Shown one piece after another: positions 1-64,000 of a stretch of DNA of 64,000 nucleotides. The stretch comes from an uncultured Chloroflexota bacterium. GTDB taxonomy: Bacteria > Chloroflexota > Anaerolineae > Anaerolineales > Villigracilaceae. The stretch spans positions 1 to 64,000 of the forward strand of contig CAIWRB010000250.1 of assembly GCA_903914955.1 (NCBI GenBank). Direction: 5' to 3'. How positions within the stretch are numbered: position 1 is the first letter of the stretch; every line of letters begins with the position of its first letter. The notes beneath the pieces were generated by a model that made no database searches, was not told the DNA's origin, and was given only the letters and a program-made list of their open reading frames with translations. The position numbers and the translations under genes were made by a program.

Positions 1-732
1 ACCGTATAACTGCGTCGCTGCTTCGGGACCATCCGCGTGCGGCTGCCACCAGCCTGATTCGATGTAGGATGTCGCGCCATTGTCCCACTCTACGATGATC
101 ACGCCCGTATCATCCACATCAAAATCCTTGTAATAGGTTCCGATCTTTGCATATACCGAAACAGGTTTCGGATCGCCGAGTAAAAATCTCGCTGTATCCA
201 AGGCATGAATTCCCATATCCGCCAGTGCTCCGCCACCTGATAATTTCCTTTGCGTGAACCAACCCGACGGCCCCCAATGTGTGTGCACGCCGATCCCTTT
301 TGTGCGGATGATCTTGCCCAATTTTCCTGCTTCTTTTTTCAACCACAACACATCTGGATCAAAGCGCCAGCAATGTGCCACCATTAATTTCGCTCCGCTT
401 TTCGCGCTGGCCTCCAGCATCTTCTCGGCTTCGCGTACATTCATAGCCATCGGCTTCTCGACCATTACATGTACACCAGCCTTCAATGCAGAAATCGCCT
501 GAGGCGCGTGCAAAAAATTTGGTGTCCCGATCACCAGCGCGTCCACGCCGCCAGCCTTAAGCATTTGCTCGACCGTTTCATATTGATTCTTGATTCGGAA
601 CTTCTGCGCAAGAACATCCGCCTTATCCGAAAATTTTTCCACCACTACGGCCAACTCGACATCCTTATGAGCCTTCGCCGCTTTGGCATGAATGTTGATG
701 ATGTAGCCTGCACCTGCAAATGCAATTTTCAT
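1..732 (-). CDS. Gfo/Idh/MocA family oxidoreductase, C-terminus beyond window
   Basis: An open frame runs from an ATG at 732 to the left edge without a stop (244 codons). The product starts with a Rossmann dinucleotide-binding fold (MKIAFAGAGY) and carries the family's EKP signature near residue 95 (MVEKPMAM), followed by the alpha/beta substrate domain (GGGALADMGIHALDT). Members are NAD(P)-dependent dehydrogenases of sugars, inositols or their derivatives in the cytoplasm; the substrate cannot be told from sequence. It is the last visible gene of a minus-strand operon holding a sugar ABC importer, and only 2 bases separate it from the YbaK-like gene before it. A typical member has 330-390 residues, so about a third is missing. 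Confidence 0.9.
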   Translation of the reverse strand, partial: MKIAFAGAGYIINIHAKAAKAHKDVELAVVVEKFSDKADVLAQKFRIKNQYETVEQMLKAGGVDALVIGTPNFLHAPQAISALKAGVHVMVEKPMAMNVREAEKMLEASAKSGAKLMVAHCWRFDPDVLWLKKEAGKLGKIIRTKGIGVHTHWGPSGWFTQRKLSGGGALADMGIHALDTARFLLGDPKPVSVYAKIGTYYKDFDVDDTGVIIVEWDNGATSYIESGWWQPHADGPEAATQLYG

Positions 733-734
733 TT

Positions 735-1238
735 TTATGCTCCTTCTTTTCCATTAAATATATGCCACTTATGTCCAGTTAATGTAAAAAAACGTTCAAG
801 CTCCGCTTTCGAAAAAGTTAACGTCGCCGTATTCACGAGCGGATGACAGAGAAATATTTCTGCCTGCCATATCTCCGAATCAATCCACAGCTCAACGTTA
901 TGTTCTGCGTCGTTTGCCAAACCCATCATCGTTACCGCACCACGCGTCACACCCAACAGATGCAGTAAATTTTCTTCCGACCCAAATCGCAAGTGCGGGG
1001 CTCCCAATTGCAAAGACAGGCTATCCAACTTCACCGTTTTTTCACAAGAGGTCACAGCCAAAAAAAATCTATGTCCCTTTTTGTCACACAGGAAAAGGTT
1101 TTTGGTACTCACCGCCGCGATATCCGAATGGTACAGATCCGCTTCGGCGCAGGTAAATACAGCGGGATGTTCAATACGTTGATAAGTGAATTGATGAGAG
1201 TCTACAAAATCAAGAAATTCTTTCTCTGAAGTCATCAT
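735..1238 (-). CDS. YbaK/ProX-type aminoacyl-tRNA deacylase
   Basis: The 167-residue product matches in length and pattern the stand-alone YbaK/EbsC/ProX editing domain, which hydrolyses mischarged tRNA, typically Ala-tRNA(Pro) or Cys-tRNA(Pro). Family-like segments are the N-terminal HPAVFTCAEA stretch, the STKNLFLCDKK strand with the conserved lysine, and the GAVTMMGLAND segment. The start ATG overlaps the stop of the dehydrogenase gene upstream by four bases, so the two are translationally coupled. A tRNA-quality enzyme between a sugar dehydrogenase and a Gfo/Idh/MocA gene is an odd passenger. Which amino acid it edits is not decided by the sequence. Confidence 0.85.
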   Translation of the reverse strand: MMTSEKEFLDFVDSHQFTYQRIEHPAVFTCAEADLYHSDIAAVSTKNLFLCDKKGHRFFLAVTSCEKTVKLDSLSLQLGAPHLRFGSEENLLHLLGVTRGAVTMMGLANDAEHNVELWIDSEIWQAEIFLCHPLVNTATLTFSKAELERFFTLTGHKWHIFNGKEGA

Positions 1239-2209
1239 GAAATTTTCTCATTCAAAGTATGCGCCAATCCAAAAGCCAGCCCGTGTTTTAGACAATATGC
1301 GGGAAGTTCCACTAAAGTATGTTCGATAACACTTTGAGGGATACGGTCCAATGGGATGTTACATGATTTGAGCGCCGCCTCAAGCAAACCAGTATCCTGC
1401 TCTTGTAACTTTGCCATCGTCATAATTCCCGGCCCGACCAGATCACCGTGGGGAAGTCCGTGTCCCATTTCGTTTTCGACCGCGTAGGCAAAATAATGTT
1501 CACTACCTTCTTCGGGGCGGGCGTGCCCAACCTGATTACAGAGTTGAACTTCCATGGCAAGACAATCGTAGAGCGTTTTGAGTCCATCACGGTCGCCGCG
1601 TCCCGCCGCTTCGGCGCAATCAAGGACTCCGCTCAAAATAGATTGGGAGTTGTTGTACACCCACGGGATGAATTCCATTCCCTCTGGATTTTTGTTTTGC
1701 TCGTGGGCAAACTTCCAATCCCATGCGCCCGTGGCAATAGACATGACGTCCGTGATTCCAGCGGCTCGGATATTTGATGGCGCTTTAGCGATGATATCCA
1801 AATCGAGGATCAAATTCTCGGGGACTTTTGTTTCGATGTAATAGACACATCCATCTTTGCGAATACCTGATGCAGCTGTAATGAACGCATCTACGGAAAG
1901 AGCGGTGGGCAGAACCGCAAGCGGAAGATTAAGCTTGGATGCGATGTATTTGGAAGCATCTGCGACAAGTCCACCGCCGACCGCATAAACGATTTCAAAT
2001 TTTTGATCTTCTCTTGACGATTTAAGCTTGTCCCAATGAGTAGTGTTGGCTTCGATGACCTCAATTGTGTGAACGATATTCAATCCGCGCAGGGAGTCTT
2101 TGACGGCGTTCCATGCAGGTGTGGAAGTAATCAGCAGGACGGGTCGCTTCTCGTCAATTTCAGAAAAGGGCATCAGGTTTACGAGAGGGAGGTTGGGAAA
2201 TTTGTTCAT
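1235..2209 (-). CDS. araM: Glycerol-1-phosphate dehydrogenase homologue (AraM/EgsA family)
   Basis: The 324-residue protein belongs to the iron-containing alcohol dehydrogenase/dehydroquinate-synthase-like superfamily. Visible are the NAD-binding GGG motif with the following D/K residues (AVGGGLVADASKYIA), the LPTALSVDAF segment typical of AraM, a metal-ligand aspartate in GITDVMS, and metal-ligand histidines in MGHGLPHGD and near GLAHTLNE. Family members reduce dihydroxyacetone phosphate to sn-glycerol-1-phosphate with NAD(P)H. The gene overlaps both neighbours by four bases. Its place beside a sugar importer, an aminotransferase and a kinase leaves open an alternative sugar-phosphate or cyclitol substrate. 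Confidence 0.82.
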   Translation of the reverse strand: MNKFPNLPLVNLMPFSEIDEKRPVLLITSTPAWNAVKDSLRGLNIVHTIEVIEANTTHWDKLKSSREDQKFEIVYAVGGGLVADASKYIASKLNLPLAVLPTALSVDAFITAASGIRKDGCVYYIETKVPENLILDLDIIAKAPSNIRAAGITDVMSIATGAWDWKFAHEQNKNPEGMEFIPWVYNNSQSILSGVLDCAEAAGRGDRDGLKTLYDCLAMEVQLCNQVGHARPEEGSEHYFAYAVENEMGHGLPHGDLVGPGIMTMAKLQEQDTGLLEAALKSCNIPLDRIPQSVIEHTLVELPAYCLKHGLAFGLAHTLNEKIS

Positions 2210-3270
2210 TGCAAGTCCATTCTTTTTTCTGTAATTCGATCAAAGAAAAGCAACCCTTCAGGATCGATTTCCACTTTGATGGTCTCTTTCGGTTTCATGT
2301 GTGAAACGCCATTGACGCGTGCCGTTACACAGCCGCCCTGCCAGTCCACAGTGACATAGGTAAACGGTCCAACAGGCTGAACCAGGCGAATCGCTGAGTC
2401 AAAGCCTTTTGAGCCGAGAGTCACGAATTCAGCGCGAATGCCCACATCCACGGCAGTATCAGGGATTTTGAAGGAAACAGGCAATGGAATGCCGGCTTCA
2501 CCAATTTGAAAATGCAAACCATCCGCATTTACAAACGAGCCTGCAAAGATATCCATTTGCGGCGTCCCAATGAAACGTGCCACATATTTCGAGGCAGGTC
2601 TGGAATACACATCCTCTGGCGTGCCAAACTGCTCCAGTTGACCCAGCCTCAAGACTGCGATTCGATCTGAAAGCGACAGGGCTTCCTCCTGATCGTGCGT
2701 CACAAAAATGGATGTCACACCGAGGCGCTGGTGCAATTCCTTGATCTCGCCGCGTGTCTTGAGGCGCAGGGCGGCATCAAGATTCGAGAACGGTTCATCG
2801 AATAAAAAGATGGACGGTTCACGGATCACCGCCCGACCAATCGCGACACGCTGCTGCTGTCCGCCTGACAATTCACGCGGAAGGCGATGCATGAATTTAT
2901 CCAATTCGAGCATTTCAGCCACTTTCCGCACCTTGTCTTGGATCTCGTTCTTTGGGCGTTTTCTCAATCGGAGCGAAAACCCAATGTTCTCCTCCACCGT
3001 CATATGCGGATAAAGCGCATAGTTCTGAAAGACCATTGCCACATCGCGCTCGAACGGCCCCAGGTGGTTTACTTTTTCCCCATTGATATGAATTTCACCT
3101 GAGGTCACATCCTCCAGCCCAGCCGTCATATTGAGCAGGGTGGATTTTCCACACCCAGATGGACCCAACAGAGTGACGAACTCACCCTCCTCGACCCGCA
3201 GGTTGATGTCGTTCACGGCGGTGAAGTCTCCGAATTTCTTGTTGATGTTGATAAGTTCAAGGGTAGCCAT
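2206..3270 (-). CDS. ugpC: Sugar ABC transporter ATP-binding protein (UgpC/MalK type)
   Basis: This is the ATPase of the importer encoded just upstream. Walker A (GPSGCGKST) lies at about residues 36-44, the signature LSGGQQQR near 135, Walker B with D-loop (FLFDEPFSNLDA) near 155 and the switch histidine in VTHDQEEA. After about residue 235 comes a C-terminal OB/TOBE regulatory domain, which places it in the MalK/UgpC class that can serve more than one sugar importer. Its 354 residues are the usual length. The start ATG immediately abuts the stop of the MalG-type permease, and its end overlaps the dehydrogenase gene. Confidence 0.93.
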   Translation of the reverse strand: MATLELININKKFGDFTAVNDINLRVEEGEFVTLLGPSGCGKSTLLNMTAGLEDVTSGEIHINGEKVNHLGPFERDVAMVFQNYALYPHMTVEENIGFSLRLRKRPKNEIQDKVRKVAEMLELDKFMHRLPRELSGGQQQRVAIGRAVIREPSIFLFDEPFSNLDAALRLKTRGEIKELHQRLGVTSIFVTHDQEEALSLSDRIAVLRLGQLEQFGTPEDVYSRPASKYVARFIGTPQMDIFAGSFVNADGLHFQIGEAGIPLPVSFKIPDTAVDVGIRAEFVTLGSKGFDSAIRLVQPVGPFTYVTVDWQGGCVTARVNGVSHMKPKETIKVEIDPEGLLFFDRITEKRMDLQ

Positions 3271-4115
3271 TATGCTTTGATCGCTCCTTCCACGAAGCCC
3301 TCCAGAATAAATCTGCGGAAAATAATTGCAAGCGCCACAACAGGGATGCTTGCCAAAACAGCCGAAGCAAGCATTTGCCCGTACAGCGTTTGATACTGAC
3401 CCGAAAATTCCGCAATGGCAATGGATGCGGTCTTGACGTGAATGCGGGTGAGAATAATGGCAAAGAAAAATTCATTCCATGCTTCAATGAATGCGAAAAC
3501 GCCAGTGGCAAACAAAGGCGGTAATGAGATCGGTAAAACAATGTATCGAAATGTTTGAAATGGCGATGCGCCATCCACTGCGGCGGCGCGTTCCAATTCC
3601 ATTGGCACACTTTCAAAAAAGCCTTTCAAAATCCAGATGACAATAGGCAGGATGAATGACAGGTAAACAATAATGAGTCCGAAGTGCGTATCCACCAGCC
3701 CAGTCCGGCTCATCACTAAAAACAGGGGAATGACAATCACGATGCCAGGGAACATCTGTGTGGCGAGGATCATCATCAGGATGCGGCTGCTGTTCGGCAT
3801 GTTCAAACGCGCCAACGCATATGCCGCCATCGAACCGATAACGAGTCCCACAGCGCTGGTAAAGGTTGCAATGATGAGGGAGTTGATTAAGCCTGAGACA
3901 AGCCCGCGGCTGGAAGCAAAAACGAGAATGTAATTCTCAACGGTGACGTTGGCTGGGTTCAGGTCAATGGGATGGGAGGTAAGGCTCGAGAGTGGCAAAA
4001 GGCTTGTGACCACCGCCCAGATCACAGGCCCAAGCGCAAGAAGCATGAAGGTGATCAGTCCAAAGCGGATGAAGAAACGGGTCAGGAAGCGCTGAATGAT
4101 CGGCATGGCTTTCAT
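3270..4115 (-). CDS. Sugar ABC transporter permease, MalG type
   Basis: The 281-residue product has six predicted membrane segments and the cytoplasmic EAA loop that docks on the ATPase (ERAAAVDGASPFQTFRYIVLP, about residues 178-198). It forms the transmembrane channel with the MalF-type permease encoded directly upstream; the two genes overlap by four bases. The N-terminal segment IRFGLITFMLLALGPVIWAV and the C-terminal FRRFILEGFVEGAIK ending are typical of CUT1-family MalG proteins. Substrate is probably a sugar or small oligosaccharide, judged from the whole system. Confidence 0.93.
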   Translation of the reverse strand: MKAMPIIQRFLTRFFIRFGLITFMLLALGPVIWAVVTSLLPLSSLTSHPIDLNPANVTVENYILVFASSRGLVSGLINSLIIATFTSAVGLVIGSMAAYALARLNMPNSSRILMMILATQMFPGIVIVIPLFLVMSRTGLVDTHFGLIIVYLSFILPIVIWILKGFFESVPMELERAAAVDGASPFQTFRYIVLPISLPPLFATGVFAFIEAWNEFFFAIILTRIHVKTASIAIAEFSGQYQTLYGQMLASAVLASIPVVALAIIFRRFILEGFVEGAIKA

Positions 4116-5023
4116 CCTCCCTGTGCTTGAGGCTGACGCGGGCGCAAGGCGCGGATGTAAACCAACGCCAACATAAGCATTAATGCAAAAAGAACATTGG
4201 CGATTGCCGCGCCGTAGCCGATATCCAAATTACTGAAAGTCTCGCGCCACGAAAGATAATTGAGGAGCACAGTGCTATCGGCAGGGCTGCCCTTGGTGAG
4301 CACATAGATCAAATCGAATACTTTAAGCGCCCAAATACTTTGCAGGACGATTGAAATGACGAAAGTGGTTTTAATCCCTGGCAGGGTGATGTGTACGAAC
4401 TGCTGCCAAGCATTCGCACCGTCAAGCCGGGCCGCCTTGTAAAGATAGGATGGGATGTTTTGCAAACCTGCCAGAATGAGCAATGCAATAAATGGCACTG
4501 CCTTCCAGATGTCTGCGACAAGAATCATATTCAGCGCCAGCCACGGTTTGCCAAGCCAGATAATATTTTCTTCGATAGCCCCAAGGCCACGCAGCGCTTG
4601 ATTAAGGATGCCGTAATTAGCGTTGTAGATCCATTTCCACAGCACGGCATTGGCAACAGGGGCAAGCGCCCACGGCACAAGCAGAACCACGCGATAAAAA
4701 GCGCTGCGACCCAGGGGGTGATTGAGCATAAGAGCCACGAGTAAAGCCAACACTATAACTGAAACCACCTCGATCACCGTGTAGTACACCGAACGGAACA
4801 AAGCCTCACGAAACAAGTCTTTTCGAAGCAAATCTGCGTAATTATTCAACCCGTTGAATTCAAAACTTAGTCCCTGTCCCGCAAAACGGACTCGTAAAAA
4901 TGAGAGCACCAGCGATGCAAAAATAGGATACGCCAGTACGATCAGCAAGACAAAGACGGCGGGCGCTACGAACCAAAGCCCCAGCCGATAGCGCTTGCGG
5001 TTGTATTCGTTGGTGGTTTGCAT
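4112..5023 (-). CDS. Sugar ABC transporter permease, MalF type
   Basis: The 303-residue inner-membrane protein has six predicted membrane spans and the EAA motif YKAARLDGANAWQQFVHITLP near residues 190-210. It pairs with the MalG-type permease downstream and takes substrate from the Tat/lipoprotein binding protein encoded 61 bases upstream. It lacks the long periplasmic P2 loop of enterobacterial MalF, which is normal for Gram-positive and Chloroflexota CUT1 systems. It lies in the same minus-strand operon as the ROK kinase and aminotransferase. Confidence 0.93.
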   Translation of the reverse strand: MQTTNEYNRKRYRLGLWFVAPAVFVLLIVLAYPIFASLVLSFLRVRFAGQGLSFEFNGLNNYADLLRKDLFREALFRSVYYTVIEVVSVIVLALLVALMLNHPLGRSAFYRVVLLVPWALAPVANAVLWKWIYNANYGILNQALRGLGAIEENIIWLGKPWLALNMILVADIWKAVPFIALLILAGLQNIPSYLYKAARLDGANAWQQFVHITLPGIKTTFVISIVLQSIWALKVFDLIYVLTKGSPADSTVLLNYLSWRETFSNLDIGYGAAIANVLFALMLMLALVYIRALRPRQPQAQGG

Positions 5024-5084
5024 AATTCACTCATTCGTCATTGCGAAGGCGGTGGTTTTCCGCCCGCGCAATGACGCTAATTAT

Positions 5085-6389
5085 TTATCCGCGTTTCTTC
5101 ACGATCTCGATCACCTGGTCTGAAGCATTCTTGATCGAATCCGCCGCGCTTTGTGTGCCAGCCAGCGCCTTCTGAATTTCGACGCCGATGGCAGTGGTGA
5201 CAGCGTTGTAATCAGGCGTGACATAGCTGTCATATGGATTCTTCGCCTGCTCCAAAACCACAGCGGCATTCGGGGCCGCCGCCTGCACTTCGGGGTCATT
5301 CAACACCGAAAGACGGATGGGGAGCCAGCCCGTATCCAGCACCTGGCGCTTCTGGACTTCAGCATCGAGATAGAACTCGATCAGTTTGCGCGCGCCTTCG
5401 GGGTTGGGCGAAAGACTGGTGATGGTGTAGGCATCCGTCCCGTCGATGGAGGCGGTACCAGCAGGACCGGCAGGCAGAACCGCCGCATTCACTTTCCCAA
5501 CCACCTTCGAGGTCGCGGGATCGTTGGCGGGCTTCCACATGAAGGGCCAGTTCATCATCATCGCTGCCTGACCTGCAGCAAAAACGTTGGTCGCGTCATT
5601 GATGCCCACATAACTCAGCGAGCCAGGGTCTGTGAATTCCATCAAATCCACCATACATTGCAAAGAGTCCACGCCTGCTGCGTTATTGAAGGAAGGCTGC
5701 CCCTTGTCATCGTATAGTTTTCCGCCCGCCTGCTGCAAGAAACACATCCAATAGGATGCCACACCGCCGATGCCTTCGGGCGCGCCGTAGTTCAAGACCC
5801 AACCGTACTTGCCGCCGCCGGTCAACTCTTTAGCAACCCCCTTTAGTTCATCCCAGGTCTTCGGGGCTTCCTTCACGCCGATGCCATCAAGCATTTCTTT
5901 GTTGTAGAACATGGTCAACAGTGAAAGTGTGAAGATGACGCCGAGCCGTTTGCCCCCCCAAGTGAGTGTACTAAAGGAGGAAGGTGGAAGGTCGGCGATT
6001 AAGGTTGCAGGTAGTTCATCCGAAAAGTCAATCAAGTAATCTGCAAACTCAGGCACCCAGCCAGACATATAAATAATGTCATGCACGTATTGGCCCGAAG
6101 CGAAATTCGCCGCCATCTTATCGTGTAATTGGGGCCAGGGTGGGGCTTCATAGGTCACCTCAAAACCGTTATTCTTCTTCCACTGTTCAAACGCGTCCAA
6201 ACTAAATTGTCCAACGCCGGGCGGGGCAGGGTCGGGTGCGGCAGGCACAAGCACATTAAGTGTGCCACCATCAGACTTCGGGGCGCACGATGCAAGGAAA
6301 TTCGCCAGCGCAACACTTGCCGCACCTGCTCCCGCCAGTTTAAGAAAATCACGACGTGAAATACGATTGACCAAACGATTTGAATTCAT
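5085..6389 (-). CDS. Extracellular sugar-binding lipoprotein of ABC importer (family 1)
   Basis: The 434-residue protein starts with a twin-arginine signal (SRRDFLK, residues 11-17), a hydrophobic stretch and a lipobox LASC with Cys35 as the anchor, so it should be exported folded and lipid-anchored. The rest has the MalE-like fold seen in DIIYMSGWVPEFADY, a hinge segment MFYNKEML, and DGTDAYTITSLSPNPEGARKLIEF near the C-terminal third, typical of sugar-binding proteins. It delivers substrate to the MalF/MalG permeases encoded next. A good ribosome site (AAAGGAGA) lies just before the ATG, and a second, stronger AAAGGAGGTG lies about 75 bases further upstream. Confidence 0.92.
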   Translation of the reverse strand: MNSNRLVNRISRRDFLKLAGAGAASVALANFLASCAPKSDGGTLNVLVPAAPDPAPPGVGQFSLDAFEQWKKNNGFEVTYEAPPWPQLHDKMAANFASGQYVHDIIYMSGWVPEFADYLIDFSDELPATLIADLPPSSFSTLTWGGKRLGVIFTLSLLTMFYNKEMLDGIGVKEAPKTWDELKGVAKELTGGGKYGWVLNYGAPEGIGGVASYWMCFLQQAGGKLYDDKGQPSFNNAAGVDSLQCMVDLMEFTDPGSLSYVGINDATNVFAAGQAAMMMNWPFMWKPANDPATSKVVGKVNAAVLPAGPAGTASIDGTDAYTITSLSPNPEGARKLIEFYLDAEVQKRQVLDTGWLPIRLSVLNDPEVQAAAPNAAVVLEQAKNPYDSYVTPDYNAVTTAIGVEIQKALAGTQSAADSIKNASDQVIEIVKKRG

Positions 6390-6460
6390 AGATTCTCCTT
6401 TTTTCTGGATATAAACAACGCTTCGTTTTCACCGACATACCGTCTTGTATGAGTATCAGC

Positions 6461-6472
6461 CTCACCTCCTTT
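6461..6472 (-). promoter_or_regulatory. Leader with a full anti-Shine-Dalgarno match far from any start
   Basis: The minus strand reads AAAGGAGGTGAG here, an almost perfect match to the 16S rRNA tail, about 75 bases upstream of the binding-protein ATG at 6389, which has its own ribosome site. No ATG lies at normal distance. The same arrangement recurs before the second binding-protein gene (35866-35875), which hints at a shared leader role such as a ribosome standby site or mRNA stabiliser. The role is inferred. Confidence 0.4.
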
Positions 6473-6481
6473 GATTTTTCA

Positions 6482-7384
6482 CTATAATTTCTTCGATGTA
6501 GACTCGATCGCCAAGGCTATCGCACCTAAAACGCCTGAACGTCCACCGAGTGCGGGCGGGACGATGTATTCATCGATGTGATTAAGAATCATTGTATGGT
6601 TGATGTAGCCATTCAATAATTCCTGTGTCTTTCTTCTAACGGACGGGAACATGAAGTCTTTTTGCATCACGCCGCCGCCGATGATGATGCGCTGTGGAGC
6701 AAGACTCAATATGTAATTGACCAACGCTTGTGCGATGTAGCCTGCTTCCAGACCCCAGAACGGATGATCATCAGGCAGCGTCTCGCCTTTTTGGCCGAAG
6801 CGTTTTTCAACCGCGGGACCTGCGGCAAGCCCTTCGAAACAATCTCCATGGTAGGGACAGGCTCCTTGAAACGGATCCAACTGTGGATCACGTGCGAGGC
6901 GGATATGTCCCATTTCGAGGCTAACTAGTCCACGGAGCGGTTGTCCATTGATAATGTAGCCGCCCCCAATGCCGGTACCAATGGTGATGTAGAGCGAATG
7001 TGAATCATTCTTTGATGCACCCCATGTAGCTTCACCGAGTCCAGAGACAGCCACATCCAAATCTGCGGCAAATGGCAAATTGATTTTTTCTTTCAACAAA
7101 CCCAGTACATTGGTATTGCCCCAATGCGGTTTTGGCGTGGTGGTGATGTAACCGTAGGTGGGCGAGGCTGGGTCGGCATCGAAGGGACCGAACGACCCCA
7201 GCCCGATGCCGCGAATTCGATCCGCATACGGCACGAAGAACTCAATTACCTGACCGATGGTTTCAGCGGGCGTGGTGGTTGCGAAGCGTGCTTCAGCGAT
7301 AATACTATCGGGACCATTGCCCACCGCACAATTAAATTTAGTCCCGCCGCCTTCGATGCCACCATACAAAAAAGAAGCGCTCAT
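6482..7384 (-). CDS. ROK family sugar kinase, fructokinase-like
   Basis: The 300-residue cytoplasmic kinase has the N-terminal phosphate-binding GGIEGGGTKF motif (residues 8-17), the DVAVSGLGEATWGA segment, the GIGGGYI motif, and a zinc-site-like CPYHGDCFEGLAAGPA stretch typical of ROK fructokinases/mannokinases. It would phosphorylate a hexose with ATP, probably the sugar imported by the ABC system downstream. Its start overlaps the stop of the aminotransferase gene by four bases. Fructose, mannose or an N-substituted sugar are all possible. Confidence 0.85.
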   Translation of the reverse strand: MSASFLYGGIEGGGTKFNCAVGNGPDSIIAEARFATTTPAETIGQVIEFFVPYADRIRGIGLGSFGPFDADPASPTYGYITTTPKPHWGNTNVLGLLKEKINLPFAADLDVAVSGLGEATWGASKNDSHSLYITIGTGIGGGYIINGQPLRGLVSLEMGHIRLARDPQLDPFQGACPYHGDCFEGLAAGPAVEKRFGQKGETLPDDHPFWGLEAGYIAQALVNYILSLAPQRIIIGGGVMQKDFMFPSVRRKTQELLNGYINHTMILNHIDEYIVPPALGGRSGVLGAIALAIESTSKKL

Positions 7385-8700
7385 ACTTTCATTTCCATTT
7401 TTGTTTGTCGGGTCACATCTCGAAGCGTGTCAAGGGATTGCGCGAGAAGTTCATCCGAGTGAATTGCGGATATTGTGAAATCGGTATGGAAGTAATATCC
7501 TTTTTCGATACACTTTAGGAAAAATATTTTTCGCAGCGCAGGATTTGTTTTCTCTGCGATGTCGTGATAATTGCGGACAGGTTCGCGCGTACCGAGGTAG
7601 ATCCCAAAGGTGCAGCCAAGTCCCTGCACTGTGGCGGGAAAATTCTCTTCATCGAAAATGGTTTGAAGATTTGTGTAAAAATCACTCGCGCGCTTGAGCC
7701 ATCCGACAAAGAACCCTGACTGTTCCATAATGTTAATCGAAGCGATACCCGCAGCACAGCCGAAGAGATTCCCAGAGAACGTACCGCCCGCCACAACCGG
7801 GTCGATCGGGTCCATAATCTTCATCATGATTTTTTCACGGCCCGCAATTGCAGCGAGCGGAACCCCATTTGTCAATGCCTTTCCAAGCAAACACAAATCA
7901 GGCAGGACTCCATAATATCCGTGCCCACACGATAAGCCAGTTCGGAAGCCCGACAGAATTTCATCAATGATGAAGACAATGCCATGCTCGTCACAGATTT
8001 TACGAATCGCCTGCAAGTATTCTGTGGATGAGCCAATGCAACCATTGTTGTAGTCAATCGGGTTCATGAGGATGGCGGCAATCTCATGTCCCTTTTCGCG
8101 CGCAAGCTTTTCAAAAACTTCAGCATTGTTCCAGGGGATGACGTACAACGTATCATCGACTTTGGTCGGAACTCCTGCGCTTGAATGTTTAACCTTTGAG
8201 AGTTTGTCTCCAGGGTTATCAAGGTCTACAAAGGATGCCAGATTGTTAAGTAGGGCGTAATCGTGCCCACCATGGAAGTGACCGTCAATGCGCACGATTT
8301 TCTGCCGCCCGGTGTAACCGCGCGCAAGACGAATGGATAGCAGGGTGGCTTCACTACCCGAGTTGACATAGCGCACACGTTCTGCGCAAGGAATGTACTG
8401 TACGATCTTCTGAGCGAGCTGCGCAGTCAGCGGGTGGTCGAACTCTGCAAAGAAACCGATGTCAAAAACTTTTTTCATCGCCTCTGCAACTTCGGGGCGA
8501 TTGTGCCCAAGCGTGCAGGCGCCGTGCCCCATGAAGAAGTCAATGAAACGATTGCCATCCAAATCGAAGATATACGCGCCATCGGCTTTGGAGAGATACA
8601 TGGGTTTATCGGTGAAGGGATTGATGCGAAACGATGATGATACACCACCCACCAGCGAACGCTGTGCTTCTGCCCAATACGATGTGAAAGTGTCGCTCAT
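7381..8700 (-). CDS. Class III PLP-dependent aminotransferase (GSA-aminomutase-like)
   Basis: The 439-residue product is a fold-type I class III aminotransferase. Recognisable are the N-terminal GGVSSSFR motif, GHGACTLGHNRPEV, the substrate strand VNSGSEATLLSIRLARGYTGR, the PLP-aspartate motif IIDEILSGFR, and the Schiff-base lysine in LLGKALTNGVPLA. It resembles glutamate-1-semialdehyde aminomutase-like proteins found outside haem clusters. As the first gene before a sugar kinase and sugar importer, it may move an amino group on or off a sugar or polyol. That role is context only. A GAGGAG ribosome site precedes the ATG. Confidence 0.85.
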   Translation of the reverse strand: MSDTFTSYWAEAQRSLVGGVSSSFRINPFTDKPMYLSKADGAYIFDLDGNRFIDFFMGHGACTLGHNRPEVAEAMKKVFDIGFFAEFDHPLTAQLAQKIVQYIPCAERVRYVNSGSEATLLSIRLARGYTGRQKIVRIDGHFHGGHDYALLNNLASFVDLDNPGDKLSKVKHSSAGVPTKVDDTLYVIPWNNAEVFEKLAREKGHEIAAILMNPIDYNNGCIGSSTEYLQAIRKICDEHGIVFIIDEILSGFRTGLSCGHGYYGVLPDLCLLGKALTNGVPLAAIAGREKIMMKIMDPIDPVVAGGTFSGNLFGCAAGIASINIMEQSGFFVGWLKRASDFYTNLQTIFDEENFPATVQGLGCTFGIYLGTREPVRNYHDIAEKTNPALRKIFFLKCIEKGYYFHTDFTISAIHSDELLAQSLDTLRDVTRQTKMEMKV

Positions 8701-8829
8701 ACTATGCTCCTCAGGTTTTCAAATTTTCTTCCAACTACAACCCAAATTTTTTCTGGATTTTCAGATATGCCGGGGAATACAGAATTACCATGCATACCCT
8801 AAATGGTGATGGACTGCGCGGTGCGAGAA

Positions 8830-9225
8830 TCAGAAGGCAAGTCTGAACGGAATGGCTGTCAGCGCATCGAAAAAGTTGTGAATGGTATCCGCAAGAAGCG
8901 CGATACTCCCGCTGATAATGACCATAACCACTTGAAAGATCGCAGTAATCAGTAAACCAGAAAGCGAAACCTTCAATGCCCATAGACCACGATCTGTTGC
9001 AAGACTTGAGCCAAGCGCGGCTTGTAGCTGTCCGTGGATGCGCGGGATGAAAAAGTGCTGAATCCACGCAATGGCAGGAGTACCGGGGTGTGAACATCCA
9101 TGATCGTGCTGATGTTTTTCTTCGTGTTCGTCGTGGTGTCTCATTATGAGATTCCATAAAATGCCTTGGAGGTTATAGGGTTTGAAATTTCTGCGGGTAC
9201 CCTCAACCTTAGACCCGTATTTCAA
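8830..9225 (-). pseudogene. Remnant of a cation diffusion facilitator (N-terminal part only)
   Basis: The frame encodes the N-terminus of a CDF-type metal exporter: a His/Asp/Glu-rich head from about 9144 (MRHHDEHEEKHQHDHGCSH) followed by the first membrane helices and the family motif SGSIALLADTIHNFFDALTAIP. It stops straight after (FRLAF), where an intact protein continues for another 150-200 residues. Nothing CDF-like is readable between 8830 and the aminotransferase start at 8700. The gene is therefore truncated and should be inactive. The short stretch 8701-8829 holds no other gene that I can recognise. Confidence 0.7.
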
Positions 9226-9237
9226 GTAACAGGAAAG

Positions 9238-10566
<1,329 letters not shown>

Positions 10567-10960
10567 TTATTCCTTCGATTCTGTTAGTTTGATTCTCTGA
10601 ATAATAGTCTTCTGGGCAAAGAAGAAGGCGAACACGATCGGCACCGTGAAGACCGTAGCGGCAGCCATGAGTTGATGTGCGCTGATCACCATAGTGAAGT
10701 TTTTTGGGCTAGTGAGGAAGAGCAGGGGTCAAGTGAATTCATTACAAGCCACAGAAAAGTAAAGACTGGCACAGTGGCCAACACAGGCACAGACAGCGGA
10801 AGAAATAATTGTGTGAAAATCTGCCATTCAGAGGCGCCATCGACTCGCGTCACATCACAGTTTTCTTCAGGGATAGCGCGAAAGAACTGCAGCAAAAGGA
10901 AAACATCGTACGCATTCGCAAAGAAAACTGGCATAATTTTCTTTGATTGGGGCAGATGAG
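10567..10960 (-). pseudogene. C-terminal remnant of a MalG-type sugar permease, frameshifted
   Basis: Two adjoining frames on the minus strand read like the C-terminal third of a MalG permease. From about 10960 to 10690 the product includes NAYDVFLLLQFFRAIPEE and an EAA-like RVDGASEWQIFTQLFLPLS. From about 10690 to the stop at 10567 another frame gives AAATVFTVPIVFAFFFAQKT, the usual last membrane helix. A frameshift separates them, and the first two thirds of the gene, the partner permease and the binding protein are all missing. The stop lies three bases before the GH1 start codon, as in intact sugar operons. Confidence 0.75.
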
Positions 10961-10989
10961 AAATTGACTGGCAATAATAATTTATGGAA

Positions 10990-11000
10990 AAGCCTCCTTT
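10990..11000 (-). promoter_or_regulatory. AAAAGGAGG leader motif without a start codon
   Basis: The minus strand carries AAAAGGAGG here, some 30-40 bases downstream of the operator, and no ATG follows at a usable distance. It resembles the leader motifs upstream of the two intact binding-protein genes in this window, so it may be what is left of the leader of a deleted binding-protein gene. Confidence 0.3.
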
Positions 11001-11030
11001 TATTTACATCGAGACGATTCGCAATAAATC

Positions 11031-11069
11031 ATACTATGTAAGCGTTATCAGAAAGCGCTTACATAGTAT
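11031..11069. promoter_or_regulatory. Perfect 14-bp inverted repeat, probable LacI-type operator
   Basis: Two perfect 14-base arms (11031-11044 and 11056-11069, ATACTATGTAAGCG and its complement) flank an 11-base spacer. The right part contains AAGCGCTTAC, close to the central CG dyad of LacI/CcpA-family operators. The right arm overlaps the -10 box of the minus-strand promoter at 11065-11093, so a bound repressor would block transcription. No LacI-family gene is seen in the window, so the repressor must be encoded elsewhere. Confidence 0.7.
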
Positions 11070-11093
11070 ACAAAAGAATGGATGGAGTGTCAA
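11065..11093 (-). promoter_or_regulatory. Sigma-70-type promoter of the decayed GH1 operon
   Basis: On the minus strand a consensus -35 box TTGACA (11093-11088) and a -10 box TATACT (11070-11065) are separated by exactly 17 bases. Transcription would start near 11058, inside the operator palindrome, and read through the permease remnant into the GH1 gene. Confidence 0.75.
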
Positions 11094-11430
11094 TATATTA
11101 AAATTAACCAACGTTTGGTTGATTTCTACTTATTCAGAGTTATGACGTGTCACTTTTTGACTATGGACATATGAAGGTAGAAAATTTGCAAAGATATGCC
11201 GCATAATAATTTTGCAGCCAAACATTTAAATTACCAAATCAACAAATACCAATTCCCCGACTTTTCGTTCAATCGGTTGTACAATCCCTGCTACTACTCA
11301 TCAACGATCTCCTTTGGTAGGTAGTCAACCAAACTTTACCTTTCTTTGTGCGCAATAGCCTTTTCTCTTTTTATTAAGTAGACAGATAGCTCCTCATTGC
11401 CTAAAAAAATATCGTCTTTCAGGAAGCCAA
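11094..11430. other. AT-rich intergenic stretch between the GH1 promoter and the phosphoribosyltransferase
   Basis: No convincing gene is present. A short palindrome AACCAACGTTTGGTT (11106-11120) resembles TetR-type operators and lies just upstream of the -35 box. On the minus strand a good ribosome site (AAAGGAGAT, 11315-11307) precedes an ATG at 11301, but the frame stops after ten codons and no family is recognisable, so it is more likely the start of a lost gene than a peptide. Confidence 0.4.
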
Positions 11431-11841
11431 ATGAACGATAAAGTATCTCTCGATTTTGAAATCATCTCACATGCATTAAAACGTATCAACCTGCCACAAG
11501 TGGATTGTATAGTAGGCATCGCCAATGGTGGTACAATTCCCGCCGTTTTACTAGCACATCAGTACGATCTTCCTTTGCGCCTGTTGCAAATTAATTTCCG
11601 CGCCCTGGATAATTCACCACAACGCCCTGCCCCAACACTGTTGATGGATATTCCATCCATGCCTGCGGGCGCGCGCATCCTTCTGGTGGATGATGTCAGT
11701 GTAAGTGGTCAAACCCTTTCGTTGGCCCGCGATCTGCTCTGGGAGCATGAAGTGGTCACCTTCACGCTCAAAGGGCAGGCAGATATTGTATTATTTCCAG
11801 AAATCGAATCTTGTGTAAACTGGCCCTGGAAAATATGGTGA
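11431..11841 (+). CDS. Phosphoribosyltransferase-domain protein
   Basis: The 136-residue product has the PRPP-binding loop of type I phosphoribosyltransferases, ILLVDDVSVSGQTL (about residues 90-103), preceded by the hydrophobic strand and the nucleophile-shielding segment VDCIVGIANGGTIPAVLLA. It is short for a full enzyme such as Hpt or PyrE and lacks an obvious base-recognition hood, so the base it handles is unknown. An AGGAAG ribosome site precedes the ATG. It stands alone, convergent with the MFS gene that ends seven bases beyond it. Confidence 0.75.
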   Translation: MNDKVSLDFEIISHALKRINLPQVDCIVGIANGGTIPAVLLAHQYDLPLRLLQINFRALDNSPQRPAPTLLMDIPSMPAGARILLVDDVSVSGQTLSLARDLLWEHEVVTFTLKGQADIVLFPEIESCVNWPWKIW

Positions 11842-11847
11842 TGAATT

Positions 11848-13080
11848 TTATGTGACGGATGTTTTAGTCCCGGTAATAAAAGCCAACGACCCCGCCCCGG
11901 CCAATGTTAAGCCTGCGCTCAAAATAAAAACCGCCCCATATTTCCACCCGATCGAGATCAGAACTGAACCAATCAACGGCCCCAACAAACCGCGAAAACC
12001 TGAGATGGTGGAGTTGAGTGCGGCGTAATCAGGTACATGTTCCGGCCCCGCCAGTTTGGATACAGTGTATAGAATCGCCAGATCAGCTCCTGCCGTCACC
12101 AGGCCAGCCGCGATGAATGAAGGCAGCAACATCCAACCTTGTGTTGCCCAAATATATGGCAGTATCACCAATGCGTTGACAGCGAAAACGATTTGTAAGC
12201 TTCGCATGCCGCCAATCCGATCCAATATCCGCCCGCCGAACAAATATCCTAAAAACCAAAACAAGCTTTGCACAAAGCCAAGCAACCCAACAACTGTATA
12301 GGACAAATTGAGTTGATCAACCTGTATGATCGAATATAAGGGCGATGCCATTAACCCTCCCAACCCAAATAAGAACACTCCACCCAGATAAAACGGCATT
12401 CGGCGATCAATCTGCAAAATATGCAAAGGCGACATGGTTTGGTGGGACAATTCAACCACTTTATCTGGAAGTTTTCGCATCAAAGAGAAGAAAGTTAGGG
12501 TTGAGCCGATACCAGACAAGCCCGCAAGCGGAAGCAATGCACGATACCCTAAATGATCCAGCATCCAGCCAGCCAGCGGCGTGAAGACAAGAATGAGCGC
12601 CACCAACCCAACCCGCACTGCCGCGAGGATACGTCCCCGCTGTTGAATGGGGTATATGGCTTGGATGGTTTGAACATAAGCAGGCGAAGGCCAGGCTTCC
12701 AACAGCCAGAAGAAGGTAAAAATGACCAGCAGACTGGTAGCGTTGAAGGCGATTGCGGTTAACAAAAAAGAGCCACGACCCAACAGCCAGCAGATCAACG
12801 CAACACGCTTCATCCCCCAGCGGCGCATAAGCCAGACACTGACATTGGTGGTTAGCAAACCCAAGGCAGTAATCGCAAAATAGTACGCTATTTGTTGAGT
12901 TGAGGCACCCGACCGCCGCAAGATGATGGGGAGGAAAGTGATGATGGTAGCCATTACGCTGTGAGTACAGGCGGCTCGCGCATCCACATACATGTTGTCT
13001 CGCACTTCGGGATCCAATGGGCCGACGAGCCACATTTCAAGGTGCGTTTGTAATCTAGTAATAATAGAGGGTTGCTTCAT
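11848..13080 (-). CDS. MFS transporter
   Basis: The 410-residue protein has about twelve hydrophobic segments in two halves, with the loop motif between helices 2 and 3 seen as WLMRRWGMKRVALI and its echo GGRILDRIGGMRSLQI in the second half. It is a proton-linked transporter of unknown substrate in the cytoplasmic membrane. As the last gene of the long sugar-acid operon (gap of 69 bases to the ManD-like gene), it may carry a sugar acid or a pathway end product. Confidence 0.85.
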   Translation of the reverse strand: MKQPSIITRLQTHLEMWLVGPLDPEVRDNMYVDARAACTHSVMATIITFLPIILRRSGASTQQIAYYFAITALGLLTTNVSVWLMRRWGMKRVALICWLLGRGSFLLTAIAFNATSLLVIFTFFWLLEAWPSPAYVQTIQAIYPIQQRGRILAAVRVGLVALILVFTPLAGWMLDHLGYRALLPLAGLSGIGSTLTFFSLMRKLPDKVVELSHQTMSPLHILQIDRRMPFYLGGVFLFGLGGLMASPLYSIIQVDQLNLSYTVVGLLGFVQSLFWFLGYLFGGRILDRIGGMRSLQIVFAVNALVILPYIWATQGWMLLPSFIAAGLVTAGADLAILYTVSKLAGPEHVPDYAALNSTISGFRGLLGPLIGSVLISIGWKYGAVFILSAGLTLAGAGSLAFITGTKTSVT

Positions 13081-13149
13081 AGAGGTTTCAAAGAAAGCAC
13101 CTGTCTGGTTGATCTATAGCGAAGATTTTTCAAATTAACGTTCTGGTTT

Positions 13150-14406
13150 CTATGGCGTCCAAATCGTGCCATCAGGCCAGCGGCTTTGTGTCCACTCGAT
13201 TGGCGGAATGCTAATCGGATATTTAGCGGCTTTCTTTTCATCAATATCAATACCCAGGCCAGGCTTGTCATTCGGCCATAAATAGCCGTTATGGAGTTCA
13301 GGGATGCCGGGGAAAACTTCCTTTAACGCATCACCAAAATAGATCATTTCCTGAATTCCAAAATTGTGACATGCCAGATCAAGATGAAGATTGGCGGCAT
13401 GACCAACAGGAGATGTATCACCGGGGCCATGCCAGGCTGTGCGTACGCCAAATGATTCACACAGGGAGGCTAGTTTGCGAGCTGGGGTGATCCCGCCCAA
13501 TTGCGAGATGTGAGAGCGGATGAAATCGATCAACTGCTCGGCGATGAGAGGCCGCCATTCCAGCGGATTGTTGTGCAGCTCGCCCATTGCGATTGGAGTA
13601 GCGCTTTGGGCACGCAGACGGCGGAACCATTCGATCTGGTCTGGGGCGAGCGGGTCTTCAAGGAAAAACAAGCGATAGGGTTCCAAATCCTTTGCCATAC
13701 GAATGGCATCTATAGGAGCAAGTCGTTCGTGAATATCATGCAAAAGAAATAGATCGAAGCCAATTTTATTGCGGACATAATCAAACAATGGTGGAATTGA
13801 ACGCGCATACCAATCCGGGTCATAATACGCACCGGGAAAATTCCCCTGCGGATTATCCATCGATTTCATACGATGTGTGGCTTGCGGCGCTTTTTTACTC
13901 GGTCGCGAGTTCTTCTTGTTGAGGTCTTTCACCCGCCCACCATACCCACCCATTTGCAGACGCACAGCCAGCGCACCCTCGGCTTGATATTTGAGAACGT
14001 TGTCTAGCACTTCCTTTGGATCGCGTCCATCAGCGTGGCGATAAACCATTGCGGCATCTCGGCACTTACCACCCAGCAGATCATAGACAGGCATGTTCGC
14101 AACTTTGCCTTTGATATCCCATAATGCCTCGTCTACGCCACTGATGGCATTATTAAGTACAGGCCCGTTGCGCCAATATGAATTAACATACATCATATGC
14201 CACAGGTCTTCAATATTTGCCGGGTCTCGGCCCTTCAACAACGGTGCCAGGTATTCTTCCACAGCTTTTGCAACCAGTGTCGGGCGCTGGGTGAACGTGG
14301 CGCAGCCAATCCCATACAGACCCGGCTGATCAGTTTCCACTTTAACGATGACCAGCGCAATGCCATCCGGTGCAGTAAGAATGGGTCTTACATTTGTAAT
14401 TTTCAT
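13150..14406 (-). CDS. Enolase-superfamily sugar-acid dehydratase, ManD/RspA type
   Basis: The 418-residue product fits the mannonate dehydratase (ManD/RspA) branch. The metal and catalytic residues are readable: Asp and His in LLHDIHERLAP, Glu in FFLEDPLAPDQ, Glu in MGELHNNPLEW, the acid/base His in AWHGPGDTSPVG, and the NFGIQEM segment typical of ManD. It would dehydrate D-mannonate or D-gluconate to 2-keto-3-deoxygluconate, using Mg2+. Some RspA proteins have very low activity, so in vivo substrate is uncertain. It follows the Gfo/Idh/MocA gene by four bases. Confidence 0.85.
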   Translation of the reverse strand: MKITNVRPILTAPDGIALVIVKVETDQPGLYGIGCATFTQRPTLVAKAVEEYLAPLLKGRDPANIEDLWHMMYVNSYWRNGPVLNNAISGVDEALWDIKGKVANMPVYDLLGGKCRDAAMVYRHADGRDPKEVLDNVLKYQAEGALAVRLQMGGYGGRVKDLNKKNSRPSKKAPQATHRMKSMDNPQGNFPGAYYDPDWYARSIPPLFDYVRNKIGFDLFLLHDIHERLAPIDAIRMAKDLEPYRLFFLEDPLAPDQIEWFRRLRAQSATPIAMGELHNNPLEWRPLIAEQLIDFIRSHISQLGGITPARKLASLCESFGVRTAWHGPGDTSPVGHAANLHLDLACHNFGIQEMIYFGDALKEVFPGIPELHNGYLWPNDKPGLGIDIDEKKAAKYPISIPPIEWTQSRWPDGTIWTP

Positions 14407-14410
14407 GGGT

Positions 14411-15406
14411 TTATCCTTTTAGATTTATTTTTTTGCCAGTCTTGATCGATTCATCAATGGCAAGCAACGCAACCAGATCATTCCAGGCTTGATCCAGCGT
14501 ATAGCCGGGTGGTTGATTATTAGTAACAGCCGCTTCAAGCACATTCCACATCTCAGCATACGGGTCAGAGAATGGAATATCGATTTGCCAGTTTTTGCCT
14601 TGATACGAGTCCACAACCAGACATTCGTCACTAATGGAAATGGAGCCTGTGGTTCCCCATAGTGTGAAGCTGTTGTGTTTCTCTCCGAGCACAGAGGAAT
14701 GACTCAATATGCCGCGAAGTTTTGAAGAATAGCCAAGCTCGATCACAATATGATCATATGCGCCGAACTCGGGGCGTAGTTGAACACCAGTGGCAAATAT
14801 CCATTCGGGATATCCAAAGAGACTGGAAAGCACCGCAAGTTGATGCGGCCCGCCGTCAAAAAAATGGCCAAGTGGATAGTCTGCCTGGATACGCCAATCC
14901 GTCTTTCCATACCCGCCGCGGTCATTTGAATTATTATCAATGGGCGAGTGAATGACCTGATCAAAGTAAACGAGGTCGCCGATTTGTTTTTCCTGGATGA
15001 TGTTTTTTAATTCATGGCAAAACGGATGATAAACCGCCTGCTCAAGCAGCCAAACTTTTTTCTCATATTTCTGTGCTGCCTCCAGCACCTCACGCCCGCC
15101 TTGTAAGGAATGTGCCATGGGTTTTTCCAAAAAGACATGCTTGCCTGATTTCAAAGCTGCGACAGCGGTTTGCGCATTGAGGTGAATTGGGGTCAACACA
15201 AGAACAGCGTCAAAAGTATCGCGGTTTAAAAATGTTTGGAGGTTGGCATCAAAAGTAGTGTTTGGGAAATCATGCAAGGTTTCCGCTTTGAGGCGCTCAC
15301 TGGAAGCGCAAAAAGCGGTGATAGTGAAAGTATGGGCAAGTTTTGCCAACAATACCTTATGTTTCTTTTGCCAGATCAATCCGGGGCCGATTATGCCGAG
15401 TCTCAT
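14411..15406 (-). CDS. Gfo/Idh/MocA family oxidoreductase
   Basis: A Rossmann fold (MRLGIIGPGLIW) opens the protein; the EKP motif (HVFLEKPMAHS) sits near residue 95 and the catalytic-domain segment GHFFDGGPHQLAVLSSLFG near 200. I chose the second of two adjacent ATGs (15406, not 15412) because the AAAGAGAG ribosome site is well spaced only for it. The product of 331 residues is of normal length. It should oxidise or reduce a sugar or sugar acid with NAD(P), upstream of the dehydratases in the same operon. Confidence 0.87.
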   Translation of the reverse strand: MRLGIIGPGLIWQKKHKVLLAKLAHTFTITAFCASSERLKAETLHDFPNTTFDANLQTFLNRDTFDAVLVLTPIHLNAQTAVAALKSGKHVFLEKPMAHSLQGGREVLEAAQKYEKKVWLLEQAVYHPFCHELKNIIQEKQIGDLVYFDQVIHSPIDNNSNDRGGYGKTDWRIQADYPLGHFFDGGPHQLAVLSSLFGYPEWIFATGVQLRPEFGAYDHIVIELGYSSKLRGILSHSSVLGEKHNSFTLWGTTGSISISDECLVVDSYQGKNWQIDIPFSDPYAEMWNVLEAAVTNNQPPGYTLDQAWNDLVALLAIDESIKTGKKINLKG

Positions 15407-15421
15407 TATCATCTCTCTTTT

Positions 15422-15610
15422 CTACAAGTATTGCGCTGCCCAGCCGCCATCGACCAACAACACCGTTCCATTGACCATGCCTCCAGCAGGTGAAGCCAAA
15501 TAGATCACTTCTGATGCGACATCAGATACCGTTGCTAAAGCGGGGGCTTTTCAGCGCATTCGGTAGGCTAATATCGGGCTGCTTTAATTCCATATTTTCC
15601 ATGGCAAGAT
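15422..15610 (-). pseudogene. C-terminal remnant of an SDR oxidoreductase, frameshifted
   Basis: The minus strand from about 15540 to a TAG at 15422 encodes DVASEVIYLASPAGGMVNGT followed by VLLVDGGWAAQYL, the unmistakable C-terminus of a short-chain dehydrogenase. Further upstream a second frame (MENMELKQPDISLPNALKSP) looks like the preceding piece, joined by a one-base shift in an A4-G-C5 run near 15545. The Rossmann half is absent because the enolase-superfamily gene ends at 15641. It is a deletion relic inside the operon. Confidence 0.7.
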
Positions 15611-15640
15611 TTTCAGATCAAAGTCGGTTACGACAATGTG

Positions 15641-16888
15641 TTAGTCAAAAAAGTCTTGATCTTCAGAGGCAAGATACTGGCGCGCCTTGTCTTCATTAAA
15701 ATCCACGCCCAACCCGGGAGTGTCCCAAACTTCTATAAGGCCGTCCTTGACGATGGGATTCGGCAGGCCCTTGATGATTTCGTACCACCATTCAGGTTTG
15801 GCAACTGGATATTCAAAGGCAATGTAATTCTGCGGCAGGGTGGCGCACACTTGGACAAGTGCGGCCAGGCCGATCAGTCCATCAAAAACGCCATGCGGGG
15901 CCATCATGATTCCATGCAAGTCGGCATATTCCGCAACCCACTTCAATTCGGCAAGGCCACCGATATCCTCGGGGTCTGGGCCAATGATTCGCACGGCATG
16001 CCGCTCAATGAGATCCTTGAAATTTTGCCGCAGGTAGACCTGCTCACCGGTATGGATGGGAGTTGATGTAGCCTGCGTCACTTCGCGGTAGACATCTGGC
16101 AGGGTATAAGGCGTGTAATCGCCTGTGATCAAATCTTCCATCCACATAATGTTAAGGGGTTCAAGAGCGCGTGCGACGCGAATCGCATCCGATACCATCC
16201 AACCGGGCCCGCAATCAAGTGCCAGACCAATCTCATCCCCGAGGACCGACTTCATCGCTTCCACACAAGCAATGATATGTTTCATGCTCTTTTCGGTCAG
16301 CAATCCGCGGTTGGCATGCGGCGCATCGAACATGGCAATCATGTTCCCTTTCGGCTGAAAATACGGGTTGCCTTGCGGCGCAACTCCACGCGGTTCATCA
16401 TAGGAAAAATTGGATATCTGGTATGGCATGGAACTATGAAAACTGATCGGCGATTTAATAATCGTAAATCCCTCTGCAGCCGCTTTCATCCTGCGCATGT
16501 CTTCAGCATAATCTTCCGGGTTGTAACCTTTCATCGGGAAGCGCACGCCGCCATTGTACACACGCACCTTGTCGCGGATCTTGCCTCCGAGCAGTTTATA
16601 TACCGGTATTCCAGCAGCCTTCCCGGCAATATCCCATAAAGCCATCTCAATGGCGCTGACAGCTGCACCCCACGGCTTAAAGCTCCCCATGCGGCGGATC
16701 TTCATCATCACCCGCTCGACATTGGTAGGGTCTTCGCCAATTAAGTAGTTTTTATAAAACAGTACATGCGGTTTGAGATATGGCTTGGTGTTTTCAGCTT
16801 GACCGTAACCATAAATCCCCTCGTCGGTGTTGATGCGAATAACAGGGTTTTGACCGATAACGGCGCATTTGAGGTCAGTGATTTTCAT
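15641..16888 (-). CDS. Enolase-superfamily (mandelate racemase-like) sugar-acid dehydratase
   Basis: The 415-residue enzyme has the N-terminal capping domain (MKITDLKCAVIG, DPTNVERVMMK) and a TIM barrel with KSP in place of the usual KxK motif, Asp in LDCGPGWM, Glu in WMEDLITG, Glu in HTGEQVYLR and the catalytic His in MMAPHGVFDGL. The ATG at 16888 is preferred because AAAGGAT lies ten bases before it and an earlier start would overlap the upstream stop. It probably dehydrates an aldonic or uronic acid; the exact substrate is unknown. Confidence 0.82.
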   Translation of the reverse strand: MKITDLKCAVIGQNPVIRINTDEGIYGYGQAENTKPYLKPHVLFYKNYLIGEDPTNVERVMMKIRRMGSFKPWGAAVSAIEMALWDIAGKAAGIPVYKLLGGKIRDKVRVYNGGVRFPMKGYNPEDYAEDMRRMKAAAEGFTIIKSPISFHSSMPYQISNFSYDEPRGVAPQGNPYFQPKGNMIAMFDAPHANRGLLTEKSMKHIIACVEAMKSVLGDEIGLALDCGPGWMVSDAIRVARALEPLNIMWMEDLITGDYTPYTLPDVYREVTQATSTPIHTGEQVYLRQNFKDLIERHAVRIIGPDPEDIGGLAELKWVAEYADLHGIMMAPHGVFDGLIGLAALVQVCATLPQNYIAFEYPVAKPEWWYEIIKGLPNPIVKDGLIEVWDTPGLGVDFNEDKARQYLASEDQDFFD

Positions 16889-16895
16889 TGGTGGA

Positions 16896-17906
16896 TTATC
16901 CTTTCGCTTCTGCATTGACTCGTTCAAGCATGGCTTTCATGTAACCAATGGTGTAAGCAGTACCTACCCGCGGATGATTACCCATCGTCGGAATGTGATC
17001 GGCGATAAAGACACCGTCAAAATCCACAGCACGCATGGCTTTCATGACCTGATACATATCCATATAGCCATCATCAATGAAGGTCTCGACAAAGTAAGGT
17101 AATGGCTTGTCCACATTTCGAAAATGCACTTTGAAAAGTTTCTTGCGCTCGCCAAAATAACGTATCGTTTCAAATACGTCTTTACCCATTTTAGAACCAC
17201 CCTCAAGCCAACAACCCACACATAGACACATGCCTACGTTTGGACTGTCGGCAATTTCGAGGGCTCGTTTGTAACCGTCAAAGTTACTAAAGATGCAACG
17301 CGGTATGCCACCCAATTCTTCAACGGGGGGGTCGTCCGGATGGATGCCAATTCTGACATTCGCTTCCTCGGCCACTGGCGCAACCTGCTTGATAAAGTAA
17401 ACAAAGTTTTCCCAGATCTCCTCCTCGCTATAAGTACGCGTGTGTGTAAGCGGACCTTCGTATATGCGCTCAATCCACCAACCTTTCCCACCTTTTTCGA
17501 GATCAAAGGCTCGCGCCGGCGCATTGCCGCGCGTTAATTCCCCTTCGCTGCTCCAGATTCCATTTGCCATGTGGGCGTACGTGGTGTAGGGAATGCCGGC
17601 CTTGCCCAAATTTCGCAAATGGGTTTTATATTCTTCGATCTTCTCATCGCGGCCGGGCAAGCCGAGCGTGATGACATCCTGATTATGGACGCCGAAACTG
17701 CCGAAGCCGTACACTTTTAGTCCAGCTGATTCGAAAATCTGTTTGCGCGTGGCGTAATAATCATAGCTGGCTTTATCTCCACCAGTCCACAAGACGACAT
17801 ATTCGACGCCCATCTGGCAGATAAAATCCAGGTCTTCCTGACTAGGCTCGGGGCTGGCCTGCGCGGCAATTTTCATGCCGGGGATCAGTGGAATTAGTGA
17901 TGTCAT
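16896..17906 (-). CDS. UxuA-like mannonate dehydratase family protein (copy 1)
   Basis: The 336-residue TIM-barrel protein carries UxuA-type metal-site motifs: GIHPDDPP (about residue 190), MCLCVGCW, KVHFRNV (about 256) and FIADHIPTMG near the end. UxuA removes water from D-mannonate to give 2-keto-3-deoxygluconate. The enterobacterial enzyme is about 390 residues, so this is a shorter, divergent form. A second, clearly different copy is encoded at 20929 in the same operon, which suggests that the two act on different epimers or on derivatives. Confidence 0.78.
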   Translation of the reverse strand: MTSLIPLIPGMKIAAQASPEPSQEDLDFICQMGVEYVVLWTGGDKASYDYYATRKQIFESAGLKVYGFGSFGVHNQDVITLGLPGRDEKIEEYKTHLRNLGKAGIPYTTYAHMANGIWSSEGELTRGNAPARAFDLEKGGKGWWIERIYEGPLTHTRTYSEEEIWENFVYFIKQVAPVAEEANVRIGIHPDDPPVEELGGIPRCIFSNFDGYKRALEIADSPNVGMCLCVGCWLEGGSKMGKDVFETIRYFGERKKLFKVHFRNVDKPLPYFVETFIDDGYMDMYQVMKAMRAVDFDGVFIADHIPTMGNHPRVGTAYTIGYMKAMLERVNAEAKG

Positions 17907-17959
17907 GAGAATCTCCTACAGGAAAAATTTGGTGTTTTATTTTATTAAATACCTGACTT

Positions 17960-19261
17960 CTACGACCAAAGCCGATCCCAGCTTAGCTCATTATCCCATT
18001 GTGAAGTTGGCTCGAAGAAACCTTGGTCTTCAGGAATAAGATGTTCCTTGACTGCCTCTTCATTGAGAGTAAATCCAAGACCGGGCGCGTCGGGGACCGT
18101 GATATATCCATTTTGGATAATAGGCTTTGACCCACTATCAATGAAGTCATTCCAGAATGGAATATCTGTGAAGTGATGTTCGAGAGCGATAAAGTTTTCA
18201 GTGGCGGCGGCGCATTGCACAGCGGCCATTGTACTGATCGGTGTACCTGCCATGTGGAGCGCCATACTGACTCCATATTCTTGCGCGAGATCGCCGATCT
18301 TCTTTGTTTCGAGAATCCCTCCACTTGTGGCAAGGTCAGGATGAATAACGTTAACAGCGTGCGCTTGAAGCAAAGGCAGAAATCCTTCTTTGAGATAAAT
18401 ATCTTCACCGGTGCAAACGGGGGTTTTGAGCGCACGTTCCATCTTCACCCATTGATCGGTAAATTGCCAGGGCACCATATCTTCAAGCCAGGCGAGATTG
18501 AACGGTTCCAATGCTTCACCCAAACGAATACAATCATCCACGCCGATATGACCAAAGTGGTCGGCGGCGATGGGGACTTCATATCCCACCACAGCACGCA
18601 CCTGCTTCACATATTCACACAACATCTCTATGCCCTTGGGCGTGAGGCGCACATGCGTGAAGGGATGTTGAATACTATTGATATCCAGCATACGATCTAA
18701 TTCAGTGCCGTCATCTGTTTTCAGAATCCCGGCTGGATAGGTAAGAGAGTTCTTCTCTCCAATGAGCGGTTGAATTCCAATATCCATTTTTAGCATCGTA
18801 AAGCCATGCGACATTCGTTCCTTGAGTTTATGCCCCATCGCTTCGCCGGTCGGTTCGTTGGGAGTGTCACAATACATGCGGATCGCATCTCGGAATTTCC
18901 CGCCCGCGAGAACATAAGCAGGGACGCCGTAGGCCTTGCCCGCCAAGTCCATCAAAGCCATTTCGACTCCACACACTCCCCCACCCTGTCTTGCGTGGTG
19001 ACCGAATTGCTTGATCTTGCGAAAGACCTTATCCACATTACATGGATTTTCTCCCAGTAAACGGCTTTTGAGCATTAGCGCATAATTCTTGCTCGCACCA
19101 TCGCGCACCTCGCCGTAACCACTGAGACCTTGATTGGTATCGATTCGGATGATAGGAAAACGCCACCCCTCCCAGCCGACAGTTGCTGTGCGAATATCTG
19201 TGATCTTTAACTCACTGGGGCGTGAATGCTGGTTAATATGATCTTCGGGTCGTATGCTCAT
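17960..19261 (-). CDS. Enolase-superfamily (mandelate racemase-like) enzyme
   Basis: The 433-residue product has a capping domain with PCNVDKVFRKIKQFG and a barrel with Lys/Asp in MLKMDIG, Asp in IAADHFGHIG, Glu in WLEDMVPWQ, Glu in CTGEDIYLK and the barrel-end His in SMALHMAGTPIS. It likely dehydrates a sugar acid using Mg2+. The start overlaps the RraA-like stop by four bases. Its active-site set differs from the neighbouring paralogues at 13150 and 15641, in line with a distinct stereochemistry. Confidence 0.82.
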   Translation of the reverse strand: MSIRPEDHINQHSRPSELKITDIRTATVGWEGWRFPIIRIDTNQGLSGYGEVRDGASKNYALMLKSRLLGENPCNVDKVFRKIKQFGHHARQGGGVCGVEMALMDLAGKAYGVPAYVLAGGKFRDAIRMYCDTPNEPTGEAMGHKLKERMSHGFTMLKMDIGIQPLIGEKNSLTYPAGILKTDDGTELDRMLDINSIQHPFTHVRLTPKGIEMLCEYVKQVRAVVGYEVPIAADHFGHIGVDDCIRLGEALEPFNLAWLEDMVPWQFTDQWVKMERALKTPVCTGEDIYLKEGFLPLLQAHAVNVIHPDLATSGGILETKKIGDLAQEYGVSMALHMAGTPISTMAAVQCAAATENFIALEHHFTDIPFWNDFIDSGSKPIIQNGYITVPDAPGLGFTLNEEAVKEHLIPEDQGFFEPTSQWDNELSWDRLWS

Positions 19262-20085
19262 TTTTTATTCGCCTTTTTCTTGAGCCATACGTTGAAGTCT
19301 GCTTCAATATCTTCGCGCCAGGTTTGAACGTCAATCTCGCCGCTGGTATATTTGCCTTCATCCAAACGCATCTTGCCAAATTCATCGCGCACACGGACGG
19401 CTTCACTGGATTCAACAACTTCCTGCACAAGATGCGGCGGGATGAATATGATGCCGGTCGGTGTGCCCAACATCACATCACCCGGTAACACGGTCACACC
19501 TCCGATGCGGATGGGAATGTTGATTCCAGCCAGCGTCACATCGGCAATCGCGGTAGGGTCAACACCTCGCACATAGAAATTTACATCGGTCAATTGAACC
19601 AGTCCCTGATAGTCGCGGATGCCGCCCTCAATGACGGCTCCCACGCGGGTGCGGCTGCGTGTCGCAGTGCCGAGGTTATCGCCTATCACGGTACCATCTT
19701 TAACTTTGCCAAAAATATCCACGATCATCACATCATTTAACTGTAATGACTCGATGATCCATGAGTTCTGTCCACCAATCTTGCCGCGGCCTTCACTCAC
19801 GCCTGCCTGTTGAATGGCATCATGGTAATCGGGGCGATGCGGCAGAAACTGCGCCGTGATCGCCCGCCCGACAGTGATGACACCCGGATGTGTTTCCATC
19901 CAATTGCCTTCAAATTGACGGTCATACCCGTGATTACGCAGCACTCCCCAGGCCTCTTCGGTGGTTACCAGCTTCATGCGTTCCAGGTAATCGTCAGGCA
20001 CACACGGTCGCCCATCGGGAAAACGGTCAAAGGGATTGAGTTTCGTAAGTTCGATCAGGTCTTCTTTGGAAGGTTGAATATGCAT
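19258..20085 (-). CDS. RraA-like aldolase family protein
   Basis: The 275-residue protein has the RraA/HMG-aldolase core: GDNLGTATRSRTRVGAVIEGG followed by the substrate- and metal-binding IRDYQGL (near residue 160), and GDVMLGTPTGIIFIPPHL. Family members are 4-hydroxy-4-methyl-2-oxoglutarate or oxaloacetate-type aldolases/decarboxylases, or lack catalysis. In a sugar-acid operon it could cleave a 2-keto-3-deoxy acid or a related keto acid. It has a longer N-terminus than the usual 160-230 residues (about 60 extra residues with the HPGVITVGRAITAQF segment). Confidence 0.78.
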   Translation of the reverse strand: MHIQPSKEDLIELTKLNPFDRFPDGRPCVPDDYLERMKLVTTEEAWGVLRNHGYDRQFEGNWMETHPGVITVGRAITAQFLPHRPDYHDAIQQAGVSEGRGKIGGQNSWIIESLQLNDVMIVDIFGKVKDGTVIGDNLGTATRSRTRVGAVIEGGIRDYQGLVQLTDVNFYVRGVDPTAIADVTLAGINIPIRIGGVTVLPGDVMLGTPTGIIFIPPHLVQEVVESSEAVRVRDEFGKMRLDEGKYTSGEIDVQTWREDIEADFNVWLKKKANKK

Positions 20086-20104
20086 ATCATTATTCCTTTT
20101 TTTA

Positions 20105-20932
20105 TTAGTTATGTTTCCAGCCGAGCAATCGTTCCGCCTTGCTGGAGTCGAAAAAGCTCTTGTGCCCGCTTAGGTCGCCGCGCACGGGCACATCCGGAAA
20201 ATATTTTTGCTTCAATTCAAGTGAGGGGATATCGGTAATGGTCGCGGGCGCAACGATATAAAACACTTCGTGCCCTTTAAATTCTGCGGTTAGAGAAAGC
20301 AGACAGGCTCGCGCAGCAGAATCGTGAAGAGTATATGCCCACAGGTTTTTCGCGGCTGCTTCTGTCTGACTATAGCCTTTAGCCTGCACAGCCGTGGCGC
20401 GTTCCGGTACGACCCAGTGAAAGCGCATACTTGAGATAACCATCTGTTCATAACGCCGCGCAAACGAGTTGCCCTGTTCTTCGCAAATCCATTTGGAAAG
20501 GCTGTACGGGTCTTCGTTGTACGTGGGATGTTCCTCATCGAGCGGAAAATAATCGAAGCGCGGCCAGCGGCTGTAGGCGAGTCCGGTCGCGTTGACGCTG
20601 GATGCCTGACACACTCTAGTAATGCCCACTTCAACTGCGGCACGGAAAATATTGTAGCTTCCCACAACATTATTATTATGTACTATATGATCAGGATGAT
20701 GTCCGGGTGCCGGAATAGCGGCCATATGCACCACGGCATCGCATCCACGAAAAGCATTTTCCATTGCGGCGTAATCTGTGATATCCGCTTGAATATAGGC
20801 GACACCGGGTTTTCGCGCATCATCGCCCGGAATCACGCGGTCGATACACACAACGTTATGTCCCTGCACCAAAGCCATATCGATAACAGCTTTGCCTACA
20901 CTGCCGATTCCTCCAGTCACTGCGATTTTCAT
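20105..20932 (-). CDS. NAD-dependent epimerase/dehydratase family protein (copy 1)
   Basis: An extended SDR of 275 residues, with nucleotide motif [11 protein letters not shown] at residues 6-16, the acidic Asp36 region (VVCIDR), [12 protein letters not shown], a catalytic-serine strand QASSVNATG and the YSLSK motif near residue 140. Such proteins act on sugars or nucleotide sugars; uronate dehydrogenase is one relevant subgroup, though its signature is not clear here. A close relative is encoded at 38452 on the other strand. The start overlaps the UxuA-like gene by four bases. Confidence 0.8.
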
Positions 20933-21918
20933 AAAGACTGTCCCTTATCGGCATAAACAGCTTGTCGAAGACCGCGAATGTACCCAATTGCGTAAAGCCT
21001 TCCAAATGATGAATAGCCGGCATTGTCGTTGCTGTCACCTTCCACTGTTGGTACATGATCAGGACGGAGCACGCCTTCAAAGTTAATATCCTTATAAGCC
21101 TGCATGCAAGCAAGCATGTCGGTCTTGCCTTCGTCATGCCAGGTCTCTTCATATTTTTCCACTGTGCCACGCACATCACGGAAGTGGACGAAAAATATTT
21201 TGTCCTGTCTGCCAAATTTTTGGATCACACCAGGGAGATCGTTTGTCATGAGCGTGAAATTTCCCTGACACATGGTGATGCCATTCATTGGACTGGGAAG
21301 GATCTCAAGCAGACGCTGGTAATTTTCAATACTGCTCATAATACGCCCCACCCCGCGAATAGGCGAAAGTGGAGGATCGTCCGGATGCATCGCAAGTTTG
21401 ACTTTCCATTTCTCTGCCACAGGCAATACAATTTTTAGGAAGTGTTCGAGTGTTTCCCAAAGTTTCTCCTCACTGATGGGACCGTTCTCAGTCAGTGGCG
21501 CATCCTTCATCAGAGCATTGTCAAAACTGGTAACCACCGATCCGCCGCGTGAAATCGTGTTGGTGCTGGTACGAAGCCAGTTGAAATCGGTCATCCATTC
21601 GTAACACCAGACCGGAATACCCAAACGTCCCATGTTCTCGATCAACGTACAAACTGTAGCTATTTCCTCGTCGCCGCCCGGCAAACCACGCTTCGCTTTA
21701 TTTAACGGTGGGCGAACTTCAATAACAGCCAATTTGAAACCACCACTTTCATAGCGTTGTTTCATCCGCAGGAGGGGCAAATAATCCCACGGAGCGTCCG
21801 TGCCATTGGAAGGTTCATTGAACGGCAGGCCGCCGACAGCATAATCGACGCCAGCTTGTTTGGAAAGCTTCCATAAAGGCGAAGGGGTTGGCGGTAAAAA
21901 TTCTGCAATTTGAAGCAT
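20929..21918 (-). CDS. UxuA-like mannonate dehydratase family protein (copy 2)
   Basis: The 329-residue protein shares the UxuA-type motifs with the product at 16896: [13 protein letters not shown] (about residue 177), [17 protein letters not shown] (about 246) and [12 protein letters not shown]. It should bind a divalent metal and dehydrate mannonate or a related aldonate. The two copies are only distantly alike, so this is not a recent duplication. AAAGGAG precedes the ATG at good spacing. Confidence 0.78.
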
Positions 21919-21920
21919 TG

Positions 21921-22916
21921 TTAATCTCCTTTCAAAATAGTTTCCATCGATTGAAGTTCTGCATCACTCAGCGATAGGTTTTTCAACGTGTCGACAGCAT
22001 CGTCAATTTGAGAAACCCGACTCGCGCCGATCAGTACCGAGGTCATACCTGTGTGACGCAGCACCCACGCAAGCGCCAACTGGGCAAGAGTCTCACCGCG
22101 CGCTTTCGCCATATCATTCAAGCGCTTTACCTTGGCGAGTTTTTCGCCTGTAATATTTTCGGGCCTCAAAAATCCATGCGGCTTGGAGGCGCGTGAACCT
22201 TCGGGAATACCACCAAGATATTTGTCAGTTAGCAAACCCTGCGCAAGCGGGGAAAAAGCGATGCAGCCTATCCCTTCATCTTCCAAAACCGGTAGAAGAC
22301 CGTCTTCTATCCAGCGGTTGAACATACTATAGGATGGCTGATGGATGAGACAGGGTGTGCCCAATGACTTCAAAATTTGTGCGGCTTGCCGTGTTTGATC
22401 AGGCTTGTAGTTGGAAAGGCCCACATACAGAGCGCGTCCGCTTCGCACAATGTAATCAAGTGCAGACATTGTTTCCTCCAGAGGCGTGTCCGGGTCAGGG
22501 CGATGATGGTAGAAGATATCCACGTAATCCAATCCCATGCGCTTGAGGCTTTGGTCGAGGCTTGAGACAAGATACTTGCGTGAACCCCATTCGCCGTATG
22601 GACCGGGCCACATATAGTAGCCCGCCTTGGATGAAATTATTAATTCATCGCGATAAGGTTTCAAATCGGATTGCATGATCTGCCCAAAGGTTTCCTCAGC
22701 TGAACCAGCAGGTGGACCATAATTGTTCGCCAGATCAAAGTGAGTGATACCCAGATCAAAGGCGCGTCGAACCATTGCGCGGCTGTTCTCGAATACATCC
22801 ACTCCGCCGAAGTTGTGCCAGAGTCCCAGCGAGACGGCGGGCAATCGCAGACCGCTCCTGCCGCTGCGGTTGTAGCGCATTGAATCGTACCGTATATCAA
22901 TTGGTAAATATGTCAT
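21921..22916 (-). CDS. Aldo/keto reductase, YghZ/Kv-beta-like
   Basis: The 331-residue TIM-barrel reductase has the catalytic tetrad in place: Asp in [11 protein letters not shown] (Asp and Tyr), Lys in IISSKAGY and His in FYHHRPD. The N-terminal [20 protein letters not shown] and the C-terminal NADPH segment [13 protein letters not shown] mark the AKR14-like (YghZ, L-glyceraldehyde-3-phosphate reductase) branch. It would reduce or oxidise a small sugar aldehyde with NADPH. GGAGTAAACA precedes the ATG. Confidence 0.88.
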
Positions 22917-22934
22917 TGTTTACTCCATTCATGA

Positions 22935-23726
22935 TTAAGTATCCTGCATCACAGCACTGCGTCCGCCGTCGATCAGGATCGTTGTTCCTGAAATATAACC
23001 AGCCAATGGATTACAGAGGAATGCACATAAAACGCCTACTTCTTCTGATGTACCCAAACGCCCAACCGGATGCAATCCTATCACCTGGGCACGTTTGGCT
23101 GCCGGGTCTGGAAATTGACCAAACCATTCGATATTCATTGGGGTGTCAATAAACCCGGGGGCAATTCCAATAGTTCGAATGTGCGGCCCCCACTCGATCG
23201 CAAGGGATTGAACCATCGCCAGCAAACCCGCCTTGGCAACATTGTATGGGAAGCAGTTGGGCAAAGTATAAAAGGCGTGATTGGAAGCCATGATGATCAC
23301 GACCGGGGCAGGAGCGTGATCAAGGTACGGCTTGGCAGCCTGTGTCACACGCCAGTGCGCGGCCAGGTTAAGATCGATGTTGGCTTGCCAATCGGATTCG
23401 CTCAATTGCGATGTGCCAATATGAAAATTACGCCCGGCATTTGAAACAACAATATCCAGACCGCCAAGTTGATCGGCAGCCCATTCGACAAAGACCCGCG
23501 CTGCAACTCCATCCGTTAAATCAACGGATTGATAAAACGCGCGTCGCCCATGACTTTCTACTGTGGATATAAAACGCTGCGCGCCCTCGCTGTCTTCTGC
23601 TTCAAATCCACAGCCTGCGATGTCACTGCCAGCTTGGGCTAGTGCCTCCGCGATGCCCGCACCAATACCACTGCTGACGCCGGTAACGAGGGCACGATAA
23701 TTAGTGAGATCAATATTTATGCTCAT
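22935..23726 (-). CDS. SDR family oxidoreductase
   Basis: A classical short-chain dehydrogenase of 263 residues: TGVSSGIGAGIAEAL near residues 15-29, the NAG motif in VVSNAGRN, catalytic Ser in IIMASNHAFY, catalytic YNVAK near residue 168, and the usual C-terminal end NPLAGYISGTTILIDGG. It is likely to oxidise a sugar alcohol or a sugar acid such as gluconate (5-keto-gluconate-type reaction) in the cytoplasm. The start overlaps the regulator's stop by four bases. Confidence 0.87.
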   Translation of the reverse strand: MSINIDLTNYRALVTGVSSGIGAGIAEALAQAGSDIAGCGFEAEDSEGAQRFISTVESHGRRAFYQSVDLTDGVAARVFVEWAADQLGGLDIVVSNAGRNFHIGTSQLSESDWQANIDLNLAAHWRVTQAAKPYLDHAPAPVVIIMASNHAFYTLPNCFPYNVAKAGLLAMVQSLAIEWGPHIRTIGIAPGFIDTPMNIEWFGQFPDPAAKRAQVIGLHPVGRLGTSEEVGVLCAFLCNPLAGYISGTTILIDGGRSAVMQDT

Positions 23727-26053
23727 ATTGCAGATACCTCATGTACGGCTTGCTCCAGCGTTTTCAACTGAGAATCGTTCCATAACAACTTGAATTTAGA
23801 CTCGCTAATTTTTGTACGAGACATTGTTTTTAGATCTTCATGTAAATCAGGAAGAGTGGGCGCATTGCGCACTCCCTTCGTTTCCCGCAGAGAATCCGCC
23901 ATGCCCCAGAGTTTGGCTGCCAGCTTATGATCGCCTTTTAAGGCCATAACACATGCCAAACTCTCGATACACCAAACAATTCCTGAACGATTTTTATATC
24001 CGTTGAAAAATTTTATTGCAGTTTTTAAATGAGCGACCGCCGATACAGTGTCCTTTTGAGCCAGTGCAATCTCTCCCAACCCAAAATATGCCAAAGCCGC
24101 ACCAGATTTATGGGGACCAATCGACTCAAAAACAGTCCCGCTTTCCTTATAAAATTTTCCAGCATTTTCAAATTCATTTTGCAGGAGCTCGTTATAACCG
24201 AGATGACAAAGAGCCCATCCAATCGCCTGGGCTTCATTCTGCTGACGAGCCAGGGTCAGACCCTCATCAAGCAGCGTTCTTGCGTTTTTGAGTTCCCCTT
24301 GCATATTTAAGACTTCACCAAGGGTTACGGTCGTCCATGAGATTCCAAGCTTGTCATCCAATTCGCGATAGATCGAAAGACTTTGCTCCAGCCAGGCCCG
24401 GGCAGTTGTTGTATCTCCGCGTTCCCGAGCCAGCCAGCCGAGTCGGTTGAGTGCCCAGGCGCTAACGCGGATACCACCCTTTCTATCCATGCGCATTTCG
24501 ACTGCTTCGTTGTTCATGGCAGAAATACTCCATGCCAACGCAGCGCGAATATTATCGATCTCGAGTTCCATATTATCGAGCCAATTTTTTTGAAGATAAT
24601 CATTAAGAGATCTCGGAGCCCCTGCTTCAGCGAAAGTGAAATAATATTCAGCATGCCGTCGCCTTATGGCGTCTGCCTCGCCGCTTTCAATCAATTTAGT
24701 TAGCGCATATTGTCTGATCGAGTCCAGTAATCTATACCTGATCACGCCCCGAACGACCGTACTTCTCTTCAACGCCAATGATTTTTCAATCAGCCGCCCC
24801 AACAATTCAAGAACCTCGCCAGAATCGACTCCGTCTCCGGCGCAGATCGACTCGCAGGCCTCAAGTGTCCAATGTCTGGCGAACACGGTCAATCGGCGAA
24901 AAAGCGCCTTTTCAGGTTCGGTTAGAAGATCGTAGCTCCAATCGATCAATGCTTGCAGTGTTTGGTGCCGGGGTAATGCTGTACGGCTTCCGCCGGTTAG
25001 CAGGCGGAAAACATCGTCCAATCGGGACGCAATCTGCTCCACCGGCAGCATACGCAAGCGGGCAGCTGCAAGCTCAATTGCTAGGGGAATTCCATCCAAG
25101 CGTTGACAAATTTGCGCGACTGCAGATTCGTTTTCTGGATTTAGACTGAATCCGGGAATAACATTGGCGGCGCGGTCAACAAAAAGTTGAATAGATTCAA
25201 ATTGGTCAAATTTGCCGGGTTGAGGAGGATTGCGTCGATCTGGCATGGAAAGTGAAGGAACATAAATTGCCCTCTCGCCATTGACACCTAACAGTTCCCT
25301 GCTGGTGGCGAGAATATAGACCGTTGAACAAGCTTGAAGAATGGATTCGGCCAGTTCTGCACTGGCTTGAATCACATGTTCACAATTATCAAAAATCAGC
25401 AAAAGAGTTTTACCGCGCAAATGTCCTGTGATGGCGGTGATCAGATCGCCATCGGGTTCTTCTGCTACACCTAAAACAGCCGCAAGCGTGGTTGCTAAAT
25501 GCCCAGGATCGGCAAGCGGCCCGAACTCAGCGAGCCAGATGCCATCCGGAAAATTATCAAGCATGCTTGATGCTGCATGTAATGCAAGTCGGGTTTTCCC
25601 ACTGCCCCCGTGTCCCGAAAGGGTCAGCAACCGGACGTTTCCTTCCTCAACAGCGTTGGGAGTAAGAGCGCGTTTGATCTCTATTATTTCCTTCTCCCTT
25701 CCAATAAAGCTGGTCAATCGGATGGGAAGATTATGGCTTGCAGTTTTTATTTCATCAACAACGATCTGTGAGTCATTTTGGCGCGATGAAGAATGTGAGC
25801 TGGAACCAAGATCTAAAAATCTGGATACCCACTCATTCTGCTCCTCAATATACAAAGCGGGCACAAACCGGGCGGCAAGTGTGGAATCATCCGGAGTGCG
25901 TTCATTTTTTTCAAGACGGCTTATTTGAGATTCGCTATACCCCACCGCAATAGCTAACTCCCGCTGAGTGAGTCCGGCTTTTCGCCTGAGAAATCGAAGT
26001 AATTCACCAAAGGTGGTGAAGTTTTCAGGTTTTATAACTAAAGTACGAGGCAT
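23723..26053 (-). CDS. XRE-HTH / NB-ARC-type ATPase / TPR transcriptional regulator
   Basis: The 776-residue protein starts with an XRE helix-turn-helix (residues 12-65: TFGELLRFLRRKAGLTQREL, SESQISRLEKNER), followed by an AAA/NB-ARC ATPase with Walker A GHGGSGKTRLAL near 145 and LLLIFDNCEH as Walker B near 220, the GLPL-like GIPLAIELAAARLRML, and C-terminal TPR repeats. It would act as an ATP-gated activator, first gene of the sugar-acid operon. After NIRAALAWSI (near 520) the usual segment of about 50 residues before the TPRs seems missing, suggesting an in-frame deletion or a compact variant. Confidence 0.85.
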   Translation of the reverse strand: MPRTLVIKPENFTTFGELLRFLRRKAGLTQRELAIAVGYSESQISRLEKNERTPDDSTLAARFVPALYIEEQNEWVSRFLDLGSSSHSSSRQNDSQIVVDEIKTASHNLPIRLTSFIGREKEIIEIKRALTPNAVEEGNVRLLTLSGHGGSGKTRLALHAASSMLDNFPDGIWLAEFGPLADPGHLATTLAAVLGVAEEPDGDLITAITGHLRGKTLLLIFDNCEHVIQASAELAESILQACSTVYILATSRELLGVNGERAIYVPSLSMPDRRNPPQPGKFDQFESIQLFVDRAANVIPGFSLNPENESAVAQICQRLDGIPLAIELAAARLRMLPVEQIASRLDDVFRLLTGGSRTALPRHQTLQALIDWSYDLLTEPEKALFRRLTVFARHWTLEACESICAGDGVDSGEVLELLGRLIEKSLALKRSTVVRGVIRYRLLDSIRQYALTKLIESGEADAIRRRHAEYYFTFAEAGAPRSLNDYLQKNWLDNMELEIDNIRAALAWSISAMNNEAVEMRMDRKGGIRVSAWALNRLGWLARERGDTTTARAWLEQSLSIYRELDDKLGISWTTVTLGEVLNMQGELKNARTLLDEGLTLARQQNEAQAIGWALCHLGYNELLQNEFENAGKFYKESGTVFESIGPHKSGAALAYFGLGEIALAQKDTVSAVAHLKTAIKFFNGYKNRSGIVWCIESLACVMALKGDHKLAAKLWGMADSLRETKGVRNAPTLPDLHEDLKTMSRTKISESKFKLLWNDSQLKTLEQAVHEVSAI

Positions 26054-26080
26054 GGGTATATCTATATCCTAAAGGAAAAT

Positions 26081-26154
26081 TGACAAAATTCAATGAAACA
26101 GGCTGATTGTCAATATTTTTCGGCCAAACTGTCAAGAAACCGCATATTTGTCAA
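26081..26154. promoter_or_regulatory. Four TGTCAA/TTGACA repeats between regulator and small membrane protein
   Basis: The hexamer TGTCAA occurs three times in one orientation (26108-26113, 26130-26135, 26149-26154) and once inverted (26081-26086), spaced 19-27 bases apart, close to two helical turns. They lie in the divergent gap between the XRE/NB-ARC regulator and the small protein at 26208. They could be binding sites for the regulator or overlapping -35 boxes; no convincing -10 partner is seen at 17 bases. Confidence 0.4.
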
Positions 26155-26207
26155 GCCGCTTTACTGTATGCTCCATAACGAACTAAATAACAAGAAAAGG
26201 AGATGAC

Positions 26208-26402
26208 ATGAGTACAAAAATCGATAACCAATTGGTCCAGGTTTATATCCAGGAAGCCATGCAAAATTCCGCAAGATCCAGAGCTGAAAGACTCGCACAG
26301 CCTGCTCGCACAAAAATCAATGGTCGGGAGTCCTTAATAGCGCTGATCGCCGCAGGAGTCCCTATCGCGATCTGGCTGGTCCAGGTCTTTAAAACCAGGT
26401 AA
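26208..26402 (+). CDS. Small single-span membrane protein, unknown function
   Basis: A strong ribosome site (AAAAGGAGATGAC) directly precedes the ATG, so translation of this 64-residue product is likely. The N-terminal half is polar (QVYIQEAMQNSARSRAERL) and could be an amphipathic helix; the C-terminal part holds one membrane span (ALIAAGVPIAIWLVQVF) ending in KTR. No family is recognised. It is divergent from the NB-ARC regulator and convergent with the enolase-superfamily gene that ends at 26408, so it may be co-regulated with the sugar-acid operon. Confidence 0.65.
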   Translation: MSTKIDNQLVQVYIQEAMQNSARSRAERLAQPARTKINGRESLIALIAAGVPIAIWLVQVFKTR

Positions 26403-26407
26403 TTTCA

Positions 26408-27559
26408 CTACTCAACTGGTTTCCGCTTTTCCCAGCCCGATCGAAACAATGGGAGATAATTGTTCGGGTTATAGGGATGTTTCTTGATTTCTTCGTAATT
26501 TAAATCCGCTCCCCAACCAATTCGGTCATCTTCAAGTTCAAGGTAACCATTATTCACCGTGGCTGGGTTCGTCAAAATAATATTGGCCCAATCTTCGTTG
26601 AAGTCATCAAAGATCTCATGAATGAAGAAGTTGGGAGTGGCAGTGTTTAGGTGGGCACAGACGAGCGAACATAAAGGTCCTTGCGCGCTATGCGGAGCCG
26701 TTACTCCATTGTGGGCGTGAACCATTCCGCATATCTGCTTGGATGCTGTCAAACCAAGATACTGCGGCTCAAGTTGAATGATATGAATCGCATCGTGGCT
26801 AAGCAATTCAGAAAACTGTTGTGGACTGTAATAATCCTCACCACATGCAATCGGCACCGGACTTCGCTTTGCTACTTCGACCATCTGTGAAATAAACTGA
26901 GGCGGAACAGGAGCTTCGAACCATGTCGGTTGATACTTCGCCATCGCATCCGCGAATTGCAAAGCAGTATGTGGACTGAAACGGTTGTGAGCTTCGATCA
27001 TGATGTCCACATTTGGGCCGACCGCGTCACGGACAGAAGCAATAAGTTCCAATGCGAGCGAAAAATCGGCGCGCTCCACATAACGCCACGCCGCTCCAAA
27101 CGGATCAAACTTCAAGGCAGTATATCCGCGCGCAACTACACTCTTCGCCTTCTCATGAAAACTTTGCGGTTCACGCGGACCACGATACCAACCATTTGCG
27201 TAAACTCGCAATCGTTCATGACAGCGTCCGCCGAGTAATTTGTAAACCGGTTGCTTGGTTACTTTGCCCATGATATCCCAACAGGCAAATTCGATGCCTG
27301 AGAGCGCAGCGCCTTGAATCTGCCCGCCGTCCGAGTAGACTTCGCGGAATAGTTTCAGCGTGTGATTCTCCACATCAAATGGATCTTCTCCGATGACGAA
27401 GCGTTTCAATTCCTGAATGGCAGCCTCGACGGTTTTTGCGAAGCCGTTCAAAGTCGCTTCGCCGATACCGTGAAAACCTTCGTCTGTATCCACCCGTGTG
27501 AAGACCCAATTCTTCCACGGGTTACCAACAATGTAAGTGGTGACGTCTGTGATTTTCAT
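26408..27559 (-). CDS. Enolase-superfamily (mandelate racemase-like) enzyme
   Basis: Starting at the ATG that overlaps the upstream stop (ATGA at 27559-27556), the product has 383 residues: capping domain MKITDVTTYIVGNPW, then barrel residues Lys/Asp in ALKFDPFGAAW, Glu in IMIEAHNRF, Glu in WFEAPVPPQ, Glu in ACGEDYYSP and His in VTAPHSAQGP. The KFDPFG motif puts it in the large galactonate/gluconate dehydratase-like group of the mandelate racemase branch. It is the last gene of the operon that imports and degrades a sugar through the DapA-like aldolase. Confidence 0.83.
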   Translation of the reverse strand: MKITDVTTYIVGNPWKNWVFTRVDTDEGFHGIGEATLNGFAKTVEAAIQELKRFVIGEDPFDVENHTLKLFREVYSDGGQIQGAALSGIEFACWDIMGKVTKQPVYKLLGGRCHERLRVYANGWYRGPREPQSFHEKAKSVVARGYTALKFDPFGAAWRYVERADFSLALELIASVRDAVGPNVDIMIEAHNRFSPHTALQFADAMAKYQPTWFEAPVPPQFISQMVEVAKRSPVPIACGEDYYSPQQFSELLSHDAIHIIQLEPQYLGLTASKQICGMVHAHNGVTAPHSAQGPLCSLVCAHLNTATPNFFIHEIFDDFNEDWANIILTNPATVNNGYLELEDDRIGWGADLNYEEIKKHPYNPNNYLPLFRSGWEKRKPVE

Positions 27560-28528
27560 GCAGTTATCTCGATCTCCAGCCACCATGATTTATTTCCACG
27601 CGGGGGCACGGTTGCAAACAAATTGTATTTGTTTACAGCATCAGCAAGAGAATCCTGTGCGCCGATGCAAGGTTCCAAGCCCATGTTGAAATATGGCGAG
27701 CCGCCATCCATACCCAATGCGCCGAGATTCATCCAGACAGCTACTTGCGGAAGAAGATTTACATCCCAGCGCATTTGAAATTCGCCGTTATTTGCAAGTA
27801 ATGAGGCCCAACCCTCATTAGCCGGCAGCGGATCGCTCCAGAGTTTGATCGCGCGCGCGGCATTGGTCTCAGGCAGAAATGGGAAATTCAAGCCAGAAAC
27901 ATCAAAGGGATACTGTATTTTTTTATCAAACGAAATCAGCCCTTCAGGATATGCGCTATCGATGTTAAAACACGCAGATGCAGGCAGGCGCAGTTCCATT
28001 CCGGGTTCAATGGCAAGCAATGGGTGAATGCACCAAACATAATTTATCGGCTGATCTGAGTTGCTTACTACCTCATAGTTCACACGGATGAGGGCAGAGT
28101 TGGCGGCGAGGGTAATAGAGCGGGTGAATGTATAAGGCAGGATGATACCTTGCGAGCGAGTACGTAAAGTAACGCTCCCTTCTTGTTCATCCAGTTCAAA
28201 TTCAGCAGGATGTGACCAGAGTTCACCGTGATCTTGTATCGCCGCACCGTGCCACGGTGCGGATGGATACGCACATTCCGCTACACTTGGGAAACATTCA
28301 TCCCATCCGCCAGTGTCTGCATTGGCAACATAGGAATTTCCATGAGGCACGCGTTTGTATGCAAAGCGCGGATGTCTCCAAAGCCATTCACGTCCGGTGC
28401 GCACATCGCGCAGGCTGTTGACTTTGCCACCCAATTCAGGAATTAGGTTTAATTCGACAACGCCAGTATTAACATGAATACTGTCAAAACCTTCAATGGC
28501 GGCACGGGTAATAGAGAGAGAGAGTCAT
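27556..28528 (-). pseudogene. Aldose 1-epimerase-like gene with start codon out of frame across a CT repeat
   Basis: The frame encodes a galactose-mutarotase-like beta-sandwich protein: VELNLIPELGGKVNSLRDVR, WDECFPSVAECAYP, HGELWSHPAEF with the catalytic-type His. Coding similarity extends upstream of the first in-frame TTG (28434) to about 28510, yet the only good ATG (28528, overlapping the DapA-like stop as ATGA) is out of frame by one base. Between them lies (CT)6 at 28524-28513; a seventh unit would restore MTLSLSITRAAIEGFDS. It may be phase-variable, or this copy may carry an indel or an assembly error. From 28434 a 292-residue product could still be made. Confidence 0.65.
28513..28524. 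repeat. Dinucleotide repeat (AG)6 / (CT)6
   Basis: Six AG units on the plus strand lie in the first codons of the epimerase-like gene, between the overlapping ATG (28528) and its coding frame. A change of one unit changes the reading frame of that ATG, which is the usual layout of contingency loci. Confidence 0.8.
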
Positions 28529-29430
28529 TTGAGCCACACCGAAAATTCCATTATAAATTTTTGGATTTGTTCCTGCTCTAGTTCGTCGAGCGCATAAGAG
28601 GGACTGCGGCAATAGTCGCTGGCAATGATGCCGCGCTGTTTCAAAATTACTTTCTCAACTTTTATAATTAGTTCAACACCCTGCATCCAATAGTTAATAT
28701 AAGGCAGGAGTTTATTATGAAGAATCTGGAAAGCGTTCTTGTCTGTTCCCCAGAGTTGCCACAGTTCAATATAGATTTCAGTAAACGAACAACCGGGTTG
28801 GATGCCGACCGCGCCGCGAGCCAACACATCAGGCATTTGAACACCTGCGTAGCCGACAAGCGATTTCAACTTACCCTCTGATCGTTCCACGAGCTTCGAA
28901 ACATACCGTCCCGGCGGCTGGATTTCCACTTTTACAAATTCAGCGTTCGGCAGGGTATCGCGCAATTTAAGGAAAACTTCAGGAGAAATTCGCACACCTG
29001 TCTGTACGGGTGCGTACTGCACAATGACCGGAATTTTCACACTGCCGACGACACGTTTGAGATGTTCAAGAATCGCATCTTCGCTCGGACTTAGAAAATA
29101 TGGCGGCAGGATCATCAATCCATCTGCACCCTGTGCTTCGGCAATCTGAGCACGAAGACAGGCCACTTCCCAACTGTGATCGGTAATCGATATGATTCCC
29201 GCGACAGTTTCTGAACGGGATGTCTCATCCAAAAGGAGTGCTTGCATCCGCAAGCGGTCATTGTCAGATAGTTTATAGAATTCTGTAGCGAGTCCAAATA
29301 GAGTCAGGGCTGAAGCGCCTGTATTAATCAGATGGCGGATAAGCGACTGGAAACTGTCTTCATCCAGGGAGCCTGAATTAGTAAACGAGGCTGCAACAAT
29401 AGGAACGATACCGGCAATATGTTTTGACAT
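28525..29430 (-). CDS. DapA/KDG-aldolase-like TIM-barrel lyase
   Basis: The 301-residue product belongs to the dihydrodipicolinate synthase/N-acetylneuraminate lyase family. The Schiff-base lysine is seen in EFVKVEIQPPG (about residue 163), the partner tyrosine in VIVQYAPVQTG (about 135), and FGLATEFYKLSDNDR replaces the usual GTTGE motif. In this setting it may cleave 2-keto-3-deoxy-gluconate or -galactonate to pyruvate and an aldehyde, without prior phosphorylation. I prefer the ATG at 29430 over a TTG at 29448. Confidence 0.82.
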   Translation of the reverse strand: MSKHIAGIVPIVAASFTNSGSLDEDSFQSLIRHLINTGASALTLFGLATEFYKLSDNDRLRMQALLLDETSRSETVAGIISITDHSWEVACLRAQIAEAQGADGLMILPPYFLSPSEDAILEHLKRVVGSVKIPVIVQYAPVQTGVRISPEVFLKLRDTLPNAEFVKVEIQPPGRYVSKLVERSEGKLKSLVGYAGVQMPDVLARGAVGIQPGCSFTEIYIELWQLWGTDKNAFQILHNKLLPYINYWMQGVELIIKVEKVILKQRGIIASDYCRSPSYALDELEQEQIQKFIMEFSVWLK

Positions 29431-29472
29431 AAATAATTTAGCCGCCAAATTCTGTATGAATATTGAGAGGGA

Positions 29473-29811
29473 TTACCACCCGGTAAAGAACCACATACCC
29501 ATACAGGCAAAAGGCAAGGCAAATATAATGCCCATAATAGCGGCCATGATATATTGCTCAGTTTGACCACCTTCCCTTGGAATTCGGCCGCCAATGAGAC
29601 CACCTACCAACGCGGCTGGTGATGCAATTAACATGGCCAAACCAACTATGATTAGTAGGCTTGGCCCAAATCCGTAGTAATGTTGATTTTCCAAAATCGC
29701 CGGGAATATGGTGGGCCAATAAAACCCCACACTTATCGTTGCAATAGCGCCTACCGCCCATCCGGTTAAGGCAAACGCCATGGGTCGCGAAATCTTCATT
29801 TGTCCATCCAA
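29473..29811 (-). CDS. Small membrane protein, unknown function
   Basis: The 112-residue product has three hydrophobic segments (around residues 10-35, 48-75 and 88-110) with a glycine-rich turn LVGGLIGGRIPREGGQTEQY between the second and third. No family is recognised. It lies between the importer ATPase gene (gap of about 20 bases) and the DapA-like gene, so it is probably co-transcribed and could be an accessory to the transporter. Confidence 0.6.
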   Translation of the reverse strand: MDGQMKISRPMAFALTGWAVGAIATISVGFYWPTIFPAILENQHYYGFGPSLLIIVGLAMLIASPAALVGGLIGGRIPREGGQTEQYIMAAIMGIIFALPFACMGMWFFTGW

Positions 29812-29832
29812 TCCAAAAAAATAGTGGGAATT

Positions 29833-30846
29833 TTAAACAGGCAACAATTCCGACAGCTTTTCAGGATCAATTGCCGGGTTTTGCTCGTAAAGATAACAGG
29901 ATGCAGCTTGATGTTCACTCAGTCGGAAGAGTGGCGGAGATTGTTTGCACTTCTCCATCACCAGTGGACAGCGTGAAGAAAACCGGCAGCCTACGCTGGG
30001 ATGGTCAGACAGGTCAGATTCCCTGACCTTGATTGCAGTTTCGCCCCAGCGCCGGTTGATGTCTGGCCATGGAATCGAGTCAATCAACAAACGTGTGTAA
30101 GGATGCTGCGGGGTTTTGATAACAGTGTCCACCGCACCCGCCTCCATCACTGCGCCGCGATAAAGCACCACGATAGAATTAGCGATGTGATAAGCAGTGG
30201 TGAGGTCGTGGGTGATGTAAATGATGGAGACCCCATAGTTCTTCTGTAAACCGCGTAAAGTCTCTAAAATGTTGGCGCGCAGTGAAGCGTCAACCATGGA
30301 GACAGGCTCATCAGCCACCAACAACTTTGGACGAAGTACCAAGGCGCGCGCAACGTTGATACGCTGGCGTTGCCCGCCCGAGAGTTGATGCGGGAAGCGC
30401 CCCAATACATCCCCAGGACGCAAACCGACAGCCGTGAGTGCTTCATACATTTTATCCCGCGCTTCGCTCTTCGATTTAGCCAGTTTGAAACGCGCTATGG
30501 GAACTGTAAGCAAATGGTCAACTGTATAAAATGGGTTGAACACTGCGAACGGATCCTGAAATACTGCCTGCACCTCGCGTCTGAACATCATCCGTTCTTC
30601 GCCGCGCAAAGCATGGATATTTTTGCCTTTGTACAAGATCTGTCCAGAGGTGGGTTCAATGAAACCCAGCAACAACATTGCCAGAGTGGTTTTGCCGCTG
30701 CCACTTTCGCCAGCCACGGTCATGATCGTTGGTTGTTCGGTTTCCAGCTTTAGAGATACGTTATTCAACGCGGTAGTGGAAACACGCGAAAGCAATCCAT
30801 GCGAATAAGTTTTTGTGACGTTTTTGAATTCCAATAGATCGGACAT
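29833..30846 (-). CDS. Peptide/oligosaccharide ABC transporter ATP-binding protein, OppF/DppF type
   Basis: The 337-residue ATPase has Walker A GESGSGKTTLA (about residues 46-56), signature LSGGQRQRINVARAL, Walker B LLVADEPVSMVDA, switch His in YITHDLTTAY, and the C-terminal OppF extension with the Cys-rich RFSSRCPLVMEKC that binds an Fe-S cluster in some homologues. It pairs with the OppD-type ATPase encoded next to it. These importers carry peptides, but many in saccharolytic bacteria carry oligosaccharides. Confidence 0.92.
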   Translation of the reverse strand: MSDLLEFKNVTKTYSHGLLSRVSTTALNNVSLKLETEQPTIMTVAGESGSGKTTLAMLLLGFIEPTSGQILYKGKNIHALRGEERMMFRREVQAVFQDPFAVFNPFYTVDHLLTVPIARFKLAKSKSEARDKMYEALTAVGLRPGDVLGRFPHQLSGGQRQRINVARALVLRPKLLVADEPVSMVDASLRANILETLRGLQKNYGVSIIYITHDLTTAYHIANSIVVLYRGAVMEAGAVDTVIKTPQHPYTRLLIDSIPWPDINRRWGETAIKVRESDLSDHPSVGCRFSSRCPLVMEKCKQSPPLFRLSEHQAASCYLYEQNPAIDPEKLSELLPV

Positions 30847-30849
30847 AGG

Positions 30850-31815
30850 TTAGGCTTTCTCCGAGTAAAGGTGGCATTCGAGGATTCGTCCGCCGGATAT
30901 GTTGGTGGAGGGGGGACGTTGTGTCTTACAGTTTTCCATCACTTTTGAACAACGAGGATGAAAGGCGCAACCACCGGGGAGTTGTAAAAGCGCCGGAGCC
31001 ATGCCAGGAATCCCATTGAACACGCCTTTGTTTTCAAGGTTGGGCAGACTGCGAATGAGTGCCTGGGCATACGGATGCTTGGGGTCAGTAAACATATCCC
31101 GTACACTGCTTAGCTCCATGATCCGCCCGGTATACATCACCGCAACCTTGTCTACAAATTGGGCCATCAAGCCCATATCGTGTCCGATCAAAATTACAGC
31201 TGCACCGATCTGTTTTTGCACCCGGTCGATGGTCTCCATTACCTGTCGTTGCGTAACCACATCCAATGCGCTGGTGGGTTCGTCGGCAATGATGACTTTT
31301 GGTTTAAGCAAAATACTGATGGCAATACAGGCACGTTGTTTCATACCGCCGCTTAGTTCATGGGCATACATTTTGAAAACACTGCTACTGAGATCTACAG
31401 ACTCAAGCGCAAGTTTGCAGCGTCGATCAATATCGGCACGGCTCGAACCTTCATCATGAGCCTTGATCGCATCCACCATTTGAGCACCGATGCGTGTTAC
31501 AGGATTCAGTGAGTTCATTGCGCCTTGCGGGATGTAAGCAATTTTGCTGAGGCGCGCTTTAAGCATCGTTTGCTCCGAAAGCGTCATCAGGTCGGTGCCA
31601 TCAACGATCACTTGACCACCCTCGATCCGTCCTGGGGGTTTGATCATGCGCATCATGGCTAATGCCATGGTGCTTTTGCCTGAACCTGATTCGCCGACCA
31701 AACCTAATTTTTCGCCCGCAGTGAGTGTTAAATCGACTCCATCCAGCGCACGCGCGCGGCCAGCGTCTGTATAATAACTTACCTGCAAATTCTTGATTTG
31801 AAGAACAGGGGTCAT
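30850..31815 (-). CDS. Peptide/oligosaccharide ABC transporter ATP-binding protein, OppD/DppD type
   Basis: The 321-residue ATPase shows Walker A GESGSGKSTMALAM (about 39-52), signature LSGGMKQRACIAISI, Walker B VIIADEPTSALDV, switch His in LIGHDMGLMAQ, and the C-terminal Cys cluster GGCAFHPRCSKVMENC of the Opp/Dpp family. It lies three bases upstream of the OppF-type gene and 53 bases after the DppC-type permease. Confidence 0.92.
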   Translation of the reverse strand: MTPVLQIKNLQVSYYTDAGRARALDGVDLTLTAGEKLGLVGESGSGKSTMALAMMRMIKPPGRIEGGQVIVDGTDLMTLSEQTMLKARLSKIAYIPQGAMNSLNPVTRIGAQMVDAIKAHDEGSSRADIDRRCKLALESVDLSSSVFKMYAHELSGGMKQRACIAISILLKPKVIIADEPTSALDVVTQRQVMETIDRVQKQIGAAVILIGHDMGLMAQFVDKVAVMYTGRIMELSSVRDMFTDPKHPYAQALIRSLPNLENKGVFNGIPGMAPALLQLPGGCAFHPRCSKVMENCKTQRPPSTNISGGRILECHLYSEKA

Positions 31816-31868
31816 AGGTCCACCTTGAAGTAATCTGTTTTTCTCACAATATGTGTATTAGTCATAGA

Positions 31869-32768
31869 TTATTCCGTTTTACGAACGCGGGGGTTGGCAA
31901 GCTCGTCCATGCCCATATTGATGAGAGCCAGCGACCCAAGGACAAGCACCAGCGCCAAAGCCGGGAACAAAGGCCACCACCACCAATTATTGAAAAATGC
32001 ACTCTGGCCTTGAGCCGCCCAAATGGTATTACCCAACAATGGCTCACGCAGCGGGCCAAGGCCCAGCACTGCCAGATAGAAAGAGGCAAACACCGCATAA
32101 AAGACCTGGTTCACAAAAGAAGCCGCGATAAACGGCAGCAGGTTAGGAAGGATCTCGCTAAAGATGATGCCCAAATCACCCATCCCCGAAAGTTTGGCGA
32201 CCGAAACAAACTGGCGCTCCTTCATCGTGAGAACTTGCGCTCGAATCACCAGCGTTGGCCCCATCCAAGCTAGCAACACCACCACAAACGCCATGGTGTA
32301 AATGGTGACATCACGTTTGTCAAGTGAACCGGCTATGATGATCTGAATTAATAAGGCTGGAATAGGCGTCAAAATTTGGCAAATACCTTTGATGATCATA
32401 TCCAGCCAACCGCCAAAATAGGCTGAGATGAATCCCAACACTACGCCGACCATTGTGCCCAATCCTCCAGCAAGAAGACCGATCAGGGCTGTTTCCTTTA
32501 AGCCGACTATCATCGCGACATACAAGTCACGGCCAAAGAAATCGGTTCCGAGCGGAAATTCCCAACTTGGGGGCTGTTTGCTTTTAACCGTTATAGGGTA
32601 GGCATGTTTGAGGTCGGCTGTAGCCATACCATAAACAGTGAAGATGACGAGCAGGAGCAAAATAAATAGGCCAACCGCCAGGCCCTTGTTGCGGCGCATG
32701 TAGCGAAATATCAAAGTTAATCGGCTTGGTTGGATTATTTCAGGTTGAGCCAGAGATACTGTTGTCAT
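31869..32768 (-). CDS. ABC transporter permease, DppC type
   Basis: The 299-residue permease begins with a cytoplasmic tail and first span (LAVGLFILLLLVIFTVYGM), followed by the DppC-specific segment EFPLGTDFFGRDLYVAMIVG and about five more spans, with the ATPase-docking loop FVSVAKLSGMGDLGIIFSEIL (about residues 200-220). It forms the channel with the DppB-type permease encoded 12 bases upstream. Confidence 0.92.
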   Translation of the reverse strand: MTTVSLAQPEIIQPSRLTLIFRYMRRNKGLAVGLFILLLLVIFTVYGMATADLKHAYPITVKSKQPPSWEFPLGTDFFGRDLYVAMIVGLKETALIGLLAGGLGTMVGVVLGFISAYFGGWLDMIIKGICQILTPIPALLIQIIIAGSLDKRDVTIYTMAFVVVLLAWMGPTLVIRAQVLTMKERQFVSVAKLSGMGDLGIIFSEILPNLLPFIAASFVNQVFYAVFASFYLAVLGLGPLREPLLGNTIWAAQGQSAFFNNWWWWPLFPALALVLVLGSLALINMGMDELANPRVRKTE

Positions 32769-32780
32769 TGGTGAGTCTCC

Positions 32781-33779
32781 TTACTCATTACGAATGCGTG
32801 GGTCCAACAGAGGATAAATAAATTCCATCAGCACCATCAAGGTAGCAACAGCAATGGTGACAAATAATACAACACCGTAAATGACCAGGAAATCGTTGGA
32901 GCGGATAGCAGCGTCAAGAACCCGTCCAATCCCGGGTAATCCAAATTGTGATTCAATAACAATTGCTGAGACAACCACACCGCCCAATGCCAATGCCAAC
33001 CCGGTTGCCTGTGGTAAAAGGGCATTCCGCAGGTAATAATCCTTAAAAATGGTGTACCCTCCTAGTCCCTTGTGTTCGGCAAAATTAACATAATCTTCGC
33101 CTTGAATGGTAATCCCCATGCCACGCATACTCAGAGTCCACCCCCCCACCGAGCCTAACAGGAGTGCCAAACCAGGCAGGATTTGATGCCAGACAACATC
33201 CCAAATAAAAGTGAGTGAGGACCAATCAGGGATTACTCCGGTGGAATAAGCGCCTCCCAAAGGAGCTAACTTGAGTTTAAATCCAATAAAGAACAAGAGC
33301 AGTACCCCCATCAATACCGGTGGGACGCCCTGAAGCAGGATAAAGGGTGTGGCAAAAGTACGCAGCCATCGAGGAGCGCGCGGCCAGGCGGCGATCGCAC
33401 CGAGCAGGTTTCCGATAACAAAAGACAAGACCGTCGTCACAAGCAAGAGAACGATCGTCCACGGGAGCGAATCCATGATCAGTTCCAATACGGTGCGGGG
33501 ATACTTGTTATACGACACCCCAAGATCAAAGCGAGAGATGCTGGAAAGATAATCGGTATATTGTTCAAACAGAGGCTTATCAAGGCCAAACTTAGTATTA
33601 TATGAGGCGATGATCACCTCCAAATCTTTGGGTGAAAAACCACCCGAGATGGCCAGTGTGGCAAAACGCTCACGCACAGGGTTCTTTTGAGAAATACGCG
33701 GGATGAAGAACACTATGGTCGAGGCAGCCCAAATCACCGTAATTAAAAAAAGCAGGCGGCGAATGATTAGTTTGATCAT
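32781..33779 (-). CDS. ABC transporter permease, DppB type
   Basis: The 332-residue permease has the DppB N-terminus (RRLLFLITVIWAASTIVFFIPRI), a periplasmic loop with FDLGVSYNKYPRTVLELI, and a docking loop near residues 225-255 (DYVNFAEHKGLGGYTIFKDY). Its last half carries SQFGLPGIGRVLDAAIRSND, the conserved C-terminal motif of the family. It comes after the binding-protein gene, separated by a 177-base gap that holds a strong stem-loop. Confidence 0.92.
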   Translation of the reverse strand: MIKLIIRRLLFLITVIWAASTIVFFIPRISQKNPVRERFATLAISGGFSPKDLEVIIASYNTKFGLDKPLFEQYTDYLSSISRFDLGVSYNKYPRTVLELIMDSLPWTIVLLLVTTVLSFVIGNLLGAIAAWPRAPRWLRTFATPFILLQGVPPVLMGVLLLFFIGFKLKLAPLGGAYSTGVIPDWSSLTFIWDVVWHQILPGLALLLGSVGGWTLSMRGMGITIQGEDYVNFAEHKGLGGYTIFKDYYLRNALLPQATGLALALGGVVVSAIVIESQFGLPGIGRVLDAAIRSNDFLVIYGVVLFVTIAVATLMVLMEFIYPLLDPRIRNE

Positions 33780-33907
33780 AACGTTTCTCCTTGAATGAGA
33801 TAATGAATAAGAACACGCGCAGGAGCTAAGCAGGATCTAAATGGTTCATATATCTTAAATTGCAGGGATGCTGCCAACATCCTTACGGCTTTGAATATTA
33901 TGGTTTT

Positions 33908-33940
33908 GTTACGTGGCGCGCTTATGGCGCGCCACGTAAC
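33908..33940. other. Perfect 14-bp stem-loop between binding-protein and permease genes
   Basis: Arms 33908-33921 and 33927-33940 (GTTACGTGGCGCGC and its complement) enclose a five-base loop. It starts 17 bases past the stop of the binding-protein gene. No T-run follows on the minus strand, so rather than a full terminator it is probably a stabilising or attenuating stem-loop that gives the binding protein more transcript than the membrane subunits. Confidence 0.75.
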
Positions 33941-33956
33941 TTAGAACATCAAAAAC

Positions 33957-35780
33957 TTATTTGGCTTTCTTGAGGTTGGTGATGACCAACATGCCGGTCT
34001 CTGCCCAGAAGGCGCCGTTCATGCCCATGGCTGGGTTAGCCGCAGTGGGCCAATTGGTCCAATAGGTCTGATTGTAGGGGATGCGGTGCAACCATTGGAT
34101 GACAGGGATGTCGATCGTGTCACGCCAATAGATTCCGAGCGCCTTGGCAGCTGCATCCTGGAAAGCAGGATCATCGGCTGACAGAGGCGCCATGATGTCA
34201 AGCAATGCATCGAACTCCGGATTGCTGTAGCGAGCAAAGCTGTTGTTGCCAGCAGTGGTGCCGATCGGTTTGGCATTGCGGCTGGAGTACAAGTCGAGCG
34301 CTGCGTATGGATCGATGGTGCTGGCGCCGTGTCCGAACATATACATGCCGGGCTTGCCGTCAGACATATTCTGGTAGGCATCGGTACCAAAGTTGACACT
34401 GGCATCGAAACCACCGGTCTTGAGCATTTCCACGAGCACAGGAACGATATCGCTGTGGATGCCTTCGAAGCCATTGATCACGGCAGAGATGGTTTTGCCG
34501 TCTTTGTCAGCCCACAAACCATCGGCATTTAAGGTAAAGCCAGCCGCCTTCATTAAGGTTGCGGATTTTTCCAGATTGAATTCAGCCGGATTGTACTGTG
34601 CTTCCAAGGCCTTGACGGCCGGGCTATCGGCGAACTTCTGCAAAGCCGGATAGAGCGGGAAGGGGTAGATCGATGCAATCTTAGCGCCATCATAGACGAT
34701 GTCGTTGATGGTATTGCGATCAATAGTGAGGCTCATCGCCTTGCGAACGTTGGGATCGCTATACGGAGCGAGCTGGGTGTTCACCCACAACGAATTTGGC
34801 CACCAATCGAGGTAACCATAAGGAGGGTTACTACCAGAGTGTGTGGTGATCTTTGGGTTGCCATCGAGCAGACTCTTAGCTACTGATGCACGCACATCAA
34901 GGATGGCATCGAATTCATTGTTCACTTCACGCTGGACAACGACATCCATGTTTTGGCCAACCTGGCCGCCGATGTTGACCATGACGATGCGTTTGGCTTC
35001 CGGCATGGAGATGCGGCCAGCCTTGACTGCCCACCAATCTGCACGCAGATCATAGATCTTTTGATTGGCGTCCCACTGAACGAGATTGTACGGGCCGGAG
35101 TGAGGCATATCCAGACCACCTTGGAAGGCGTTCACATCTGCCTCCTTGCTCAAGATGTGCTCAGGTACGATCGGGATACCCGTATCGAACTTGAAGGTCA
35201 GCACTTCATACTTGAAGCGCGGGGCCGGAATACTAAAGTTGACGATCACGGTCTGAGCATCGGGAGCCGACATATCTTTCACGTACTGCACGAAGGACGC
35301 GTGATAGGGCAGCTTTTCGTTGCTCAACTGTCCATTGAACGTGAAGAGCACATCCTTCGAAGTCAGGGGCGTCCCATCACTCCAGGCGGCATCTTTGTTC
35401 ATTTTGATGGTCAGCTGGGTGAAATCAGCATTGTAATCCATGCTGTCAGCCAACCATGGGATTTCTTTGCCGGAGAAGATGCCGTAGTATGACAATGCTT
35501 CCCACAGGAACACGTTGCCTTCCTGATGAGTATAACCAGGTACGGCCCATGGGCTGGTAACGCCAATGGGTGAAGCAATACTCCAGCCTAGGATGACGGT
35601 GTCTTCGCGTGCGACGTCCGGCAAGCTAGCTACAGGGGCTTCGGTTGCTACTACAGGGGCTTCGGTTGCTGCAACAGGGGCTTCGGTTGCTACAACAGGG
35701 GCAGCAGTTGCTTTACCACCGCAGGCCGTTAACACAATCGCGATTAGCACGAGTATGCTAAATAACTTGAACTTATTCAT
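33957..35780 (-). CDS. Extracellular substrate-binding lipoprotein of ABC importer (family 5)
   Basis: From the ATG at 35780 (GAGGAG ten bases before it) the product has 607 residues with a Sec/lipoprotein signal and lipobox LTAC, Cys20 being the anchor. A linker of three 7-residue repeats (TEAPVVA type) follows, then the family 5 fold: SDGTPLTSKDVLFTF, GSNPPYGYLDWWPNSLWVNTQ, VRKAMSLTIDRNTINDIVYDG. It captures peptides or oligosaccharides for the DppBCDF-type system encoded downstream. The sugar-acid context favours an oligosaccharide. Confidence 0.92.
   Translation of the reverse strand: MNKFKLFSILVLIAIVLTACGGKATAAPVVATEAPVAATEAPVVATEAPVASLPDVAREDTVILGWSIASPIGVTSPWAVPGYTHQEGNVFLWEALSYYGIFSGKEIPWLADSMDYNADFTQLTIKMNKDAAWSDGTPLTSKDVLFTFNGQLSNEKLPYHASFVQYVKDMSAPDAQTVIVNFSIPAPRFKYEVLTFKFDTGIPIVPEHILSKEADVNAFQGGLDMPHSGPYNLVQWDANQKIYDLRADWWAVKAGRISMPEAKRIVMVNIGGQVGQNMDVVVQREVNNEFDAILDVRASVAKSLLDGNPKITTHSGSNPPYGYLDWWPNSLWVNTQLAPYSDPNVRKAMSLTIDRNTINDIVYDGAKIASIYPFPLYPALQKFADSPAVKALEAQYNPAEFNLEKSATLMKAAGFTLNADGLWADKDGKTISAVINGFEGIHSDIVPVLVEMLKTGGFDASVNFGTDAYQNMSDGKPGMYMFGHGASTIDPYAALDLYSSRNAKPIGTTAGNNSFARYSNPEFDALLDIMAPLSADDPAFQDAAAKALGIYWRDTIDIPVIQWLHRIPYNQTYWTNWPTAANPAMGMNGAFWAETGMLVITNLKKAK
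35638..35700. repeat. Three 21-bp tandem repeats in the lipoprotein linker
   Basis: Units at 35638-35658, 35659-35679 and 35680-35700 (GCTTCGGTTGCTACTACAGGG and close variants) encode the 7-residue linker repeats of the binding protein. Such linkers separate the lipid anchor from the folded domain; the copy number is free to vary without a frameshift. Confidence 0.85.
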
Positions 35781-35865
35781 ATGATTTGATCTCCTCAATA
35801 AAAATTTGATTTGTTTTCACAACACAGACAAACACAAGAGATACGATGAGTTATTAAGTTTTGGA

Positions 35866-35875
35866 CACCTCCTTT
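35866..35875 (-). promoter_or_regulatory. AAAGGAGGTG leader motif upstream of the binding-protein gene
   Basis: A perfect anti-Shine-Dalgarno match lies about 90 bases before the ATG at 35780 and 30-40 bases after the predicted transcription start, with no start codon at normal distance. The same motif lies upstream of the other binding-protein gene (6461-6472). Confidence 0.4.
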
Positions 35876-35911
35876 GTCAGGATGTTGCATTTTTTAGGAT
35901 GAACGACTAAA

Positions 35912-35940
35912 ATTATAGGCGAATGATGATATTATGTCAA
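35912..35940 (-). promoter_or_regulatory. Consensus sigma-70-type promoter of the importer operon
   Basis: On the minus strand TTGACA (35940-35935) and TATAAT (35917-35912) match consensus at all twelve positions and are 17 bases apart. Transcription would start near 35905 and run through the importer genes to 26408. Such a strong promoter usually needs a repressor; the GntR-type protein encoded at 37703 is one candidate. Confidence 0.85.
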
Positions 35941-36020
35941 TTGTTATGAAACTGTAAACTCTAACTATTACAAGAGATAGGATGAGTTTCCAATATTCGT
36001 ATTCCTCCAAGGGAGAATAT

Positions 36021-36488
36021 ATGGACGAGATATTAAAAAAACTACTACTTGAAGAGGATGAACTTCAGTTTACAAAATTCAACGAAGAAATTGCATGGAA
36101 AATTGGAAGTGAACTTGTAAAACAAGCCATCACTAAAAGCCTCCCCATCACCATTGATATTACCCGCGGCGACCATCAAATTTTTCATGCCAGCCAGCCT
36201 GGCACATCCGCGGATAATGATGAATGGGTCAAACGAAAAACCCGCCTTACATATAGGTTTGGTCATAGTTCATATTATATTGGACAACTTCTAAAAAGCA
36301 AGGGACAGAACCTAGAAGATGCTTATTTGATATCTGAAAATCATTATGCTCCTCATGGCGGTTGCTTTCCCATTATTGTAAGTGGCACCGGTATGGTAGG
36401 CACGATCACGGTTTCCGGGCTTGCACAGAAAGAGGATCATCAATTAGTTGTTCAGGCAATTAGGGAATACTTGAGCCATGAAAAATAA
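36021..36488 (+). CDS. UPF0303 / HbpS-like (DUF336) protein
   Basis: I place the start at the ATG at 36021 because AAGGGAG lies six bases before it; an upstream ATG at 35982 has no ribosome site. The 155-residue product resembles the UPF0303/heme-degrading-like family: TRGDHQIFHASQPGTSADND, WVKRKTRLTYRFGHSS, and the HGGCFPIIVSGTGMVGTITVSGL C-terminal part. Family members occur beside sugar and sugar-acid genes, and their biochemical role is not settled. It is the first gene of the plus-strand operon and overlaps the next by 11 bases. Confidence 0.75.
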   Translation: MDEILKKLLLEEDELQFTKFNEEIAWKIGSELVKQAITKSLPITIDITRGDHQIFHASQPGTSADNDEWVKRKTRLTYRFGHSSYYIGQLLKSKGQNLEDAYLISENHYAPHGGCFPIIVSGTGMVGTITVSGLAQKEDHQLVVQAIREYLSHEK

Positions 36489-37662
36489 CATGGGATTAAA
36501 CCCGGTTATATCAATGTTGGGGCGCAGACTTCGTTTGGCAGTTATTGGCGGAGGCCCCGCATCCTTCATCGGCGCGATGCATCGGCAGGCAGCCAGATTA
36601 GATGATCGCTATGAGCTGGTCACAGGAATTCTTTCCGCTGACGCTATCCGGGCAAAGAAAGCCGCTTTGGAAATTGGTTTGGCTTCCGATCGTGTTTATG
36701 CAAACGTTCAGGAAATGCTCAACTCAGAATCTCTACGCAAAGATGGCGCAGATGTAGTTGCCATCATGACGCCCAATGACAGTCATTATGAATATGCGGT
36801 CGCTGCTTTGGAACATGGCTTTGATGTGATTTGTGACAAGCCCATGACAAACACACTTCAGGAAGCTGAAGCCCTGCATAAGAAAGTGCAAGAGTCAGGA
36901 TTGATATTTTGTCTGACCCATAATTACACAGGCTATCCCATGGTTCGTCAGGCAAGAGCCATGGTTGAAGATGGGCAAATTGGAACGATTCGTTTAATTC
37001 AGGTCGAATATGTTCAAGGCGGAAAGGCCGATGAAACTAAATCAATTCCCACTGATGCGATTCCCTGGCGTTACGATTCAATCCGTGGTGGACCGTCTTT
37101 GGTAATGGGAGATATTGGAACTCACGCGCATAATCTCATCCGTTTTATTAGCGGCCTTGAAGTAGCTGAAGTAGCGGCTGAAGTTGGGAACATTGTACCC
37201 GGACGGCTGATACATGATTTCGCCGGAGCCTTGCTTCGATTTGAAAATGGCGCGCGCGGAAGTTTTTGGGTTACCCAAGCCGCGGCTGGGGTGGAGAATT
37301 GCTTGCGTATCCGAGTCAGCGGCACCAAAGGCAGTCTAGAGTGGATGCAGGAGATCCCGCAGGTTTTAACTTACAAACCGATTCATGGTCCATCTGAAAA
37401 CCGTACGCCCAATGGACCGGGTACCCTGCCGTTTGCCGCACGTTCCAGCAGAATTGTCGCCGGTCACCCGGAAGGATTTCATGAAGGATTTGCAAATATT
37501 TATTCCGATGCGGCCGAAGCGATCAGTGCCCGAAAGTCGGGAAAGAAAGTTAACTTACTGGCACTCCACTTCCCTAACTCGTGGGATGGATTGATGGGTG
37601 TACGGTTCGTGAATAGTGTAATTGAATCAAGTAAAGCCAATGGCAAATGGACCAAATGTTAA
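36478..37662 (+). CDS. Gfo/Idh/MocA family oxidoreductase
   Basis: The 394-residue dehydrogenase has a nucleotide-binding LAVIGGGPASFIGAMH motif (about residues 19-34), EKP-type motif as CDKPMTNT near 120, and the sugar-site segment HNYTGYPMVRQARAMV followed by GDIGTHAHNLIRF. The longer insertions match the YcjS/IolG-like group. It would act on a sugar or sugar acid imported by the divergent transporter. Confidence 0.88.
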   Translation: MKNNMGLNPVISMLGRRLRLAVIGGGPASFIGAMHRQAARLDDRYELVTGILSADAIRAKKAALEIGLASDRVYANVQEMLNSESLRKDGADVVAIMTPNDSHYEYAVAALEHGFDVICDKPMTNTLQEAEALHKKVQESGLIFCLTHNYTGYPMVRQARAMVEDGQIGTIRLIQVEYVQGGKADETKSIPTDAIPWRYDSIRGGPSLVMGDIGTHAHNLIRFISGLEVAEVAAEVGNIVPGRLIHDFAGALLRFENGARGSFWVTQAAAGVENCLRIRVSGTKGSLEWMQEIPQVLTYKPIHGPSENRTPNGPGTLPFAARSSRIVAGHPEGFHEGFANIYSDAAEAISARKSGKKVNLLALHFPNSWDGLMGVRFVNSVIESSKANGKWTKC

Positions 37663-37702
37663 CCTTGTATAGTCTAATTGATTATTCAAGACTGGAGATC
37701 CT

Positions 37703-38455
37703 ATGATCAAGCCAGATTCAAAAAAGACCCCTGCTAAAAAAATAAAAAAAGCCACCGTCCGCGGAAAGCTCGTATACCATAATGTCATTGAAAAATTACA
37801 GCAACGCATCCGTCAGGCAGATTGGCTGCCGGGGGACCGCCTGCCCAGCATCGCGCAATTGGCAAAGGAAATGCACGTAGGCGCAGGATCCATACGTGAA
37901 GCCTTGCGCTCCCTGCAATCGATTGGCCTGATAAAGATCGAGCATGGCAGCGGCGTTTATGTTACTGGCACGCGCCCAGCCACTGAATTGTCCAGCCATT
38001 TTGAGAATCTTGGCGATGGCCTGCTGATTTCGTTGGCTGAAACACGCCGCATAATGGAACCAGAGATTGCATTCCTAGCTGCCGAACGCGGTACCGATCA
38101 GGAGTTGATTGAAATCGAAACACTTGCACGGAAAATGGAAGAGGAGGAAAAACACGGCCATGATTTCGCTGAACTTGATGTTTTGTTTCATCGCAAGATT
38201 GCCTATGCCGCTCGTAACGAGATCTTATTTCAGACCATGGAAGGCGTCAGCGATCTACTTCTGGATAGTCGCCGGGCAATTCTTCTTGACCCAAACTCAT
38301 TACTGCGGGCGTTACGCTATCATGCACTCATCTCAGAAGCACTGATATCAAGAAACCCTCCTCAAGCTCGTTTATTAATGCAAGGTCACATGAATTCCAT
38401 GTTAGATGAAGTCCTGGCATCCGAAGCACAAAAACAATCAAAGGAAAAACCATGA
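37703..38455 (+). CDS. GntR-family (FadR/FCD type) transcriptional regulator
   Basis: The 250-residue protein has an N-terminal winged helix (residues 30-95: LVYHNVIEKLQQRIRQADWL, LPSIAQLAKEMHVGAGSIRE, GSGVYVTG) after a Lys-rich tail and a C-terminal FCD ligand domain with its metal-site residues in AELDVLFHRKIA (Asp, His), LRYHALISEAL (His) and LMQGHMNSML (His). FCD regulators commonly sense sugar acids such as gluconate, galactonate or hexuronates. It lies within the catabolic operon and probably controls it, perhaps together with the divergent importer operon. Confidence 0.9.
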   Translation: MIKPDSKKTPAKKIKKATVRGKLVYHNVIEKLQQRIRQADWLPGDRLPSIAQLAKEMHVGAGSIREALRSLQSIGLIKIEHGSGVYVTGTRPATELSSHFENLGDGLLISLAETRRIMEPEIAFLAAERGTDQELIEIETLARKMEEEEKHGHDFAELDVLFHRKIAYAARNEILFQTMEGVSDLLLDSRRAILLDPNSLLRALRYHALISEALISRNPPQARLLMQGHMNSMLDEVLASEAQKQSKEKP

Positions 38456-39276
38456 AAATTGCAGTAACAGGCGGAAGTGGTGACATGGGGCGTAACTTGA
38501 TCCCATACCTGCTCGAGCACACCCATACAGTTGTAAGTATTGACCGGACATTGCCCACAACACACACGCACGGAGTAAATTTTATAGCCGCTGACGTGCG
38601 TGATTTCGGCCAGCTTGTCGCAAGCATTCGCGGTTGTGATGCTCTTATTCACCTGGCTGCCATTCGCGCTCCGGTCAACCATCCCGACCCGGTAGTATAT
38701 GCCGATAATACAATCAGCAGTTACAACGCGTTGAGCGCGGCTTCGGCACTCGGAATCAAACGGGTATGTTTGGCCTCGTCCATTAATGCAATCGGCGGCG
38801 CATTCAGCCGCTCGCCTCGTTACGATTACTTCCCTGTAGACGAGCAACATCCCACTTACGCGGAAGATCCATACAGTCTTTCAAAATGGGTGCTGGAGCA
38901 ACAAGGCGATGCCTTCGCCCGCCGATTCGAATGGATGACGATTGCCAGTCTGCGCCTCCACTGGTTACTGGATGAACGAACAAAAGCAGTTCAGAACACG
39001 GCGACAATGGGTGATGTCGCGAGAAAACATCTCTGGGCTTACACATTGCTTGGTGAAGCCAGCCGCGCCTGCTTGCTTTCGCTCACCGCAGACTTTACCG
39101 GCCACGAAGTTTTCTACATCGTAGCACCGCAATCAGCAGCTGAACAACCGTCAATGGAATTGGCTCGTTATCATTATCCTCAAGCAGAAATTCGAGAGGA
39201 TTTTTCAAACCACACTGGTTTCTTTAATTGTTCCAAAGCCGAGCGTCTGCTTGGTTGGAAGCATCAGGAGAATTAG
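38452..39276 (+). CDS. NAD-dependent epimerase/dehydratase family protein (copy 2)
   Basis: An extended SDR of 274 residues: TGGSGDMGRNL at 6-16, DALIHLAAIRAPVNHPDP, ASSINAIGGAFSRSPRYDYF and catalytic YSLSK near 140. It is clearly homologous to the product at 20105, with the same FDYFP/YDYFP-DEEHPT-type segment and the same C-terminal [10 protein letters not shown] ending. It probably oxidises a hexuronate or aldose, giving a lactone for the lactonase two genes on. The start overlaps the GntR stop (ATGA). Confidence 0.8.
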   Translation: MKIAVTGGSGDMGRNLIPYLLEHTHTVVSIDRTLPTTHTHGVNFIAADVRDFGQLVASIRGCDALIHLAAIRAPVNHPDPVVYADNTISSYNALSAASALGIKRVCLASSINAIGGAFSRSPRYDYFPVDEQHPTYAEDPYSLSKWVLEQQGDAFARRFEWMTIASLRLHWLLDERTKAVQNTATMGDVARKHLWAYTLLGEASRACLLSLTADFTGHEVFYIVAPQSAAEQPSMELARYHYPQAEIREDFSNHTGFFNCSKAERLLGWKHQEN

Positions 39277-39279
39277 ATT

Positions 39280-40467
39280 ATGAAAATTACAGATATTAAA
39301 CCTTTGCCTGTCTGGGTGGGAAGCCGCAATCAACTTGTTGTCAAAATTGAAACTGATGAAGGAATTTATGGCCTCGGCGAATCAGGCCTAAGCGGACGTG
39401 AGTTGGCTGTCATCGGCGCGCTTAAACATTTCCGCGAATTTCTAATCGGCAAGGACCCAATGCAAATTGGGCGAATCTGGCAGGAACTTTATCGCGGACA
39501 GTATTTCGAAGGCGGACGCGTCCTGCTTGCCGCGCAAAGCGCCATTGATATTGCGCTCTACGATATCGCAGGCAAGGCCCTCAATGTTCCTGTGTACCAA
39601 CTTCTGGGCGGCAAACAGCGGGATGTGATCCCCTGCTTCGCAACAGCAACAGGCGCGGGCGCGGCTCTGATCGACGATGTTAAACTTCTGATGAAACATG
39701 GCTGGAACGTCATTCGCACAGGACCGATGATGCTTGACCATCAAGGCGGCTTCACCGGAGAATCTGATATTTTTGAACCGCGCGAGAGCATCCCTATGAC
39801 CGCCAAGTGGTTGACAAAAGTACGCGAGGAGTGCGGTAGTGAGGTTGTGCTGGGCATTGATTATCATCACCGTCTTAGCATCGCCGAGACAGCATCATTT
39901 TGTCAGCGCATGCCGATGGGCACACTTGATTTTATTGAAGAACCAATTCGTGATGAAAGTCCGGAAGCATATGAAGCCCTGCGAAAGTTGACTGATATAC
40001 CCTTTGCGGTGGGTGAAGAATTTGCCAGTAAATGGCAGTTTCTGCCTTTCATCGAAAAGCACCTCACCGATTTTGCGCGCGTGGATCTTTGCAATGTTGG
40101 CGGTTTTACCGAAGCCATGAAAGTAGCAGGCTGGGCTGAAGCGCACTATATTGATCTGATGCCGCACAATCCGCTTGGCCCGATCTGTACCGCAGCGACA
40201 ATTCAAATGGCTGCGGCAGTACCCAACTTCGCCTGGCTTGAAGTTCGTGTAACTCAGACTGAGAATTTATATTATGGGCAATCAGGCGTGAACGATGCAG
40301 AAGCGCTATTCCCGATTCAGCCGCAGCTCGTCGGGAATTCATTCCCCGTACCCACTGCGCCGGGCTTGGGCATTGAAATAGACGAAAAATTAGCAGAATC
40401 ACAATCGTGGAAATTTTGGGAAGCCCCGCATTGGAAACGTCGCGATGGTTCCGTGACGAATTGGTAA
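39280..40467 (+). CDS. Enolase-superfamily sugar-acid dehydratase (galactonate-dehydratase-like)
   Basis: The 395-residue enzyme has the capping domain MKITDIKPLPVWV and barrel residues Asp in LGIDYHHRLS, Glu in FIEEPIRDE, Glu in AVGEEFASKWQ and the His of the DLMPHNPLGPICTAA motif, which is typical of galactonate dehydratase-like proteins. It should make a 2-keto-3-deoxy aldonate from an aldonate; the lactonase, KDG kinase and KDPG aldolase encoded next complete a coherent pathway. Confidence 0.86.
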   Translation: MKITDIKPLPVWVGSRNQLVVKIETDEGIYGLGESGLSGRELAVIGALKHFREFLIGKDPMQIGRIWQELYRGQYFEGGRVLLAAQSAIDIALYDIAGKALNVPVYQLLGGKQRDVIPCFATATGAGAALIDDVKLLMKHGWNVIRTGPMMLDHQGGFTGESDIFEPRESIPMTAKWLTKVREECGSEVVLGIDYHHRLSIAETASFCQRMPMGTLDFIEEPIRDESPEAYEALRKLTDIPFAVGEEFASKWQFLPFIEKHLTDFARVDLCNVGGFTEAMKVAGWAEAHYIDLMPHNPLGPICTAATIQMAAAVPNFAWLEVRVTQTENLYYGQSGVNDAEALFPIQPQLVGNSFPVPTAPGLGIEIDEKLAESQSWKFWEAPHWKRRDGSVTNW

Positions 40468-40477
40468 AAGGGAATTT

Positions 40478-41545
40478 ATGACAAAACAAAATCAATCTCT
40501 TTTCTTTGCGAGTGGTTACGCTTCCGCCGAACAGCCCGGTATTCAATCTTTTCTGTTTGACGAAGTCACGGGGAAATTAACAGCGCAGGGTTCATTGATG
40601 GGCATCCTCAACCCTTCCTTTATTATTGTTCACCCAAACAGTCGTTGGCTATATGCGGTTAGTGAAACAGGAAAGGACAGTCATGGCGCTTTCGGTGAAG
40701 TTTGGGCATTTCAGTTTGATCTTGAGCCTTTTAGCATCCAGCCGATCAATCATCGATCCAGTCGCGGCGATTGGCCCTGTCATCTTCGACTCGATGCGAC
40801 CAGTCAGTGGTTACTCGCCACCAATTATGGTACTGGCAACGCAGGTCTTTATCCACTTCAACCAGATGGCTCACTCGGTGAGATGACAGATTTTGTTCAG
40901 CATCATGGCGAAGGACCAAACCCTGCCCGACAGGAAGGTCCACATGCGCACTCATCTATTTTCACACCGGATAATCGTTTTGCCATCATCGCCGATCTGG
41001 GAATTGATCAACTGATAATTTATAAACTTGACTCGACTATAGGCAAACTACTTCCGCACTCACCTGTAAACACACGACCTGGCGCGGGACCACGACATCT
41101 TACCTTTCATTCAAACGGCAAGTGGATGTATGCGGCGAATGAACTCGATAACACGGTAACACTATACGATTACGACACAAAAAAAGGTATATTGACCGAA
41201 AGACAAAGCCTCCCCACTATCCCGTCAGAGGCTCCAGAAAGTACGATTGCTGATATTCATATTTCCGCAAATGGCAAAAGATTATATGTTTCCAATCGCG
41301 GACATGACAGCATTACAGTTTACGATATCGGCACCGATGGAGGTTTGAAAATGGTTTCCATCCAATCATCCGGCGGAAATTGTCCGCGGAACTTTGCACT
41401 CGCGCCCGGCGGAAAATTCCTATTGGCGGCAAATCAAAACAGCAATGAAGTTTGTGCCCTGCCAATTCTTGAAGGCACGCAAGCACTCGGTGCACCAGTT
41501 GATCGCGCGATTGTGACCGGTGCCTCGTGCATTCAATTTGTATAA
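40478..41545 (+). CDS. Lactonase, 6-phosphogluconolactonase (YbhE) family
   Basis: The 355-residue seven-bladed beta-propeller has the family's segments NPSFIIVHPNSRWLYAVSE, the substrate-site RQEGPHAHSSIFTPD (about residue 150), GAGPRHLTFHSNGKWMYAANE (about 210) and NCPRNFALAPGGKFLLAANQ. Such enzymes open sugar lactones. With an upstream epimerase/dehydrogenase and a downstream dehydratase, an aldono- or aldaro-lactone is a more likely substrate here than 6-phosphogluconolactone. Confidence 0.87.
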   Translation: MTKQNQSLFFASGYASAEQPGIQSFLFDEVTGKLTAQGSLMGILNPSFIIVHPNSRWLYAVSETGKDSHGAFGEVWAFQFDLEPFSIQPINHRSSRGDWPCHLRLDATSQWLLATNYGTGNAGLYPLQPDGSLGEMTDFVQHHGEGPNPARQEGPHAHSSIFTPDNRFAIIADLGIDQLIIYKLDSTIGKLLPHSPVNTRPGAGPRHLTFHSNGKWMYAANELDNTVTLYDYDTKKGILTERQSLPTIPSEAPESTIADIHISANGKRLYVSNRGHDSITVYDIGTDGGLKMVSIQSSGGNCPRNFALAPGGKFLLAANQNSNEVCALPILEGTQALGAPVDRAIVTGASCIQFV

Positions 41546-41549
41546 ACCA

Positions 41550-42545
41550 ATGAACGAATCAACCCGCACACCTCGTTTTGATTTTGTCAGTCTCGGCGAA
41601 TCCATGCTGCGTTTGAGCGTGCCCACTGGCCACAGACTGGATGATACTCGCGTACTTGATATGGAACTTGCCGGGGCAGAAAGCAATGTCAGTGTGGCGT
41701 TGGCACGTTTGGGTCGGCGCACTGGTTGGGTCAGCCGAATGCCTGATCATGCATTGGCTCAGGCGATTCTGCGCGCATTACGTTCCGATGGTGTGGATGT
41801 CTCCGCCGTGAATTGTGTCCCAGACGAACGGCTCGGCACATACTTCATTGAATACGCCACGCCGCCTCGTTCCACTCAAGTCATCTATGACCGCGCAGAC
41901 TCTGCGGCATCACACATGACAACGGCCGATATTGATTGGGATTATCTGCTGGATACACGCGTGTTGCATCTTACTGGCATCACGGCTGCGTTGAGCGATA
42001 ATTGTTACGATCTGCTTGGGGAGGCAATTCAACGTGCTCACGCCGCGGGGGTAAGGGTCAGTTTTGATGTGAATTTTCGCGCCAAGTTATGGTCAGCCGC
42101 AACCGCTGGCGAAAAACTTCGCCCCCTGATCGCTCAGGCAGATATACTTTTGTGCAAAGGCGCAGATGCCGTATCGCTCTTTGGTTGTCAGGGAGAGCCT
42201 CGTAAATTAATGACCCAGTTGAAAGCACTCACCCATGCGACTGCCGTCTTCTGTACTTTTGGCGAAGAAGGCGCGGCAGTATTGAGCGGCGATGATTTTG
42301 TGACTCAGCCCGCACTCCCAGTGCAAATTGTAGATCGCATCGGTAGCGGCGATGCCTTCGCGGCAGGCGTGCTCGATGGCTGTTTATCGAGAGATGACTA
42401 CAGCATATCTACATTACGTGAAGGCTTGCAGCGCGGCGTAGCTTTGGCCGCCATTGCATTATCACAATTTGGCGACCGCGTTCTATCATCTCGCGCTGAA
42501 TTAAACGCGGCATTAGGCACAGAACGGCTTGATATTTCACGTTAG
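41550..42545 (+). CDS. kdgK: PfkB-family sugar kinase, 2-keto-3-deoxygluconate kinase-like
   Basis: The 331-residue ribokinase-fold protein has the substrate motif LGESMLRLSVP, the GGAESNVSVALARLG-like AGAESNVSVALARLG near residue 45, and the anion-hole and catalytic Asp in DRIGSGDAFAAGVLDG near 265. It fits KDG kinases that make KDPG with ATP. The KDPG aldolase gene follows at once. The start is taken at the ATG at 41550, five bases past the lactonase stop, because an earlier ATG would overlap that gene. Confidence 0.85.
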   Translation: MNESTRTPRFDFVSLGESMLRLSVPTGHRLDDTRVLDMELAGAESNVSVALARLGRRTGWVSRMPDHALAQAILRALRSDGVDVSAVNCVPDERLGTYFIEYATPPRSTQVIYDRADSAASHMTTADIDWDYLLDTRVLHLTGITAALSDNCYDLLGEAIQRAHAAGVRVSFDVNFRAKLWSAATAGEKLRPLIAQADILLCKGADAVSLFGCQGEPRKLMTQLKALTHATAVFCTFGEEGAAVLSGDDFVTQPALPVQIVDRIGSGDAFAAGVLDGCLSRDDYSISTLREGLQRGVALAAIALSQFGDRVLSSRAELNAALGTERLDISR

Positions 42546-42556
42546 GAGAAAAAGGC

Positions 42557-43189
42557 ATGTCTGCCATTCAACAAATCCTTGAAAAAAAAGTGGTCGCAGT
42601 GGTGCGGCTGGATAACTACAACCGTGCAGTGGATGTAGCCCGGGCACTCGCAGCAGGCGGCGTCAACGTATTGGAATTTACACTAACGGGTCAAGGTGCA
42701 CTGGAAGCCGTCTCTGCGACTCGACAAGCATTGGGCGGCGCTGTTTGTGTGGGCGTGGGAACTGTCCTGTCGTCCGAGCAGGCCGAAGCGGCGATTGATG
42801 CAGGCGCAGAATTTCTGGTCACACCCGCCCTGCGTCGACAAGTCATAGCAACCTGCGTCAAACGTCAGACATTGGTATTGTGCGGCGGGCTGACCCCCAC
42901 CGAATTATTGGAAGCACATGAAGCGGGAGCGGAATTGCTCAAAGTATTTCCCGCGCAATTGGGCGGACCAAAATTTATCAAGGATGTGCTTGCGCCCATG
43001 CCCTTCCTGAAGCTGGTACCAACGGGCGGAGTGAGTCCCGAGAATGCGCGAGACTATCTTGCCGCTGGTGCGGTGGCAGTTGGCATCGGCGGAAACTTGG
43101 TATCCAACAAACTTGTGGCGGCTGAAGCATTCGATCAAATTACAGCAACAGCGCAGGCATGCATGGATGCGATCCATAAGCAGAGTTAA
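42557..43189 (+). CDS. eda: KDPG/KHG aldolase
   Basis: The 210-residue class I aldolase shows the catalytic Glu in VLEFTLTG, the GVGTVLSSEQAEAAIDAGAEF segment, the Schiff-base Lys in ELLKVFPAQLGGPKFIKDVL (about residue 134) and the phosphate-site VPTGGVSPENARDYLAAGA. It splits 2-keto-3-deoxy-6-phosphogluconate into pyruvate and glyceraldehyde-3-phosphate, closing the Entner-Doudoroff-type branch of this operon. AGGAG precedes the ATG. Confidence 0.93.
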   Translation: MSAIQQILEKKVVAVVRLDNYNRAVDVARALAAGGVNVLEFTLTGQGALEAVSATRQALGGAVCVGVGTVLSSEQAEAAIDAGAEFLVTPALRRQVIATCVKRQTLVLCGGLTPTELLEAHEAGAELLKVFPAQLGGPKFIKDVLAPMPFLKLVPTGGVSPENARDYLAAGAVAVGIGGNLVSNKLVAAEAFDQITATAQACMDAIHKQS

Positions 43190-43260
43190 TTGTAAAATGT
43201 AAGCGAAGAAATTTTATTTGTAGCGTGTTGTTAAAAATCAAACTCCAACGGAGGCTTCAA

Positions 43261-44427
43261 ATGAATTCTCGTGAACGTGTTTTAACCGCATTGAATCACA
43301 AGGAACCCGACCGCGTTCCTTATGATATGGGAGGTACAGTGGTAACCGGCATTCAGGCCAAAGCGTATGCACGCCTGCGTAAATATCTGGGACTGCCTGA
43401 TAAGGAAGTCGTAATTATTGACATCCTGCAACAGCTCGCCCAGGTGGATGATGATGTGATGGAGCGGTTGGGTGTAGACCTTCGCAATATCTCACCCCGC
43501 TCCACTGCCAGTTTCAAAATTGAACTCAAGTTGACTCCCGACGGCAGATACAGCTACTTCCATGATGAATATCAGATTGGCTGGCGCATGCCAACGGATG
43601 GCGGCATGTACTACGACATGTTCGAACATCCACTCAGCGGAGAGGTCACACCAGGTATGGTGGATCAATATACTTTGCCAGATCCACTCGACCCATCCCG
43701 TTTTGATGGTCTGCGCGCGGCAGCGACCAAAGTGCTCGAAGAAGAAAAACGCGCACTCGTGGTCGGCAACATCTCCGCTGGAATTTTCGAGTTGTATTTA
43801 TGGACACGCGGATTCAAAGACGGCTATACCGATTGGGCGGGAAATCCTGAGCTTGCAAAAAAGATCCTGCGCAAATATACAGACCTGCAACTTGCCTATT
43901 GGGAAAGAATGTTTGAGGTAATGGAAGGCATTCCTATTGATGTAGTTCAAATGGCTGATGATCTCGCCGGGCAAAACAGCGTACTTATCTCCCCCATCTC
44001 ATACCGCAAACTACTCAAGCCGTTCCACAAGGAAATGTTTGATTACATCCACTCAAAATCGGATGCGAAGATATTCTTCCATTCCTGCGGAGCCGTCCGC
44101 AAACTTATTCCTGACCTGATCGAAGTGGGCGTGGATATTTTGAACCCGGTACAGGTTAACGCTGCAAACATGGACTCTGCGGAACTCAAGCGCGAGTTTG
44201 GCAAGGATATATGTTTCTGGGGCGGCGGCGTGGATACTCAAAGTGCATTTGATGAATCGCACACGCCGGATGAAGTGCGCGCAGATGTAAGGAAGCGCGT
44301 CGAAGACCTCATGCCGGGCGGCGGATTTGTATTCAACACGGTCCATAATATTCAGGGGAATGTTCCCCCGGAAAATATCATGGCGATGTGGGAAACACTG
44401 CAAGAGTATGGCGTTTACAACAAGTAA
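43261..44427 (+). CDS. URO-D-family corrinoid methyltransferase
   Basis: From the ATG at 43261 (GGAGG seven bases before it) the product has 388 residues. It starts with the usual RERVLTALNHKEPDRVPYD and carries the zinc/thiolate-site motif FFHSCGAVRKLIPDLIEVGVD with His and Cys, plus a later Cys in DICFWGGGVDTQ, the HxC...C set of MtaA/MtbA-type methyltransferases. True haem enzymes lack this set. The next gene encodes a corrinoid protein, so it probably moves a methyl group to or from that protein. Its substrate is unknown; a methylated sugar acid is an attractive guess. Confidence 0.82.
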   Translation: MNSRERVLTALNHKEPDRVPYDMGGTVVTGIQAKAYARLRKYLGLPDKEVVIIDILQQLAQVDDDVMERLGVDLRNISPRSTASFKIELKLTPDGRYSYFHDEYQIGWRMPTDGGMYYDMFEHPLSGEVTPGMVDQYTLPDPLDPSRFDGLRAAATKVLEEEKRALVVGNISAGIFELYLWTRGFKDGYTDWAGNPELAKKILRKYTDLQLAYWERMFEVMEGIPIDVVQMADDLAGQNSVLISPISYRKLLKPFHKEMFDYIHSKSDAKIFFHSCGAVRKLIPDLIEVGVDILNPVQVNAANMDSAELKREFGKDICFWGGGVDTQSAFDESHTPDEVRADVRKRVEDLMPGGGFVFNTVHNIQGNVPPENIMAMWETLQEYGVYNK

Positions 44428-44438
44428 AAGGAGAAACT

Positions 44439-45092
44439 ATGGACCCCAAGAAAATTTTCGATGCCGTGGTTAATGGCGATGTTCAGGAAACTCAAGCAGG
44501 TGTAAACGAAGCCCTCGCCGCAAATGTGCCCGCAGAACAAATACTCAACGAAGCCTTGATCCCGGCAATGACGGAAGTAGGCTGTCTGTTCGAAGCGCAG
44601 GAGTTTTATGTGCCTGAGATGCTGGTCTCAGCCAAGGCGATGCAATCTGGTTTGAATACGCTCAAACCGTTACTGGCAAGTCAGGCAGATCTATCGAGCA
44701 AAAAGACCAACCCCAAGGCAGTGCTCGGCACGGTGAAGGGAGACCTGCACGATATCGGCAAGGATCTGGTGGTCATGATGCTTGAAGGCGCTGGCTTTCA
44801 AGTCACCGATCTGGGCGTGGATGTTCCTCCCGAAAAATTCATTGAAGCTGTCAATGATGGTGCGCAGGTGATCGGTATGTCTGCCATGCTGACGACAACC
44901 ATGCTAAATATGAAAGTAACTATCGAGGCGCTAAAAGATGCCGGCGTGCGCGACAAGGTCAAGGTGATCGTTGGCGGCGCTCCGTTGACTCAGTCTTTTG
45001 CCGATAGCATCGGCGCAGATGGATTTGCAAAAGATGCCAGTTCCGCTGTGCGTAAAGCCAAAGAACTAATCACCACACAGGAGGCTACATGA
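44439..45092 (+). CDS. Corrinoid (B12-binding) methyl-carrier protein, MtbC/MttC-like
   Basis: The ATG at 44439 has AAAAGGAG at correct spacing, giving 217 residues. An N-terminal helical cap (residues 1-90: VPAEQILNEALIPAMTEVG, FYVPEMLVSAKAM) precedes the Rossmann B12 domain with the base-off motif GDLHDIGKDLV (about 105-115, DxHxxG), the second loop IGMSAMLTTTM, and VGGAPLTQ. It carries the methyl group on cobalt between a methyltransferase and an acceptor enzyme. Encoded right after the URO-D-type protein. No corrinoid reductase/activator (RamA-type) gene was seen in the window. Confidence 0.92.
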   Translation: MDPKKIFDAVVNGDVQETQAGVNEALAANVPAEQILNEALIPAMTEVGCLFEAQEFYVPEMLVSAKAMQSGLNTLKPLLASQADLSSKKTNPKAVLGTVKGDLHDIGKDLVVMMLEGAGFQVTDLGVDVPPEKFIEAVNDGAQVIGMSAMLTTTMLNMKVTIEALKDAGVRDKVKVIVGGAPLTQSFADSIGADGFAKDASSAVRKAKELITTQEAT

Positions 45093-46069
45093 AAAAACTT
45101 CGTTGGGGTTTACTGAGCACCGCACGTATTAACAAGGTATTGCTGCCGCCGCTTCGAGCATCAGAGCGAAATGAGTTGACTGCTGTCGCCAGCCGCGATA
45201 CGGTACGGGCACAGGCATACGCCAAAGAAAGGAATATTCCACGAGTATTTGGCAGTTATGAAGCCATGCTTGCTGACCCCGATATCGATGTCATTTACAA
45301 TCCACTGCCCAACAGCCTGCATGCGGAGTGGACGATCAAGGCGGCGCAGGCAGGCAAACATATTCTTTGCGAAAAGCCGCTGGCAAATACAGTTGAGGAT
45401 GTGGATGCGATGACCGAGGCCGCGAAGAAAGCAGGTGTGGTTCTCATGGAAGCGTTCATGTATCGCCATCATCCGCAAACACTTAAAGTGAAGGAACTGG
45501 TTGATAGCGGAGCGATTGGAAAACTTCAAGTCATTCACGGGGCGTTCACCTTCAAACTCGGAAATGAAGATGATGTGCGTCTCAATGCATCACTTGGAGG
45601 CGGCGGCATCTGGGATGTGGGATGTTACCCGATCAGCTACGCGCGCTTGATCGTCGGCGCTGAAGCTGTCGAAGTATTTGGCTGGCAGGTTACAGGTCAG
45701 GCAAGCGGTGTAGATGAAATGTTCGCCGGCCAGATGCGATTCCCAAATAACGTCTACGCCCAATTCGACAGCGGCCTTCGCACTCCTCGCCGATCTTACA
45801 TCGAGTTGGCGGGTGACGAAGGCACGCTCTCGATCCCGCAACCATTCCAACCTTATCAAAACGAGAAGATCATGCTGACGCGTGGCGACAAAGAAGAAGT
45901 CATTTCAATCTCCGGGGAAGACCTTTATCGCGGCGAAGTCGAGAATATGGCTGATGCAATTTTGGATGGCAAATCCACACGCATGAGTCTCGCTGACAGC
46001 CGAAATAATGTAGCGACCATCATGGCGTTACTGCGTTCTGCCAGGGAAGGCAAGCCAGTTACCGTGTAA
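45089..46069 (+). CDS. Gfo/Idh/MocA family oxidoreductase
   Basis: The 326-residue enzyme has WGLLSTARINKVLLPPL at the N-terminus, DVIYNPLPNSLHAEW, the EKP motif in ILCEKPLANTVEDVD (about 95), and MEAFMYRHHPQTLKV. These match the xylose/glucose-fructose dehydrogenase-like branch (NAD(P)-dependent D-xylose dehydrogenase). It overlaps the corrinoid gene's stop by four bases, so it is translationally coupled to the methyl-transfer pair. Confidence 0.87.
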   Translation: MKKLRWGLLSTARINKVLLPPLRASERNELTAVASRDTVRAQAYAKERNIPRVFGSYEAMLADPDIDVIYNPLPNSLHAEWTIKAAQAGKHILCEKPLANTVEDVDAMTEAAKKAGVVLMEAFMYRHHPQTLKVKELVDSGAIGKLQVIHGAFTFKLGNEDDVRLNASLGGGGIWDVGCYPISYARLIVGAEAVEVFGWQVTGQASGVDEMFAGQMRFPNNVYAQFDSGLRTPRRSYIELAGDEGTLSIPQPFQPYQNEKIMLTRGDKEEVISISGEDLYRGEVENMADAILDGKSTRMSLADSRNNVATIMALLRSAREGKPVTV

Positions 46070-46101
46070 ATTTGTAGGCATATGTTTTGGGAAGGGACAT
46101 C

Positions 46102-47208
46102 ATGAACAAACAAATAAAAAAATCGAGTTTATCCCGCCGTGATTTTTTACGCGTTGGCGGAATTGTGGCTGCGAGTCTGCTTACGAGCAGATGTCAATCT
46201 CTTAAGCTTACTCCGACGGAGAGCATGCCGCTTAGCATATCAAAAGCCTCGGTGGCGATCGGTAAAGTGCGGACCTATGACCGTGCCGCCATCGAAAGTC
46301 AGATACAAACACTGATAGATCAACTAGGCGGATTGGGAGATGTGGTTAAACCTGGGAACAGCGTTGCCATCAAACCCAATCTGACTGGGGGAGTATCTTC
46401 AGGATTGCTCAACGGCATTCCCGCTGAAGAGAGTTACGTCACTCACCCAGAGGTGGTGCGCGCATTGGTCAAGCAAGTACAAGCGGCAGGCGCGAAAGAA
46501 GTATTCATCGTTGAGGCGGTCTATGAATGGGAATCCTATTCCATGTGGGGCTATGAGGAGATTGCCAAAGACCTTGGTGTGACATTGATCGACTTGAACG
46601 GCAGCAAGCCTTATTCCGATTTCGCGGAGATATCCGTCGGAGCCAACAGCCACATCTACAAGACTTTTACAGTGAACCAAATTTTGAAAGATGTAGATGT
46701 CTTCATGTCGGTCTCCAAGATGAAGAACCACGATCTTGCGGGCATAACACATACCATGAAAAATCTGTACGGTCTTGTGCCCTACCGCCTCTATCGTTTG
46801 AACGACCAGGATAAGTACCGCTCCGAATTCCACGGCACTGGAACCGAAACCCGGGCGCGTCTGCCGCGCATCATTGTTGATATCAACCGTGCGCGCCCCA
46901 TCAACTTCAGTTTGATCGATGGGATCAAGACCACGCAAGGCGGCGAGGGTCCGTGGATCAAATCCCTCGCCCCGATCGAACCGGGAATTTTGATCGCTGG
47001 AAAGAATCCAGTCGCAACGGACTCTGTCGCTACTGCTGTCATGGGACATGACCCAACAGGTGATTATCCCAACTCCCCTTTTGTGCGCGCCGACAATCAC
47101 ATCAAGCTTGCCGCGCAAGCCGGGCTGGGAACCAATCGATTGGAAGAAATTGAAGTGCTTGGATCGCAGATCAGTGAAGTTAAAACCCAATTCGTTCCAG
47201 CGCCCTAA
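46102..47208 (+). CDS. Tat-exported DUF362 protein
   Basis: From the ATG at 46102 (AAGGGAC site before it) the 368-residue product begins with a twin-arginine signal (LSRRDFLRVGG, residues 10-20) and hydrophobic segment. The DUF362 core follows: VAIKPNLTGG, SVSKMKNHDLAGITHTMKNLYG (about residues 195-215), and GKNPVATDSVATAVMGHDP. Only one cysteine (residue 31) is present, so the ferredoxin-type clusters of some DUF362 proteins are absent. Its biochemical role is not known. It should act outside the membrane. Confidence 0.82.
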   Translation: MNKQIKKSSLSRRDFLRVGGIVAASLLTSRCQSLKLTPTESMPLSISKASVAIGKVRTYDRAAIESQIQTLIDQLGGLGDVVKPGNSVAIKPNLTGGVSSGLLNGIPAEESYVTHPEVVRALVKQVQAAGAKEVFIVEAVYEWESYSMWGYEEIAKDLGVTLIDLNGSKPYSDFAEISVGANSHIYKTFTVNQILKDVDVFMSVSKMKNHDLAGITHTMKNLYGLVPYRLYRLNDQDKYRSEFHGTGTETRARLPRIIVDINRARPINFSLIDGIKTTQGGEGPWIKSLAPIEPGILIAGKNPVATDSVATAVMGHDPTGDYPNSPFVRADNHIKLAAQAGLGTNRLEEIEVLGSQISEVKTQFVPAP

Positions 47209-47258
47209 TTTTTGGGGATCAGAGCATATTGGGAATATCCTTTCTTTATGGAGATCCT

Positions 47259-48512
47259 ATGAGCAACCCATTCACTCTTGGCGTTAATTACTGGCCGCGC
47301 CGAAAAGCCATGTATTGGTGGAGCAATTTTGATGCGGGCGAAGTGCGCGAAGAATTCAATATCATTAAAGAGATTGGCTTGAATGTCGTCCGCTTATTTT
47401 TATTATGGGATGATTTCCAACCCGAGCCTGATTCGGTGAATAAGGACGCGCTTACCAATTTGCTAAAGGTCGCGGACATCGCTGCCGAAAACGGACTCGG
47501 TCTCGACGTCACCTTCTTCACCGGTCACATGAGCGGACCGAATTGGAGTCCGCGCTGGTTGCTGGGCGGGGATTTGCCTCCGCAGGCGCACAGACATTGG
47601 CTGCATGATGTTGTCAGCAATGGAAAAATAACCGACAAAGGTTACCGCAACATGTTCCACGATGAGATAGCGTTAAAGGCAACCCGTTTGCTTTTGAAAA
47701 CAGTTATCAGCGCGCTCAAAGATCATCCCTCCATTTGGATGTGGAATCTCGGCAACGAACCCGATCTATTTGCATGGCCCAATACTTCTGAGGATGGCGC
47801 TGCTTGGGTAAAGGAAATGGTCGGGTTGATCAAATACATTGACCCGCATCATCCCGTCACCATAGGCTTGCACGGCGACGGTTTGCATCGCGACAACGGT
47901 CTGCGAATTGACAAAGTGTACGCGCACACAGATGTGGCGGTGATGCATTCCTATCCCATGTACACAACCTGGGCGCGTAAACCGCTTGACCCTGACTTCG
48001 TCCCGTTCACCTGCGCCCTGACATCTGCGCTGTGCGGCAAGCCCGTGCTGATGGAAGAGTTCGGCGGCTGTACCGCGCTTCCGAATGAAGCCACCTACAC
48101 CATGAAATGGATCGAAACGAACGGACGTGAACATGAACAATTCATGGCCAGCGAAGAAGACTTCGCAGAATTCTTGAGCCTGACGATTCCCAAATTACAA
48201 GACAGCGGCGCGACAGGCGCGATGCTCTGGTGCTTTGCCGATTACGTTCCCGAATTATGGAATTCACCTCCATGCCAGAACGCCCGTCATGAACGCTTCT
48301 TTGGGATGGTGCGGCCAGACGGCTCGCTCAAACCTCATGCAAAAGTAATTCAGGAATTTGCGAAGACAAAACCGCAGGTGAAACCAATCCCTGATTACGC
48401 AAAGATGATCGTCAATCCCGATGAGTTTTATAAAGAACCGCTGAGACATCTGGTGGATTTGTATAAAAACTATCTGACAGGTGTTGAAAAAGAAGAAGCA
48501 TTTGCCAAATAA
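47259..48512 (+). CDS. GH5-like clan A glycoside hydrolase
   Basis: The 417-residue protein is a (beta/alpha)8 glycosidase, similar to the GH5/COG3934 endo-beta-mannanase group: LGVNYWPRRKAMYWWSNFD, NVVRLFLLWDDFQPEPD, acid/base Glu in WMWNLGNEPDLF (about 180) and nucleophile Glu in VLMEEFGGCTALPN (about 270). No signal peptide is seen, so it likely acts on imported oligosaccharides. Substrate uncertain (mannan-, glucan- or galactoside-type). The C-terminal 60 residues show no added module. Confidence 0.8.
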   Translation: MSNPFTLGVNYWPRRKAMYWWSNFDAGEVREEFNIIKEIGLNVVRLFLLWDDFQPEPDSVNKDALTNLLKVADIAAENGLGLDVTFFTGHMSGPNWSPRWLLGGDLPPQAHRHWLHDVVSNGKITDKGYRNMFHDEIALKATRLLLKTVISALKDHPSIWMWNLGNEPDLFAWPNTSEDGAAWVKEMVGLIKYIDPHHPVTIGLHGDGLHRDNGLRIDKVYAHTDVAVMHSYPMYTTWARKPLDPDFVPFTCALTSALCGKPVLMEEFGGCTALPNEATYTMKWIETNGREHEQFMASEEDFAEFLSLTIPKLQDSGATGAMLWCFADYVPELWNSPPCQNARHERFFGMVRPDGSLKPHAKVIQEFAKTKPQVKPIPDYAKMIVNPDEFYKEPLRHLVDLYKNYLTGVEKEEAFAK

Positions 48513-48570
48513 ATCTTGAATTAATAAATTTATACATCATAAACCAATCAACACAAAAGGATAAAAAACA

Positions 48571-49935
48571 ATGCCAAAAAACACCTATAACTTCCCGAAA
48601 GAGTTTGTCTGGGGTGCTGCAACCGCGTCGTATCAGATCGAAGGTGCGTGGAATGAACACGGCAAAGGCGAATCCATTTGGGATCACTTCTCGCACACGC
48701 CGGGTAAAGTCAACAACAATGACAATGGCGATACAGCCAACGATCATTATCACCTGTGGCGTAAAGATATCAAGTTGATGAAACAACTTGGTCTTAAAGC
48801 CTATCGTTTCTCAATATCCTGGCCGCGCATTCTGCCAAAAGGACGTGGCAAGATAAATCAAAAAGGAATTAACTTCTACAGCAAACTTGTCGATGGTTTG
48901 CTGGCAGCGGGCATTACCCCTTATGCCACCCTTTATCACTGGGATCTCCCGCAAGCCTTACAGGATGAAGGCGGCTGGGAAGTACGCTCAACAGCCGAGG
49001 CTTTTAAGGAATACACCGAAGCCATCACACAGGCGCTCGGTGACCGTGTAAAGAATTGGATCACCATCAACGAACCTGCCTGCGTCGCATGGGTGTCAAA
49101 CGATATGGGTGAACATGCTCCTGGCTATCAAGATATGAAGCGCGCCATCCCCGTTAGTTTCCACGTGATGCTCGCGCACGGTTGGGCTGTACCGATCATC
49201 CGCAAGAACAGTCCAAATTCGGAAGTGGGGATTGTGCTCAATGTAGGATGGAGAATGGCCGCTTCAAACTCGACTTTTGATCTGGATGCCGTCCGAGCAG
49301 GAGACGGCAAGTGGACGCGCTGGTTTGCCGATCCGCTCTACGGACGCGGCTATCCCGCCGATGTGATCACGGATTTTGAGCAGGCCGGTTTCCTGCCTAA
49401 CGGAATGAACTTCGTAAAAGATGGCGATCTCATCGCCATTGCAGCGCCGACTAATTTCCTTGGTATCAATTATTACAACCGCGAAGTCGTCCGTTCAAAT
49501 GCCGCGGGTAATGATCCGCAAACCGTTTTTCCCAAACCAAAGTCCCCCGAAAACTGGACCGAAATGAATTGGGAAAATTACCCCGATGGCTTGGCGGGTG
49601 TGCTTGGCATGATGTACTTTAATTATCAGCCGCTCAAAATGTATGTCACCGAGAACGGAGCGAGTTATTCCACCGCCCCCGATGAAAATGGCGAAGTACA
49701 TGATACGCTTCGCTTAGATTATTATAAAACTCACCTCGCTGCGGTTCACCGCATCATGCAGGCGGGAGTGCCCATGGCTGGTTACTTCGCCTGGTCGCTC
49801 ATGGATAATTTCGAATGGGCAAAAGGGTACGACCAACGCTTCGGCATCGTGTGGGTGAATTTTGAAACCCAGGAGCGCATCCTGAAAGACAGCGCCAAAT
49901 GGTATAAAACGGCTATCAGAAGAAATGGATTTTAA
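48571..49935 (+). CDS. GH1 beta-glucosidase
   Basis: The 454-residue GH1 enzyme has FVWGAATASYQIEGAWNEHG at the N-terminus, acid/base Glu in ITINEPACVAW (about 170), nucleophile Glu in YVTENGASY (about 358) and [13 protein letters not shown] near the end. It is a paralogue of the product at 9238. No signal peptide, so it works in the cytoplasm. It ends the plus-strand operon; AAAAGGAT precedes the ATG. Confidence 0.95.
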   Translation: MPKNTYNFPKEFVWGAATASYQIEGAWNEHGKGESIWDHFSHTPGKVNNNDNGDTANDHYHLWRKDIKLMKQLGLKAYRFSISWPRILPKGRGKINQKGINFYSKLVDGLLAAGITPYATLYHWDLPQALQDEGGWEVRSTAEAFKEYTEAITQALGDRVKNWITINEPACVAWVSNDMGEHAPGYQDMKRAIPVSFHVMLAHGWAVPIIRKNSPNSEVGIVLNVGWRMAASNSTFDLDAVRAGDGKWTRWFADPLYGRGYPADVITDFEQAGFLPNGMNFVKDGDLIAIAAPTNFLGINYYNREVVRSNAAGNDPQTVFPKPKSPENWTEMNWENYPDGLAGVLGMMYFNYQPLKMYVTENGASYSTAPDENGEVHDTLRLDYYKTHLAAVHRIMQAGVPMAGYFAWSLMDNFEWAKGYDQRFGIVWVNFETQERILKDSAKWYKTAIRRNGF

Positions 49936-50074
49936 AATAAATAAGACTTACACAAGACAACATGTACAGCCACGAATTTCCCGAAAATTCGTTTAACACC
50001 ACACTCCCAAAAACACCACTGTGCAAGTGCGTGCGGATAAAAGATCAACAAGACAAAAAATCGGAAACCTCTCC

Positions 50075-51955
50075 TCACGGCCTCCACGAGGGAGCATACC
50101 AATCATATTCAGTGGATAAACCTGGCGCTTCCAATATCTTCTTTCGCATTGAGGAAAGATTGATCAAAAACAAATGACCACCGGTTGGAGATGTAGTTTC
50201 CTCCACAAGCAGATACTCTCCATTCGGTGAGAAAATCAGGCGTCCCACGGTTACACCTTTATAGATAAGAGAAATATTTTTCCCATTGCGGCTCACAACA
50301 AATACTTCTGCGAGAGGCTCACCATTGGAAAAACTGCTGTAATAATTAAATGCGATAAATTTACTGTCGGGCGACCAGACGAGCGGATATAAACTTCCAC
50401 CTGTAAAGGTGGCCAGCGTTACAGCATTCGCACCGTCAGGCTCCATCACCTTCAACAAATGAATTTGACTGGAGTAATCATAGTCATCATACGCGAGCAA
50501 ACTCGCATCAGGTGAAGCAACAAATGGGGATTTCGTTAACAACGTTTCGAACATCGGGCGCGCCTGTCCACTGGCGGCGCGTACTAAATAAATGGAACCT
50601 TCATGGCCAGGCAACGCCGACCTCATGATCACATTTTCCGTATACCAGCCATCCATTATATAAGGACGCCCTTCCAGGGGAATGCTTGCTGATATGCTTT
50701 TCAACTCCGTACCGTTCGGATGAACCACATACACATCTTCCCCACCCAGCCCATCCTGTGTACGAAACGCGATCCATTGACCATCACGCGACCAAAATGG
50801 CGGGTCAATATAAGGGAACTCCGCGAGTGAAGTCCATGTTTTTGTAGAAGCATCGAACAGCCATAATTTTGTCGGCGTGCCGTTTGACCTATCTGAATAA
50901 GCAAATGCGGCATATTTTCCATCAGGCGACCAGCTCAATGCGCTGATCGTAAAGTTAAAAGCAAACGGAACTTCGATCTTTTCCAAAGGCGGGCATTTCG
51001 CGCCGTCAACCACACACATACCCGACACGCGCACCAATTGAATGGATTGACCCGCTTGCCCTTGCCGCGGCTGTAAAAAGAAATACAACTCCCCCGCTTC
51101 CTGTACGGTCATTGGGCTGGATTCTGTTACAACAGGCACTCCCCCAACTGGAACAGACGTCAACTCCTGCGACAGATCAACCGGTGCAGCAAATAAAGAT
51201 GGGGCAAGAGTCTGATCATAGCTGATCTGATTTACCACTCGCTCCCCCTGCAAGGTACCATTTCCATCTTTTCCAAATTCCTGTAATTTCAAGATGACTG
51301 CCGTTCTTGTATCAAGCCACATCCTCCATGAAAGGAAAGAATTCGCGCTGAACATCCACTCAACAACCAGAGTTTCGCGCCCGGCGATAGAAGCCATTTC
51401 CACAGGTTTGAAAATTCCCTTGTTTTGAGCATAATCAGAAGGGAAGGCAAGCTGGGAAAGTGGCGTGCCGATCTGCGCCCAAATGGGATTTGGATAAGCC
51501 TCTCCTTCAACAACTGGCGGAATATATTGACCAACACGCGCGAAATCAGGATATAAAAAAGTTTCCACCTGCCCCGAATTGTTGTTTGTATAAATATTTA
51601 TGCTGTCGCTGATCTTCGATAATTTTTCGGTACTATTGGTCACGCCGGTCAAATCAATTTTAAATCTGCTGTTGAGAGGGTCGAGCAACACCTGTTCCGA
51701 ATATATTTGTATTGTGCCGTCAGATGAATACGAGGTAATATCCCCGTTCATTTGGATGCTCTGCCATCTGGCCGCGCTCTCAAGCATGGCGAGCTGGATC
51801 TGCCCGGAGGTGGAATCAACTGTCAGATTTAATGGAGCAAGACCGGATGCGGTATTGATCGGTGTTATTGAATCAAAATATGAAGCAGGAGTTGGAGCTG
51901 CCAGCGGGGCACAAGCAGTCATAAAAATCAATGTCAGGATCAAAAAATTTTTCAT
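50075..51955 (-). CDS. Beta-propeller (TolB/PD40-like) lipoprotein
   Basis: From the ATG at 51955 (GAGGAG before it) the product has 626 residues with a Sec/lipoprotein signal and lipobox MTAC, Cys15. An N-terminal domain of about 250 residues (LTVDSTSGQIQLAMLESAAR, EYSEQ-type strands) resembles outer-surface lipid- or ligand-binding beta domains, without a firm family. The C-terminal half has PD40 repeats (SWSPDGKYAAFAYSD, FWSRDGQWIAFRTQ, VWSPDSKFIAFNYYS, IFSPNGEYLLVEE) forming a propeller. It is probably surface exposed; function unknown. Confidence 0.8.
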   Translation of the reverse strand: MKNFLILTLIFMTACAPLAAPTPASYFDSITPINTASGLAPLNLTVDSTSGQIQLAMLESAARWQSIQMNGDITSYSSDGTIQIYSEQVLLDPLNSRFKIDLTGVTNSTEKLSKISDSINIYTNNNSGQVETFLYPDFARVGQYIPPVVEGEAYPNPIWAQIGTPLSQLAFPSDYAQNKGIFKPVEMASIAGRETLVVEWMFSANSFLSWRMWLDTRTAVILKLQEFGKDGNGTLQGERVVNQISYDQTLAPSLFAAPVDLSQELTSVPVGGVPVVTESSPMTVQEAGELYFFLQPRQGQAGQSIQLVRVSGMCVVDGAKCPPLEKIEVPFAFNFTISALSWSPDGKYAAFAYSDRSNGTPTKLWLFDASTKTWTSLAEFPYIDPPFWSRDGQWIAFRTQDGLGGEDVYVVHPNGTELKSISASIPLEGRPYIMDGWYTENVIMRSALPGHEGSIYLVRAASGQARPMFETLLTKSPFVASPDASLLAYDDYDYSSQIHLLKVMEPDGANAVTLATFTGGSLYPLVWSPDSKFIAFNYYSSFSNGEPLAEVFVVSRNGKNISLIYKGVTVGRLIFSPNGEYLLVEETTSPTGGHLFLINLSSMRKKILEAPGLSTEYDWYAPSWRP

Positions 51956-52012
51956 AGAATCTCCTCGCTTGGATAGAATCAGCAAACCGATTTACAGACG
52001 ATCGCGTAAATT

Positions 52013-52048
52013 AACAGTTCCTGTTGTCAAAAGACAACAGGAACTGTT
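52013..52048. terminator. Perfect 16-bp stem-loop, probable terminator
   Basis: Arms AACAGTTCCTGTTGTC (52013-52028) and its exact complement (52033-52048) enclose an AAAA loop. On the plus strand TTTTAATTTT follows directly; on the minus strand the tail is only mildly T-rich. It lies between the stop of the NBR1/DUF11 gene (52163) and the start of the next lipoprotein gene, so it probably ends that minus-strand transcript and may work in both directions. Confidence 0.7.
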
Positions 52049-52162
52049 TTTAATTTTCTAAATTAAAACTGAAGTAATTTGCGCTTTTGTTGCCAGCGTT
52101 CAAACAGCGCCAATTCAGCAACAACCAACCTGATGTTGGATCGTTGTGCCGAGCGGATGGAA

Positions 52163-53869
52163 TCACTGTTTATTAATCGTGGTGCTCTTTGACGGAGTCG
52201 GCCCTACGCCGCCGCCCGAGGCAGTTGCCAGGTTCGTCACAGAAACAGCAGTCATGTCACCTGCGGTAATAGTGTAAGGAGCAGTACAGGATACCGTAGC
52301 ACTTGGAGCCAGAGTGAGGGTCGCAATTCCGCAGTTGATTGGAGTGGCGCCAATAAGTCCATCCGTCACGGTGAACTGAGCCGGGCCCAGAGCTACATTG
52401 CCAGTGTTCGTAATGATATAGGAAAAAGTGATTATATTACCGGCCGCGCTATAGGTGGTTGGAGTGGCCGAGGTTGCCAGTGTCAGTGCTTTTACGGCTT
52501 TATTGATCGTGAAACTCTTGGCCGCAGAGGATCCCACTCCACCGCCCGAGGCGGTTGCGGTATTCGTTACGGAAGCAGCTGTCAGATTTGCCGCGGTGAT
52601 CTTGTAAGGAACGGCATTGCAGGAAACTTCCGCGTTTGGAGCCAGGCTTGTGCCGGCTGCGCCGCAGTTGAATGCCGCACCAAAGAGATTGTCGGTTATG
52701 GTGAACTGAGTCGGTCCCAGAGTTGTCGTGCCAGTGTTTTTAATTACGTATGAATACGTGATCACCTGGTCAACTGTGTCATAGACAACCGGGTTGGCCA
52801 GGGTGGTTACTGTTAGTGGAGTGGGAGTGCCTGAAACATTAATCTTCACCCAGAATGACTTATTGCAACCAAGTGTTTTGTTGCCAAATGGGGCAAGGGC
52901 AAAATCGACACTCTTATCGTTTTTAAATTTCCAATAGCCGGTGTAGACGCCCGCAGTGCTGGGCGCGGTGAGGTTAACGGCAATATCTACGACTGCGTTT
53001 GGGGCAACAGATAATGGCAAGGCTGCTGTATTTGGTCCACTCATCTGATTACTATCTGATTTCGTCGAGTCAAAAACAAGTTGATAGGCAGTTGTCCATG
53101 TAGTAGTGCCGATATTCCGAAGCTGCCAATGCTTGGTAAAGGTTTCTCCAGGTTTAAAAGTTGCGCCATCCTTAACGAGAAGGTCGCTTTCAAACTTCGC
53201 ATAATCTGTACAGCTCGTAGATGGTGCTGGAGTTGAAGTCACTCCACTACCGGATCTGGTGATGCGTGGACTACCCCATAAAGCGCGGTCACCTGCAGCA
53301 GAACTATCATATGCAGAAACGTACAGGATAAATTTTACGTTTTTTCCGGCAAGTGAATTAAGACTGATGTTAACAGGGTAAGTATTGCCTTCATATTTTT
53401 CACGAAAGGGTGGTTCTTTCCATAGGGTTTTTACATCAGTCGAGCCATCAATTTGATATTGAAGGCGATATGCAACATAGCAAGTCGTTGCGCCAGTTTG
53501 GCATCCAATCCGGGATTGGAAACTGTCTCCAGATTGAACCAGGAACGGAGGGTAAATCGCCTGGATGTAGCCGTTGGCCGCATTGTTCGGTACAAATAAT
53601 AAACCAGCTCCATAATCTTTTCCATCTTCAAATATGGGCTTGTCAAATTTGAGCGCAAAACCGCTGGCATTCCCTTCCGTGCCGGGGAAAGTTATCGCAC
53701 CTGCGCCGCTGGACCATATAACACCGCTGACGCCGGTATCTGCGGCATGCGCGACGAAATCATAGCCGATTGTTTCAGCCGCATACCCAATAGTAACTCC
53801 TATTGGCATAAACGATAGAATTAAAACAAGTAAAAGAATTTTTGAAGCCAATTTCATACGAAGTCGCAT
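52163..53869 (-). CDS. Secreted protein: beta-sandwich module, NBR1-type Ig domain, two DUF11 repeats
   Basis: From the ATG at 53869 (AGGAGGATC before it) the product has 568 residues with a Sec signal (1-31). Residues 35-205 form an unnamed beta-sandwich-like module (IWSSGAGAITFPGTEGNASG, CYVAYRLQYQI, KFILYVSAYD, GDRALW) that also occurs twice in the product at 54103. Residues 220-346 are an NBR1-type Ig domain (LVKDGATFKPGETFTKHWQL, RNIGTTTW, GYWKF). Then two DUF11-type repeats (about 350-460 and 465-568: ITYSYVIKNTGTTTLGPTQF and a near copy). It ends at the repeat boundary. Probably a cell-surface adhesin or envelope protein. Confidence 0.78.
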   Translation of the reverse strand: MRLRMKLASKILLLVLILSFMPIGVTIGYAAETIGYDFVAHAADTGVSGVIWSSGAGAITFPGTEGNASGFALKFDKPIFEDGKDYGAGLLFVPNNAANGYIQAIYPPFLVQSGDSFQSRIGCQTGATTCYVAYRLQYQIDGSTDVKTLWKEPPFREKYEGNTYPVNISLNSLAGKNVKFILYVSAYDSSAAGDRALWGSPRITRSGSGVTSTPAPSTSCTDYAKFESDLLVKDGATFKPGETFTKHWQLRNIGTTTWTTAYQLVFDSTKSDSNQMSGPNTAALPLSVAPNAVVDIAVNLTAPSTAGVYTGYWKFKNDKSVDFALAPFGNKTLGCNKSFWVKINVSGTPTPLTVTTLANPVVYDTVDQVITYSYVIKNTGTTTLGPTQFTITDNLFGAAFNCGAAGTSLAPNAEVSCNAVPYKITAANLTAASVTNTATASGGGVGSSAAKSFTINKAVKALTLATSATPTTYSAAGNIITFSYIITNTGNVALGPAQFTVTDGLIGATPINCGIATLTLAPSATVSCTAPYTITAGDMTAVSVTNLATASGGGVGPTPSKSTTINKQ

Positions 53870-53948
53870 AAGATCCTCCTTAAACAGTAATAAAAAATAT
53901 GACGTCATTGAACTTAAAAAATCCGTCCAATGAGAATTCGATAACGCA

Positions 53949-53978
53949 AGTATATCCTCATATAAAATAAAAATCCAA
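53949..53978 (-). promoter_or_regulatory. Probable promoter of the NBR1/DUF11 gene
   Basis: On the minus strand TTGGAT (53978-53973) and TATACT (53954-53949) are 18 bases apart, about 80 bases upstream of the start codon. The -35 box matches consensus at four of six positions. Confidence 0.4.
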
Positions 53979-54050
53979 CCCTTGATGAGAATTACTGGGA
54001 TATCCAGGAAGACGCCGGTATCAAGATTTTTTTCGAGATTCCAGGCATAA

Positions 54051-54085
54051 TAAAAAAATTCCCGTTACCTTTCGGCAGCGGGAAT
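54051..54085 (-). terminator. Rho-independent terminator of the NBR1-domain gene
   Basis: On the minus strand the stem ATTCCCG ... CGGGAAT (54085-54079 and 54064-54058), with further pairing across CTGCCGAAAGGTAA, is followed by a run of seven Ts. It starts 18 bases after the stop of the gene at 54103. Confidence 0.85.
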
Positions 54086-54102
54086 AAATTTCAACTTTTT
54101 TA

Positions 54103-56160
54103 TTACGGAGTGGCTGTTGGCGTGGCCGTGGAAGTAGCTGTTGCGGTAGGGGTAGATGTAGCCGTGGCTGTTGAGGTGGCTGTGGTCGTTGCGGTGGCCG
54201 CTACCAACCCCGCGTTATAGATCATAGGCGCAACCCATAGCGCGCGGTCACCTGTTGGAGAGCCGTTGGAAAGAACGGTGAGAATAAATTTTATATCGGT
54301 ACCCACAAGTGATTCGAGGCTCTGATCAGCGGTACCATAACTGCCTTCATTTATTTCACCAAAAAACCATAAGGTCTGAATGGTGGAACTGCCGGAAATG
54401 GAATAATCCAGGCGGAAGGTTACATTACATTGCGCAGTGCCTTCACAATTAACAAGGGAGCGGAATTTATCACCGCTTTTTACTTTATAAACCGGATAGA
54501 AGCCTTGAATATAACCGTTAGTAACATTCTGAGGGAAGGTAATCAAGCCAGTGCGATTATCGTTGACGCCATTCTCGAGTCTGGAAGGATTGACTGTCAA
54601 AACAAAACCTCTTGCATCACCATCAGTGCCGGGGCATGGTAACGCTCCGGCTCCGCTGAACCAGGTCGCTGCGCACACGTTCGAAACAAAATTATAGCTT
54701 GTGCCGGCGATGGGAGTAGCTGTGGCCCCAGATGTGGGGGATGGGCCGGGGGTCACTGCTGTACCCGATACTTTGATCTCAACCCAGAATGATTTTGTGC
54801 CGCCCGTGCCAATTCCAAATGGAACGCCTGCGCTAGTCTTAAGTTTCCAGTAGCCGCGATAGGTTGTGCCTGTCGCAGGTGCTGTCAGGTTGATGCTGAT
54901 ATCAACGGTTTGGCCGGTCACCACGGTGGTCGGAATGACCGCCGGCTCGAGGCCGCCCATCTTCTCGCCAGTGTCAAAGATCAAGCTGTAGTTCGTCCAG
55001 GAGCAGGTACCAATATTCTTAAGGCGCCAGGTCTTTAAGAACGGAGCATTCGGCTGGAATGAAGTACCATCCGGTACGTTCACATCGGATACGAATTGAG
55101 CAAGATTAGTACAACCAGAAACAGCGGTTGCGGTTTTAGTTGGAGTAATCGTAGGGGGCGTTCCTGTAACGGTGGGAGCCGGCGTATTTGTTGCTACCAC
55201 GCCACCCGAACGTGAAATGATCGGATTTACCCACAAGGAACGGTCACCAGTTGGTGAACCATACGCCGAAGTAACGAGAATAAACTTTACGTCCTTACCC
55301 GCAAATGAACTCAGATCAAGATTTACACTGTATGTCCAGCCTTCATATTTTTCACGGAAGGTCCAGAAGGTTTTCACTGGATCAGTACCGATTTGATAAT
55401 CCAGGCGATAAGCCACATAACAAGTGGTAGCGTTAAATTCGCAACCAATGGTCGACTGGAAGCGGTCACCACTTTGTACTTTGAAGATTGGATAAATCCC
55501 TTGAACATACCCATTGTTGACATTGTTTGGAGCAAACAGCAAACCCGCCAGCGAAGATTCGACTCCGCTTTCGAATTTGGGTTTATCCAATTTAAGCGCA
55601 AAGCCGTTGGCGTTCCCGTCCGTACCGGGGAAAGTGAATGCACCCGCGCCAGTAGACCAGGTCGCATCGCCTGCCTTTGCAGTAAAATCATAGCCTGTAC
55701 CGGCGGAGGGCGATGAACCTACATTGATCTCAACCCAAAAAGTACTGTTTGCGTTGGAACCTATTCCGAACTCGCCGCCTGCAGTGCTCTTAAGTTTATA
55801 GTAGCCAAAGTAATGACCAGCAACAGTGGGCGCAGTCATATCCACTGAGATATCGACTGTGGCGCCAACAGCGACGGTTGTGGGGAGGGCAGCCGAGGCG
55901 GGCGCACCCATCTTCTCTCCGCTTGCAAAGATCAATGAGACATCGCTCCAGGCGCATGTCCCGATATTCTTAAGTCTCCAGGTCTTTTTGAAAGCCGCAC
56001 CTGATGCATAATTCGTGCCATCGGGTACGGTCACATCAGAAACAAATTGCGCCCAATTACATACTGCGGCTTTAGCAGGTTGCACAGCCGCAGCAGGTAT
56101 GATGGAAAGCATCAAGGCAAGCAAGAGCATTGTTGTTGCAAATTTTGATATAAATTTCAT
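54103..56160 (-). CDS. Secreted protein with two NBR1-type Ig domains and two beta-sandwich modules
   Basis: From the ATG at 56160 (GGAGGAAG before it) the product has 685 residues with a Sec signal (1-31). It has two repeated pairs: NBR1-type domain (34-150; SDVTVPDGTNYASGAAFKKT, LKNIGTCAWSD) then the unnamed module (about 158-325; TWSTGAGAFTFPGTDGNANG), and again NBR1 (about 355-485; SDVNVPDGTSFQPNAPFLKT) then module (about 505-650). The end is a Thr/Ala/Pro-rich tail (655-685), likely for surface attachment or glycosylation. NBR1-type domains are common in secreted Chloroflexota proteins. Confidence 0.78.
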   Translation of the reverse strand: MKFISKFATTMLLLALMLSIIPAAAVQPAKAAVCNWAQFVSDVTVPDGTNYASGAAFKKTWRLKNIGTCAWSDVSLIFASGEKMGAPASAALPTTVAVGATVDISVDMTAPTVAGHYFGYYKLKSTAGGEFGIGSNANSTFWVEINVGSSPSAGTGYDFTAKAGDATWSTGAGAFTFPGTDGNANGFALKLDKPKFESGVESSLAGLLFAPNNVNNGYVQGIYPIFKVQSGDRFQSTIGCEFNATTCYVAYRLDYQIGTDPVKTFWTFREKYEGWTYSVNLDLSSFAGKDVKFILVTSAYGSPTGDRSLWVNPIISRSGGVVATNTPAPTVTGTPPTITPTKTATAVSGCTNLAQFVSDVNVPDGTSFQPNAPFLKTWRLKNIGTCSWTNYSLIFDTGEKMGGLEPAVIPTTVVTGQTVDISINLTAPATGTTYRGYWKLKTSAGVPFGIGTGGTKSFWVEIKVSGTAVTPGPSPTSGATATPIAGTSYNFVSNVCAATWFSGAGALPCPGTDGDARGFVLTVNPSRLENGVNDNRTGLITFPQNVTNGYIQGFYPVYKVKSGDKFRSLVNCEGTAQCNVTFRLDYSISGSSTIQTLWFFGEINEGSYGTADQSLESLVGTDIKFILTVLSNGSPTGDRALWVAPMIYNAGLVAATATTTATSTATATSTPTATATSTATPTATP

Positions 56161-56237
56161 TTCTTCCTCCATTCAATACACACACATTACAAGGACGTAA
56201 AATAATCCGAAAAGTTCCCTGACCATACACTGTCACT

Positions 56238-56266
56238 AGTATAACTATTCTTTTGAGAATGTTCAA
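56238..56266 (-). promoter_or_regulatory. Probable promoter of the NBR1-domain gene
   Basis: On the minus strand TTGAAC (56266-56261) and TATACT (56243-56238) are 17 bases apart, about 75 bases upstream of the start codon at 56160. The -10 box is good and the -35 box is weaker. Confidence 0.5.
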
Positions 56267-56347
56267 TATGCTTAGCGGGCAATTTACTGGTCAATTTTTA
56301 CCATATCAAGAAGACTTCGAAAGCCTACATAAACTATAATCACGAAT

Positions 56348-57514
56348 ATGCCACGTATCATTCTTCATTTAGATCTTGACGCTTTTTTTTGTTCCGTTGA
56401 AGAAACTCAAAATCCCGATCTACGCGGCAAGCCTTTTGCAGTAGGAGGCAAACCGAATGAGCGCGGCGTTGTGGCATCCTGTTCCTATGCCGCGCGCGCT
56501 ATTGGGATACACAGCGCCATGCCCATGTCGCGCGCGCTTCAACTGTGCAGGAATCTGATCATCGTGCCCGGGCGGCATAAATTGTATGGCGAATGCTCAG
56601 AAAAAGTTATGACCAAACTACGGGATCTAACAGGTTTGGTCGAGCAGATTTCCATAGACGAAGCCTTTCTCGACATCTCAGACATGCGCGAAGCCCCGGC
56701 GCGCATCGCACTCGACCTGCAAGCTGATATCAAAAACGAACTGCAGTTACCAAGCTCGATCGGGATCGCATCCAACAAACTCGTGGCAAAAATCGCGACC
56801 GAGGTTGGAAAGAAATCAAACAAGAAAAGAACCGAACCGCCTTTTGCATTAACCATTGTACCGTATGCTGACGAAGCAACATTTCTCGCGCCCCTGCCTG
56901 CGGATATGCTCTGGGGCGTGGGACCAAAAACCTCCGCGCGATTAACCCAACTCGGCATCCACACCATCGGTGATATCGCCAACTGGCCTGAAAAAGAGAT
57001 CGTCAATCTCTTCGGCGAGAATGGTCGCGACCTCTGGCGTCATGCGCATGGAATTGATAACCGTCCCATTGTCACAGAATATGAAACAAAATCCATCAGC
57101 CAGGAAAACACATTCAACGTGGATATCCGTGATGACAAGACTCTCGAAAAAACAATTCGTGAACAATCAAAAGAAATTGGACGTCAGCTTCGCAAGAATG
57201 ATCTCGCTGGAAAAACTGTCAAGCTAAAAATCCGCTGGCCTGATTTCACAACATTGACCCGACAGATCACATTACCAACATCCACGGATAACGATGATGA
57301 AATTTTTCACGCGGCCATCAAGCTGATGAAAACTGTCCGCAAGCCGAATCAAGCCGTTCGGTTGGTCGGGGTCGGAGTCAGCGGAATCGGCGCTCCGGTG
57401 CGTCAACTCAGTTTGTGGAACGCAGGCAGCGAGAAGTCGCGTAAACTTCAGGAAGTGGTCGATCAGCTTCAGAAAAAATATGGAAGGGATATCATCCATA
57501 AAGGAGAATCATGA
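56348..57514 (+). CDS. dinB: DNA polymerase IV (Y family)
   Basis: The 388-residue polymerase has the catalytic aspartate in ILHLDLDAFFCSVEE (residues 5-19), the steric-gate region, the second catalytic pair in SIDEAFLDIS (about 101-110), the fingers motif GVVASCSYAARAIGIHSAMP, the HhH-type thumb (LWGVGPKTSARLTQLGIHTIGDIA), and a little-finger domain ending KKYGRDIIH. It copies damaged DNA at low fidelity. The GyrI-like gene overlaps its stop by four bases. Confidence 0.95.
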   Translation: MPRIILHLDLDAFFCSVEETQNPDLRGKPFAVGGKPNERGVVASCSYAARAIGIHSAMPMSRALQLCRNLIIVPGRHKLYGECSEKVMTKLRDLTGLVEQISIDEAFLDISDMREAPARIALDLQADIKNELQLPSSIGIASNKLVAKIATEVGKKSNKKRTEPPFALTIVPYADEATFLAPLPADMLWGVGPKTSARLTQLGIHTIGDIANWPEKEIVNLFGENGRDLWRHAHGIDNRPIVTEYETKSISQENTFNVDIRDDKTLEKTIREQSKEIGRQLRKNDLAGKTVKLKIRWPDFTTLTRQITLPTSTDNDDEIFHAAIKLMKTVRKPNQAVRLVGVGVSGIGAPVRQLSLWNAGSEKSRKLQEVVDQLQKKYGRDIIHKGES

Positions 57515-58155
57515 AAATACTAGATTTGAAGAAGAAGTTCAAATATCTCTATCAACCTACAGCCAAAAAGATAGAGATTATTCAAGTGCCTAATTTGCAA
57601 TTCGCCATGATCAACGGCGCAATTGAAAAGGGACAGGCGCCTGGCACATCCCCTTTATTTGCACAAGCCACACAAGCGCTTTATGGACTTTCATACACAC
57701 TCAAGTTCATGCTCAAAAAACGAAAGACTAACGCCGTTGATTATCCCGTCATGGCACTCGAAGGTTTGTGGTGGGTGGAAGATGGCATGTTCGACATCAC
57801 CATAAAAGACAATTGGTTTTACACGTTGATGATCATGCAGCCTGATATCATCAAAAAAGAGATCTTTGAGGAAGCAAGGGAACAAGTCCGCAGGAAGAAA
57901 GGGGATAGTGAAATGTTATCCAAATTGAAACTTGCTACTTTTGATGAAGGCTTGTGCGTGCAGGTGATGCACATCGGCCCGTACTCCACGGAACCAGCAA
58001 CCATTGACCACATGAAGGAATTCATGGCCGAGAATAATTTGCGTGATAACGTGGGGCCGAACGGCAAACATCACGAGATCTATCTTAGCGATCCACGCAA
58101 AGCCGCGCCTGATAAAATGAAGACGGTCTTGAGACATCCTGTTATCAACATTTAA
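57511..58155 (+). CDS. GyrI-like small-molecule-binding domain protein
   Basis: The 214-residue product matches stand-alone GyrI-like proteins: KKKFKYLYQPTAKKIEIIQV, FAMINGAIEKGQAPGTSPLF, ALEGLWWVEDG and the C-terminal HIGPYSTEPATIDHMKEFM, GKHHEIYLSDPRKA. This fold binds small hydrophobic molecules, and some members hydrolyse or sequester them. Coupled to dinB by a four-base overlap, which suggests a link to stress or toxin response. Confidence 0.83.
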   Translation: MKILDLKKKFKYLYQPTAKKIEIIQVPNLQFAMINGAIEKGQAPGTSPLFAQATQALYGLSYTLKFMLKKRKTNAVDYPVMALEGLWWVEDGMFDITIKDNWFYTLMIMQPDIIKKEIFEEAREQVRRKKGDSEMLSKLKLATFDEGLCVQVMHIGPYSTEPATIDHMKEFMAENNLRDNVGPNGKHHEIYLSDPRKAAPDKMKTVLRHPVINI

Positions 58156-58176
58156 ACTTTCAAACGAGGAAATCCA

Positions 58177-58536
58177 TTGAACTGCTTCTATCATTCCACC
58201 TCTCCCGCCGTTGGACTTTGCAAACATTGTCAGCGCGGACTGTGCCCTGAGTGCGCCGCCGTGATCGATGATGTACTCGCTTGCAAACATCGCCACGAAG
58301 ATGCCGTACAAAAACAAGAACAGCTCAGTGCGCGCAACTTGTTCCAATCCAAACGGGTTGCGTCCGCCTACCATCGCAACGCCATTTTTTATGGGTTGGT
58401 CGGCGCGTTGTTCACAGGCTTTGGAGCCTTGCAGTATCGCTTTCTAGGGTTGCAGGCTGTGTTCTTTATCATGATCGGATTTCTCCTGCTCTACGCAGCC
58501 AGCGCAAATTATTTTGAAGGCAGAAAGCATAAGTAG
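58177..58536 (+). CDS. Zinc-ribbon/B-box-like membrane protein
   Basis: The start is a TTG at 58177 with GAGGAAA nine bases upstream; no ATG is available. The 119-residue product has an N-terminal Cys/His cluster resembling a B-box zinc finger (CFYHSTSPAVGLCKHCQRGLCPEC split over residues 3-26, then CKHRH), a polar linker and two membrane spans (FYGLVGALFTGFGALQYRF and AVFFIMIGFLLLYAASA). Such small zinc-binding membrane proteins are widespread, with unknown function. Confidence 0.75.
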   Translation: MNCFYHSTSPAVGLCKHCQRGLCPECAAVIDDVLACKHRHEDAVQKQEQLSARNLFQSKRVASAYHRNAIFYGLVGALFTGFGALQYRFLGLQAVFFIMIGFLLLYAASANYFEGRKHK

Positions 58537-58599
58537 TTTTTTGCAACTCTTTTCGTTTAACTACGTAAAGTAAACAGACAAAACAAAAGGAGAAAAAAA

Positions 58600-58803
58600 A
58601 TGAACAGCTATAAAACCCTAACCCGAAGCAAATCCAACCGCATGGCTGCGGGCGTATGCGCAGGTCTTGCAGATTATCTCAACATGGATCCCACCGTTGT
58701 GCGCCTTCTATTCGTTCTGAGTTTCTTTGCTTTGCATGGTGGTCTCGTGATAGCCTATATCATCATGGCCATCGTCACCCCCGAAGAATCTGTCACGCAA
58801 TAA
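58600..58803 (+). CDS. PspC-domain membrane protein
   Basis: The 67-residue protein is a complete PspC domain: LTRSKSNRMAAGVCAGLADY, LNMDPTVVRLLFVLSFF and IAYIIMAIVTPEE, with one or two membrane helices. PspC proteins sense envelope stress in enterobacteria; the single-domain forms in other phyla are less well understood. AAAAGGAG precedes the ATG. Confidence 0.9.
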   Translation: MNSYKTLTRSKSNRMAAGVCAGLADYLNMDPTVVRLLFVLSFFALHGGLVIAYIIMAIVTPEESVTQ

Positions 58804-58809
58804 ATACGA

Positions 58810-58862
58810 GTTGGCAGGTTTAATGGTTTGAACGTTGAAACCGTTAAACCTGCCAACTTTTT
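58810..58862. terminator. Bidirectional terminator between convergent genes
   Basis: A 20-bp stem (58810-58829 with 58838-58857, one G-T mismatch) with an eight-base loop lies between the PspC gene and the minus-strand ABC ATPase gene. TTTTT follows on the plus strand. It serves the plus-strand transcript and probably the opposing one. Confidence 0.85.
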
Positions 58863-58871
58863 AAAGCGTTC

Positions 58872-59777
58872 TTAACGAGCCAACGTCAGGAAGACATCCT
58901 CCAAAGTTGGTTCGCCCTTTTCGATTTTTTCCACACTCAAGCCTTCTCTACTTAAGAGGCTTTGCATCGCATCCTTCTTAACCTGTGAGCTGATCACGCG
59001 CAAATGGTCACCCGACAACCCAACGCGTTCCACGCCAGCCATAGCCGAGAGAATCTCCACGCCGCGTTCCAGCGGATGCACGAACACTTCCCAAACATCG
59101 CCGGTAATAATGGACTTCTTTAAATTGGTTGGCGTATCCATGGCCAGCAATTTTCCATCGCGCATCACGCCGACGCGCTCGCAGTATTCGGCTTCGTCCA
59201 TATAATGCGTGGTGACCAAAATCGTCACTCCGCCTTCCGCCAACTCATAGATCAGATCCCAGAATGCCCGGCGCGCGGTGGGGTCAACACCTGAGGTGGG
59301 TTCATCGAGGAACAATAATTTCGGTTCATGCACAAGCGCAATGCCCAGAGAGAGTCTTTGCCGCCAGCCAGTGGACATGTCTTTCGTCAGGGTATTCTCA
59401 TGTCCTTTGAGTCCAACGAGTTCAATGGTCGATTGGATGCGGGCTTTTTCTGTAATCCCATATACACCGCCATAAAAAGTCAAATTTTCACGAACGGTCA
59501 AGTCATCATAGATCGCAAATTTTTGAGACATGTATCCAACACGCTTGCGGACTTCTTCGGTTTGCTTGAAAGCATCAAATCCCAAAACAGTTGCTTCGCC
59601 TTCGCTTGGCTCAAGCAGGCCCAACAGCATACGAATCGTGGTTGTCTTTCCAGAGCCATTCGGGCCAAGGTACCCAACCACTTCCCCAGCATTCACTTCA
59701 AAGTTGATGTGATCGACAGCGACAAAATCACCAAAGCGGCGTGTTAGATTCTCAACATAGATAACGGGTAAGGTCAT
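58872..59777 (-). CDS. ABC-2 type exporter ATP-binding protein
   Basis: The 301-residue ATPase has Walker A GPNGSGKTTT (about 37-46), a signature region MSTGWRQRLSLGIALVHEP, Walker B LLFLDEPTSGVDP and the switch His in VTTHYMDEAEYCERVGVM. The signature has STGWRQR instead of LSGGxxQR, common in YbhF-type exporters. With the other ATPase (60241), the HlyD protein and the ABC-2 permease it makes a YhiI/YbhFSR-like efflux system. Confidence 0.9.
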   Translation of the reverse strand: MTLPVIYVENLTRRFGDFVAVDHINFEVNAGEVVGYLGPNGSGKTTTIRMLLGLLEPSEGEATVLGFDAFKQTEEVRKRVGYMSQKFAIYDDLTVRENLTFYGGVYGITEKARIQSTIELVGLKGHENTLTKDMSTGWRQRLSLGIALVHEPKLLFLDEPTSGVDPTARRAFWDLIYELAEGGVTILVTTHYMDEAEYCERVGVMRDGKLLAMDTPTNLKKSIITGDVWEVFVHPLERGVEILSAMAGVERVGLSGDHLRVISSQVKKDAMQSLLSREGLSVEKIEKGEPTLEDVFLTLAR

Positions 59778-59783
59778 GTTTAA

Positions 59784-60221
59784 TTACGCTCCGCTTTCCA
59801 GCACAGATTTCAATTTTGCTAAATTCGCTTCCATCAAAGATTTAACCTGACCAGTCATGACACCTTCTGCAAGTTTAAAAACACCAGAGGGGTTGCCCTG
59901 CACACTCAGGCTGATCTTCGTTCCAGTGCCGACAGTTTTAAGCGCTAGTGTTAGATTCATTTGCATCGGTCCGGCATTCAATTGAAATCCGCATTTGCTT
60001 TCAGGCTCGTAAGTTTGTACCTGTAATTCGCCTTCGAGGCGGCGGCCAATGGCTTCGCCAACCGTTTTGAATTTTGTACCAACAGCAACAGCGCCCGGCG
60101 TAACCTGCTCAATGCTGACAACAGCAGAATTCCATTTAGACATGTTATTTGGATTCGAAACAAATGCAAAAACATCTTTCACGGCGCGGTCGATCAATGT
60201 ACTAAAGTCGAGATTAATCAT
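59784..60221 (-). CDS. SRPBCC (polyketide cyclase/START-like) family protein
   Basis: I use the ATG at 60221, which has AAAGGAG at correct spacing, giving 145 residues. The product opens with FSTLIDRAVKDVFAFVSNPN and contains SAVVSIEQVTPGAVAVGTKF, EPESKCGFQLNAGPM, typical of the ligand-binding helix-grip fold. It may bind a hydrophobic molecule handled by the exporter. It is set between the two exporter ATPase genes. Confidence 0.82.
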   Translation of the reverse strand: MINLDFSTLIDRAVKDVFAFVSNPNNMSKWNSAVVSIEQVTPGAVAVGTKFKTVGEAIGRRLEGELQVQTYEPESKCGFQLNAGPMQMNLTLALKTVGTGTKISLSVQGNPSGVFKLAEGVMTGQVKSLMEANLAKLKSVLESGA

Positions 60222-60240
60222 AACGATACTCCTTTCAGAG

Positions 60241-61257
60241 TTACAGCACTGGGTTGGATGAAAATACCTGGTCTTCAGACAGTGCAATGAAGACATCTTC
60301 CAAAGTGGAGGGAATGGCACGCAGTTCTGTCAGCTTGCCGCCAGCGGATTCGATCTCCTTGGGCAATCGCTTCATGATGAGATCGGTCTTGCCCGCGCGC
60401 ACACGCAGGTGCAACTTATCGCCAAACGCCGCGACATCTTCAACATCTTCATCTTGATGCGCGACATGGCGTAATTTATTGATGGGCGAGCCTCGCAATT
60501 CAAGAACACGATTATTGAAACGCGCGCGCAAATTGGACGGAGTATCTTCGGCGATGATCTTGCCCTCTCTCATAAATCCAACACGATGACAGCGTGAGGC
60601 TTCATCCATATATGGAGTTGAGATGATAACACTGACACCACCACCCTGCCCTTCGGACATCCCCCTATTTTCTCCGAAAATGGTGGGAGAATCAAAGTGG
60701 GGAGCCGAAACAAGTTTGATCACAAGTTGCCAAAAATCCTGACGGGTGACAGGGTCAACACCTGTGGTGGGTTCATCCAACAACAACAAGCGCGGACGTG
60801 TGACAAGCGCAGAAGCCAATCCAAGTTTTTGCTTCATGCCGCCTGAAAGCTGCCCCGCGCGGCGATCTTTGAACTTATCGAGACCGACGAATTCAAGAAT
60901 TTCCATCGAACGCGGCAACCATTCTGTGGCAGAGAGTCCACGTATTTCGGCGAAGAAGCGAATGTTTTCCAAAACAGTTAGATCTTCGTACATGGAAAAT
61001 CTTTGCGAAAGGTACCCGATCGTTGAGCGTGCCAACTCTGTCTGCTTTCGCAAGTCATATCCGCAAATGGTGACATCACCTTGATCAGGTAATAAAGCAC
61101 CAACCAACAGCCGCATGGTGGTAGTCTTGCCTGCGCCGTCGGAGCCGACAAGTCCATAAATTTCACCTGCTTTGATATTCAGGTCAACCCCATCCACGGC
61201 ATGGACTTTGCCGAAATATTTTTTTATTCCGTTTGCTTGAACTAAATAATTTGTCAC
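60241..61257 (-). CDS. ABC-2 type exporter ATP-binding protein with an in-frame insertion
   Basis: The 338-residue ATPase has Walker A GSDGAGKTTT (about 38-47), signature LSGGMKQKLGLASALV, and Walker B LLLLDEPTTGVDP. After LVIKLV an insertion of about 23 residues (SAPHFDSPTIFGENRGMSEG...) precedes VSVIISTPYMDEASRC, where related proteins continue directly. The inserted DNA (about 60640-60710) contains an imperfect palindrome. A Pro stands where the switch His is usually found; this is also seen in YbhF-type N-terminal halves. The gene is intact in frame. Confidence 0.85.
   Translation of the reverse strand: MTNYLVQANGIKKYFGKVHAVDGVDLNIKAGEIYGLVGSDGAGKTTTMRLLVGALLPDQGDVTICGYDLRKQTELARSTIGYLSQRFSMYEDLTVLENIRFFAEIRGLSATEWLPRSMEILEFVGLDKFKDRRAGQLSGGMKQKLGLASALVTRPRLLLLDEPTTGVDPVTRQDFWQLVIKLVSAPHFDSPTIFGENRGMSEGQGGGVSVIISTPYMDEASRCHRVGFMREGKIIAEDTPSNLRARFNNRVLELRGSPINKLRHVAHQDEDVEDVAAFGDKLHLRVRAGKTDLIMKRLPKEIESAGGKLTELRAIPSTLEDVFIALSEDQVFSSNPVL
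60640..60710. repeat. Palindromic REP-like insertion inside an ABC ATPase gene
   Basis: Within the ATPase frame, arms CCCCCTATTTTC (60661-60672) and GAAAATGGTGGG (60676-60687) match at 10 of 12 positions around a TCC loop. The surrounding GC/purine-rich sequence (TCCGAAGGGCAGGG on the minus strand) differs from the flanking coding sequence. The length keeps the frame open. It resembles a small palindromic repeat element that has inserted; other copies in the genome cannot be checked here. Confidence 0.45.
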
Positions 61258-61259
61258 GG

Positions 61260-61739
61260 TTAATTCTCACTGAATGTTGTTGGATGAACGATCACAAATG
61301 CTTCGTTTTTTGCCAGGTCTTCCAATTGCTCGCGGCTGGGGCGGCGGGGCAATCCATGCGCTTTCTGCATGATAAAGCCGATCATGCGTGGATGTCTTTG
61401 AAGCCGCACTTCCATAAAATCCGCAAACCTGGATGGGTCGCTGATAACTTCCGCAGTACCGTAAAAATGTTTTACGCCGACTCTCAATTCCACTTGTGGA
61501 TTAGCTTGAATGTTGCGCACCCAATCAGAGCACATGCCGCGCGCCGAACCCAGATAATAATCCGCGCCGATCATTTCATATTGAAGAGGAGTCACCCGCT
61601 TCATACCTGAGCTGCGGCCTGTGGTGGTCAAAAGAAGGATGATCCTGCCGATTAGCGGACCAAACCCGTTTGCGTACAGCACACGATGAATTTTTTGTAC
61701 ATTCTTCATCTTCGCCCAATCGAAATTCATTATGGTCAT
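61260..61739 (-). CDS. Deazaflavin-dependent (Ddn-like, F420) oxidoreductase
   Basis: The 159-residue split-barrel protein resembles Ddn/nitroreductase-like proteins that use F420: ILLLTTTGRSSGMKRVTPLQYE (about 32-53), YLGSARGMCSDWVRNIQANP (about 61-80), and the C-terminal FVIVHPTTFS. They reduce quinones, nitroaromatics or similar molecules. Its presence suggests that the organism has F420. It lies two bases before the second ATPase gene, so it is linked to the export system. Confidence 0.85.
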   Translation of the reverse strand: MTIMNFDWAKMKNVQKIHRVLYANGFGPLIGRIILLLTTTGRSSGMKRVTPLQYEMIGADYYLGSARGMCSDWVRNIQANPQVELRVGVKHFYGTAEVISDPSRFADFMEVRLQRHPRMIGFIMQKAHGLPRRPSREQLEDLAKNEAFVIVHPTTFSEN

Positions 61740-61787
61740 GATATTTCAACTTTTACTTTTGCCATTGAAATGTTTAAACATTCGACA

Positions 61788-63092
61788 TTACTTAAAAACC
61801 ACATCCGCCGGCATACCGATCTTCAACTTCCCTGCGGGGTCTGCCACTTTTAATTTGATCGCATAAAAAGTGGAACTTCGTCCTTCAACAGTTTGAACAT
61901 TGCGTGGAGTGAATTCCGCTTGATCTGCAATGTGGACGACCGTGGCAGTGAAAGTTAGATTGGGGAATGAATCCACACGAACTTCGGCAGTTTGGCCAAG
62001 ACTGACTTGTCCATAAAGAGCTTCGGGAACATAGACTGTAATGGTTAAGTCAGTGAGATCAGCCATCGTCAACGCAACAGCGCCAGGCTGGACGAATTCA
62101 CCAGGCTCAACATTACGGAGGAGGATGACTCCATCCATCGGCGCAAGAATGGCAAGTTTGGTAACTTGCGTATCAAGCAAAGCAAGATTTGCATCGGCTT
62201 GCGCAACTGAAAATTTAGCCTGATCCAGGGATCTGAGAGCGGCTACAACGGCTGGAGATTCTGCACCTGTTTGGAAGGATAGCCAGCGCGCGTATGCCGC
62301 GTAATATCTTTGCTGCGCGGCGATGACTTTTCCGCGGGCGTATTCAAGATCAGTGGCCTGGTCAGTGGTGAGCGAATCGTTGTATGCAGTCTGCGCGTCA
62401 TCAAGTTCGGTTAGCGCGATTTCATAATAATCATTCGCGGCATCGAGCAGCCCTCCGCTATTTGATGCATCCTCGGCCTCGGTCTTTACAGCTTCAGCGA
62501 TCAAAAACGCGGCGCGGGCATCGGCAAGACGTTTTTCGGCTTTGAGATAAGCAGAGTCATTCAATTTGCCTATTACGTTTGTCAAATTATCAGCCACATC
62601 AGTCAGCGCGGTTTGAGCGTTATCCAATTCTAATTTTGCCGATTGAACTTGTTCAGCTGGATCAAAAAACCATGCAGGCTGACTAAAATCACCGGGCTTG
62701 CTGACTTTTAGATCTTTTGCGCGTTGAGCATCCTGCGCTGCGATGGCGGCTTGCAAGGCTTGATCATATTTGACCTGAGCGGCGGCGAGCGCGGCATTGG
62801 CAGAGTCAACTGAAGCGGCGGCGACTGCCCGTTGAGCAGTCAGCAGGTTCGGGTCCAGATGAAGAAGTGGGTCATTCATCTTAACAGGTTGTGATTCCTG
62901 GACGAGGACATCCGTCACCTTACCGGCGATCTCAGGCGCTACATTCACTATGGTGGCTTCGATGGTGCCTGAAGCGGTCAGATCACTAGGACCGGTATTG
63001 TTGAGGGAACGAAATCCAAAATAAGCAAGAGTTCCAATGACAATGACAGCTACTGCGATTCGTACAGGAAGTGGGGGAAATTTGTTATTCAT
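61788..63092 (-). CDS. HlyD-family membrane fusion/periplasmic adaptor protein
   Basis: The 434-residue protein has an N-terminal membrane anchor (residues 10-27: VRIAVAVIVIGTLAYFGF), a biotinyl-lipoyl half (GTIEATIVNVAPEIAGKVTD), a long alpha-helical coiled-coil hairpin (about 75-310, Ala-rich), the second lipoyl half ILAPMDGVILLRNVEPGEFV, and a beta-barrel domain (VRVDSFPNLTFTATVVHI). It links the exporter to the outside. GGAGATACAAA precedes the ATG. Confidence 0.92.
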   Translation of the reverse strand: MNNKFPPLPVRIAVAVIVIGTLAYFGFRSLNNTGPSDLTASGTIEATIVNVAPEIAGKVTDVLVQESQPVKMNDPLLHLDPNLLTAQRAVAAASVDSANAALAAAQVKYDQALQAAIAAQDAQRAKDLKVSKPGDFSQPAWFFDPAEQVQSAKLELDNAQTALTDVADNLTNVIGKLNDSAYLKAEKRLADARAAFLIAEAVKTEAEDASNSGGLLDAANDYYEIALTELDDAQTAYNDSLTTDQATDLEYARGKVIAAQQRYYAAYARWLSFQTGAESPAVVAALRSLDQAKFSVAQADANLALLDTQVTKLAILAPMDGVILLRNVEPGEFVQPGAVALTMADLTDLTITVYVPEALYGQVSLGQTAEVRVDSFPNLTFTATVVHIADQAEFTPRNVQTVEGRSSTFYAIKLKVADPAGKLKIGMPADVVFK

Positions 63093-63113
63093 TTTGTATC
63101 TCCTAGAAAGAAA

Positions 63114-64000
63114 TTAATCTAAACGTTTTCTAAAGCGGAGCGCGGCGGCGCCCATAATGACAACTCCAAAGATTGCAAGCGCGATAACTTCGTTTTGAAT
63201 GGCCTGGAGGCCGACTCCTTTTAGCAGAAGGGCGCGAATAACAACGAGGTAATAACGAAGTGGAATTGCGTAGGAAACCCATTGCAAAAATTTGGGCATA
63301 GCTTGCAGCGGAAAGAAAAAACCTGAGAGAAAAATACTTGGCAGGTTGTACATCATCACCGTCATCATGGCTTCCTGTTGTGTGTTGGCGATTGTAGATG
63401 CGAATAATCCAATACCGAGACTGGACATGAGGAACAAGCCCGATGTAAAAATGATCAACAAGAGACTACCGCGCACTGGCACGCCAAACCAATAACGCCC
63501 AATAATAATGATCTCAAAGGTTTCCACAAAAGCAAGAATGACATAAGGCAGTAATTTGCCAAGAACCAATTCCCAAGAGCGGATCGGCGTAACGATGAGC
63601 TGTTCAATGGTTCCACGCTCACGCTCGCGGACAATGGCTGTGGCTGTGAGAATGGTGGTGATAAAGGAAAGGATCATACCGATCACACCAGGAATCATAA
63701 AGTAGGCAGAGTTAAGATCTGGGTTATACCAAACCTGCGTACGGACTTCGACAGGCGCGGATGGCGCGGAACGTCCGCTGAGAGCGGCTTGCTCGCTCAG
63801 TATTTTCGTCGCAAAAGATTGACCCACCAGCCGAGCAGTCGATAACGCTGTGGCGCCGATGGTGGCGTCTGAGCCATCCAATACCATTAATACTTTTGCG
63901 CTGCCTTCCATCAAACGAATATCGTAATCGGCAGGGATGACGAGCGCGACGCGCGCATCACCAGACTCGATCAACTTTTGATACTCATCTGTTGAACCGA
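63114..64000 (-). CDS. ABC-2 type exporter permease, N-terminus beyond window
   Basis: The frame is open to the right edge (at least 295 residues). It has an extracytoplasmic region (RVALVIPADYDIRLMEGS, PAPVEVRTQVWYNPDLNSAYFM) and then about five membrane spans with ERERGTIEQLIVTPIRSWELVLGKLLPYVIL, the cytoplasmic motif of the YhhJ/YbhR family. It forms the membrane channel for the ATPases encoded downstream. It precedes the HlyD gene by 21 bases. Probable substrates are drugs or lipids; not decided by sequence. Confidence 0.9.
   Translation of the reverse strand, partial: GSTDEYQKLIESGDARVALVIPADYDIRLMEGSAKVLMVLDGSDATIGATALSTARLVGQSFATKILSEQAALSGRSAPSAPVEVRTQVWYNPDLNSAYFMIPGVIGMILSFITTILTATAIVRERERGTIEQLIVTPIRSWELVLGKLLPYVILAFVETFEIIIIGRYWFGVPVRGSLLLIIFTSGLFLMSSLGIGLFASTIANTQQEAMMTVMMYNLPSIFLSGFFFPLQAMPKFLQWVSYAIPLRYYLVVIRALLLKGVGLQAIQNEVIALAIFGVVIMGAAALRFRKRLD

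Follow-up and report, generated by a model that had tools for sequence, protein, structure and literature searches.

A methyltransferase I-like URO-D protein and a corrinoid carrier within a sugar-acid operon of an uncultured Chloroflexota bacterium: a candidate O-demethylase for methylated sugars

UroD-type O-demethylases with three or four components have been described from anaerobes as MtvB, OdmB, VdmB and MtoBCAD, with CdmBCA as a haloalkane relative (PMC13222342, PMC8630106); as outlined there, a methyltransferase I (MTI) of URO-D fold works with a small corrinoid carrier, a methyltransferase II (MTII) leading to tetrahydrofolate, and an ATP-dependent activator. Corresponding parts were found for the locus studied here, namely the MTI fold, a DxHxxG carrier adjoining it, and MTII-type and RACo-type proteins elsewhere in the genome. 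Unlike in the described systems, the surroundings are genes for sugar uptake and for the breakdown of sugars or sugar acids, the predicted metal site is His-(Cys/Asp)-His, MTI and carrier are fused in five relatives, and MTII and activator lie outside the operon of the window (the whole stretch of 64,000 nucleotides analysed). MtaA, MtbA, MtsA and the type 1 mlp proteins have the URO-D fold too and are likewise paired with a corrinoid protein, but carry His-Cys-Cys sites for thiols or selenide according to PMC10418091, whereas the third position here is His. A type 1 mlp cluster, as characterized in the same source, comprises several Mlp proteins, a corrinoid protein, Ram and His-Cys-Cys sites; here, one URO-D protein, a window without activator and a His at the third position were found.

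For O-methyl sugars, the dedicated demethylation route found in the literature searched depends on a P450 monooxygenase: 6-O-methyl-D-galactose is oxidatively demethylated by a cytochrome P450 in porphyran-degrading marine bacteria (PMC10033563). As in the route proposed below, removal of the methyl group lets the normal sugar route proceed; the monooxygenase, as described in that source, yields formaldehyde, whereas a B12 route would retain the methyl group as methyl-tetrahydrofolate. No report of corrinoid demethylation of methylated sugars or of 4-O-methylglucuronate was found among the listed titles and abstract openings of open-licence literature, a scope in which absence is unproven.

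The URO-D-type protein, a predicted methyltransferase I (substrate:corrinoid), is encoded at 43261..44427 on the + strand (388 aa; PF01208, E 5e-24), followed by the corrinoid (B12) carrier protein at 44439..45092 (+; 217 aa; PF02607 and PF02310), for which 1y80 is the closest solved structure (1e-56). Both domains are intact, and the two genes are co-directional with sugar genes in one run. The DxHxxG cobalt-ligand motif of the carrier, reported as intact in the earlier note, was read as DLHDIG at 44742..44759 (+); its D, H and G are invariant in 14 of 14 aligned sequences.

Upstream on the + strand, the run comprises genes for an HbpS-like protein as its first member (35982..36488; PF03928), a first Gfo/Idh/MocA oxidoreductase (36478..37662; PF01408), a GntR/FCD regulator (37703..38455; PF00392, PF07729), an SDR-type NAD-dependent epimerase/dehydrogenase (38452..39276; PF01370), an enolase-superfamily (MR/MLE) sugar-acid dehydratase of the galactonate/mannonate dehydratase type (39280..40467; PF13378; closest solved structures 3rr1 and ManD-type), a 7-bladed-propeller lactonase (40478..41545; PF10282, 1.6e-98), a KDG-kinase-like PfkB sugar kinase (41550..42545; PF00294) and a KDPG/KHG aldolase (42557..43189). 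Downstream, a second Gfo/Idh/MocA gene, for a sugar dehydrogenase (45089..46069, +), shares 4 bp (45089-45092) with the end of the corrinoid gene and has 4had, sugar 3-ketoreductase, aldose-aldose oxidoreductase and GFOR as closest solved structures; it is followed by a DUF362 protein gene (46087..47208, +; PF04015). Gene order and family models confirmed that the pair lies between KDPG aldolase and Gfo/Idh genes. Among the operon neighbours named earlier, the KDPG aldolase stands (TIGR01182, 187 bits against a cut-off of 156), and KDG kinase, lactonase, dehydratase and Gfo/Idh are family-level names, none of these proteins reaching an NCBIfam equivalog cut-off; the KDG kinase and aldonate dehydratase models NF041332 (264 of 440 bits) and NF010624 (268 of 311 bits) both remained below theirs.

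As in semiphosphorylative and KDG-KDPG sugar-acid routes, the run combines dehydrogenases and a lactonase with an MR/MLE dehydratase, a KDG-kinase-like kinase and a KDPG aldolase; the difference here is the inserted methyltransferase I and carrier. In a genome of the same genus (G400), the operon is present and the pair absent, the three URO-D genes of that genome not matching the one in the window. The pair is an optional insert in a sugar-acid breakdown operon.

Judged from sequence, and with a probability of roughly 0.6, the pair represents the methyltransferase I and the carrier of an O-demethylase that depends on a corrinoid and acts on an O-methylated sugar or sugar acid. Corrinoid demethylation inside a sugar route had been suggested before, and is supported by the fusions, MTII-type genes and sugar-import and xylose genes seen near relatives. 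In the proposed mechanism, Co(I) of the carrier would attack the O-methyl carbon inside the URO-D barrel, aided either by a metal bound to His274/Cys276/His362 or by His362 on its own. The resulting methyl-Co(III) would pass its methyl group to tetrahydrofolate via an MTII encoded elsewhere (contig C300 or C334), from where it might enter acetyl-CoA synthesis or be oxidized, and RACo would repair Co(II). The demethylated sugar would enter the operon's likely KDG/KDPG route, being oxidized (Gfo/Idh or SDR), opened by the lactonase, dehydrated by the MR/MLE enzyme, phosphorylated and cleaved by KDPG aldolase. As noted earlier, methyl acceptor and activator are absent from the window: the genome holds 4 pterin-binding and 2 RACo matches, none on the window's contig (C250). 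Its MTII-type proteins are encoded on C300 and C334 and its RACo-type activators on C334 and C410, these genes lying in and near a CODH/ACS cluster, outside the operon.

The URO-D protein has at least 7,939 database matches at E 1e-20 or better, and the names among the 120 matches listed are solely uroporphyrinogen decarboxylase (or its family) or hypothetical protein. A cultured relative, Moorella stamsii DSM 26217, encodes a homologue at 48%. From 120 loci (L055-L174), 109 were counted after leaving out 6 duplicates and 5 without a called URO-D frame; one analysis (A1) took in 26 of 38 available URO-D proteins. Neighbours were counted within 8 kb on the same strand using a codon-scored gene caller, some contigs ending early. 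Because the gene panel was drawn up after the loci had been inspected, sugar-gene counts are descriptive. A corrinoid gene was found near 22 of 109 loci, and 18 of these 22 also carry a sugar-transport or sugar-enzyme panel gene. At identities of at least 53%, a neighbouring corrinoid protein or domain is present in 10/19 loci, the chance expectation being about 2.3% per locus (from the genome's six PF02607 matches). The loci without one (87/109 among the wider relatives, 9/19 in the nearest group) count against a sugar demethylase.

The pair could instead demethylate a plant-derived non-sugar donor (a methoxyaromatic, methanol or a methyl ester) and merely be co-regulated with sugar catabolism. 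The UroD-type MTIs presented in PMC13222342 act on methoxyaromatics or haloalkanes, and a co-regulated donor would also account for the operon without the pair in G400. We consider this unlikely, since Chloroflexota and one Bacillota locus repeat the association of the pair with sugar importers, XylA, XylB and MR/MLE genes, and since MTII-URO-D-carrier trios of Moorella gave only short local matches of 25-34% to the window protein. Neighbouring methylamine or methoxy-aromatic genes had been named earlier as a pattern that would speak against a sugar substrate; MttB- or MtmB-type genes were found near 1 of 109 loci (8 kb, same strand), with a panel that leaves methanol (MtaB) and aromatic-catabolism genes outside. 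The C8 corrinoid neighbour, taken by eye for MtaB, proved to be MtmB by Pfam.

Coupling between the URO-D and corrinoid proteins was assessed from relatives. URO-D::corrinoid fusions occur in five of them (L062, L063, L100, L101 and L102; Pfam run on L062 only). A 650 aa fusion was modelled with a pLDDT of 82.5, a pTM of 0.75 and a low-confidence linker, and the domain arrangement was left unused. URO-D, corrinoid and pterin-binding MTII genes stand together in L056 and L057, the MTII of L056 having been found by hand and confirmed by Pfam, and L100 combines the fusion with XylA, MTII and MetV; these three loci match the UroD-type O-demethylase sets in having MTI, carrier and MTII-type genes together. 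An MTII-type gene is present in 5/109 loci overall. In G201, XylB, XylA, the fusion, a sugar ABC transporter, ROK and RACo fall inside one 24-kb stretch, and L108 (Desulfosporosinus, Bacillota) holds XylA, a gene that looks ROK-like by eye, ABC genes, URO-D, corrinoid and XylB. The fusions and MTII-bearing loci support a URO-D/corrinoid partnership, as far as gene content and sequence indicate.

A sugar-acid decarboxylase or lyase of URO-D fold, with a corrinoid neighbour that is accidental or serves another enzyme, is quite improbable: against it stand the five fusions, an MTII-type gene in each of L056, L057 and L100, a RACo close to the G201 fusion, and RACo in all 15 genomes with these URO-D proteins, compared with 24 of 35 controls (Fisher p 0.02). 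Controls from the host's own family contained RACo in 17 of 19 cases. Several observations weigh against the sugar-demethylase reading: RACo is common in controls (24/35), L099 has the same KDG operon with the URO-D gene and lacks the corrinoid gene, and in L095 the URO-D protein is 84% identical to that of the window and the corrinoid neighbour 54%.

With respect to the substrate, 6 of the 15 loci in the window and fusion clades have XylA beside URO-D; across the class, 21 of 100 genomes encode a XylA of the same family that scores above the cut-off, and the three XylA proteins tested (L062, L095, L100) were all above it. The host's own XylA (C159) had no URO-D gene in the 17 kb read around it, and the xylose context belongs to relatives and not to the window, a point against the sugar reading. 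The contexts of near relatives point towards an aldose of xylo or gluco type or the corresponding acid. O-Methylxyloses occur in nature according to titles and abstract openings, many of the reports listed dealing with sea-cucumber glycosides. The earlier suggestion of 4-O-methylglucuronate from xylan is not favoured because GH67 and GH115, the alpha-glucuronidase families searched, gave 0 matches in the 98.7% complete host genome; glucuronate isomerase (UxaC), near 10 of 109 loci and none in the window's clade, is characteristic of another clade within the family. Disfavoured without a GH67, GH115 or UxaC link, 4-O-methylglucuronate stays one possible sugar.

Glycosidases hydrolyse methyl glycoside bonds without B12. 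Anomeric action of the pair, i.e. cleavage of methyl glycosides such as methyl beta-xyloside or glucoside in place of ring O-methyl ethers, would release a free aldose that suits the XylA/XylB contexts, and genes for a GH5-like glycosidase (47259..48512, +; PF00150, 1.2e-8) and a GH1 beta-glycosidase (48571..49935, +; PF00232, 9e-162) lie downstream; since such enzymes suffice for this bond, a costly corrinoid system would be needless there, and we hold anomeric cleavage to be very improbable.

The model of the URO-D protein (pLDDT 91.9) had MtaA (4ay7, 6e-15) as top Foldseek match, the fold being URO-D as expected for a UroD-type methyltransferase I. The predicted metal site was located by alignment of 110 family members, the window included. 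His274-x-Cys276 (codons 44080..44088, +) shows His at 274 in 110/110 members and Cys (94) or Asp (16) at 276, and His362 (44344..44346, +), aligned by hhalign with the third Cys ligand of MtaA, is His in all 109 members reaching that column, with one gap among the 110. An HxC...C set of MtaA/MtbA type had been proposed earlier: His274 and Cys276 are present, but the second Cys of that motif, Cys318 (44212..44214, +), the sole other Cys of the protein, is Cys in 9/110 members and off the MtaA ligand position, the third position being taken by His362. The predicted His-(Cys/Asp)-His site departs from the thiol-type His-Cys-Cys. An equivalent of His362 is also found in the UROD decarboxylase 4wsh, which counts against a sugar demethylase. 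The HemE model TIGR01464 gave 20.4 of 303 bits, the uroporphyrinogen decarboxylase cut-off not being reached. Aromatic O-demethylases have the zinc motif E-X14-E-X20-H. This pattern is absent from the window protein and likewise from the URO-D proteins of the Moorella loci, so that its absence carries no inference. That the protein is an MT2 of MtaA/MtbA kind, with the corrinoid protein as methyl donor and a thiol as acceptor, is hardly credible despite the MtaA Foldseek value and weak MtaA/CmuA model matches, as the thiol site is lacking and the models for MtaA/CmuA (TIGR01463, 52.7/235.4 bits), MtaA (NF040654, 40.2/400) and MtbA (NF041608, 22.2/600) are all far below cut-off.

Extended to the family, there is about an even chance that a large unrecognized group of URO-D proteins, all with the His-(Cys/Asp)-His site, supplies the methyltransferase I of corrinoid sugar O-demethylases, which would release O-methyl pentoses, hexoses or uronates without O2, deliver methyl-tetrahydrofolate and, in some lineages, be fused to the B12 carrier within xylose operons. 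Sugars with O-methyl groups would obstruct the usual sugar enzymes; if the reading holds, B12 chemistry would gain a new use, turning a blocked sugar into food and one-carbon units, allowing anaerobes to use O-methylated sugars and tying polysaccharide breakdown to the tetrahydrofolate/Wood-Ljungdahl pool. Given the size of the family and the names listed for its members, a single assay could re-annotate many proteins, and the fused enzymes (L062, L100-L102) make the sugar-demethylase reading testable with a single polypeptide.

Divergent from the operon, a solute-binding protein (family 5) and a permease are encoded at 32781..35798 on the - strand (PF00496, PF00528) as its candidate importer. 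In L099 and L181, too, the operon has beside it a binding-protein gene that looks the same by eye.

The URO-D gene (43261–44427) and the corrinoid carrier gene (44439–45092) are both contained in one gene run on the + strand (35982–46069), with the order HbpS-like protein, Gfo/Idh, GntR, SDR, MR/MLE dehydratase, lactonase, PfkB kinase, KDPG aldolase, URO-D, corrinoid protein and Gfo/Idh, followed 3′ of 46069 by DUF362, GH5-like and GH1 proteins. Because GGAGG is located directly 5′ of it, ATG 43261 was preferred as start of the URO-D gene to a less probable GTG at 43225, which would lengthen the frame. The carrier gene starts at ATG 44439, encodes an intact DxHxxG motif and overlaps the next Gfo/Idh gene by 4 bp. 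On the − strand (13150–27586), a second sugar-acid island was observed, in which Pfam identified at least two MR/MLE proteins and inspection by eye suggested additional ones. It also encodes a Gfo/Idh protein, two proteins of UxuA-like type and an SDR that shares 55% identity with its main-operon counterpart.

Gene content and position of the pair agreed with the earlier note, which had further assigned a MtaA/MtbA-type HxC...C metal site to the URO-D protein; the second Cys of that site was not upheld. Cys residues occur in this protein at 276 and 318 only. Among 110 sequences (the window protein plus 109 relatives), His274, Asp234, Gln238 and Gln327 were invariant and residue 276 was either Cys (94 sequences) or Asp (16), while Cys318 was present in 9 of 110 and the third position was taken by His362 in 109 of the 109 sequences reaching it. 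In the profile alignment, His362 shares a column with the Cys of the PGC motif of MtaA-like proteins, which itself aligns with MtaA 4ay7. Because UROD 4wsh also carries His there, His362 may, judged from the alignment, act as metal ligand or as acid/base. The site of the window family differs from the His-Cys-Cys that, according to PMC10418091, marks thiol methyltransferases. As neither site nor profile cut-offs of MtaA/MtbA were matched, the window protein is not a member of that group.

For comparison within the genus, 57 genomes were examined for the operon's KDPG aldolase, which was found at ≥88% identity in four; a distant KDPG aldolase (48–49% identity) in different surroundings was found in two. 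The pair occupies the identical operon position in genomes G432 and G382. In G400, 27 bp separate the KDPG aldolase gene from the downstream Gfo/Idh gene, which retains its 5′ ribosome-binding stretch; the pair is missing, and the operon runs on into GH88-like, IolB and KduD genes; the three URO-D genes of this genome (89% complete) gave no significant tblastn match to the window URO-D. The core operon can therefore exist without the pair, which would be an optional module adding a substrate to it.

A tree calculated by a quick method with SH-aLRT support placed the window protein in a 10-row group (support 100) with the relatives at loci L055, L056–L061, L095 and L099, and five one-chain URO-D::corrinoid fusions (L062, L063, L100, L101, L102) in a separate group (support 100). 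A corrinoid gene was near or fused in 10 of these 15 (5/10 window group, 5/5 fusions), with the L060 sequence stopping 145 bp beyond its URO-D gene. XylA was present in 6/15 loci (above cut-off in L062, L095 and L100; by blastp in L058, L059 and L102) and XylB above cut-off in L062 and L095. Of 100 class genomes, 21 had a XylA of this family above cut-off, corresponding to a chance of ~0.1% per locus, the loci not being independent. In L100 the gene order was binding protein, ATPase, DUF4380, creatininase-like, URO-D::corrinoid, XylA, pterin-binding methyltransferase (MTII) and MetV. One contig of genome G201 carries, within ~24 kb, XylB, XylA, a fusion, a sugar ABC transporter, ROK and the corrinoid activator RACo, then aldehyde dehydrogenase, SDR, FAA-hydrolase and MR/MLE genes; the latter set, with none above equivalog cut-off, suggests an oxidative pentose route. 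L108 (Desulfosporosinus, other clade) holds XylA, a ROK-like gene, ABC, URO-D, corrinoid and XylB genes.

The Anaerolineae isolate Day6-6_bin-243 contains two URO-D copies (L095 and L099), 89.6% identical to each other and each 84.5% to the window's. L095 lies with sugar ABC, corrinoid, XylA and XylB genes; L099 lies in a KDG operon of window type, with no corrinoid gene within the stretch read. Because both contexts coexist in one genome, a single sugar class of xylo/gluco type that would feed both xylose and KDG routes is favoured as substrate. 4-O-Methylglucuronate from xylan, the substrate exemplified earlier, is disfavoured, as the host genome, which is 98.7% complete at 4.40 Mb in 470 contigs, gave no GH67 or GH115 match. 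A better candidate methyl-uronate demethylase system than the window clade is a separate 22-row URO-D clade with the glucuronate isomerase UxaC near 10 members (L084, L087, L094, L128, L139, L142, L147, L150, L159 and L160; UxaC above cut-off in L142). Additional URO-D types and NagB-like genes are frequent at these loci, and a corrinoid gene is present in L084 and L128.

Beside or near the URO-D gene of L057, L058, L059 and L095, a fatty-acid-desaturase-fold protein is encoded, with a Rieske domain in L059 and L095 and additionally an NAD-binding domain in L095; this companion looks oxygen-dependent. A ketopantoate-hydroxymethyltransferase-fold protein between the URO-D and corrinoid genes of L057 (9705–10622) may provide a methylene-tetrahydrofolate step or be unrelated to the pair.

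Across the class, homologues of the window URO-D were found at ≤1e-30 in 189/396 genomes, the nearest named matches being Anaerolineae. In the database as a whole, matches at 1e-20 or better numbered at least 7,939. Surroundings of 120 loci were read and 109 counted. At 22/109 loci (10/19 at ≥53% identity), a corrinoid protein or domain was encoded on the same strand no more than 8 kb away, the expected rate being 2.3% per locus from 6 PF02607 matches in the host genome. By the same criterion, sugar-type ABC transporter genes were present in 45/109 (14/19 at ≥53% identity) and MttB/MtmB-type genes in one of 109. A sugar-transport or sugar-enzyme label was assigned to 18 of the 22 corrinoid-bearing loci (exceptions L085, L117, L141 and L144), using a panel assembled after the loci had been seen and containing no aromatic-catabolism or methanol genes.

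RACo was above cut-off in 15/15 genomes with a window-clade or fusion-clade URO-D (in G275 as a contig-edge fragment) and in 24/35 controls (Fisher p 0.021), hand-picked from class genomes without URO-D match at 1e-30, plus G400. Within the window's own family its presence does not discriminate (17/19 controls positive); outside, the ratio was 12/12 vs 7/16 (p 0.0028). As the earlier note had stated, methyl acceptor and activator are absent from the window: pterin-binding and RACo-type genes are all on other contigs of the host genome. One of two RACo-type activators is clustered on C334 with CODH, ACS, CdhD-type, pterin-binding and MTHFR proteins; the other, on C410, adjoins homocysteine S-methyltransferase and a MtaA-like URO-D. 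C300 carries another pterin-binding protein ~6 kb from an MttB-family gene, C395 an MttB-family gene with a corrinoid gene ~10 kb off, and C8 an MtmB-family gene adjoining a corrinoid gene. This MtmB-family (monomethylamine methyltransferase) frame (L021:987–2378) covers profile positions 4–450 of 450 without in-frame stop.

The predicted mode of action resembles that of UroD-type O-demethylases, composed of substrate:corrinoid methyltransferase, carrier, MTII and activator according to PMC13222342 and PMC8630106, whereas the window family differs in its new context, its site and its fused form. An O-methyl sugar would donate its methyl group to Co(I) of the carrier, from which it would pass to tetrahydrofolate and downstream use. 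Among the papers listed in the literature searches, none reported corrinoid-dependent sugar demethylation; oxidative demethylation of sugars by P450 is the known alternative, as described in PMC10033563.

Large numbers of URO-D paralogues were seen in G060 and other class genomes, with as many as 81 first-look candidates for a single genome of 4.6 Mb; the same search gave two for the window genome. Moorella stamsii gave 26 PF01208 matches. Among the loci of M. stamsii and M. sulfitireducens (L189–L218), L212 holds a second URO-D type, a corrinoid protein and an MTII-type gene in a row (blastp), and such systems are therefore present in a cultured acetogen.
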